Shown piece by piece: positions 1 through 33,287 of a DNA stretch of 33,287 bases. Source of the stretch: a virus; IMG/VR virus record IMGVR_UViG_3300045912_000949, positions 1 to 33,287 of that record; one strand, 5' to 3'. A program made the position numbers and the translations under genes. The notes beneath the pieces are model-generated. The model was not told where the DNA came from. It did no database searches and saw only the letters and a program-made list of their open reading frames with translations. Numbering within the stretch: position 1 is the stretch's first letter; every line of letters begins with the position of its first letter.

Positions 1-528
1 GGGCGCGAAGCCCTTGAACGGCGCGGCGTTGACCTTGCCGGTGAGGTAGAAGAGGATCGCCTTGTAGGCGGGCGTGACCAGCGCGACGGGGATGTAGTGC
101 GTCTCCTTGAAGTTGTAGACCGGGATGGTGATGTCGGTCCCCTCGACCGAATCGTTGTTGACGCCAATCGCGCCCTTGAAATCAGGCGGGTCCTCGCCGG
201 GCGGGGCGTAGCTGTTGACCGTGGCGATGCTCTGCGTGATGTGGGTCGTGCCACCGCCGGTGTCGAAACTGAAGCTGGACTCGCCCGGCTCCTTCGGCTC
301 CAGCTTGCCGTAGCGGACGGAGACCTCCCACAGGCCGCTGCCCTGGTGGGCGATGCGGTAGCTCTGGAACACCAGGCCGGCGTAGATGGCCGGGATCGTG
401 GCCTCGACGATGGCGCGCACGGCGGCGTCGTCCTCGGTGCCGTCCACGACGTACAGCAGATCGACCGAGGGGTTCTCGACCCCGACGGTGCTCTCGCGGC
501 TGTCGTACTTCTCGATGATCACCGCCAT
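1..528 (-). CDS. Phage tail-region protein, 3' end cut by window edge
   Basis: The leftward frame is open from an ATG at 528 to base 1 with no stop, giving 176 residues (starts MAVIIEKYDSRE). The gene follows the tape-measure gene; its ATG lies 10 bases after that gene's stop, with a GAGGG Shine-Dalgarno sequence in the gap. There is no signal peptide or membrane segment in the visible part. The region around residues 60-130 is rich in Gly, Ser and Thr and looks like beta-structure. In siphophages the gene after the tape measure usually encodes a distal tail or baseplate component, so a tail role is inferred from position only. I do not recognise the family. Confidence 0.75.
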   Translation of the reverse strand, partial: MAVIIEKYDSRESTVGVENPSVDLLYVVDGTEDDAAVRAIVEATIPAIYAGLVFQSYRIAHQGSGLWEVSVRYGKLEPKEPGESSFSFDTGGGTTHITQSIATVNSYAPPGEDPPDFKGAIGVNNDSVEGTDITIPVYNFKETHYIPVALVTPAYKAILFYLTGKVNAAPFKGFAP

Positions 529-538
529 TGTCTGTCCC

Positions 539-2521
539 TCACGCGAAGACCAGACCGCCGTTCTGCGCCTCCCGGACCAGCTGGCCGGTGTTGCGCGCCA
601 CCTGCTCGCTGGCGCGGGCGGTGCGCTCGGCCAGGCTGTCGGAGCCCAGGCCGGCGACGGCGAAGGCGCTGAAGGTCCCCTTCACGTCCGTCTTGGCCTC
701 GGCCTCGTCCAGTCCTTCCAGGTCCAACTCCGGGCGGCGGGCGCGCTGCGCCTCGCGATCTGCCGCCGCCAGTTCGCGTTCCAGCTCTGCTTGTTCGCGC
801 TGGGCGGCCAGCTCGGCGGCCCGCTGTTCCAGCGCCCGCTGGGCCTCGGCCACCCGCTCCTGGTCGGCGGCGTTGGCGGCTTCGAGTTCTCGCTGCCGCT
901 CCCGGCGCTCCTCCTCCTGCATCTGGTTCAGCGCTTCCTCGCGCTGGCGGCCGCCCTCTCGCGCCTGATCGACGCGCCGGGCGCGCTCCTGGACCCGGCG
1001 GTCGAGGCGCTGACGGGCCTCGCGGTTCTGCTGCTCGACCTCGCGGTTGATGGCCTCGACCTCGCGCCGGGCCGTGGACGGGCTGAACAGGTTCCGCACC
1101 CGCGCCCAGGCCCGGCGGAAGAAGCCGACGAACTCGTTGAAGGCGATCTGCAGGCCGGTGCAGAAGGTGTCCCAGCCATCGGCCAAGGCATTGACCACGG
1201 TCCAGAAGGCGACCTCGATCCCCGTCCAGGCGGTGTTGAAGGCGCGGGCGACGGCATAGACCGCCGTCCAGAACAGCTCCACGAAGAACGATTTGAAGCG
1301 CCGCCACGCCGCGCTGATGGCTGTAATCCCTGCTTCCCAGACGACCTGGATGCCGAGCCAGGCGACCTCCATCGCCCCGCCCAGGTCGCCCGCCGCGATG
1401 GCGTCCTGGATGCCCTGCCAGGCCGTACCCGCCGCACCCAGGAGTTGATCGAACCCCTGGCCGAGCGACTCCAGGGCCATGTTCCCTTCGTCGGTGGCGA
1501 ACAGGACCGCGGCGGCGATGCCTCCGACAGCCGCGACCACCAAGCCGATGGGAGACAGCAGAAAACCGATGGCCGCCCCGAGCAGGCTCACCGCCGTCGT
1601 GGCCGCGGAGATGGCGAAGGTCACCAGCCCGATGGCCGTGCCGACCGCCGAGATCATCGGCCCGAGGATCATCAGGGCCGCGCCCACGCCGACGATCCCC
1701 GCGACCACCGCCGCGATGATCGTGATGACCTCGCGGTTCTCGTCGATCCACGCCGCGCTGTTGGCGGCGACGCGGGTGATCCACTGGGCAACGGCCTGGA
1801 GCGTCGGGGCCAGCGCCGCGCCGACCATGAAGACCACCTGCTTGAGCGACCGCCACAGCGTTGAGAGCGCGTCGCCGAACGCCTCGGCCGCCTGCGTGTC
1901 CTCGGTGCTCATGGTCAGGCCCAGGCCGTTCGCCTCCCGGCGCAGCTCTTGGATGCCCTGGGCTCCCGTGGACAGGAGCGGCAGCAGGCTGGCCCCGGTG
2001 CGGCCGAAGATCTCCATCGCAATCGTGGCGCGGTTGGCCGGGTTCTGAATCCGTGACAGGCGGTCGGCGATCAGCTCGAACTGCTGATCGGGCGACAGCC
2101 CAGTCAGGTCGGCGATGGTCAGCCCCAGGCGGGCCAGGTCCTGCCGGGCCGACGCCGAGCCGCGGGCCGCCGCGATGATGTTGCGGCTCATGGTGCGAAG
2201 GCCCTTCTCCAGGTCCTCCGCGCCGGACCCCGACTGCTCGGCCGCGTAGCGCAGCTCGGACAGGGCCTCGACCGCCACGCCGGTTCGCTGCGACATGTCG
2301 AGCATGTCACTGCCCATGTCCGCAAACAGCTTGGCCGCGCCGAGGAAGGGAAGGGCCAGCGTGACGCCCAGGCCGGCGAGCTTTGCCCCCAGCGCAGTGA
2401 TGCTCGCCCCGAACGCTTTCAGCCTGGCGGACGCGGCGTTGAGCCCCTTGACGAGCCGGGTGTCGCGGGTGAACAACTCCACATACGCCGCACCTGCCCG
2501 AACTGCTTGTGCGCTCGCCAT
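539..2521 (-). CDS. Phage tail tape measure protein
   Basis: This 660-residue protein sets tail length and is ejected with the DNA in siphophages. The N-terminus (about residues 1-60) is an Ala-rich helical segment of the TP901/PhageMin_Tail kind. Several long hydrophobic stretches follow between about 230 and 330, rich in Ala, Gly, Val and Ile. The last third (about 450-620) is a highly charged Arg/Glu/Gln coiled coil. At roughly 1.5 angstrom per residue the tail would be about 100 nm. The ATG at 2521 (MASAQAVRAG) is chosen because the sequence beyond it overlaps the nuclease gene and is not tape-measure-like. An upstream GAGGAAA is present but spaced rather far. Tail tube and chaperone genes lie upstream, as expected. 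Confidence 0.93.
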   Translation of the reverse strand: MASAQAVRAGAAYVELFTRDTRLVKGLNAASARLKAFGASITALGAKLAGLGVTLALPFLGAAKLFADMGSDMLDMSQRTGVAVEALSELRYAAEQSGSGAEDLEKGLRTMSRNIIAAARGSASARQDLARLGLTIADLTGLSPDQQFELIADRLSRIQNPANRATIAMEIFGRTGASLLPLLSTGAQGIQELRREANGLGLTMSTEDTQAAEAFGDALSTLWRSLKQVVFMVGAALAPTLQAVAQWITRVAANSAAWIDENREVITIIAAVVAGIVGVGAALMILGPMISAVGTAIGLVTFAISAATTAVSLLGAAIGFLLSPIGLVVAAVGGIAAAVLFATDEGNMALESLGQGFDQLLGAAGTAWQGIQDAIAAGDLGGAMEVAWLGIQVVWEAGITAISAAWRRFKSFFVELFWTAVYAVARAFNTAWTGIEVAFWTVVNALADGWDTFCTGLQIAFNEFVGFFRRAWARVRNLFSPSTARREVEAINREVEQQNREARQRLDRRVQERARRVDQAREGGRQREEALNQMQEEERRERQRELEAANAADQERVAEAQRALEQRAAELAAQREQAELERELAAADREAQRARRPELDLEGLDEAEAKTDVKGTFSAFAVAGLGSDSLAERTARASEQVARNTGQLVREAQNGGLVFA

Positions 2522-2547
2522 GATCGGCCATTTCCTCGTGCAGCGCT

Positions 2548-3096
2548 CTAAATCGTCCAATCCGGCGCGACCGGCTCTGCCTGTCCCGGCGTCTGCCCAC
2601 GGAGCAACTGGTGCGGACAGCAGTGCTGGCGTCTCTTCGCCCAGTTGCATCCCATGCAGAGGACCTGGTAGCCCGGGGGAAAGCCTTGCTTCTTGAGCCA
2701 GCGGTAAAACTTGAAGCCCGTGACCCCCAGCTCTCGCCGGTGCTCCGCCCCGTTGCCGAGGACATGGTCTACCGTGAGAAAAGCGAGCCCCGTTTCCCCA
2801 CAGCAGACGCACCGCGCGCCGCCGTAATGGGACAGCACCTCCCGCTTGAGCCGCCGCGCCCACGCTTGATGGGAGCGACGGTGCTTGGCGACGCAGGCGG
2901 GACAGGTCACCAGCGCCGAGGCCTCGGGAAGCCGCCGATAGCAGCGGATACAAAGGCGATTCTTCTTGGCCCGTTCCCGAACAACCTGCTGATCACGAAT
3001 GGCGCGGGCCAAGCAAGACGCACATTTGGTTCTGCCGCCAGATCGGGACCGCTGCCCACACCGCTTGCACATTCCTGGATCAACGGTCGATGGCAT
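2548..3096 (-). CDS. HNH-type zinc-binding endonuclease, probably free-standing homing nuclease
   Basis: The protein has 182 residues. It contains three Cys-rich zinc knuckles: CKRCG...CASC near the N-terminus, CIRC...CPAC near residue 50, and CVCCGE near residue 97. The last is followed by FLTVDHV and, about 45 residues on, VLCMGCN. The CCGE-DH-CxxCN arrangement is typical of small phage HNH nucleases. The gene lies between the tail chaperone pair and the tape measure, where no structural gene is expected, so it looks like an intron-less homing nuclease. Its ATG is 3 bases past the previous stop and is preceded by AGGGAAG. A recombination endonuclease VII relative is the main alternative. 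Confidence 0.82.
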   Translation of the reverse strand: MPSTVDPGMCKRCGQRSRSGGRTKCASCLARAIRDQQVVRERAKKNRLCIRCYRRLPEASALVTCPACVAKHRRSHQAWARRLKREVLSHYGGARCVCCGETGLAFLTVDHVLGNGAEHRRELGVTGFKFYRWLKKQGFPPGYQVLCMGCNWAKRRQHCCPHQLLRGQTPGQAEPVAPDWTI

Positions 3097-3099
3097 TGC

Positions 3100-3312
3100 T
3101 CACTTCCCTGGCTGACGGCGCTCCACAAACACCTGCTTGAGCACCTCAATCGACGCCTTGCGCACCGGCAGCTCCCGCCGGCGCTGGTAGGGGTTGAAGT
3201 CCGCCGGCTTGTACGGCGCGGGCTTTTTCCGGTGGTCACGGTGGACGTTGGCCGTCAGCGCCAGCAGGGCCGAGGTGTGCGCCCAGCGCTCGCGGCTGCG
3301 GGCCTCGGCCAT
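3100..3312 (-). CDS. Small protein after the tail chaperone (possible second chaperone part)
   Basis: This is a basic 70-residue protein (MAEARSRERWAHTSALLALT...). Its ATG overlaps the stop of the preceding gene in a TGATG arrangement, so translation is probably coupled. In lambda-like phages the position between chaperone gpG and the tape measure is occupied by the T part of gpGT. Here the two frames are joined by re-initiation, not by an obvious slippery frameshift site near the end of the first gene. The first 25 residues look helical, and residues 30-50 are rich in Pro, Arg and Tyr. The assignment rests on gene order; the family is not recognised from sequence. Confidence 0.72.
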   Translation of the reverse strand: MAEARSRERWAHTSALLALTANVHRDHRKKPAPYKPADFNPYQRRRELPVRKASIEVLKQVFVERRQPGK

Positions 3313-3812
3313 CAGGCAGAGTTCCCGGAGGGTGAAGGGGCCGGGGTCGATGCCGAGGACTCCGGCGCAATGCCAAATGAGCGTAACAACCTGTTCGCTT
3401 CGCGGTCGGCGTCGAAGCCCTCCAGGACCTTCTCGGCCCGGCCCAGGAGCCGGTCCCGGACCTTCCGGCTCTCGGCCACGATCTTCCGCAGGCTGCTCCG
3501 CGCCCTCGCTTCGGGGAAAAAATCGATCAGCTCCTCCAGGAAGGCGTCGGTCGCCAGGGTGATGGCGTCGCCCGCCAGCGCCCGACCGAAGTCCTCGTCG
3601 CTGACTTTCTTGGCTTCCGCTTCGTCCTTGCAGAGGCAGTACAGGACGTCAGCGAGCATCACCGGATCGCCGACCAGTGCGCCAAGCGGCTTGAAGCCGT
3701 CGTCCACCAGCTTGTACAGATCGACATTGAGCAGACCACGCACCCGCTTGATCGCCGCCACGTTGATGGCGATGGTCCAGGTCCGGCCCGCGTTGTCGGT
3801 GAAGGTCCGCAT
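3312..3812 (-). CDS. Tail assembly chaperone-like protein
   Basis: A 166-residue acidic protein lies between the tail tube and tape measure genes. It begins with a small beta-rich part (MRTFTDNAGRTWTI) and continues as mostly alpha-helix, with a Pro/Ser-rich tail. That plan fits tail assembly chaperones (gpG position), which coat the tape measure before the tail tube polymerises. The ATG at 3812 is chosen over an in-frame upstream start because a GGAG lies 6 bases before it and the upstream residues run into the protease gene. It is translationally coupled to the 70-residue gene that follows. Confidence 0.75.
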   Translation of the reverse strand: MRTFTDNAGRTWTIAINVAAIKRVRGLLNVDLYKLVDDGFKPLGALVGDPVMLADVLYCLCKDEAEAKKVSDEDFGRALAGDAITLATDAFLEELIDFFPEARARSSLRKIVAESRKVRDRLLGRAEKVLEGFDADREANRLLRSFGIAPESSASTPAPSPSGNSA

Positions 3813-3829
3813 CGATGACTCCAGGTGAA

Positions 3830-4858
3830 TCACTTGGCCACACGAATCGGAATTGGGATGGGCTGCCACTCTTCGTCAAATTCCGCAGGCCAGGAGCGGA
3901 GCGGAATCGGCAACGGCATCCAGGATTCGTCGGCGTCGGATGCCTTAGGGCGGGTCCGCTGCGCGACTTCCGCCGAACAGCCCCACATCGACACCTTCCG
4001 GCCCATGCCGCTCGTGCAACAAACCACGGAGATGAGTTCGTTGGTATCGGCGCGGAAGATGCCGCCGCCGGAATCCCCCGACGACACGCTCAGATTCATG
4101 CGCAATTGGCCCTGGCCGTTTTCGCGCTCGACGATGGTGCCGTCCTCGCGGTTGCCCGGCTTGTCCACGCCGTAACCCATGTGCCAGATGGTCGTACCCG
4201 GCTCGGGGTTCTTGGCCGCGATCAAGGCATAGGGTAAGTCAGCAACTTCCTCGTCCGTCACGCACCAGGCCGCGTCGGGGCCCTTGTGGTGCGCGACGAC
4301 GCGCAAGGTCAACGACCGACCATCCTTCAGCGTTAGCGTGCCTTTCTGGCCAACGCCCGACACGCAGTGGGCGGCGGTCAGCACATCCCAGCGGCCGTCG
4401 GGCCGGCGCGGGCCAATCACCGTGGCCGTGCAGCCGGCGCTGCCGAAGCGAATGCGCCCAAGGGCACCTACCGGATCGAGCTTGCCGTCGCCGGGCGGTT
4501 TGGGATCGGGCCTGGGCGGCGTCGGCGGCACCGGCGTGCAGGACTCGATGGTCACGCTGACGCGAGCTTCCTCGACCATGAGGTTGCCGTCGGCGTTGGA
4601 GATGACCAGCACCTCGACTTCGTAGGTGCCGGGATGGGCGGCGAACTCCAGGACGCCTCGCGGCGAAGTCGCCCGCTGCACGTCTTTGGACGGATGCACG
4701 CGCCACAGGATGGCGGCCTTGGCGTCCACGCCCTCCGCGCGGAGTCGGACCAGGGAGTGGGGCTTGTACTTGGTCTCGCCCGCGATGCGCACCGCATCCG
4801 CCATCGCGGCGCCAGGGGCGAGTGCCAGCATCAACAAAACGACAATCGATGAACGCAT
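3830..4858 (-). CDS. Exported trypsin-like serine protease with N-terminal Ig/PKD-like domain
   Basis: The 342-residue protein begins with a clear signal peptide (MRSSIVVLLMLALAPGAAMA, predicted cut after residue 20). Residues 21-105 look like a beta-sandwich of the PKD/Ig type. A Pro-rich linker (about 109-123) follows, then an S1 protease domain. The triad is visible: His164 in LTAAHCV, Asp195 in GPDAAW and Ser263 in SSGDSGGG, so it should be active. It is preceded by a GAGGAGG Shine-Dalgarno sequence. It sits between the tail tube and chaperone genes, inside the virion operon and on the same strand. An exported protease is not part of normal tail assembly, so it is probably a moron acting on the host envelope or surroundings. 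Confidence 0.9.
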   Translation of the reverse strand: MRSSIVVLLMLALAPGAAMADAVRIAGETKYKPHSLVRLRAEGVDAKAAILWRVHPSKDVQRATSPRGVLEFAAHPGTYEVEVLVISNADGNLMVEEARVSVTIESCTPVPPTPPRPDPKPPGDGKLDPVGALGRIRFGSAGCTATVIGPRRPDGRWDVLTAAHCVSGVGQKGTLTLKDGRSLTLRVVAHHKGPDAAWCVTDEEVADLPYALIAAKNPEPGTTIWHMGYGVDKPGNREDGTIVERENGQGQLRMNLSVSSGDSGGGIFRADTNELISVVCCTSGMGRKVSMWGCSAEVAQRTRPKASDADESWMPLPIPLRSWPAEFDEEWQPIPIPIRVAK

Positions 4859-4877
4859 GCTGCCTCCTCAAGTGGAA

Positions 4878-5318
4878 TCAGGGAACGATGAACCATGCCG
4901 GCGGGGTGATCGAGTACGTCGGCTTGACGGTGACGCTGACCGTGATCGCCTCCTCCAGTGCCTCGTTGCGGCTGAAGTTGGTGACCATGCAGGTCGCCCG
5001 CAATCCCTGCGAGCCGGACGTGGCGACGTCGCCGTCCATGACCGCGAACTCCATCGCGCCGCGGTTGAGGAACGTGTCGCGGATCGCGCCGAAGTCGTCG
5101 TCGGCCGTGTCCCAGACCATCTCGAACTCGATTGAGCCGTCCTTGAGCGTGGCCACGGTCGCGCGCCAGCCGGCGTTGCCGCGCGTGGTCACGTCGGCCT
5201 CGCCGGCCTCCAGGTTCAGGGTGACGTCCTTGACGTTGCGAACCTCGTTCCAGACTGGGACGGCGAACGAGCCGGTGTTGCGATAGAGCTTGGCGTCGAG
5301 GCCTAATTTCACGCTCAA
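4878..5318 (-). CDS. Major tail tube protein
   Basis: The 146-residue protein has the look of siphophage tail tube proteins: a short N-terminal strand, then EVRNVKDVTLNLEAGEADVT, then beta strands around GSIEFEMVWD and the segment AVMDG, ending in VSVTVKPTYS. It would stack as hexamers around the tape measure. The start is TTG at 5318; AAGGAG lies 7 bases upstream, and no ATG is available near the conserved N-terminus (a GTG occurs two codons further in). The start overlaps the last 4 bases of the endonuclease VII-like gene, a sign that the nuclease is fitted neatly into the operon. Confidence 0.85.
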   Translation of the reverse strand: MSVKLGLDAKLYRNTGSFAVPVWNEVRNVKDVTLNLEAGEADVTTRGNAGWRATVATLKDGSIEFEMVWDTADDDFGAIRDTFLNRGAMEFAVMDGDVATSGSQGLRATCMVTNFSRNEALEEAITVSVTVKPTYSITPPAWFIVP

Positions 5319-6007
5319 GGTCGTTCTCCTTCCTCAGTCCGGTTTCCCGGGGCCGTATCGTTGTGAGGACCTTCGTGCATTGCCAGGTAAGCAATGGCTC
5401 CCTGCAGCACCTCAACCCTTTCGCGAGCATTGCCCAGCACGAGGTTACACATGGAGTGAACGATGCCACGCACTTTACCCGTGCGGTGGCAGTGATCGAT
5501 GGTCTGGTGGCGCTCACCCAGGGGGTGGCCGCAAATCGCACAATTCCCTTCTTGGGCGTCCAACATGCGCGCGTAGTCGTTGGGCGTAATCCCGTACTGA
5601 CGACAGCGGAAGCGGTGGTGATAGGCACGCCGCTCTTCTTGTTTCACCACGCGGAGATTGGCTGCCCGCCGCCGTTCACAATCTCGGCAGATTCGCCGGC
5701 GTCGCGGAGCGCGATAGCTGATGCGAAACTCCTCCAGGGGTTTCTCCGCATGGCAGACGCGACACGTCATCGTTCCCCGGACCTGCATCGCCAGCCACTC
5801 CTCTGTCCGAATCGCCCGCCGGTAGGTGGCCCCGGACTGAAGCCGTAACCGCTGGTAGCGTTCGCAGGAATAGGCCTTCATGCAGTCCTTGCATTTCTTT
5901 GACAAGCCATCGCGGCACTTCGTATCCCGGGCAAATCGGTCGAGTGGCCTGGAACGCCCGCAAATGCGGCAGACTTTCATGGAGGTCATGGGTGAATCCA
6001 GAGTCAC
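5315..6007 (-). CDS. Recombination endonuclease VII-like nuclease
   Basis: The 230-residue protein has three zinc-binding units. Two are N-terminal, CRICGR...CKDC and CRVCHA...CRDC. The C-terminal one is the endonuclease VII domain, with YGITPNDYARMLDAQ leading into CAICG, then TIDHCHRTGKVRGIV and MCNLVLGNA. That order of CxxC, DHCH and CN is the Endonuclease_7 (T4 gp49-type) signature. T4 gp49 resolves branched DNA during packaging, but many phage copies behave as homing nucleases. The start is GTG at 6007, supported by GAAGGAGG 7 bases upstream. Its position between minor tail and tail tube genes favours a homing or intruding gene; since RusA is also present, junction resolution is probably not its only reason to be here. 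Confidence 0.88.
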   Translation of the reverse strand: MTLDSPMTSMKVCRICGRSRPLDRFARDTKCRDGLSKKCKDCMKAYSCERYQRLRLQSGATYRRAIRTEEWLAMQVRGTMTCRVCHAEKPLEEFRISYRAPRRRRICRDCERRRAANLRVVKQEERRAYHHRFRCRQYGITPNDYARMLDAQEGNCAICGHPLGERHQTIDHCHRTGKVRGIVHSMCNLVLGNARERVEVLQGAIAYLAMHEGPHNDTAPGNRTEEGERP

Positions 6008-6020
6008 AAGTTGGCCTCCT

Positions 6021-6452
6021 TCAACGAACCGAATCGCGCCACAGGGCCGGCAGCTTGGGTTGTTCCGCCACGAAGGCCGGCTGCATGAACGGCCGGGGCC
6101 GGTAGCGCGCCTGCCGGGCCTTGCCGCGTTTCTTCAAGACCGCGTCGCCGCCGTGTTCCAGCAGGCGCGGCGCTGCGGAGCCTTCTTTCGTCAGTGTCGG
6201 CCCGATGACGACGCTCTGGCGCTGCGCGTCGTAGGCGAACAGGATGAACTTCCGCAACAGACCAACGTGCGAGTACGGCGGCTCGCCGGGCGAGCTGGTC
6301 CCCTTCCGCTTGCGGATCGACGTCTTGGCCCGCTGCCGCACGAACGCGCCGAACTTCGACAGCACCTTCCGCGTGCCAGCGTCCACCGACCGCTTCACTT
6401 TCTCGCGGTCGAAGAAGCCGCCCTTGGCGGCCTGGAACGTCATGCCGATCAT
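6021..6452 (-). CDS. HK97 gp10-like head-tail/minor tail protein
   Basis: The 143-residue basic protein contains the segment GAFVRQRAKTSIRKRKG, then SPGEPPYSHVGLLRKFI and VVIGPTL. This is typical of the HK97 gp10/virion morphogenesis family of connector or tail-completion proteins. The C-terminus PRPFMQPAF is also characteristic. The start ATG at 6452 has GGAGG 6 bases upstream; a second Met three codons later (MTF) is possible. Its stop lies 13 bases before the endonuclease VII-like gene, and that gene's Shine-Dalgarno sequence overlaps this end. Confidence 0.83.
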   Translation of the reverse strand: MIGMTFQAAKGGFFDREKVKRSVDAGTRKVLSKFGAFVRQRAKTSIRKRKGTSSPGEPPYSHVGLLRKFILFAYDAQRQSVVIGPTLTKEGSAAPRLLEHGGDAVLKKRGKARQARYRPRPFMQPAFVAEQPKLPALWRDSVR

Positions 6453-6455
6453 GGC

Positions 6456-6884
6456 TCACCTCCACACGCGGTAGGTCAGCGTGATGACGCTCGTGAATTG
6501 GCGGAATTCCTCCAGGTGCTCGGCAGCGTAAACCGGAGCGTTCTCCACTTCGGTGCAGCGGGCCTGCGGGAAGCCGGCCAGCGGTTGACGGCGGAAGTGG
6601 TCGGCGATCTCCTCCACCATCGCCATCAGGGCGTCCAGGGACGCCTGGCTCATGTCGGTCTTCTTCTGCACCGCCACGTCGATCAGGTAATCGAAGCTGT
6701 CGCGGCTGCGGTCGAGCGCCTTCGATGCGAGCGACCGGGGCACGACGCTGACCTTCAGCTCGGTCATTTCCGACAGCTCGAACCGCGGCTGGTAGTGCCG
6801 TTCGGCAGTCAGCGGCTGGCTGAACGGCGTCGCGTTCAGCTGGACAGTCACGGCGTCGGCGATGGCGAGGATCGTGGCGGGCAT
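6456..6884 (-). CDS. Probable tail terminator/neck protein
   Basis: The 142-residue protein begins with a helix (MPATILAIADAVTVQLN) and has beta strands around LKVSVVPRS and FDYLIDVAVQKK, ending with SVITLTYRVWR. A mixed alpha/beta fold that finishes on a beta strand fits small tail terminator or neck proteins, and the place between connector genes and the tail tube agrees. AGGAG lies 6 bases before the ATG. The function is inferred from size, fold impression and order; no family motif is decisive. Confidence 0.7.
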   Translation of the reverse strand: MPATILAIADAVTVQLNATPFSQPLTAERHYQPRFELSEMTELKVSVVPRSLASKALDRSRDSFDYLIDVAVQKKTDMSQASLDALMAMVEEIADHFRRQPLAGFPQARCTEVENAPVYAAEHLEEFRQFTSVITLTYRVWR

Positions 6885-6887
6885 CCG

Positions 6888-7073
6888 TCACTCCTGGGGG
6901 ACGAGTGCGCGCACGATCCGCAGGATGAGGTCATCCACGGGTGACTTGGTGGCCCGAACGGCTTCGGTCAGCGCCTCGCTGTGGACGATGGCGCGGAGAA
7001 TCGGGAGGACCTCGCGGAAGCGCCCTTCCTCCCGGCCGAACAAACCAAGCAGTTGTCGCAACAGTTCGAGCAT
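6888..7073 (-). CDS. Small helical protein in the connector cluster
   Basis: This 61-residue protein is almost all helix (MLELLRQLLGLFGREEGRF...). Its ATG overlaps the stop of the preceding gene as TGATG, so translation is likely coupled; a GTG one codon upstream is the alternative start. It lies between two connector-type genes. I do not recognise a family. It may be a small structural or scaffolding component, but nothing in the sequence proves this. Confidence 0.65.
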   Translation of the reverse strand: MLELLRQLLGLFGREEGRFREVLPILRAIVHSEALTEAVRATKSPVDDLILRIVRALVPQE

Positions 7074-7453
7074 CACTCCACTCCCACTTGTTTGGTGTGA
7101 ATCCGCAGCACCTTGCGAAACACGTCCGACCAGCGCCAGGGCGGCTCCTTGCCCGGCGCCATGACTTCGTAAATGAAGGTCTTGGCCCCCTGCGTCTCGC
7201 GGATGACATCACCCCGCTCAGGCAAAGTCGGCGACCCGCCGAGCACGAGGTCCGCAGCGTGAATCAAGAAGTCGCGGTCGGTCCATTCCATCCGCACGCC
7301 GCCGTAACCGTCGTCCAGCTTGAGCAGCGTCCGCCCGACCGTGGCCGCCGCCGTCGTCTCCTCCGCGCCGCGCCGGTAGACGACCAGCCGCGAGGCGTGT
7401 TGCTTGAGCTGGTCGGCCAGCCAGTCCGAGCCGGCCTGGAGCAAATCGGACAT
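7073..7453 (-). CDS. Probable head-tail connector/stopper protein
   Basis: A 126-residue protein begins with a helix (MSDLLQAGSDWLADQLKQHAS) and continues with beta strands (RLVVYRRG, VRMEWTDRDFLI, KTFIYEVM). A segment near residues 75-95 (SPTLPERGDVIRE) is a typical turn-rich region of head-closure proteins of the gpFII/gp16 type, which follow the capsid genes. An ATG at 7453 with GAGG 5-6 bases upstream supports the start. Function comes from position and fold impression. Confidence 0.68.
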   Translation of the reverse strand: MSDLLQAGSDWLADQLKQHASRLVVYRRGAEETTAAATVGRTLLKLDDGYGGVRMEWTDRDFLIHAADLVLGGSPTLPERGDVIRETQGAKTFIYEVMAPGKEPPWRWSDVFRKVLRIHTKQVGVE

Positions 7454-7460
7454 GGCGGCC

Positions 7461-7796
7461 TCACTGGCTCATGCGGACGCGGACCGTGGCATCGGCGTCG
7501 GCAGCGGCCTTGACGACCTTGCCGATCTGCTTGTTGCCAGCGGCCGTGGCCGTGGCGACCTTGGTCACGTTGTTCCAGTACACGATGGTGCCCACCGCCA
7601 GCGCCGTGCCCGCCCCGGTCGCCTTGGCGAAGTCGAAGACGCCTTGGACCGCCAGGGCACCCGGTTGGTTGGCCGGGATGGGGTGCTTGGCGACGCCCAC
7701 TAGGTCGCCCTGCACGACCACCTCGCCGACCGCGACGTCCGCCGTCGGCGTGTAATCGACGGCCCCGCCTTCGTGAATGAAAACAGCCTGTGCCAT
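7461..7796 (-). CDS. DUF2190 family protein (capsid decoration-type)
   Basis: The 111-residue protein matches the DUF2190 pattern: an N-terminal FIHEGGAVDYTPTADVAVGEVV, then GDLVGVAKHPI, then GVFDFAKATGAGTALAVG, then WNN, and an end at VRVRMSQ. Members are small beta-rich proteins coded next to the major capsid protein in many phages and are thought to stabilise or decorate heads. It starts with an ATG with GGAG 8 bases upstream. It lies directly after the capsid gene, as expected for this family. Confidence 0.88.
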   Translation of the reverse strand: MAQAVFIHEGGAVDYTPTADVAVGEVVVQGDLVGVAKHPIPANQPGALAVQGVFDFAKATGAGTALAVGTIVYWNNVTKVATATAAGNKQIGKVVKAAADADATVRVRMSQ

Positions 7797-7814
7797 TGCT
7801 TGGTCTCCATGGGG

Positions 7815-9800
7815 TTACACTTCGCCTTTCGCCTTCACGCCGCCGCGATAGTCCTGGAGACTTACTCCGAAATCATGGAATCCGCGCATCTGCACGCCCA
7901 GGACGTGGAAGTCGGCGTCGGCCGTCTCGATGGTCGGCGCTTCCTGGCCGTTGAGGAACGCCACCTCGATCACCGGCAGGTCGCTCGCCTCGGCCAGGAG
8001 ATACCACGCCTTGGTCGAAAAGCCCGCGTACTTGCTGTTGCCCAGGTAGCGGCTCACCTCGACGCGGAACTTGCCCTGGTGCGGGTTGGTGATCGGGTAC
8101 TTCACGTTCGCGGTGTTGTCGCGCAGCTCCAGCGACTTGAAGAGCTGCGAGCCGATGGCCGACAGCGCCGTGGGCACGAGCAGGATCGCCGGCATGATAC
8201 CGATCGGCTTGCCGTCGGAGTCCACCTGGTCCATGAAGGCGACTTCGCCCGCCGTCAGGCCGTCGATCCCCAGCGCCGTGGTCGCGCCCGTGAGGTAGTT
8301 GCCGCGGGCGGCCGTGAAGAAGGTGCTGTTGTTCAGGAACGTGGTCCAGAAGACATCGTTGATCTTCAGGCCCGAGCCTCGGCCGAGCTTGCGCGGCACC
8401 GTGGTGATGGCACCGAGATCGTCGTTGATGATGTCGCGGCGGTCGATGGACAGAAGCAGGCCGTAGGTGTCGGCCCGATTCTCGTACTTCTCTTCGCCGA
8501 GGGTGCCGTGCTTCAGCTCGCCGCCGGGCGCGACCAACTCGTACTGGTCCTTGCCGATGAGGCGGTAGCTGGTCACGGTCTTGAAGTCGCTGACGTTGCG
8601 GACAGCGGTGATGTTGCGCCAGGTGCGCTCGACCGAGAAGAAGCCCTCCAGGAGGAACTTGTTGGCGACGTTGGAGAGGATGCCGCCGATGTCGATGGTC
8701 GAGAACGACGCCTCGATGCCGCGTCCGAAGGCGAAGCGCAGAACCGCCCGATGGTCGCGGAAGTTGCGGCCGGTGTAGCCGTTGGCCCAGGCCGCCTCCA
8801 GGAGCAACTCTTGCAAGCCGATGCCGCCGCGGAAGCGCCGGCTGGCCAGGTCGAGCGTTTGCGGCTCGTACAGCTCCTCGACCCGCCCCAGCTTGGCCGT
8901 CAGCAAGCAGGCTGCTTCGAGCACCGTGGCGGTGATGGTGTTATCGGGGACGTGGACGGCTGGGGAGCGCGGGCGGTCGGCGCGGAGGATTTCCAGCTCG
9001 GTGCGGGTCGCGTCCCAGCCTTCCTGGATAGCCCGCGCCTCGATGTCCGCGTGCCGGCCCGCACAGACCCGACGGATGGCGGCGATGCGGCTGGTCTCCG
9101 CCAGGGCGTGGGCGCGAACCTCCTCGGCCGTCGGCTGCGGATCGGTCGGAGGTGCCGGCAATGGGGGCGAGGCGGTGCCGGTGGCCTCGGTGTTGGCGTC
9201 TCGGTTGTTCACGGCTGCATCTCCCGACGGGTTGGTCGCGGCAACGGTCGCGCTGGTGCGGCCGTCGGCCCCGAGATCGACGAAGCTGATCTCGCCGAGC
9301 GTCGCCTTACGCACGACGTTGAGCGGGCCAGTGAGCGCTCGGCCGTTGACCACGACCTTCTGGTTCTCCTTGATGAACTCGAACTCCTCGACGCCGGCGC
9401 CGACCGACGCCTGCCAGGGGAAGCCGTTCTTGGCCGAGATGACAATCTCGCGAGCCGCGGCCGTGTCGCGGGACACCACCCCGGTTGCCGTGAGCTGGCC
9501 GTCCTCGATGCGGATGGCGTCGGTGTGTCCCACGCCGGACAGCGGATCGTGCCCGAAGCGGATCGGCCGCGATTGCGAGGGGATCGCCAGTCCGGCCAGG
9601 TCGAGAACCACTGGGTAGCGCCAGCCGGCGATCCGCATCGGCGCGCCGGTGTAGGCGACCATGCGGAAGCGCGGCAGGGCCTTGTCGGCATCGGCGCCGC
9701 TGGCCGCCAGCTCAATCGTCGCGGTCGCGGCCAGGTTGAGCAGGCTGGGCACGCCCAGATCATGCGGCTGCCCACTGGGCTTCCGACTCGTCGATTTCAT
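7815..9800 (-). CDS. Prohead protease fused to major capsid protein
   Basis: The 661-residue product joins two virion functions. Residues about 40-190 resemble a prohead protease of the HK97/Mu type, with likely catalytic His84 (IRFGHDPL) and Ser132 (WQASVGAG), followed by the typical ATLGEISFVDLGAD end. A Pro/Thr-rich linker lies near 200-230, a helical scaffold-like stretch at about 230-330, and an HK97-fold capsid part from about 330 to the end (IGGILSNVANKFLLEGFF and GKFRVEVSRYLG). The protease presumably cuts itself off during maturation. AAGGAG lies 7 bases before the ATG at 9800. The gene start overlaps the end of the portal gene by 41 bases. Confidence 0.9.
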   Translation of the reverse strand: MKSTSRKPSGQPHDLGVPSLLNLAATATIELAASGADADKALPRFRMVAYTGAPMRIAGWRYPVVLDLAGLAIPSQSRPIRFGHDPLSGVGHTDAIRIEDGQLTATGVVSRDTAAAREIVISAKNGFPWQASVGAGVEEFEFIKENQKVVVNGRALTGPLNVVRKATLGEISFVDLGADGRTSATVAATNPSGDAAVNNRDANTEATGTASPPLPAPPTDPQPTAEEVRAHALAETSRIAAIRRVCAGRHADIEARAIQEGWDATRTELEILRADRPRSPAVHVPDNTITATVLEAACLLTAKLGRVEELYEPQTLDLASRRFRGGIGLQELLLEAAWANGYTGRNFRDHRAVLRFAFGRGIEASFSTIDIGGILSNVANKFLLEGFFSVERTWRNITAVRNVSDFKTVTSYRLIGKDQYELVAPGGELKHGTLGEEKYENRADTYGLLLSIDRRDIINDDLGAITTVPRKLGRGSGLKINDVFWTTFLNNSTFFTAARGNYLTGATTALGIDGLTAGEVAFMDQVDSDGKPIGIMPAILLVPTALSAIGSQLFKSLELRDNTANVKYPITNPHQGKFRVEVSRYLGNSKYAGFSTKAWYLLAEASDLPVIEVAFLNGQEAPTIETADADFHVLGVQMRGFHDFGVSLQDYRGGVKAKGEV

Positions 9801-11217
9801 CGTTGGTCTCCTTGGGTTCGCTTGGCTGCGTCTGCACCGGCGTCAGCCCCAGTTCCTGCATGAGCGCGACTTCCTTGGCCCGCTGGCGCAGGGCCTCTTC
9901 CCAGTCCCGGCCCTGCCGGGCATATTCGTAGGCCAGAGTGGTCGTGTTGCTGGCCAGGCGCGTTGCTTGTGCAGTGGCTTCCTTGGCAGGATCGACGTGC
10001 TCCTGTCCGTCCCAGAACCACTGGTGCGGCCAGTCGCCGATGGGGCCGAGGCCGGCGGGCAAGAAGCCCGGAATCAGCGCTGCCTCGTCGAGCCAGGCCG
10101 CGAGAATGCGGTCCAGCACCACGCATTCGAGATGCGCCTGGTCAACACGGATTGCCTTGAAGTAGGTCTGGTGGTCGAGCCGGCCGGAGGCGTAGTTGTA
10201 CCCCGACGAGTTGCCCGCCGCGACGTTGAAGGGCATGTTGAGGCAGCGGGCGATCTCGTTGAGGATCTCCTTCTTAAACTCGGCGTAGGTCGTCGCGGGT
10301 TGCTCCGCTTGCAGTTGCGACATCTTCCAGCCGCCGGGCATCGTCACCAGCGCTCGCTGTTCCAGTTCGATCGGCTCGAACGGTTCGGCAGAGTCAGCCT
10401 CGCCGCCGGCCGGGGCGTCGGTGTACAGGATGCCGGCGAAGTCGGCGGCGGTCTCGGCGGCGGCGATCACCGCCAAAGTGAAGCGCCGCAGCTGGGCAAA
10501 CAGCGGCAGCGCCGGCATGATGTCCGGGATGCCGCGCGCCTGGCCGGGCCGGTCGGCCCGGAACCAGTGGATCATCGACTGAGCCGGAACGCGGTCGAAC
10601 TCCAGCACGTAGCGCCCCATCGTGTCGCCGGGATGCTGCTTGAGCACGTGGTACTCGACCGGGTTGCCGGCGTCGTCGTACACGATGCCGTCCACGAAGT
10701 TGCCGGTCGGCACCGTGGTGTCGGGCGTCGTCACCTGATCGGCTTCGATGAGCCGCAGGTCGAGCTGCACCGACGTCGGCAGCTTGGGGTTGCTCGTCAT
10801 GACGGCGAACGCCTCGCCGTCCTGCGCCCGGGCCATGCGCATCGTGCGGAGCTTCTCGGCCAGGTTCACGGCCTTGGCCCAGACGACGAACTCGCGCTCG
10901 ATGAGGCGGTTCGCCTCGCCATCGGCCGTGAGCAACTGCAGGCGCGGCCCGGTGCCAACCACGTCGTTGGCCAGGGTCAGCACGATGCCGCGGGCGTAGC
11001 TGTTGTTGGCGACCTCGTAGCGGGTGCGGTTCCGCAGGATGCGCCGCACCTCCGCGCTGTTGGCGGCGTTGGCCGACAGACCGTCCGCGTTGGTCCAGTG
11101 CCGGCGATTGTCCGGGTTGGTCGCCGCCGCGTCGTAACGGGCACGAATGGCCCGCACGACGCGGCGCGGCGCGCAAGGGTTGCGCCGAGCAAACAGATTG
11201 GTCAACCAGTTCAGCAC
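9760..11217 (-). CDS. Phage portal protein (lambda family)
   Basis: The 485-residue protein carries the lambda gpB-type portal pattern: NNSYARGIVLTLANDVVGTGPR near residue 70, the stretch WAKAVNLAEKLRTMRMARAQ, DQVTTPD, then MIHWFRADRPGQARGIPDI, and the ARCLNMPFNVAAGNSSGYNYAS motif near 330. It forms the dodecameric ring through which DNA enters and leaves the head. The last 14 codons overlap the capsid fusion gene. The acidic C-terminus (PKETNDEIDESEAQWAAA) is unremarkable for portals. Its partner, the large terminase, is not adjacent; it lies some 15 kb away on the other strand. Confidence 0.95.
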   Translation of the reverse strand: MLNWLTNLFARRNPCAPRRVVRAIRARYDAAATNPDNRRHWTNADGLSANAANSAEVRRILRNRTRYEVANNSYARGIVLTLANDVVGTGPRLQLLTADGEANRLIEREFVVWAKAVNLAEKLRTMRMARAQDGEAFAVMTSNPKLPTSVQLDLRLIEADQVTTPDTTVPTGNFVDGIVYDDAGNPVEYHVLKQHPGDTMGRYVLEFDRVPAQSMIHWFRADRPGQARGIPDIMPALPLFAQLRRFTLAVIAAAETAADFAGILYTDAPAGGEADSAEPFEPIELEQRALVTMPGGWKMSQLQAEQPATTYAEFKKEILNEIARCLNMPFNVAAGNSSGYNYASGRLDHQTYFKAIRVDQAHLECVVLDRILAAWLDEAALIPGFLPAGLGPIGDWPHQWFWDGQEHVDPAKEATAQATRLASNTTTLAYEYARQGRDWEEALRQRAKEVALMQELGLTPVQTQPSEPKETNDEIDESEAQWAAA

Positions 11218-11219
11218 GC

Positions 11220-11417
11220 CTACTCCGTTCCGGGTGGGACGAGCTTGTTGAAGCGCAGGCCGCGCTTTTTCGACTTGACCGCCTCTTTCGATGCCAGGTA
11301 GCGATCGGCCTCGATCTGGTCGGGCAGCGGGTGCTGCTCGACGCTGCCCGCGTCGCCGGAAGCCTTCGCCGGCCCCTCGGCGTTCTTGCGGATTTCGTCT
11401 TCGAGGTCGTCGGCCAT
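11220..11417 (-). CDS. Small protein at the gpW position
   Basis: A 65-residue charged protein (MADDLEDEIRKNAEGPAKAS...) is the first gene of the leftward virion operon, 2 bases before the portal start. Short proteins with the pattern AxGPAKAxGDxGxxEQHxLxDQIxAD and an ending near RFxKLVPPG occur between terminase and portal in many phages, the place held by gpW in lambda. GAGGAG precedes its ATG. A 46-bp element ends 20 bases upstream and is likely the operon's promoter or leader. A role in head completion is possible but not shown. Confidence 0.8.
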   Translation of the reverse strand: MADDLEDEIRKNAEGPAKASGDAGSVEQHPLPDQIEADRYLASKEAVKSKKRGLRFNKLVPPGTE

Positions 11418-11437
11418 GAAGCGCTCCTCAAAACGAT

Positions 11438-11483
11438 GTTCCTCTATTTCCTAAAAGCCGCTCTGGCGCGGCGACTTGACGGA
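11438..11483 (-). promoter_or_regulatory. 46-bp regulatory element, copy 1 (before virion operon)
   Basis: Reading leftward, this segment starts TCCGTCAAGT and contains GCCGC and GCGGC arms around a 6-base loop, then TTTTAGGAAATAGAGG. It matches the segment at 12849-12894 at 43 of 46 bases, in mirror orientation. It ends 20 bases before the first virion gene. A sigma-specific promoter, or a hairpin leader, is inferred. Confidence 0.7.
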
Positions 11484-11529
11484 CTGGAAGGAAAAAACTC
11501 GTCGAGAAGTTCCTCCCGGCGGGCTCGCT

Positions 11530-11661
11530 GCGAATTTTCGCTGGGCCTTTGGGAAAAAATCCGAAAAAAGCTGAAGTCCAGAACCTCTTGGAAGGCAATG
11601 GCTTATAGCGTTGGCTCCTTGGCCGGCCCCGCGAAAAATCGCCCTCTCAGCGAATTTTCGC
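11530..11661. repeat. Three short near-palindromic AT-core sites in the control region
   Basis: GCGAATTTTCGC occurs at 11530-11541 and 11650-11661, and the related GCGAAAAATCGC at 11631-11642. Each has GCGA/TCGC ends around an A/T core in an otherwise GC-rich region. They lie in the 329-base non-coding stretch 11418-11746 between divergent genes. I see no convincing gene there. Operator or AT-rich protein-binding sites are likely. Confidence 0.45.
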
Positions 11662-11746
11662 CAGTCGGGGGTGACGGGCCGGCGAGTGGCCAGCAGCCAT
11701 CGTGAACTGCGGCCGCCGGCCCCGGCAAGCAACCTGGAGGTTCGCT

Positions 11747-12076
11747 ATGCAGGTTCAGTCCAGCAAGTCCTCCCTGTCCCCGGCGCGGCGGCGCCTCGTC
11801 GAGCTGATGCAAGACCTCAACTTCGGCCGCATCGAGCGGCTGGAGGTCCAGGGCAGCCAGCCGGTCTTCGACCCACCGCCCCGCATCGTCCGCGAGATCA
11901 AGTTCGGCACGCAGAACGGGCCGCGTCCCGAGGCCGCCCTCCGCGACTTCGTGCTCAAGGCCCAGCTCGTCGAGTTCTTCGCCTGGCTCGACGTGCTCGG
12001 CGACGGCGTCATCGAACGCCTGGAGGTGCAGCACGGGTTGCCGTTCCGCATCGTCGTCGAGCAGTCCGCGGCCTGA
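11747..12076 (+). CDS. Unknown small protein of the control region, with internal repeat
   Basis: The 109-residue protein starts at ATG 11747 with GGAGG upstream (MQVQSSKSSLSPARRRL...). The heptapeptide IERLEVQ occurs twice, near residues 27 and 88, each followed by a short loop and RIV. This suggests two related beta-hairpin units around a helical middle (DFVLKAQLVEFFAWLDVLG). No enzyme motif is visible. It lies just upstream of the sigma-like gene and between the two mirror elements, so a regulatory role is possible. The function is unknown. Confidence 0.72.
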   Translation: MQVQSSKSSLSPARRRLVELMQDLNFGRIERLEVQGSQPVFDPPPRIVREIKFGTQNGPRPEAALRDFVLKAQLVEFFAWLDVLGDGVIERLEVQHGLPFRIVVEQSAA

Positions 12077-12272
12077 CCGCGACTCCGCCATCCGTCGTTC
12101 CGTTTCTGGTTTCTGATTCCACCACCTGACAGCAGACCGGCCACGCCGTGGAGGTCGTTGTGGGTGACGCCGTTTCGGCATCACACACGACTGACTTCCC
12201 GGACAGGGCTGTGTCTGCGCCGACGATGGCTCACCCACGCGACCTCCTCCGCGGCCGGCGGAGGAGATTCTC

Positions 12273-12848
12273 ATGCAAGAACTGTTCGATGACCGCGCCT
12301 TGAAACTCATCCGAGAGCGGGTCAAGCGACTGATCGGCCGGCACGGCTTCACCGCCTCGGATCGGGACGACCTGGAGCAAGACATGGCCCTGCACCTCCT
12401 GGAATGTCTCCGTCGGCAACAGCAACCCATCGAGGCCCCGGAGGGCTTCTTCCGCAAAGTCATCGCCGAACATGCGGTGACGCTCATCCGTCGCCGCGAG
12501 GCGGAAAAACGGGATCACCGCCGTCTCAGCTCGCTTCACGACAAAGTTCTCGATGAGGACGGTGAATACGTGGAGCGGGCCCGAGTCGTCCCGGAGGACC
12601 ACGTGCAGACCCGGCTGCACACTGCCTCACGCAGTCGCCTGGATGAGGTGGAACTGGTCGATGATGTGGCCGCCGTCCTGGCCAAGCTACCTCCCGACCT
12701 GCGCGACCTGTGCGAGCGGCTGAAGCACCACTCCATCACCGAGGTAGCCCGCCAACTCGGCGTTCCCCGCACCACCCTGCATGACGCCATTCGCCGGTTG
12801 CGGCAGCATTTCGAGGACGCAGGGCTGCGGGATTATTTGGGCCGGTGA
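12273..12848 (+). CDS. Sigma-70-like RNA polymerase sigma factor
   Basis: The 191-residue protein has the two-domain plan of small sigma factors. Residues about 8-80 fit region 2 (DRDDLEQDMALHLLECLRR, then PEGFFRKVIAEHAVTLIRRR). Residues about 133-182 fit region 4, with a helix-turn-helix in SITEVARQLGVPRTTLHDAI. A charged linker lies between. It should direct host RNA polymerase to its own promoters. GGAG precedes the ATG at 12273. The 46-bp element begins at the base right after its stop codon, and a mirrored copy lies 790 bases upstream of its start. A phage-coded switch for both main operons is the simplest reading. Confidence 0.82.
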   Translation: MQELFDDRALKLIRERVKRLIGRHGFTASDRDDLEQDMALHLLECLRRQQQPIEAPEGFFRKVIAEHAVTLIRRREAEKRDHRRLSSLHDKVLDEDGEYVERARVVPEDHVQTRLHTASRSRLDEVELVDDVAAVLAKLPPDLRDLCERLKHHSITEVARQLGVPRTTLHDAIRRLRQHFEDAGLRDYLGR

Positions 12849-12894
12849 TCCGTCAAGTGGCCGCGCCAAAGCGGCTTTTAGGAAATAGAGGGAC
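12849..12894 (+). promoter_or_regulatory. 46-bp regulatory element, copy 2 (before early operon)
   Basis: This is the mirror copy of the element at 11438-11483, starting one base after the sigma gene stop. It has GCCGC and GCGGC arms around GCCAAA, followed by TTTTAGGAAATAGAGG. The ATG at 12918 lies 23 bases beyond it, close to the 20 bases seen for copy 1. The hairpin plus T run could also serve as a weak terminator. Confidence 0.7.
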
Positions 12895-12917
12895 CATTTC
12901 CTATGCCGAGGGACGCC

Positions 12918-13769
12918 ATGACACTTGCATCTCCCTGGGCGCGTCGGAACGGCAGTTCCGGCGCGCCCGCCCTCGGCCGTCTCGACTTTCTGCTGCGCGA
13001 GCCGGCCGAAGTGTACCACGCGAAATCCAAGGAGCACCTGACCAGCCACGGCCTGGCCGACTTCCGCGAGAACCCGCTCCTGTACCGCAAGCGGCAACTC
13101 GGCCTGGTCGTGGAGGAAGACCGCCCCGCCTTCCAGGTCGGCCGGGCCGCCCACACGCTCATCCTCGAAGGCCGGGCCGCCTATCGGCGGCAGTACGCCT
13201 TCGGCGGTCCGACCAACCCGGCGACCGGCAAGCTCTTCGACAGCCGCTCCAAGGCTTACCAGGAGTGGGCCGAGCGCCAGGCCAAGCCGGTGCTGACCGA
13301 CCGCCAGGCCGGCCTGGTCGAAGAGCTGGCCGCCGCCGTCCAGCGCCATCCCGTTGCCGGCGAGTTGCTCGCCGAGGGCGTGCCGGAAGGTGTCATTCGC
13401 CGCGACTATCGCGGCGTCCCCTGCCAAGCGCGGCTTGACTGGCTCAATCCCGACAAGGGCCTGGTCGATCTCAAGACCTGCGACCACCTCAAGTACCTCG
13501 AGGCCGACGCTCGCTCGTTCGGCTACCTGCACCAGCTCGCCTTCTACCGCGCCCTCCTGGCGCTCCAGACCGGCGACGTGCTTCCGGTCCACCTGATCGC
13601 CGTCGAGAAGCGCGAACCATTTCGCTGCGGTGTGTGGCGGATCGATCCCAGCGTCCTGGCCGTCGCGGAGCAGGACAACGAGGCCGCCCTGGAGAGCCTG
13701 GTGCGCTGCCGGCAGCAGGACCACTGGCCCACCGGCTACGAGGAACTGCGCGTTTTCGACCACATTTGA
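12918..13769 (+). CDS. PD-(D/E)XK exonuclease (RecE/YqaJ-like, PDDEXK family)
   Basis: This is the first gene of the rightward early operon, about 283 residues. It has the usual order of the phage 5'-3' exonucleases: GRAAHTLILEG with His79, RLDW with Asp174 and VDLKT with Asp184 and Lys186. It then has a helical stretch SFGYLHQLAFYRALL, typical of the family. It would make 3' single-strand tails for annealing or strand exchange. ATG at 12918 has GAGGG 5 bases upstream and is preferred. An in-frame ATG at 12903 lies 5 codons earlier, so the start is uncertain. Confidence 0.9.
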   Translation: MTLASPWARRNGSSGAPALGRLDFLLREPAEVYHAKSKEHLTSHGLADFRENPLLYRKRQLGLVVEEDRPAFQVGRAAHTLILEGRAAYRRQYAFGGPTNPATGKLFDSRSKAYQEWAERQAKPVLTDRQAGLVEELAAAVQRHPVAGELLAEGVPEGVIRRDYRGVPCQARLDWLNPDKGLVDLKTCDHLKYLEADARSFGYLHQLAFYRALLALQTGDVLPVHLIAVEKREPFRCGVWRIDPSVLAVAEQDNEAALESLVRCRQQDHWPTGYEELRVFDHI

Positions 13770-13784
13770 CCCGAGGAACCGACC

Positions 13785-14558
13785 ATGAGTCTCCTGGCAC
13801 AAGTCCAGAGCGGCAAGCGATTCGCCCCACGCCGCCTGCTACTCTACGGCACCCACGGCATCGGCAAATCGACCTTCGGCGCCTCAAGCGACCGACCCGT
13901 GTTCGTCCAGACCGAGGACGGCCTGGGCGAGATCGAGTGTGACAAGTTCCCACTGACGCTCTCGTATCAGGACGCTTTGAAGGCGCTGGAGGCCCTCTAC
14001 ACCGACCAGCACCCTTACCGTACTCTGGTCGTCGATTCGCTCGACTGGCTGGAGCGACTCATCTGGGCCGAGGTCTGCCGGCAGCGCTCCGTCGAGAACA
14101 TCGAGGACATCGGCTACGGCAAGGGCTACGCCTTTGCCCTGACGAGCTGGCGCGAGTTCCTCGCCGGCCTGGACGCCCTGCGCAACGACCGCGGCATGAC
14201 CATCATCCTGATCGCTCACTCGCGCATCGAGCGCTTCGAGAACCCCGAGACCGACAGCTACGACCGCTACGTGCCCAGGCTGCACAAGCTGGCCTCGCAG
14301 ATCATCCAGGAGTGGTGCGACGAGGTGCTGTTCGCCACCTACAAGGTCTACACCAAGCAGACCGACGAGGGCTTTAGCCGCAAGAAGAGCAAGGGCATCG
14401 GCACCGGCGAGCGCGTCCTGTACACCAGCGAGCGCCCCTCCCACGTCGCCAAGAACCGCCTAAACCTGCCCGACGAGCTGCCACTCGATTGGCACGCTTA
14501 CGCTTCCTTCTTCCATCAACCCCATGTGACCCCGAACGGAGGACCAACCAATGGCTGA
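13785..14558 (+). CDS. Sak4-like RecA-fold ATPase (AAA_24)
   Basis: The 257-residue protein has a Walker A motif GTHGIGKST (residues 22-30), then TEDGLGEIE, and a Walker B strand TLVVDSLDWLE with Asp84. That order, a short RecA core without extra domains, is the pattern of phage Sak4-type recombination ATPases and related nucleotide-binding proteins (PF13479). It would act with the exonuclease before it and the DUF669 protein after it in single-strand annealing or exchange. GAGGAA precedes its ATG. Its stop overlaps the next start by 8 bases. Confidence 0.88.
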   Translation: MSLLAQVQSGKRFAPRRLLLYGTHGIGKSTFGASSDRPVFVQTEDGLGEIECDKFPLTLSYQDALKALEALYTDQHPYRTLVVDSLDWLERLIWAEVCRQRSVENIEDIGYGKGYAFALTSWREFLAGLDALRNDRGMTIILIAHSRIERFENPETDSYDRYVPRLHKLASQIIQEWCDEVLFATYKVYTKQTDEGFSRKKSKGIGTGERVLYTSERPSHVAKNRLNLPDELPLDWHAYASFFHQPHVTPNGGPTNG

Positions 14559-15003
14559 CCTGCACGGTTTCAACGCCAACGAAGTGGACCCGACGACCGA
14601 CCTGGAGCCGATCCCCGCCGGCAAGTACCTGGCGATGATCACCGACAGCGAGATGAAGCCGACCAAGAGCGGCGACGGCCGCTACCTGCAGCTCACCTTC
14701 CAGATCTTGGAGGGGCCGTACAGGAACCGCTTCGTCTGGGCGCGGCTCAGCCTGCACAACGCCAACGAGACGGCCGTGAAGATCGCCCGCGCCGAGCTGT
14801 CGGCCATCTGCCGGGCGGTCGGCGTGTTGACGCCCAGGGACAGCTGCGAGCTGCACAACCTGCCGCTGGTGATCACGGTCAAGCTGAAGAAGCGCGAGGA
14901 CACCGGGGAGCTGCAGAACGAGATCAGAGGATTTTCCAAGCGTGAATCGCTGGGCGGCCCACCACAGCAGGCGACGACGAACCTGCCCCCGTGGAAACGG
15001 TAA
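14551..15003 (+). CDS. DUF669 family protein, probable single-strand DNA-binding partner
   Basis: The 150-residue protein fits DUF669: an N-terminal PIPAGKYLAMITDSEMKPTKSGDGRYLQLTFQIL, then GRFVW-like segment NRFVWARLSLHNAN, then AIARAELSAICRAVGV, and a tail ending NLPPWKR. The family is coded beside Sak4-type ATPases in many phages and is thought to bind single-stranded DNA. The start overlaps the upstream ATPase gene. The tail is basic, unlike the acidic tail of typical SSB, so a direct SSB partner-binding tip is not evident. Confidence 0.88.
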   Translation: MADLHGFNANEVDPTTDLEPIPAGKYLAMITDSEMKPTKSGDGRYLQLTFQILEGPYRNRFVWARLSLHNANETAVKIARAELSAICRAVGVLTPRDSCELHNLPLVITVKLKKREDTGELQNEIRGFSKRESLGGPPQQATTNLPPWKR

Positions 15004-15035
15004 ACACCGGTACTCGGACCTTTCGCGGTCGATGG

Positions 15036-15110
15036 GCTTGGCCAAGCAAGGCGAGGTGTAGCCGGGCGGGGCTTCGCGCGGCAACGCAAGTCGCGGCATA
15101 CCAAGGCATG
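15036..15110 (+). repeat. Degenerate pentamer array GCNNG, array 1
   Basis: About 15 consecutive 5-base units follow a loose GCNNG pattern, for example GCAAG at 15046 and 15086, GCGAG at 15051 and GCATG at 15106. The array fills the 129-base gap between the DUF669 gene and the gene at 15133. A similar array lies at 20384-20438, also before a gene start on the same strand. Confidence 0.6.
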
Positions 15111-15132
15111 GTTTCTCATTCCTGGGAACATC

Positions 15133-15705
15133 ATGAAAACGATCCACGTCACCATCGAAGGCACGACGCCGCTGCTTTGCAACCGTTTTACGGACGCCGC
15201 CCAACTCGCCGCGACCAGCGGTAACAAGCTTGCCGTGGTCGGCGACAAGGGTAGTCCGCTGGAGCAGGCGCGAAGCAAGCTCTACCTGGGGCTCGACGGC
15301 CAGCCGATGATTCCCCAGCCGAACCTGTTTCGCTGCCTGATCGACGCCGGCAAGTTCTTCAAGCACGGCAAGAGCAAGGTCACCACCCAGAAGTGCTCAC
15401 TGGTGCCGGCCTGTGTGGAGATCGAAGGCGTCGAGTTGCCCATCGACTACCGCGAGCCTTGGACCGTGGACACGCGGGCGGTGCGCATTCCCAGCACCGG
15501 CGGGCGAATCCTCTGTCACCGTCCCTGCTTCCACGATTGGCGTATTTCGTTCACGCTCCGTATCGACACCGACCTGATTGCCCCACGGCTGGTACGTGAA
15601 CTAGTGGACGCAGCCGGCAAGCGCGTCGGCCTTGGCGATTTCCGGCCTGACTGCAAGGGGCCCTTCGGCAAGTTCGTCGTCACGGTCTGGAACGAGGAAG
15701 AGTGA
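15133..15705 (+). CDS. Unknown phage protein of the recombination module
   Basis: This 190-residue protein (MKTIHVTIEGTTPLLCNRF...) begins with a beta strand and a TPLL motif. A loop rich in basic residues lies near 75-90 (HGKSKVTTQKC). It ends with VGLGDFRPDCKGPFGKFVV. Proteins with this start and end occur beside Sak4 and DUF669 genes in phages, but I cannot name the family with confidence. The beta-rich start resembles RAMP or annealing-protein folds; that is only an impression. Only a weak GGGA lies before the ATG. Confidence 0.78.
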   Translation: MKTIHVTIEGTTPLLCNRFTDAAQLAATSGNKLAVVGDKGSPLEQARSKLYLGLDGQPMIPQPNLFRCLIDAGKFFKHGKSKVTTQKCSLVPACVEIEGVELPIDYREPWTVDTRAVRIPSTGGRILCHRPCFHDWRISFTLRIDTDLIAPRLVRELVDAAGKRVGLGDFRPDCKGPFGKFVVTVWNEEE

Positions 15706-15740
15706 GCGTCGCCAAACGGAGAAGAGGATGCTGACCCCAC

Positions 15741-15850
15741 GCCTGGCCTGTGACTTCTGGTGAACGGGCCTCCCCCGGCAGGCACCTGATTTGGTCCGCC
15801 GATGGTCTGGTAGCGCCTATGCGACCAGAGCACAGGTCAGGCTTCTTTTT
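15741..15850 (+). ncRNA. Candidate structured RNA leader or attenuator before RusA
   Basis: GCCTGGCCTGTG at 15741-15752 pairs with CACAGGTCAGGC at 15831-15842 (12 pairs, one G-U). A further CTGG/CCAG pair is possible inside, and TTCTTTTT follows at 15843-15850. The 78-base interior holds smaller helices. It ends 14 bases before the RusA start. Attenuator or riboswitch-like roles are possible; no known family is recognised. Confidence 0.4.
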
Positions 15851-15864
15851 CGTCAGGACCAAGC

Positions 15865-16314
15865 ATGCTGACTTTGGAACTGCCGTTTCCGCCGAGCCTG
15901 AACCACTACTACCGGCATCTCGGCCACGTGACGCTCATCAGCCGCCGCGGCCGCGCCTACCGCGACTCAGTTGTGGCACTCCTGGCAACGCAAGGGATCA
16001 AGCCGTTGAGCGGGCCGCTGGACCTGGTCGTGGAGCTGTTCCCGCCCGATCGCCGCAAGCGCGATGCGGACAATTTTCACAAGTGCTTGTCGGATGCGCT
16101 GCAGCACGCTGGCGTGTTCCACGACGACAGCCAGGTAGTCCGCCTGGAGATCTCCAAGCACGACCCGGTCAAGGGCGGCAAAGTCATTGTCCGCATTCAG
16201 GAGCGAACCAGCGATGGCCGGCTGGAAGACCTCAGGAGCGCACGCCGGTATCTCAGTCGCGTGATCGAGCAGATCGAGGGGGACACTGGTGCAGATCAGG
16301 CCTTACCAACGTGA
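15865..16314 (+). CDS. rusA: RusA-family Holliday junction resolvase
   Basis: The 149-residue protein has the RusA pattern PFPPSLNHYYRH at the N-terminus, then RRKRDADNFHKCLSDAL and GVFHDDSQV. Asp67, Asp69, Asp88 and Lys73 have the same spacing as the catalytic residues of E. coli RusA (Asp70, Asp72, Asp91, Lys76), so it should cut four-way junctions. AGGA lies 6 bases before the ATG. The last 26 bases overlap the helicase gene. A structured segment lies just upstream. Confidence 0.93.
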   Translation: MLTLELPFPPSLNHYYRHLGHVTLISRRGRAYRDSVVALLATQGIKPLSGPLDLVVELFPPDRRKRDADNFHKCLSDALQHAGVFHDDSQVVRLEISKHDPVKGGKVIVRIQERTSDGRLEDLRSARRYLSRVIEQIEGDTGADQALPT

Positions 16315-18034
16315 AGCCGTCGAAGCCGTCTACGCCTACCTGCGCTCGCACGACGACAACCCGGTCGTCGTCATCCCCACCGCGGGCGGCAAGACGCCGA
16401 TCATGGCGACGATCTGCAAGGACGCGGTGACGCGCTGGGACGGCCGGGTGCTGATCCTGGCCCACGTCAAGGAGCTGCTGGAGCAGGCGGCAGACAAGCT
16501 GCGCCAGGTCTGCTCCGAGGTCCGCTTCGGCGTCTACTCGGCGGGCCTGAAGCGCCGTGACACCGGCCGGGCCGTCATCCTGGCCGGCATCCAGTCGGTC
16601 TACCAGCGCGCCGGCGAGTTGGGGGCGTTCGACCTGGTGTTGGTAGACGAGGCCCATCTCATTCCCCCGGACGGCGAGGGTATGTATCGCCAATTCCTGG
16701 CCGAGGCCAAGGCACTCAACCCGCACCTGCGCGTGATTGGTCTGACGGCCACGCCGTACCGGCTGAAGTCAGGCCTGATCTGCAGCCCGGAACACTTCCT
16801 CAACGCGATCTGCTACGAGGTCGGTGTGCGCGAGCTGATCGTCCAGGGCTACCTCTGCCCGCTGGTCACCAAGGCCGGCAAGGCGCGGGCGGACACCAGC
16901 GGCCTGCACGTGCGCGGCGGTGAGTACGTCGCCGGTGAGGTCGAGGACCTGATGGACGAGGATGCGCTGGTGCGGGCCGCCTGCGCCGAGATCGTCGAGC
17001 ACACGCGCGACCGCCGGGCGGTCTTGATCTTCGCGTCGGGGATCAAGCACGGCGAGCACGTCGTGCGGGCGCTGAAGAAGCAGCATGGCATTGAGTGCGG
17101 CTTCGTCAGCGGCGATACGGCTGATGGCGAACGGGACCGACTGATTGCCAGATTTCGCCAGCAGGAGTGGGCACGCCAGCTTCAGATCGACTTTGGCGCA
17201 AACGCCGCCGAGCCGCTGAAGTATCTGTGCAACGTCAACGTGCTGACCACCGGCTTCGACGCGCCGAATGTTGATTGCGTGGTCTTGTTGCGACCGACGC
17301 TGTCGCCGGGCCTGTACTACCAGATGGTCGGCAGGGGCTTCCGGTTGCACCCCGGCAAGCAGAACTGCCTGGTGCTCGATTTCGGCGGCAACGTGCTGCG
17401 GCACGGCCCGGTAGACGGAATCAAGGTCAAGGAGCGCGACGCCGGAGGCAACGGCCAGGCGCCGGCGAAGGAATGTCCAGAGTGCCACTCGGTCATCTCC
17501 GCCGGCTATGCGCGCTGCCCGGACTGCGGCTATGAGTTCCCACCAGCGGAGCGCGGCAAGCATGACGCCAAGGCCAGCGAAGCCGGCATCCTCTCCGGGC
17601 AGGTGACGATCACCAAGTACGCCGTGCGGGACGTGTACTACGGCGTCCACAAGAAGCGTGACGCACCGGACGACGCCCCGAGGACCATGCGAGTCGATTA
17701 CAAGGTCGGCTGGCATGAATACAAGTCGGAGTGGGTCTGCTTCGAGCACACGGGCTACGCCCGCGCCAAGGCCGTGGCCTGGTGGAAGCAGCGCTCGCAC
17801 GAGCCGGTGCCGGAGACGGCTGAAGAAGCGGTTGCTCTGGCTCAGGCAGGACGCCTGACCACGACGCGCGAGATCACCGTCCGCAGCATCGCCGGAGAGG
17901 ACTTCGACCGGATCATCGGCTACGAGCTGGGCGCCATCCCGCCGCCGCTCGACACCCAAGAGGTGCCTGCGGACGCCATTGACTTCCCGTTCGGCTACAA
18001 CGCGGTCGCCGCGGAGGAGGAAATCCCGTGGTGA
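16289..18034 (+). CDS. SF2 DEAH-box helicase with zinc ribbon
   Basis: The 581-residue protein has the SF2 motifs in order: Q-like start RPYQREAV, motif I PTAGGKT (residues 30-36), DEAH (120-123), LTATPYR, then the second RecA domain with VLTTGFDAPNVD and motif VI QMVGRGFR. A four-Cys zinc ribbon CPECHSV...CPDCG follows near residues 392-408. The C-terminal part is of unknown fold. It resembles the RecG/UvsW-like helicases common in phage recombination modules. The start is GTG at 16289 with GAGGGGG upstream, inside the end of the RusA gene. Confidence 0.92.
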   Translation: MQIRPYQREAVEAVYAYLRSHDDNPVVVIPTAGGKTPIMATICKDAVTRWDGRVLILAHVKELLEQAADKLRQVCSEVRFGVYSAGLKRRDTGRAVILAGIQSVYQRAGELGAFDLVLVDEAHLIPPDGEGMYRQFLAEAKALNPHLRVIGLTATPYRLKSGLICSPEHFLNAICYEVGVRELIVQGYLCPLVTKAGKARADTSGLHVRGGEYVAGEVEDLMDEDALVRAACAEIVEHTRDRRAVLIFASGIKHGEHVVRALKKQHGIECGFVSGDTADGERDRLIARFRQQEWARQLQIDFGANAAEPLKYLCNVNVLTTGFDAPNVDCVVLLRPTLSPGLYYQMVGRGFRLHPGKQNCLVLDFGGNVLRHGPVDGIKVKERDAGGNGQAPAKECPECHSVISAGYARCPDCGYEFPPAERGKHDAKASEAGILSGQVTITKYAVRDVYYGVHKKRDAPDDAPRTMRVDYKVGWHEYKSEWVCFEHTGYARAKAVAWWKQRSHEPVPETAEEAVALAQAGRLTTTREITVRSIAGEDFDRIIGYELGAIPPPLDTQEVPADAIDFPFGYNAVAAEEEIPW

Positions 18035-20127
18035 CCCCTGGCGAACTGCTGACGGCTGCTCTCCGCTATGCCGAGCTGCGCTACCGGGTCTTCCCCTGCG
18101 CGCCTTCCGGTAAAGCGCCGCTGACCGAACACGGCTTCCATGACGCCACGAGCAATGCCGAGCAGATCGAGCGCTGGTGGACACAACATCCGAGCGCCAA
18201 TATCGGCATCCCGACCGAAGGCTTGCTGGTCATCGACATCGACGGCGACGGCAACCTCTGGCCCGGCGACCCGGAACGCAGCGCTTCCCTGGCCCAGACC
18301 GGCGCCGTGAGCCTGACGCCGCGCGGCGGGCGGCATTACCTCTTTCGCCGGCGAGGGGGCAAAGCGTGGAAGTGTTCGACCGGCAAACTGGCAGCGAGCG
18401 TCGATGTTCGCACCGACGGCGGCTACATCGTCGTGCCGCCCAGCCGAACTGCACACGGCGACTACCGCTGGGCGCCGGGCCTGGAACTCGACGAGCCGCC
18501 CGAACGCCTCCCCGAGCCGCCGGCGTGGTTGATCGCGGAACTCGACGCACTGACGACGACGCCCAACCCGTGGGTCAACGGAACGGGCACCATCGCGGCC
18601 AGCGGGGGTGAAGCGAACTCGATCCCGGAACATCACCGCAACGTGGCCCTGGCGCGCCTCGCCGGCACGATGCGCCGCGTCGGCATGACGCGGTCGGAAA
18701 TCCTGGCGGCGCTGTGCCAGGTCAACGACGACCGCTGCCGGCCGAGGCTTGAGCCGGCCGAGGTGGAGCGTATCGCCACAAGCGTCGCCCGGTACGAACC
18801 CGACCAGATCGCGACCGCGATGGCCGAGGGGCACTGGGACCAGCTCATGGTCGAGGCGTCGCCGCTCGTTCCAGTCAGCCTGGCTGACCTGATGGCACGC
18901 TATCCCGAACTGCGGCCGCCGGTGATCCACGGCCTGCTGCGTCGGGGCGAGACGATGAACGTCATCGCATCGCCAAAGACTGGGAAGTCTTGGATGGTCA
19001 CTGACCTGGCCCTGGCCGTCGCCACGGGACGACCCTGGCTCGACACGTTCGCGTGCGAAGCTGGCGACGTGCTCATCATCGACAACGAGCTGCATGGCGA
19101 GACTTCAGCCAACAGAATCCCCAGGGTCGCGGCCGCGCGGCAGATCGGCCTCAGTGAAGTTGGACAGCGCGTCTTCGTGCAGAACCTGCGGGGCCACTGG
19201 CAGGACATCTTCTCGCTGGGGCCATACTTCCGGTCGCTGGAGCCGGGGCGGTTCCAGGTGATCATCCTCGACGCGATGTACCGCTTCATGCCTCGCGAGA
19301 TGGACGAGAACGACAACGGCACGATGGCCAACGTTTACAACGCCATTGATCGCTACGCCGACTTGCTCGGCTGCTGCTTCGTGCTGATCCACCACACCAG
19401 CAAGGGCAATCAGTCGGGCAAGGCGATCACCGATGTGGGCGCCGGCGCCGGCAGCCAGAGTCGGGCGACCGACACGCACCTCGTCCTGCGTCCGCACGAG
19501 GAGGACGACGTGGTCGTGCTGGAAGCGGCCGTGCGTTCCTGGCCGCCAGTGACGCCCAGGTGCTTGCGCTGGGCCTTCCCCGTGTGGACGCCGGCCGACG
19601 ACCTCGATCCGACGCTGCTGCGGAGCGAGCAGCCGAAGCGAGCGCGCAAAGAGAAGACCGAACCGGAGTGGACTGTCGAGCGGTTCGTGACGGCGTTCGT
19701 CAGCTACGAGCCGAAGCTGCTCGACGCGATCCTGGTGACTGCAAATGAAAGCGGCATCAACGATTTCAAGGTCAAAGTTCTTCTGCGGAAGGCTGAAGCG
19801 ATTGGGCGTGTGTATCGGTGGGACATGGGACGTGGCCGACTCGGCTATGCCACGCAAGCGCCGCCACACGAGCAAGCGGTGCAAGACGTTGATGCCCAGA
19901 CAAGCAAGCGTGCTGTTCTTGAGCTACTTCGCTCGAACCCGGAATTGACGACCCGCCAGGTCGCGGAACAGTGCAGCGTATCGGTGCGTTGGGTGCAACG
20001 GTTGAGGAAGAACGTAGCCGACGACCCGGCGGTGCGAACCGGCGAACTCAACGAGTTCGCTGCGAACTGCTCACCGCCGAGTTCGCAGGGGAGTTCGCCT
20101 CGCAACTCTAACGAAGATGAAGACTAA
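18028..20127 (+). CDS. Primase-polymerase fused to RecA-like helicase (RepA-type)
   Basis: The 699-residue replication protein has an N-terminal AEP prim-pol domain with Asp70 and Asp72 (VIDIDGDG), His103 (GGRHYLF) and the VDVRTDGGYIVVPPS segment near 125. A PriCT-type helical domain spans about 200-258. A RecA-fold ATPase then begins, with Walker A ASPKTGKS (314-321), Walker B VIILDAM (411-417) and IHHTSKG. A helix-turn-helix (LTTRQVAEQCSVSVRWVQRL) lies near residue 645. Start GTG at 18028 follows GGAGGAGG and overlaps the helicase end by 7 bases. The last 30 codons contain the iteron-like sites, so codon choice there serves DNA signals. Confidence 0.93.
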   Translation: MVTPGELLTAALRYAELRYRVFPCAPSGKAPLTEHGFHDATSNAEQIERWWTQHPSANIGIPTEGLLVIDIDGDGNLWPGDPERSASLAQTGAVSLTPRGGRHYLFRRRGGKAWKCSTGKLAASVDVRTDGGYIVVPPSRTAHGDYRWAPGLELDEPPERLPEPPAWLIAELDALTTTPNPWVNGTGTIAASGGEANSIPEHHRNVALARLAGTMRRVGMTRSEILAALCQVNDDRCRPRLEPAEVERIATSVARYEPDQIATAMAEGHWDQLMVEASPLVPVSLADLMARYPELRPPVIHGLLRRGETMNVIASPKTGKSWMVTDLALAVATGRPWLDTFACEAGDVLIIDNELHGETSANRIPRVAAARQIGLSEVGQRVFVQNLRGHWQDIFSLGPYFRSLEPGRFQVIILDAMYRFMPREMDENDNGTMANVYNAIDRYADLLGCCFVLIHHTSKGNQSGKAITDVGAGAGSQSRATDTHLVLRPHEEDDVVVLEAAVRSWPPVTPRCLRWAFPVWTPADDLDPTLLRSEQPKRARKEKTEPEWTVERFVTAFVSYEPKLLDAILVTANESGINDFKVKVLLRKAEAIGRVYRWDMGRGRLGYATQAPPHEQAVQDVDAQTSKRAVLELLRSNPELTTRQVAEQCSVSVRWVQRLRKNVADDPAVRTGELNEFAANCSPPSSQGSSPRNSNEDED

Positions 20128-20248
20128 TGACAAAAACGAACTGCGAACTCGTGCGCGCGAGAAAAACCCCCCATACCCCCCTGCGTGCGGGCGGCCCAAA
20201 GGCCGCCGCACGCGGGCAGGGCGAACCAGTTCGCAGCCGCGAGTTCGC
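20034..20248. other. Iteron-like cluster, candidate replication origin
   Basis: GCGAAC occurs at 20034, 20042, 20062, 20143 and 20221, and its complement GTTCGC at 20055, 20081, 20093, 20229 and 20243. Ten copies lie within 215 bases. Several pair as inverted repeats: GCGAACTCAACGAGTTCGC at 20042-20060, and GCGAAC-CA-GTTCGC at 20221-20234. The cluster spans the end of the primase gene and the following non-coding stretch, as in lambda's origin inside gene O. Confidence 0.6.
20180..20216 (+). other. Strong GC-rich hairpin in the origin region
   Basis: Arms 20180-20196 and 20201-20216 form about 15 base pairs with one bulged G and a 4-base loop at 20197-20200. No T run follows, so it is a poor intrinsic terminator. 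It sits between two groups of the iteron-like sites. The 20128-20505 stretch otherwise holds C runs and pentamer array 2, with no gene I can support. Confidence 0.5.
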
Positions 20249-20383
20249 ACCCTGGTCGCGTAGGTACTACCGGAACGGAACAAAAAAATCGACCGCCGCG
20301 GGAACAGCCGCCAACTTGAGGACAGTTTTATTTCCGGGTCCGAACTTTTGGCAACGACCACTTGGTTAACTCGGCGTGTCCAG

Positions 20384-20438
20384 GCGCGGCTAGACCGGGC
20401 ATGGCGCGGCGCGGCAAGGCAAGGCGCGGCATGGCCAA
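20384..20438 (+). repeat. Degenerate pentamer array GCNNG, array 2
   Basis: Eleven consecutive 5-base units follow the same loose pattern as array 1: GCGCG, GCTAG, ACCGG, GCATG, GCGCG, GCGCG, GCAAG, GCAAG, GCGCG, GCATG and GCCAA. The array ends 67 bases before the methyltransferase start. Confidence 0.65.
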
Positions 20439-20505
20439 GGGGCCGGGGCGGAGGCCGTTATGGCACCGCCCGGCCCGGTTTTTCCCGAACGGAAAGAGGT
20501 GTCCC

Positions 20506-21810
20506 ATGCAGATCGAGTTCTGGCCCATCGAGCGGGTGCGCGAGTACGAGCGGAATCCCCGCTGCAATGACCAGGCTGTCGCTGCCGTGGCGGCTAGCAT
20601 CCAGGAATTCGGCTTCAAGGTGCCGGTGGTGGTGGACCGAGAGGGCGTGCTCATCGCCGGCCACACGCGGCTGAAGGCGGCTCGCCAGCTGGGTCTGACC
20701 GAGGTACCAGTCATCCGGGCCGATGACCTGACGCCGGAGCAGGTCGCCGCCTTCCGGCTGGCGGACAACAAGCTGCACGAGCTTTCGACGTGGGACTTCG
20801 AGTTGTTGCCGCTGGAACTGGAAGCGGTCCAGGCGTTTGGCTACGACCTGGGTCTGCTCGGCTTCGACCAGGACGAGCTGGCCAGGCTGCTCGACCCCGG
20901 CGTCAAGGACGGCCTGTGCGACCCCGACGAGGTGCCCGAACCGCCCGATGAAGCGGTCACCAAGCCGGGTGACCTCTGGCTCCTCGGCGAACATCGTCTG
21001 CTTTGCGGCGACAGCGGCAAGGCCGAGGATGTGGACCGACTGCTGGGCGGCGCGCCGATTCACCTGGTCAACACCGATCCTCCTTACAACGTGAAGGTCG
21101 AGCCAAGGAGCAACAATGCCATCGCGGCCGGCCTGTCATCGTTCGGCGAGTCCAACACCCAGCCGCAGAACCATCATCAGTCCTTCGATGTCGCGCGTCA
21201 GGGGCCAAAGGCACCGACGCACAAGAAGCTGCGGCCCAAGGACCGGCCCCTGGCCAACGATTTCGTCTCCGAGGAAGCGTTCGACCAGATGCTGCACGCC
21301 TGGTTCGGCAACCTCGCCCGCGTGCTGCTGCCGGGCCGGGGGTTCTACATCTGGGGCGGCTACGCGAACCTCGGCAACTACCCGCCGGTGCTGAAGGCGC
21401 ACGGGCTTTACTTTTCCCAAGGCATCGTTTGGGACAAGCAGCATCCGGTGCTGACGAGAAAAGACTTCATGGGTTGCTTTGAGCTCGCGTTCTACGGCTG
21501 GAAAGAAGGCGCTGCCCATCAGTTCTTCGGGCCGAACAACGCGACTGACCTGTGGCATGTCAAAAAGGTCAATCCCCAAAACATGATCCATTTGACTGAG
21601 AAGCCCGTCGAGCTGGCCGTGCGCGCGATGCAGTATTCATCGCGGGCCGGCGAGAACGTGATCGATCTGTTCGGCGGCAGCGGTTCGACGCTGATCGCCG
21701 CCGAGCAGACCGGCCGCAAGGCGTTCCTGATGGAGCTGGACCCGCTCTACTGCGACGTCATCGTCCAGCGCTTCGAGCAGTTCACGGGCAAGAAGGCAGA
21801 GAGGAGGTAA
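20506..21810 (+). CDS. ParB-like nuclease domain fused to DNA methyltransferase
   Basis: The 434-residue protein has an N-terminal ParB/sulfiredoxin-type domain (about 1-110), with NPRCNDQAVAAVAASIQEFG and the motif VLIAGHTRLKAARQLG. It is followed by an amino-methyltransferase. The DPPY motif (NTDPPYNV, near residue 190) precedes the AdoMet-binding motif DLFGGSGST near 390, so it is a beta-class enzyme (adenine-N6 or cytosine-N4). No restriction endonuclease is adjacent, so a solo phage methylase for genome protection or regulation is likely. The ATG at 20506 follows AGAGGTG; upstream in-frame codons are the pentamer array and are not coding. The target site is unknown. Confidence 0.93.
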   Translation: MQIEFWPIERVREYERNPRCNDQAVAAVAASIQEFGFKVPVVVDREGVLIAGHTRLKAARQLGLTEVPVIRADDLTPEQVAAFRLADNKLHELSTWDFELLPLELEAVQAFGYDLGLLGFDQDELARLLDPGVKDGLCDPDEVPEPPDEAVTKPGDLWLLGEHRLLCGDSGKAEDVDRLLGGAPIHLVNTDPPYNVKVEPRSNNAIAAGLSSFGESNTQPQNHHQSFDVARQGPKAPTHKKLRPKDRPLANDFVSEEAFDQMLHAWFGNLARVLLPGRGFYIWGGYANLGNYPPVLKAHGLYFSQGIVWDKQHPVLTRKDFMGCFELAFYGWKEGAAHQFFGPNNATDLWHVKKVNPQNMIHLTEKPVELAVRAMQYSSRAGENVIDLFGGSGSTLIAAEQTGRKAFLMELDPLYCDVIVQRFEQFTGKKAERR

Positions 21811-21815
21811 ACCGC

Positions 21816-22205
21816 ATGCGCGACTACACGCTGCATGATTCCGGCGAGCGCCAGCAGTTTGCGACCGGGGCAGTGCGGGACCGGCAAGCCGGCAAGGGTC
21901 GGTTCGACTTGCTTCCCGCGCTGGCCGTGATCCGCGTGGCGCGGCACTTCGAGAAAGGCGCGGCCAAGTACGGCGACCGCAACTGGGAGCAGGGTATCCC
22001 GCTGAGCCGCTTTGTGGACTCGGCCCTGCGCCATCTGTTCGCTTACCTGGCGGGCCGTGACGACGAGGACCATCTCGTGGCGGCTGCCTGGAACTTGCTG
22101 GCGGCGCTGGAGACGGACGCGCGAGCGGACGCTGGCCGGCTGCCAGGAACACTGATCGACATCGGTCCTCGACGGCCAAACGGGACGAAGGAGACGGAAG
22201 CATGA
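21816..22205 (+). CDS. DUF5664 (dATP/dGTP diphosphohydrolase N-terminal-like) protein
   Basis: The 129-residue protein has the DUF5664 pattern GKGRFDLLPALAVIRVARHFEKGAAKYGDRNWEQGIPLSRF followed by DSALRHLFAYLAGRDDEDHLVAAAWNLL. The His and Glu-Asp-His residues sit in the metal-binding helices of this MazG/HD-type fold. Members control nucleotide pools in phages. The Shine-Dalgarno sequence GAGGAGG overlaps the end of the methyltransferase gene. The stop overlaps the next ATG as ATGA. Confidence 0.88.
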   Translation: MRDYTLHDSGERQQFATGAVRDRQAGKGRFDLLPALAVIRVARHFEKGAAKYGDRNWEQGIPLSRFVDSALRHLFAYLAGRDDEDHLVAAAWNLLAALETDARADAGRLPGTLIDIGPRRPNGTKETEA

Positions 22206-22645
22206 TCTACCTTGCCTCTCCGTATTCTCATCCCGACCCGTCAGTCCGCGAGGAACGATTCCGCGCGGCCTGTCGTGCGGCGGCAGCGCTGTTCCGCGCC
22301 GGCCATTTCTTGATCTCACCCATCGCCCACAGCCATGTGCTGGTGGAGCATGGCTTGCCCGGCGATTGGACCTTCTGGCAACGTTTCGATCGCGCGCTGT
22401 TGGCGCGCTGTGACGCGCTCTTTGTGCTGATGCTCGACGGCTGGGAGGAGAGCGTCGGCGTGCAGGCGGAAATCCGCATCGCGCGGGAGTTGGGCAAGCC
22501 GGTGCGGTATCTGGCCCCGGACTTGGCCCCCGTTTCGCCCCCGTTCGCCCACGTCGCGTCCGGTTGCCGTGAGGCGGACCGGACGCCAACCGGGGCCTAC
22601 CGCTCGCCCGCGTTGGCCCACGTTGCGCCGGAGGTGCCGGGATGA
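22202..22645 (+). CDS. DUF1937 (nucleoside deoxyribosyltransferase-like) protein
   Basis: The 147-residue protein starts MIYLASPYSHPDPSVREERF, has FLISPIAHSHVLVEHGLPGDW and then DALFVLMLDGWEESVGVQAEI. These are the DUF1937 signature segments, a Rossmann-like fold related to nucleoside 2-deoxyribosyltransferases. The conserved Asp and Glu of the GWxxSxGxxxE stretch are present. The last 40 residues are Pro/Arg-rich and unlike the family core. It ends the rightward early operon; a strong hairpin follows 20 bases on. Confidence 0.85.
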   Translation: MIYLASPYSHPDPSVREERFRAACRAAAALFRAGHFLISPIAHSHVLVEHGLPGDWTFWQRFDRALLARCDALFVLMLDGWEESVGVQAEIRIARELGKPVRYLAPDLAPVSPPFAHVASGCREADRTPTGAYRSPALAHVAPEVPG

Positions 22646-22655
22646 ATCACGCGAC

Positions 22656-22685
22656 CAATAAGAAGAGACCCCGCTGGGGGGTCTC
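22656..22685 (-). terminator. Intrinsic terminator of the leftward accessory operon
   Basis: GAGACCCC at 22665-22672 and GGGGTCTC at 22678-22685 form an 8-bp stem with a 5-base loop. Read leftward it is followed by CTTCTTATT. It ends the operon that begins at 25479. Read rightward no T run follows. Confidence 0.8.
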
Positions 22686-22711
22686 ACGGGCGATGGGGTT
22701 GTTGGAGCCGG

Positions 22712-23062
22712 CTACGCTTCCGCGTCCGGCTGGTTCGGATCGTAGATGGTGCCACAGCTCGTGCAGCGCACCTTCTCGTCGTCTTGCCAGACCAGATGGT
22801 CGATGTCGTCCTCGCCGCAGTGCGGGCACGCCGGGCCGGGCGGCGTCCAGTCGTCCCGACTTTGCCAGATGTCGTGAATCGCCATCGCCGCCAGCATGCC
22901 GACCATCAGGTGTTCACGCTCGTCCATGTCGGCCAAGCGGCCCGTCGCGCAATCGCGGAACAACTCGATCTGATCATCCGGTTCCATGCGGTCGAGCGCC
23001 GTCCGCAGTTCGGCTCGCGTCTGGTCGATGTGGGCCATCAGCTTCAGAACTTCGCGGTCCAT
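22712..23062 (-). CDS. Zinc-ribbon protein of unknown function
   Basis: The 116-residue acidic protein has a helical N-terminal half (MDREVLKLMAHIDQTRAEL...). Its C-terminal zinc ribbon has CPHCG and CTSCG about 20 residues apart. It is the last gene of the leftward accessory operon. GGAGG lies 5 bases before the ATG and 14 bases separate it from the HARE-HTH gene. It could bind nucleic acid or a protein partner; nothing more specific is visible. Confidence 0.8.
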   Translation of the reverse strand: MDREVLKLMAHIDQTRAELRTALDRMEPDDQIELFRDCATGRLADMDEREHLMVGMLAAMAIHDIWQSRDDWTPPGPACPHCGEDDIDHLVWQDDEKVRCTSCGTIYDPNQPDAEA

Positions 23063-23076
23063 CGTGGCCTCCGTTT

Positions 23077-23592
23077 CTACTTGGCCAGCGCGAACTTGCC
23101 GCGCTCGCTCTTGACGAACCTCGACTCTTTGGCCTTGGTCGTGATCTCGCGCGCGATGGCGGAGTACAGCGTGCGGTCAGGCGTGGCACCGCCAGGGCTG
23201 GTCCAGTAGCCCTTGGCGGCCATCGCCTCGATCATCTCCTGGCAGGTCATCGCCTGGCCGTTCTCGCCCAGCACCCTGGCGGCGGCGTCCAGGCAGCCGA
23301 GCTTCTTCGCCTTGGCCTCACCGTTGGCCTCGGGCTTGGGCTTGCCCTTCGGCGTCTTCTTTTTGTTGCCGTCGGTCGGGGCTTGGACCTCAGGCTGGAC
23401 CTGGGCCGAGCCGTTGCGGTTGGCCGGGCAGCGCAGGCGCTGGGCGCTCTTGATGCGGACCTTTTTGTCGGTCAGCAGGTTGGTCGCGTCCCAGCCGCCG
23501 TGCGTGTTCTCGGCGTCGATGCGCACTGGAACGACCTCGTCGCTGACCTTGGCCAGGTACGTTCCGCCGATCTTGATCTCGTCCTTCTTCAT
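23077..23592 (-). CDS. HARE-HTH domain protein
   Basis: The 171-residue protein (MKKDEIKIGGTYLAKVSD...) has a small N-terminal beta part, a basic Pro/Lys linker (NKKKTPKGKPKPE) and a C-terminal HARE-HTH (HB1/ASXL) domain, LDAAARVLGENGQAMTCQEM to the FVKSERGKFAL end. HARE-HTH domains often read modified DNA. The ATG at 23592 is chosen because GGAG lies 7 bases before it; in-frame upstream codons come from the hairpin leader. It lies in the amidoligase operon. Confidence 0.85.
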   Translation of the reverse strand: MKKDEIKIGGTYLAKVSDEVVPVRIDAENTHGGWDATNLLTDKKVRIKSAQRLRCPANRNGSAQVQPEVQAPTDGNKKKTPKGKPKPEANGEAKAKKLGCLDAAARVLGENGQAMTCQEMIEAMAAKGYWTSPGGATPDRTLYSAIAREITTKAKESRFVKSERGKFALAK

Positions 23593-23624
23593 GGTGAATC
23601 TCCTCACTGGAGGTTGCGATGGAT

Positions 23625-23694
23625 TGGCTGCCATCCTCAGGCGGCGGGAACCACCCGCCGCGACGCTGCGGACCTGGCCCGCAGCGTTTCGGCT
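23625..23694 (-). repeat. Two-hairpin leader, copy A
   Basis: Read leftward, this 70-base segment starts right after a TGA stop. It holds hairpin I (arms ACGCTGCGG/CCGCAGCGT, 23663-23687) and hairpin II (arms GCGGCGGG/CCCGCCGC, 23641-23661). Hairpin II lies 48 bases before the HARE-HTH ATG. A copy at 23886-23949 has the same layout. Confidence 0.75.
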
Positions 23695-23853
23695 TCACTC
23701 CGAAAACCAGCCGGCGAACTCTTCCAGTGCGGTGTCGGCGCCGCGGCGCGAAGCCTCGGCTTCGACGGCCTCCTTCTTCTCTTTCCAGGAGCCCGGCTGC
23801 GACACCAGCTTTTCGAGCAGTTCGCAGAAGATGTCCCAGTCCTTCTCGGTCAT
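23695..23853 (-). CDS. Possible separate 52-residue protein
   Basis: An internal ATG at 23853 begins MTEKDWDIFCELLEKLVSQP, a wholly helical acidic peptide ending EEFAGWFSE. AGGGAG lies about 8 bases upstream and leader copy B lies 48 bases before this ATG, exactly as copy A lies before the HARE-HTH start. It may be translated alone. It is also in frame with the glutamine amidotransferase gene, so it could be only that protein's C-terminal tail. Confidence 0.55.
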   Translation of the reverse strand: MTEKDWDIFCELLEKLVSQPGSWKEKKEAVEAEASRRGADTALEEFAGWFSE

Positions 23854-24609
23854 CGTGTTGTTCTCCCTGTGCGTTCCCAATGGTCTGGCTGCCATCATCA
23901 GGCGGCGGGAACCACCCGCCGCGACGCGGAGCAAGCCCGCGTTTCGGCTTCCGACCTGGGAGACCTGCAGGCGGTCGTCGAGCGTATGCACCATCGCGTA
24001 GCCCTCCGGGACCGGCCGAGCGCCCTCTGGCAACTCGCCCGGCAGGCTGCCGAGGTAGGCCCCGGTCCGCGTCTCGCCGACCCAGAGCGGGTTGCCGCGC
24101 CGCACCAGGAGCAGCCGGGCTGGCCGGGTCCAAACGCCCAGCAGCGCGAGCGGCCCATCGGCGGCAGCGACGCCGATCGCCGCCCGGCGTTGCAGCGAGC
24201 CAGGGACCTTGGCCATGAGCAGCCCCAGCACCTCGCTGTCGCACTCGGTTTCTGGCACCAGCCGGTAGCGCCGGGCGATGCCGGCGTGGTTGCGAACGAT
24301 GCCGTTGTGAACCAGCCAGCCGCGGCCGGCGCGATGCGGATGGTTGTTGCGGTTGTCGGCCGGGTCGCCGTGCGTCGCATACCGGCAGTGGCCCGCGACG
24401 ATGAGTGCGTCGCGGCAACGGTCGAGCGCGTCCAGGTTCGCCGCCGCCGAGCCGGGGCGCTTGAAGACATGCAGCTTGCCGTCGGGCGCGACCCACACCA
24501 GGCCGAAGGCGTGAGCGCCGCGGATTTGCGTTTCGAGGGCGATGCGCCGGAGGCGGTCCAGGTCGGGGCCGCCTCCGGTCTTGCTGATGAATCCAAACAG
24601 TCCGCACAT
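23695..24609 (-). CDS. Class II glutamine amidotransferase
   Basis: The 304-residue protein begins MCGLFGF, placing the catalytic Cys at position 2. Further class II motifs are GHCRYATHGD (71-82), HNG (101-103) and CDSEVLG (123-129), so the active site looks complete. Such domains release ammonia from glutamine, or hydrolyse amide bonds, for a partner enzyme. The amidoligase gene lies 18 bases upstream. The core ends near residue 220. The remaining tail reads through leader copy B and the 52-residue reading frame, which suggests a lost stop codon. GAGGA precedes its ATG. Confidence 0.9.
   Translation of the reverse strand: MCGLFGFISKTGGGPDLDRLRRIALETQIRGAHAFGLVWVAPDGKLHVFKRPGSAAANLDALDRCRDALIVAGHCRYATHGDPADNRNNHPHRAGRGWLVHNGIVRNHAGIARRYRLVPETECDSEVLGLLMAKVPGSLQRRAAIGVAAADGPLALLGVWTRPARLLLVRRGNPLWVGETRTGAYLGSLPGELPEGARPVPEGYAMVHTLDDRLQVSQVGSRNAGLLRVAAGGSRRLMMAARPLGTHRENNTMTEKDWDIFCELLEKLVSQPGSWKEKKEAVEAEASRRGADTALEEFAGWFSE
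23886..23949 (-). repeat. Two-hairpin leader, copy B
   Basis: The copy of 23625-23694 is six bases shorter. Hairpin II is identical (arms 23902-23909 and 23915-23922). Hairpin I has 6-bp arms ACGCGG/CCGCGT (23924-23942), having lost CTG from one arm and CAG from the other, so pairing is kept. Hairpin II again lies 48 bases before an ATG. Confidence 0.75.
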
Positions 24610-24627
24610 GATCGTGTCCTCGTGGGG

Positions 24628-25479
24628 TTAGGCTTGGGCGTCGTACTTCTTGGCCAGGCGGCGGAACTCGGCCTTGATCGTGTCCTGGTCGATGTCGCCG
24701 CCGATCCAGCCGAAGCAGCGTCCGCCGTGGATGCGGGCGTAGCCGGGGGCCCAGGCGAGGTAGCCGATCAGGCGTTCGACCTCGCTCTGGCCTTCGCCAG
24801 GTTTCTTCCAGCCGCCGCGCGGCGGCCGCGGGCTGAAGCTCGGCATCCGCTTGGCGGCCAGGGCGCGCTCGACCAGGCCCAGGCAGACCTGAATCCAGCC
24901 CAGGACCTTGACCACCTGGAGCGACCCGGAGAAGACCCGGAACTCGACCGTGTCCTTGGTGCCGTGGGCGAGGTTGGTGAGGTTGAGGGCGTGGTAGCGG
25001 CCGCGTTCGACGTGGTCCTTGGCGTGGTCCTGGTTGCCGTAGCGGCGCACGCCGCCGCAATACGCGCCGCGTTCGCGCTGCTTGGTGCCGGTGATGGCGT
25101 AGAGGCCCTTCTCGACGTAGGCGACGATGGTCACCAGCCGGGCCAGGGCGTCGCTCGACCAGGTCCGCTTCCAGCCGACGTGGACGTGGACTCCGCAGCT
25201 GGCGTTGACCCGGTGCCCCTTGGCCTGCAGCGTTCGCAGGACCTCGGCGACCTGGGCCAGCCCCTCGGCCCCCTGGAGGACCGGGCTGACGATTTCGCAG
25301 GCGTGGCCGCCTTCGGCGCGGATCGAGCCGTCGCACTCGGAGGTCCAGCCTTGCGGCAGGTAGGGGACCTGGATGCCTCGGCGGTAGCTGCCGATGCGCA
25401 GGCCGCTTTCGGCGACGGCGCTGGCCGGGGCGATGGTCTCGATTTCGACTCCGAAGGTGAGTTGGTTGGCTCCGATCAT
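24628..25479 (-). CDS. Amidoligase (Amidoligase_2 family, COOH-NH2 ligase)
   Basis: The 283-residue protein fits the Amidoligase_2 (PF12224) pattern of glutamine-synthetase-like ligases: FGVEIET with Glu12 and Glu14, SECDGSI (48-53) with CEIVSPVL, then SCGVHVHVG (His98, His100), RYHALNLTNL (161-170) and VEFRVFSGS with Glu179 and Arg181. These residues bind metal, ATP and the acid substrate. The family is predicted to join a carboxylate to an amine, making amide bonds on peptides or small molecules. The ATG at 25479 has CGAGGAA 7 bases upstream. It is the first gene of the accessory operon and precedes the glutamine amidotransferase, a pairing known for this family. Confidence 0.92.
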   Translation of the reverse strand: MIGANQLTFGVEIETIAPASAVAESGLRIGSYRRGIQVPYLPQGWTSECDGSIRAEGGHACEIVSPVLQGAEGLAQVAEVLRTLQAKGHRVNASCGVHVHVGWKRTWSSDALARLVTIVAYVEKGLYAITGTKQRERGAYCGGVRRYGNQDHAKDHVERGRYHALNLTNLAHGTKDTVEFRVFSGSLQVVKVLGWIQVCLGLVERALAAKRMPSFSPRPPRGGWKKPGEGQSEVERLIGYLAWAPGYARIHGGRCFGWIGGDIDQDTIKAEFRRLAKKYDAQA

Positions 25480-25510
25480 GGTGTGGTTCCTCGCAACGTG
25501 GATAGCCGCG

Positions 25511-25532
25511 CTGATGTACATGCGAACATCAG
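25511..25532. promoter_or_regulatory. Operator-like inverted repeat in the divergent gap
   Basis: CTGATGT at 25511-25517 and ACATCAG at 25526-25532 form a perfect 7-bp inverted repeat with an 8-base spacer. It lies between the divergent amidoligase and terminase operons and is a likely regulator site. Confidence 0.45.
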
Positions 25533-25573
25533 TCAGTTGCGCGGGGGTGCCGAGAAAGGCAAGGCGATTTGCC

Positions 25574-25594
25574 CGGAATTCCCGAGGAATTCCG
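25574..25594. promoter_or_regulatory. 21-bp perfect palindrome before the terminase operon
   Basis: Arms CGGAATTCC and GGAATTCCG surround a CGA spacer. The end lies 18 bases before the ATG at 25613. A short T run follows at 25598-25602. It is probably an operator, since it lies too near the start for useful termination. Confidence 0.55.
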
Positions 25595-25612
25595 AGATTT
25601 TTGCGAGGTGGT

Positions 25613-25831
25613 ATGACAACTGATTACCGCGAGACGACCGGCCTCAACCCGAACGCGCTGACGCTGGCAGACACCGCTAGGTTGCTGGCCCGCGTGGGCG
25701 GTCAGGCAGTGACCGTCGAGATGCTCCAGGCAGACGTGATGGCCGGCGCGCCCACGAACGCCGATGGCACGATCAACCTGGTCCACTACGCCGCCTGGCT
25801 CGTGAAGGAGATGGGGCGTGCCCACGATTGA
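25613..25831 (+). CDS. Small terminase-like DNA-binding protein
   Basis: The 72-residue protein (MTTDYRETTGLNPNALT...) looks like a single winged helix-turn-helix ending in TINLVHYAAWLVKEM. It aligns along its length with residues about 4-62 of the large terminase that follows (shared pattern: N/D-P, L...LxRLL, then YAAWLV). Such short wHTH proteins with a hydrophobic xxxYxxWL end resemble the DNA-binding domain of terminase small subunits. GAGG lies 4 bases before its ATG. It overlaps the next gene by 14 bases. A packaging-site binding role is inferred. Confidence 0.72.
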   Translation: MTTDYRETTGLNPNALTLADTARLLARVGGQAVTVEMLQADVMAGAPTNADGTINLVHYAAWLVKEMGRAHD

Positions 25832-28088
25832 CCCGCGCAAGCTGCGGCCGAGCGAGCTGTGCCGGCTGTTGAACTCGACCCCGCTGGGCGAGGTCATCAA
25901 CGAGCGCCAGCTCCACCGCCATCGTTCGCGGGCCGGGCTGCGCATCGGCGACGCCCGGCACGTGGACCTGCTGCGCTACGCCGCCTGGCTTGTGCAACTG
26001 CGGCATGCACCGCGGCCCAAGCCGGAGAGCGATCCCTACGAGACGCTGAAAGACCGTGCCCGCGCCCGCAACATCGCGCTGTCGCTGGCCGGCCGGGACA
26101 TCGGCGAGCTGCCGGCGGTCGTGAATGCGGAGAGGAAGGAAAAAGCTGCGTCGGACTTTCGCTTCTTCTGCGAGACCTACTTCCCGCTGACGTTCCATCT
26201 GCCGTGGTCGCGCGACCACCTGAAGGTCATTGGCCGGATCGAGCAGGCGGTGCTGCGCGGCGGCCTGTTTGCGATGGCCACCCCTCGTGGTTTTGGCAAG
26301 ACCACCATCTGCGAGTGCGCCTGCATCTGGGCGGTTCTCTATGGGCACCGGGAATTTGTCTGCCTGATCGGCAGCGACGAAGGCCACGCGATGGACATGC
26401 TCGACTCGATCAAGATGGAACTCGACGGCAACGACCTGTTGCTCGAAGACTTCCCGGAGGTCGTCTACCCCATCCAGTGCCTCGACGGCATCGCCAATCG
26501 CTGCAACGGCCAGCTCTACAAGGGCGAGCGGACCCACATCGGCTGGACCGCCAGAGAGATCGTCTTGCCGACGATTCCCGGCAGCAACGCCGGTGGAGCC
26601 ATCATCAAGGTCGCGGGGATCACGGGCCGCATTCGCGGCATGAAGTACAAGCGCGCCGACGGCAAGACGGTCCGGCCGACGCTGGTGGTCCTCGATGATC
26701 CTCAGACGGATGAGAGTGCGAGGTCGCTGTCGCAGTGCGCCACGCGGGAGAGTGTCCTGGCCGGGGCCGTCCTGGGACTGTCGGGCCCGGGCCAGAAGAT
26801 CAGCGGCATCATGCCCTGCACGGTCATCCGCCCCGGCGACATGGCGGACAACATCCTCGACCGAGACAAGCATCCCGAATGGAACGGCGAGCGGACCAAG
26901 ATGGTCTACTCGTTCCCGGCCAACGAGAAGCTCTGGCAGCGCTATGCCGAAATCCGTGCGGAGAGCATGCGGCGAGGCAATGCTGGCGAGGAGGCGACCG
27001 AGTTTTACCGGCAGAACCAGGCGGCGATGGACGAAGGCGCGGTCGTCGCCTGGCCCGAACGGTTCAACCACGACGAACTCTCGGCCATCCAGCACGCGAT
27101 GAACTTGAAACTCCAGGACGAGGCCGCCTTCTTCGCCGAGTACCAGAACGAGCCGCTTCCCGAGGAGGTCGCCAGCGACGACGAGCTGACCGCCGACCAG
27201 ATCGCGGGCAAGCTGAACCGGATGAAGCGCGGCGAGGTGCCGGTCGGCTGCAACCGCCTGACGGCGTTCATCGACGTGCAGGCCAACCTGCTCTTCTATG
27301 TCATCGCGGCCTGGGAGGACGACTTCACCGGCTACGTTTTGGACTACGGCACCTACCCCGACCAGAAGCGCTCCTACTTCACCCTCCGCGACGCCAGGTT
27401 GACGCTCGCCGGAGTGACCGGGGCCGCCGGCCTGGAAGGGGCTATCTACGCCGGCCTGGAGGCGCTGACCGCCAGCCTGCTCGGCCGCGGCTGGCGGCGC
27501 GACGACGGCGCCGAGCTGCGGGTCGAGCGCTGCCTGATCGACGCCAACTGGGGTTCGGCGACCGACGTGGTCTACCAGTTTTGCCGGCAGTCCGCACACG
27601 CCTCGGTGGTCATGCCGAGCCACGGGCGGTTCGTGGGCGCATCGAGCCAGCCGTTCAGCGAGTACAAGCGCCGGCCGGGCGACCGCGTCGGGCACAACTG
27701 GCGCGTGCCCAACGTCCACGGCAAGCGGGCGGTCCGCCACGCGCTTTACGATACCAACTACTGGAAGTCGTTCGTCCACGCCCGGCTTGCCGTATCGATG
27801 GGCGACCGGGGTTGCCTGTCGCTCTTTGGCGACAAACCAGAGATGCACCGTCTCTTTGCCGAGCACTTGACCGCCGAGTATCGCGTGAAGACCGAGGGGC
27901 GCGGCCGCACCGTGGACGAGTGGAAGCAGCGCCCGGAGCGGGGCGACAACCACTGGCTGGACTGCCTGGTCGGCTGCGCCGTGGCGGCCTCCATGCAGGG
28001 CGTGGTCTTGCCGGGCACCGACGGCACCGCCCCAGCGAAGCGCGAGCGTGTCAGCTTCGCCAGGATGCAAAAAACCAAACGCCGTTGA
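25818..28088 (+). CDS. terL: Terminase large subunit with N-terminal small-terminase-like domain
   Basis: The 756-residue packaging motor has a Walker A of phage type (MATPRGFGKTT, residues 153-163), a Walker B strand LVVLDDPQTDE near 290 and a C-terminal RNase H-like nuclease region, with FIDVQANL near 483 and an Asp-containing DCLVGCAVA near 720. The first 62 residues form an extra domain related to the preceding 72-residue protein. The segment GRDIGELPAV...FRFFCETYFP is typical of large terminases. The start is GTG at 25818 with AAGGAG upstream. It is longer than usual because of the N-terminal domain. Confidence 0.94.
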   Translation: MPTIDPRKLRPSELCRLLNSTPLGEVINERQLHRHRSRAGLRIGDARHVDLLRYAAWLVQLRHAPRPKPESDPYETLKDRARARNIALSLAGRDIGELPAVVNAERKEKAASDFRFFCETYFPLTFHLPWSRDHLKVIGRIEQAVLRGGLFAMATPRGFGKTTICECACIWAVLYGHREFVCLIGSDEGHAMDMLDSIKMELDGNDLLLEDFPEVVYPIQCLDGIANRCNGQLYKGERTHIGWTAREIVLPTIPGSNAGGAIIKVAGITGRIRGMKYKRADGKTVRPTLVVLDDPQTDESARSLSQCATRESVLAGAVLGLSGPGQKISGIMPCTVIRPGDMADNILDRDKHPEWNGERTKMVYSFPANEKLWQRYAEIRAESMRRGNAGEEATEFYRQNQAAMDEGAVVAWPERFNHDELSAIQHAMNLKLQDEAAFFAEYQNEPLPEEVASDDELTADQIAGKLNRMKRGEVPVGCNRLTAFIDVQANLLFYVIAAWEDDFTGYVLDYGTYPDQKRSYFTLRDARLTLAGVTGAAGLEGAIYAGLEALTASLLGRGWRRDDGAELRVERCLIDANWGSATDVVYQFCRQSAHASVVMPSHGRFVGASSQPFSEYKRRPGDRVGHNWRVPNVHGKRAVRHALYDTNYWKSFVHARLAVSMGDRGCLSLFGDKPEMHRLFAEHLTAEYRVKTEGRGRTVDEWKQRPERGDNHWLDCLVGCAVAASMQGVVLPGTDGTAPAKRERVSFARMQKTKRR

Positions 28089-28162
28089 CCATTCCCAACC
28101 GCCGGACAGCGCGCTGATCGCCGGGCGAAGGTCGCTGTGGGCAACTCCCCAGGAGATGTCCC

Positions 28163-28372
28163 ATGCGACCGTTCGACAACTCGGACCTTACCCCGCAAGA
28201 CCGCTTCCGCGAGATTGCCAGGCTGCTCGCCGTCGGCGTGCTCCGCCTGCGCGACCGGGCTGCGTTCGCAGCCGATTCGGGCGAGCATTTCGCTTCGGAA
28301 AATCCCGAGAAAACCGGCAACAGTTGCCTTGAGCTTTCCGCGAAAACCGTGCTCAGTGTCCACACGGGTTAA
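28163..28372 (+). CDS. Small protein preceding the DUF2924-recombinase cassette
   Basis: The 69-residue protein (MRPFDNSDLTPQDRFREIARLLAVGVLRLRDRAAF...) has a helical core ending in a VGVLRLR motif. Similar short proteins with the pattern AxxLAxGxLRLR sit before DUF2924 and recombinase genes in other genomes. GGAG precedes the ATG. The last 30 residues look disordered. Role unknown; linkage to the recombinase cassette is the only clue. Confidence 0.7.
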   Translation: MRPFDNSDLTPQDRFREIARLLAVGVLRLRDRAAFAADSGEHFASENPEKTGNSCLELSAKTVLSVHTG

Positions 28373-28403
28373 CGTCTGCGAGACACCGAGAAAGGAGAAC
28401 CAC

Positions 28404-28901
28404 GTGGACCTGAAAATCGGCAAAGAATTGGCCGCCCTCCAGCGGCTGACCGTCAAGGAGCTGCGAAACCGGTACGCCGAGGTCTTCGGCGAACCGACCA
28501 ACGCCAACAACCGGGCGTGGCTCGTCAAGCGCCTCGCCTGGCGGCTGCAAGCCCTGGCCGAGGGCGACCTGTCCGAACGCGCCCGTCGCCGCGCTGCCGA
28601 ACTGGCCAGCGACGCCGACCTGCGGATGAACCCGCCCAGGACCATGCCCGCCGCAGTCAACGAGGAACGGACTTCCACCCGCATCCTCGCCTTCCAGCCG
28701 GACGACCGCCTGCCGCCGCCGGGCACCGTCCTGACCCGGAAATACAAGGGCGACGTGCTGCAGGTGAAGGTGCTGCCGCACGGCTTCGAGTACGAGGGCG
28801 AGGTTTACGGCTCGCTCAGCGCCGTCGCCAGGGCCATCACCGGCTCGCACTGCAACGGCTACCTGTTTTTCCGCCTGTGCGACAAAGGGGGTGACGCATG
28901 A
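28404..28901 (+). CDS. DUF2924 family protein
   Basis: The 165-residue protein fits DUF2924: LTVKELRNRYAEVFGEPT, then NRAWLVKRLAWRLQALAEG, and a C-terminal part with PPPGTVLTRKYKGDVLQVKVLPHGFEYEGEVYGSLSAVARAITG (read in segments). The C-terminal region is a DNA-binding-like beta domain similar to SAND/ARM tails. The start is GTG at 28404 with AAAGGAG 6 bases before. Its stop overlaps the recombinase ATG as ATGA. The family almost always travels with a serine recombinase. Confidence 0.9.
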   Translation: MDLKIGKELAALQRLTVKELRNRYAEVFGEPTNANNRAWLVKRLAWRLQALAEGDLSERARRRAAELASDADLRMNPPRTMPAAVNEERTSTRILAFQPDDRLPPPGTVLTRKYKGDVLQVKVLPHGFEYEGEVYGSLSAVARAITGSHCNGYLFFRLCDKGGDA

Positions 28902-30493
28902 ACCGCAACAACGGCAAGCACCCGAAGCCGGCCACGCTGCCGGTCGTCCGCTGCGCCGTCTACACCCGCAAGTCCACCGAGGAGGGCCTCGAGCAGGAGT
29001 TCAACTCGCTCGACGCCCAGCGCGAGGCCGGCGAGGCGTTCGTGGCCAGCCAGCGCCAGGAGGGCTGGACCTGCCTGCCGGACCATTACGACGACGGCGG
29101 ATTTACCGGAGGCAACATGGAACGGCCCGCCCTGCAGCGCCTGCTGGCCGACATCGAGGCGGGCAAGATCGACTGCGTGGTCGTCTACAAGGTGGACCGC
29201 CTCAGCCGCAGCCTGCTCGACTTCGCCCAGATGATGCAGGCCTTCGACAAGCACCGCGTCTCCTTCGTGTCCGTCACGCAGCAGTTCAACACCGCCACCA
29301 GCATGGGCCGGCTCGTGCTCAACGTGCTGCTCTCCTTCGCCCAGTTCGAGCGCGAGATCATCTCCGAGCGAACACGGGACAAGATCGCGGCCACGAGGCG
29401 GAAGGGGAAGTGGGCCGGCGGCCATCCCATCCTCGGCTACGACGTGGACCCGCGCGGCTTCCGGCTGGTGGTCAACGAGGCCGAAGCCGTACGAGTCCGG
29501 GCCATCTTCGAGCTGTACCTCGAACACGAATCCCTGCTGCCGGTGGTCCAGGAGCTGGAGCGGCGGGGCTGGGTCAACAAGCGCTGGCAGACGCGCAAGG
29601 GCCGCCAGCGCGGCGGCAAGCCGTTCGAGCGCACCAGCCTGTACCGCCTGCTGACCAACGTCGCCTACGTCGGCAAGGTCCGCTACAAGGACGAGGTCCA
29701 CGACGGCGAGCACCCCGCCCTCGTCGATCCCGCCGTCTTCCAGCACGTCCAGGCCTTGCTGCAGCGCAACGGCCAGACCCGAGGGGCGCCGGTGCGGAAC
29801 AAGTTCGGGGCGCTGCTCCGGGGCCTCCTGCGGTGTGTGCCCTGCGGCTGCGCCATGACGCCCAGCCACACCACCCGCAATGGCACCAAGCGCTACCGCT
29901 ACTACGTCTGCTCCTCGGCGCAGAAGCGGGGCTGGGACACCTGCCCGTCGAAGTCCATCCCCGCCGGGCAGATCGAGGAGTTCGTCATCGGGCAGATCAA
30001 GTGCATCGGCAAAGACCAGGCCCTGCTGGACGAGGTCCTGGCCCAGGCGCGGGCGCAGGACGACGCCCGCACCGGCGAGCTGGAGGCCGAGCAGCGCGGG
30101 CTGGAGAAGGACCTGGCTCGCTGGCACGCTGAGCTGCGCAAGCTCTCCGGCCAGCTGCGGCCGGGCGACGACAACGGCTCGGTCATCTCCCGCCTGGCCG
30201 ACCTGCAGGAGCGGATCAGCCTGGTCGAAGGGCGGGTGCGGAAGGTCCGCGAGCAAATCCAGATGGTCCACGAGCAATGGTTGAACGAAGAGGAGACGGC
30301 CCTGGCCATGTCGGTCTTCGACCCGGTGTGGGAGGCGCTGACGCCGCGCGAGCAGGCCCGCGTGATCGGCCTGCTGGTCGAGGGCGTGGACTACGATGGG
30401 GCCGACGGCAAGGTGTCCATCACCTTCCATTCCACAGGCATCAAGGCGCTGGCGCAGCAGCTTGCCGACCAGCGCCGGGAGCGAAGCGCATGA
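28898..30493 (+). CDS. Large serine recombinase (integrase/resolvase family)
   Basis: The 531-residue protein has the N-terminal resolvase domain with catalytic Ser26 in YTRKSTEEG, then VDRLSRS and the E helix LVLNVLLSFAQFEREIISERT. A recombinase domain follows (about 190-300), then a zinc beta-ribbon (CVPCGCAMTPSH to YYVCSSAQKRGWDTC) and a long coiled coil (about 385-455). That plan is typical of large serine integrases. It is likely the phage integrase or the mover of this cassette. It overlaps both neighbours by 4 bases. Confidence 0.94.
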   Translation: MNRNNGKHPKPATLPVVRCAVYTRKSTEEGLEQEFNSLDAQREAGEAFVASQRQEGWTCLPDHYDDGGFTGGNMERPALQRLLADIEAGKIDCVVVYKVDRLSRSLLDFAQMMQAFDKHRVSFVSVTQQFNTATSMGRLVLNVLLSFAQFEREIISERTRDKIAATRRKGKWAGGHPILGYDVDPRGFRLVVNEAEAVRVRAIFELYLEHESLLPVVQELERRGWVNKRWQTRKGRQRGGKPFERTSLYRLLTNVAYVGKVRYKDEVHDGEHPALVDPAVFQHVQALLQRNGQTRGAPVRNKFGALLRGLLRCVPCGCAMTPSHTTRNGTKRYRYYVCSSAQKRGWDTCPSKSIPAGQIEEFVIGQIKCIGKDQALLDEVLAQARAQDDARTGELEAEQRGLEKDLARWHAELRKLSGQLRPGDDNGSVISRLADLQERISLVEGRVRKVREQIQMVHEQWLNEEETALAMSVFDPVWEALTPREQARVIGLLVEGVDYDGADGKVSITFHSTGIKALAQQLADQRRERSA

Positions 30494-30894
30494 CCACTCC
30501 ACTGACGTTCGAGTGCAAGGTCCACTTCCATCGCCGCGGGCGCGGCAGCCGCAAGGAGCTGCGGTCAGGCGAGGAACCACGTCCCGCCGTGGAGCCGGGC
30601 CGAGTGCCCAGGATTGCCCGGCTCATGGCGCTGGCCATCCGCTTCGAGCAATTGCTCCGCGACGGCGTGGTCGCCAGCTACACCGAACTGGCTGCGCTGG
30701 GTCATGTGACCCGGCCCAGGGTCAGCCAGATCATGAACCTGCTTCAGCTGGCCCCCGACATCCAGGAGGAAATCCTCTTCCTGCCGCGAACGCTGCACGG
30801 CCATGACCCGTTGCAGCTGCGCCAGCTGCAACCGATCGCCGCCGTTCTCGACTGGCGAAAGCAACGGCAGCTGTGGCGCGAGCTTGTGCAGTAA
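30490..30894 (+). CDS. HTH protein coupled to the recombinase
   Basis: The 134-residue basic protein starts at the ATGA overlap of the recombinase stop. Residues 1-35 are Arg-rich; the core (about 40-95) is a ParB/KorB-type helix-turn-helix, with VASYTELAALGHVTRPRVSQIMNLL as recognisable bihelical unit, followed by LAPDIQEEILFLP. A terminator follows 33 bases on. It likely assists or regulates the recombinase. Confidence 0.8.
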   Translation: MTTPLTFECKVHFHRRGRGSRKELRSGEEPRPAVEPGRVPRIARLMALAIRFEQLLRDGVVASYTELAALGHVTRPRVSQIMNLLQLAPDIQEEILFLPRTLHGHDPLQLRQLQPIAAVLDWRKQRQLWRELVQ

Positions 30895-30926
30895 ACCAAT
30901 TCTGTTCAAGCCGTTACATCTCCTAA

Positions 30927-30950
30927 GACCCGCGCAGGCGGGTCGTTTTC
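30927..30950 (+). terminator. Rho-independent terminator after the recombinase operon
   Basis: GACCCGC at 30927-30933 and GCGGGTC at 30938-30944 form a 7-bp stem with a GCAG loop. GTTTTCGTT follows. It ends the DUF2924-recombinase-HTH operon. Confidence 0.85.
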
Positions 30951-30962
30951 GTTGCAACTCTC

Positions 30963-30992
30963 TTGATGCCGGCATGGAACATATACTATACT
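30963..30992 (+). promoter_or_regulatory. Sigma-70-type promoter of the two-gene operon
   Basis: TTGATG at 30963-30968 is 18 bases from TATACT at 30987-30992, an AT-rich island in GC-rich DNA. A second overlapping TATACT begins at 30982. The gene start is at 31082, leaving an untranslated leader of roughly 80 bases. Confidence 0.6.
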
Positions 30993-31081
30993 TGCGTACA
31001 CTTTAACCCTGGGCGTGGGCTCCTCCCAGCCTGCCTGCGCCGAGGTTTCCTCTTCCAACGTTCCATGCATCGAGGTGACCC

Positions 31082-32266
31082 ATGGCAACCTTTCGACTCC
31101 GACGCTTCTCCAACCCGGAGGTCCTCCGCGCTATCGCACCGAGGAGGCTCATCGCCATCCTCCAGCCGCACCGCACCTTCTTCGAGGCGCGCGGTCTCGT
31201 CTTCCCGCGCGCCCCCGGCGTGGGGCCAATCGACTACGAGGCGCTGGTTGATCTCTTCATGGACCCGGAGGCCGGCCTGCCCAAGGAACTTCTCGACGCC
31301 CTCTTCCTCGTGGACGAGATGGCGACACCGCACGGCATGGACGCCTTGCTCAACACCCCCGGCCTGGCACTGGAAGAGAGCGACGAAGACTCGCCTGCCG
31401 ACATCGCCGTCCAGGTCTGGCTGCTGGACCGACATCTCCTCGAAAGCAAGCACGCTGAGCTGTTCCTGGTCCGGCCGCGCTCCTTCGAGTGCTATCAGAC
31501 CGGCCGGATCAACGTCCCGCCCTTCACGTTGCCGGACGCGACCGTCTGCGGCAACCTCGAACGCGACCTGGATGACTGGTTCGAGGGGAAGAAGCGTGGT
31601 CGCGGCACGCGCGTATTCGTCTACCCGCGCGAGGACGGCGTCTGGTTCCTGGTCCGGCACGGCGAGCCGTTCAAGCGCGAGGAGAGCCTCAATGGGTCCG
31701 AGACCGCCAGCGTCTGCTACCGGCCCCTGAAGTACGACGTGCTCGTCTACCAGCCGGAGATCGGCGAGCTGCGGATCAACGCTCGCTCCAAAGCGGAGAA
31801 GCGCCTCTACCGCAGCCTCTTCGGCACGCACCTGTTCGACGACGAGGACTTCTTCCCCGGCGACAGCAAGTACACGCTGGAGCCGCTGCTGACTCGCGGC
31901 GAGGGAGTGCTGGCGTGCGTGGATGTCCCCGGCATGGAATGGGTCCGGCTCCGCGAGGTCCATTTCCTCCTGGGCGGACCGGCCAACGAGGTCGAGGTCC
32001 ACCGGGCCGAGGATGTCTTCCAGGCGTTCCGCTCGCGGAATGGCAAACCGCCCGATGGAGCGCGGATCGTCCGCGCGGTCTTCCAGGTGAAGTTCACCGA
32101 CTCGAAGCGGCCGCGCTCGGTGACGATCCGGCCGTCGAACATCGCGCACTACACCCGCGACGACGATGCGGAACTGGTCGAGCAGTGGCTCGGGCGGCGA
32201 GGGTTCATCCTCGCAGGCAGCCATTCGGGAAAGGGGGCGGGCCATGCGACTCTGGCAAGCGCTTGA
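31082..32266 (+). CDS. Unknown protein A of the terminal two-gene operon
   Basis: The 394-residue protein (MATFRLRRFSNPEVLRAIAPR...) has an early helical part and a beta-rich middle, with GTRVFVYPREDGVWFLVRHG near residues 175-200, an acidic patch (FDDEDFFPGD) near 255 and a later segment VRAVFQVKFTDSKRPRSVTIRPSN. No signal peptide or membrane span is evident, so it is probably cytoplasmic. GAGGTGA precedes its ATG at 31082. It overlaps protein B by 23 bases, so the two probably act together. I do not recognise the family. Confidence 0.82.
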   Translation: MATFRLRRFSNPEVLRAIAPRRLIAILQPHRTFFEARGLVFPRAPGVGPIDYEALVDLFMDPEAGLPKELLDALFLVDEMATPHGMDALLNTPGLALEESDEDSPADIAVQVWLLDRHLLESKHAELFLVRPRSFECYQTGRINVPPFTLPDATVCGNLERDLDDWFEGKKRGRGTRVFVYPREDGVWFLVRHGEPFKREESLNGSETASVCYRPLKYDVLVYQPEIGELRINARSKAEKRLYRSLFGTHLFDDEDFFPGDSKYTLEPLLTRGEGVLACVDVPGMEWVRLREVHFLLGGPANEVEVHRAEDVFQAFRSRNGKPPDGARIVRAVFQVKFTDSKRPRSVTIRPSNIAHYTRDDDAELVEQWLGRRGFILAGSHSGKGAGHATLASA

Positions 32267-33287
32267 GGCAATGCCTGGCCCGGCAGCGGTGCTGGCCGAG
32301 TGGCGCCGGCTCGCGGGTTCGGACCTGGACCTGCTGAGACCCTACCTCCAGCCGCTGCCGCGCCTGGCCGGTTCCTACCCACGTCTGGCCGGCGGCGTGC
32401 CAACGTACCCGTATGAGGTCGTTGAGCACGGGCCGGACGACTTCGTCGGCATCTGCCCCGAGACGGAAGACCGGATCGTGCTCACTCGGAACGACCTGAT
32501 CGTCTACGAGCTGGACTGGCCCCTGTTCCTGGCCGACATTGCGGCCGCGCTGGGGTTCGAGCGCCGGGCGGCCGACCCGGACGAACTACCGCCGCTGACA
32601 CGCCTGGTCGGCGATTACCGGCCGACCGCAGGCTACTCGTTCCCGGCCTACCTCACGGTTCCTCTGGAGGCCCGTGGACTGACGAGCGCGGTCTGCATGC
32701 TCGTATCGACCAGCGACGCCGCGCTCATCTTGTTGACGCCGACCCGGCACCGGCTGCGCCCGGACGCGCAGCAAATTCTGGAGCGGAAGAAGTGCTGTTG
32801 GCTGCCACTGGAGGAGGCCCTGCAAGCGGCGGGGCCGAGGCAATGGCGGCCCACGGACGCCGCCGTTCAGGCGCTGCGTGACTTCACCGATCTGCACGTT
32901 CCTTCAGCCGAGGCGGACAACGGGACAGTGTTCTTCCCGACGCCGGCGGGTGCGACGTGGGCCGACGTCAGCATCCGCTTCGTCGATGGCCATTCCGTCG
33001 CGGTCCGGGTCGGGGCCGCTGGTGGAACGTACCACTACGCCCAGATGGGCATGGCCGACGGCCGCAACGCCAGGCCGACGAAGCAGTGGGAACTGCTCCA
33101 GGCACTGGCCCGGAACCACGGAGTGCTGACGTGGAAAAGCTCCGACGCCGGCCGCAAGAACAAGAAGCGGCGGGAGCTGCTGGCCAGGGATTTGAAGGCG
33201 TTCTTCCGCATTGCTGGTGAGCCGATTGTGGCGACCGACGACGGCAAGGGCTGGCAGACCATCTTCGCGCTTGGCGCTGACGACTAA
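32244..33287 (+). CDS. Unknown protein B of the terminal two-gene operon
   Basis: The 347-residue protein starts at ATG 32244 (MRLWQALEAMPGPAAVLAEW...) inside the end of gene A, with a G-rich Shine-Dalgarno sequence. The stop TAA falls on the last three bases of the window. It has no signal peptide or membrane span. The C-terminal part carries a basic cluster (SSDAGRKNKKRRELLARDLKAFF) that could bind nucleic acid, followed by a short hydrophobic end. No catalytic motif stands out. An upstream in-frame extension to 32166 is less likely, as it only overlaps gene A further. Confidence 0.82.
   Translation: MRLWQALEAMPGPAAVLAEWRRLAGSDLDLLRPYLQPLPRLAGSYPRLAGGVPTYPYEVVEHGPDDFVGICPETEDRIVLTRNDLIVYELDWPLFLADIAAALGFERRAADPDELPPLTRLVGDYRPTAGYSFPAYLTVPLEARGLTSAVCMLVSTSDAALILLTPTRHRLRPDAQQILERKKCCWLPLEEALQAAGPRQWRPTDAAVQALRDFTDLHVPSAEADNGTVFFPTPAGATWADVSIRFVDGHSVAVRVGAAGGTYHYAQMGMADGRNARPTKQWELLQALARNHGVLTWKSSDAGRKNKKRRELLARDLKAFFRIAGEPIVATDDGKGWQTIFALGADD

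Follow-up and report, generated by a model that had tools for sequence, protein, structure and literature searches.

What role do two nearly identical DNA segments play when they flank a sigma factor gene in mirror image, each pointing outward at a different operon of the same virus? The question is raised by the window analyzed here, the whole 33,287-bp stretch of IMG/VR virus record IMGVR_UViG_3300045912_000949, which is a planctomycete-type prophage. Judging from the letters and from their counterparts in related elements, we conclude that both 46-bp segments are very probably promoters of the phage ECF-like sigma factor encoded between them. This reading draws on the pair itself, its position, its concerted change with the sigma factor, the conservation of the boxes and not of the spacer, a fixed spacing, and regulons restricted to the element.

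Results

Genome context and position of the inverted pair

The sigma factor is phage-encoded: the record contains portal, capsid, tape measure, terminase and integrase genes, with predicted promoters at both operons. The features that orient the reader are as follows.

539..2953, minus strand: tape measure protein region, distal leftward operon
7815..9800, minus strand: capsid/head maturation protease fusion (family and PHROG matches)
9760..11217, minus strand: portal protein (PF05136, 4.4e-60)
11220..11417, minus strand: first gene of the leftward virion operon, 65 aa (ORF; start 20 nt from the left promoter)
12918..13769, plus strand: first gene of the rightward operon, exonuclease VIII-like (DUF3799, 3.9e-27; PHROG 412, 1.6e-42)
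13785..14558, plus strand: Sak4-like annealing protein (PHROG 124)
18028..20127, plus strand: primase-polymerase/helicase (family and PHROG matches)
25818-28088, rightward half: large terminase
28898-30493, rightward half: serine recombinase

Leftward lie the 65-aa gene and the portal, capsid-protease, decoration, major tail and tape measure genes; rightward lie genes for exonuclease VIII, Sak4, DUF669, RusA, helicase, primase and methyltransferase. The division first described, virion genes to the left and replication genes to the right, holds approximately, except that the large terminase and the recombinase are on the rightward half, which also contains a minus-strand block (22712-25521). 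No third copy of the element was found in the window for this block or for the distal terminase, so the two promoters may not serve everything. The tail gene cluster also includes a trypsin-like peptidase (3830-4858, minus strand).

The segments 11438-11483 and 12849-12894, each of 46 nt, are complementary at 43 of 46 positions in inverted orientation and have no equal in length or quality among the inverted pairs of the region searched, 9-16 kb. Their ungapped score is 39.4 (at most 12.8 in shuffles), which places the match reported by the earlier sequence-only reading far above chance. The core 21-mer of the element has two matches in the window (0.00 expected), and no further copy of the element was found in the 33,287-bp record. 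Read outward, both copies share TCCGTCAAGT-S-GCCGCGCCA-R-AGCGGCTTTTAGGAAATAGAGG-R-AC. The left copy lies 20 nt from ATG 11417 and the right copy 23 nt from ATG 12918, a start preferred over the nearer ATG 12903 because the latter is ACG in L004-L006; the distance of 20-23 bases to the first genes, as originally claimed, is correct for start 12918 and not for 12903.

11438..11483, minus strand: left promoter (predicted; inverted repeat, boxes aligned by family homology); -35 CGTCA at 11481-11477, aligned -10 GGCTTT at 11459-11454; leftward transcription, predicted start about 11448-11442
12849..12894, plus strand: right promoter (predicted; inverted repeat, shuffle score, motif discovery, box alignment); -35 CGTCA at 12851-12855, aligned -10 GGCTTT at 12873-12878; rightward transcription, predicted start about 12884-12890

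The register of the window's boxes was set by homology in the family alignment, as was the placement of its -10, GGCTTT, which deviates from the family consensus GTANGT.

The sigma factor between the copies

12273..12848, plus strand: ECF-like two-domain sigma factor, 191 aa, proposed reader of both promoters (PHROG, PDB and fold searches)

The product of this gene matches PHROG 1740, RNA polymerase sigma factor (E=1.4e-12), and has a PDB sequence match to SigE (7e-5) over region 4 only; against Sigma70_r4_2 in Pfam it scores 20.1 bits, under the 25.7 cut-off. Helices are predicted at residues 7-88 and 129-189. With an AlphaFold model of modest confidence (pLDDT 70, pTM 0.42), the top PDB matches in a fold search were all sigma factors, ECF first, none with E below 0.001. 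The PHROG, PDB and fold matches agree with the sigma-70-like assignment originally made for the gene between the copies. At 191 aa, the protein has the architecture of ECF factors (sigma2 and sigma4 only, about 200 aa). A GGAAC -35 is typical of ECF sigma factors, several groups of which depart from it; the -35 of this family is not GGAAC-like but CGWCR, and given this -35 the protein is filed as ECF-like only. Among 50,697 phages, the nearest match was a weak one, over region 4, to the sigma factor of Wolbachia phage WO, and a tblastn search of the plasmid collection PLSDB with the sigma factor of the relative L022 gave no match.

Concerted change of both copies in close relatives

The sequence-only reading had suggested looking for the element in relatives that keep the sigma gene, and seven of these (L003-L008 and L013) have it at both sites. 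In L003, L005 and L006 the sigma factor is 92-100% identical to that of the window; in L004 both copies are present, the left one cut by the contig edge. In L007, L008 and L013, where the sigma factor is 70-72% identical, both sites carry a type B element (CCGTCACCTCGCCGCGCCACTGCGTCCTTTAGAAGTAGA). Types A and B differ at two or three positions of the -35 part and at three of the -10 part, and the box positions affected are shared by both copies. When the two copies of a single phage are compared, their -35 and -10 parts show no mismatch (one in a single case), and the spacers show 0-5. Domain 4 of sigma factors reads the -35 and domain 2 reads the -10; between types A and B, domain 4 is identical at 51 of 57 positions and domain 2 at 38 of 61.

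A probable family-wide promoter after the sigma gene

A scan of 84,980 species genomes yielded 42 loci with related sigma genes, spanning Planctomycetota, Desulfobacterota, Acidobacteriota, Hydrogenedentota and others; in the phylum of L013, 39 of 392 sampled genomes had a related sigma match. Motif discovery in 38 non-redundant stretches following the sigma gene converged from all six seeds on [CT]CSGGTANGTA, with a score of 340.8 as compared to 214-228 for shuffled stretches. Intergenic DNA was used for this result, a search spanning the end of the sigma gene yielding only conserved coding sequence. The sequence CGWCR stands at a single fixed distance upstream of the motif, giving CGWCR-N17-GTANGT; across 33 lineages its summed score is 213 versus 162.9 +/- 5.6 (sd), and the full -35 is found at the fixed spacing in 23 of them. 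Among independent viral contigs, 24 of 32 score at least 15 of 17 directly after the sigma stop, a raw count with no null. Of 50 non-redundant lineages, 12 have the following gene beginning right at the sigma stop, which leaves no room for the element, and L023 keeps the sigma gene and lacks the element. A correspondence between -35 type and region-4 residues (PRTTL with CGTCA) was suggestive, but it is confounded by kinship and was not used as proof.

Predicted multi-copy regulons in other genomes

Ten genomes were searched with the pattern CCGACG-N13-TCCGGTAGGTA, allowing up to two mismatches. Most contain four to eight copies, which nearly always share a strand and lie within a single contiguous element or the contigs belonging to it; reversed-pattern controls gave 0-8 per genome. 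The four to eight co-directional copies in one prophage-like element are found in Desulfobacterota and other genomes (e.g. seven in G008:C1 553601-598085 and seven in G007:C6 410437-454009), and G001, G002 and G003, whose loci are on short contigs, have no more than one or two. The G008 copies stand ahead of the pre-integrase gene, the exonuclease operon, a post-primase module, a terminase small subunit gene and the portal gene. Most modules of an element are probably driven by its one sigma factor. The mirror pair is the form that this wider regulon takes in planctomycete phages: because the virion operon of the window's lineage is divergent, its two promoters face outward as mirror images. 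This inverted pair is specific to the lineage; most lineages have the sigma-side copy only, or several direct copies.

Weighing other explanations for the pair

The pair could be thought of as the terminal inverted repeat of a mobile element, or of a cassette, with the sigma gene as its cargo, and its inverted orientation at the ends of a 1.46-kb segment would suit that idea. Against it, the segment contains no transposase, the two L013 copies differ at 5 of 11 spacer positions and at 0 box positions, and the single or direct copies just described are at odds with a repeat that bounds a mobile unit, distant relatives having one or several co-directional copies. We consider it extremely improbable. 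Scarcely better placed, and very improbable in our view, is the idea that both copies encode a common RNA leader or a terminator hairpin, with GCCGC...GCGGC as its arms and TTTT after them: the right copy can fold such a hairpin, but the folding of the left copy does not exceed that of shuffled sequence (z -0.10). The GCCGC/GCGGC arms, which had been taken as conserved, are not so in relatives, where the arm is GCGTC in type B and GCCAT/GCGTC in the left copy of L013, and the hairpin is absent in distant members. Both of these readings, the alternatives originally offered, fail because spacer sequence varies between copies and relatives do not keep the GCCGC/GCGGC hairpin. Conserved boxes with a drifting spacer are, as read in these alignments, the signature of a bipartite protein-read DNA site and not of an RNA or a transposon end.

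Such a site might also be an operator for a DNA-binding regulator (perhaps the sigma-like protein itself acting as an HTH regulator) beside host promoters. An operator would likewise be expected in duplicate at both operons, and the best Pfam matches of the C-terminal part of the protein are generic HTH families. Nevertheless, the layout is bipartite and ECF-like with an invariant 17-nt gap, both sigma domains are present in the protein, with a DREDLEQE motif in region 2, and no separate promoter pattern common to both sites was seen; we regard the operator as improbable. The proposal that the sigma factor reads two promoters, put forward in the sequence-only reading, is supported by the relatives, the concerted change, the fixed -35/-10 spacing and the multi-copy regulons.

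Proposed upstream control region and conserved leader RNA

11530..11541: palindrome GCGAATTTTCGC, candidate operator 1 (near-identical in L003-L008)
11650..11661: palindrome GCGAATTTTCGC, candidate operator 2 (kept in relatives)
11746..12076, plus strand: conserved gene upstream of sigma, 110 aa (homologues upstream of sigma in relatives)
12125..12275, plus strand: conserved structured leader RNA of the sigma gene (covariance model, covariation, SD hairpin)

The GCGAATTTTCGC palindromes are conserved in L003-L008 with minor variants, and a further occurrence with one mismatch lies at 11631-11642 in the same intergenic region before the 110-aa gene. The 110-aa product has no Pfam or PHROG match; it is possible that it is an anti-sigma factor or co-regulator. 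Four distant elements (L016, L017, L019 and L025) have a gene for a LexA-like repressor close to their integrase and sigma modules; no such gene was recognised in the window.

A stretch of about 150 nt leading up to the sigma start codon is conserved across 30 divergent lineages, and related sigma genes of several phyla are preceded by this leader. The leader consists of a helix (alignment columns 24-35/66-78), a hairpin (45-47/54-56), a covarying pseudoknot (36-43/132-139) and an SD-occluding hairpin that ends at the start codon; in 29 of the 30 lineages, the hairpin immediately preceding the start codon contains the ribosome site. In this structure 92.7% of cells are paired and 14 of 22 pairs have both sides changed, figures favored by the choice of the structure on the same 30-lineage alignment. 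None of 500 shuffles reaches the observed structure on any of five measures, and shifting the pairing partners by 1-3 columns collapses it. The leader of the window matches the covariance model at 1.1e-20, although it was part of the training set. In 294 genomes of the phylum of L013, the model gave 10 strong matches, all by position directly upstream of sigma and most belonging to the training set. Among 297 genomes from the phylum of G007 (a Desulfatitalea), there were another 10, all followed by sigma and then the promoter, several being from genomes outside model building and partly close to training sequences. In Rfam, positions 11400-12960 of the window (E-value mode) had two chance-level matches, both below the gathering score, and 12 relatives had none.

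Weaker covariance-model matches correspond to a short variant before a small pre-integrase gene. In some cases (L130, L131 and L148), a sigma promoter lies ahead of this variant. The window has an analogue at 28102-28165, before a small ORF near the integrase, which is similar to part of the sigma leader (CGAAGGTCGCTGTGGGC ... CCCATG) and is below significance in the covariance-model search; comparable short leaders in L130, L131, L132 and L148 stand behind sigma-type promoters.

Discussion

A scheme for induction can be proposed from these parts. Induction would lift a repression that acts ahead of the 110-aa gene, with the two GCGAATTTTCGC palindromes as possible sites; the leader RNA, which would otherwise occlude the ribosome site, would then permit translation of sigma; and sigma would direct host core RNA polymerase to both elements. 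The exonuclease/Sak4/helicase/primase operon would be transcribed rightward and the portal/capsid/tail operon leftward. Thus, one protein could switch on both replication and virion genes. We infer the binding of sigma at the elements, the transcript starts and the timing. The leader RNA suggests that induction is controlled by a translational checkpoint in addition to a repressor. More tentatively, at a little under an even chance, the leader RNA, the ECF-like sigma factor and its cognate promoter may form a horizontally spread module, a lytic master switch in Planctomycetota, Desulfobacterota and other prophages, in which the RNA belongs to a new regulatory class that gates sigma translation on a cue or ligand. 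Like translation-controlling, riboswitch-like 5' leaders, the sigma leader combines a pseudoknot with an SD-occluding hairpin before the start codon; it differs in having no Rfam match.

Phage sigma factors are a known kind. T4 gp55, SPO1 gp28/gp34 and PBSX Xpf are phage proteins that redirect host polymerase to phage promoters. The likeness is one of role; these proteins act mostly on middle or late genes, whereas the sigma factor of the window has matching promoters at both the replication and the virion operons. Mycobacterium tuberculosis SigE and SigH and E. coli RpoE likewise have two domains and bipartite promoters with near-constant spacing, and the best PDB matches of the window sigma are ECF factors; it differs from them in its -35 (CGWCR, not GGAAC), in being phage-borne and in having no recognised anti-sigma factor. 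In the literature on planctomycete phage sigma factors we found nothing relevant. The nearest experimental parallel is SigN (ZpdN), a plasmid/prophage sigma factor of pBS32 in Bacillus subtilis, which is LexA-controlled and activates its own gene (PMC6751061). The prophage structural region is largely devoid of SigN promoters, and a reporter for a structural operon did not respond to SigN (PMC6751061). Both SigN and the window sigma are element-encoded with regulons essentially restricted to their own element, that of SigN including replication and nucleotide genes. In contrast to the SigN system, the virion operon of the window has the predicted promoter, and its sigma gene is preceded by a leader RNA; the L022 search of PLSDB, a collection that may or may not include pBS32, detected no relation in sequence.

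What is new is a sigma family that spans phyla, together with its promoter code, a mirror layout by which replication and virion genes are served jointly, and the leader RNA. Phage-encoded sigma factors have so far been known from a few model phages. Promoters that can be read from sequence make regulons predictable in uncultured phages, and natural covariation within the family offers a way to study sigma/promoter specificity.

Finally, nearly identical sigma loci (L014-L018) occur in MAGs labelled Blastocatellia, Myxococcota, Desulfomicrobiaceae, Desulfobulbaceae and Hydrogenedentota, reflecting either recent transfer of the element or mis-binned contigs.
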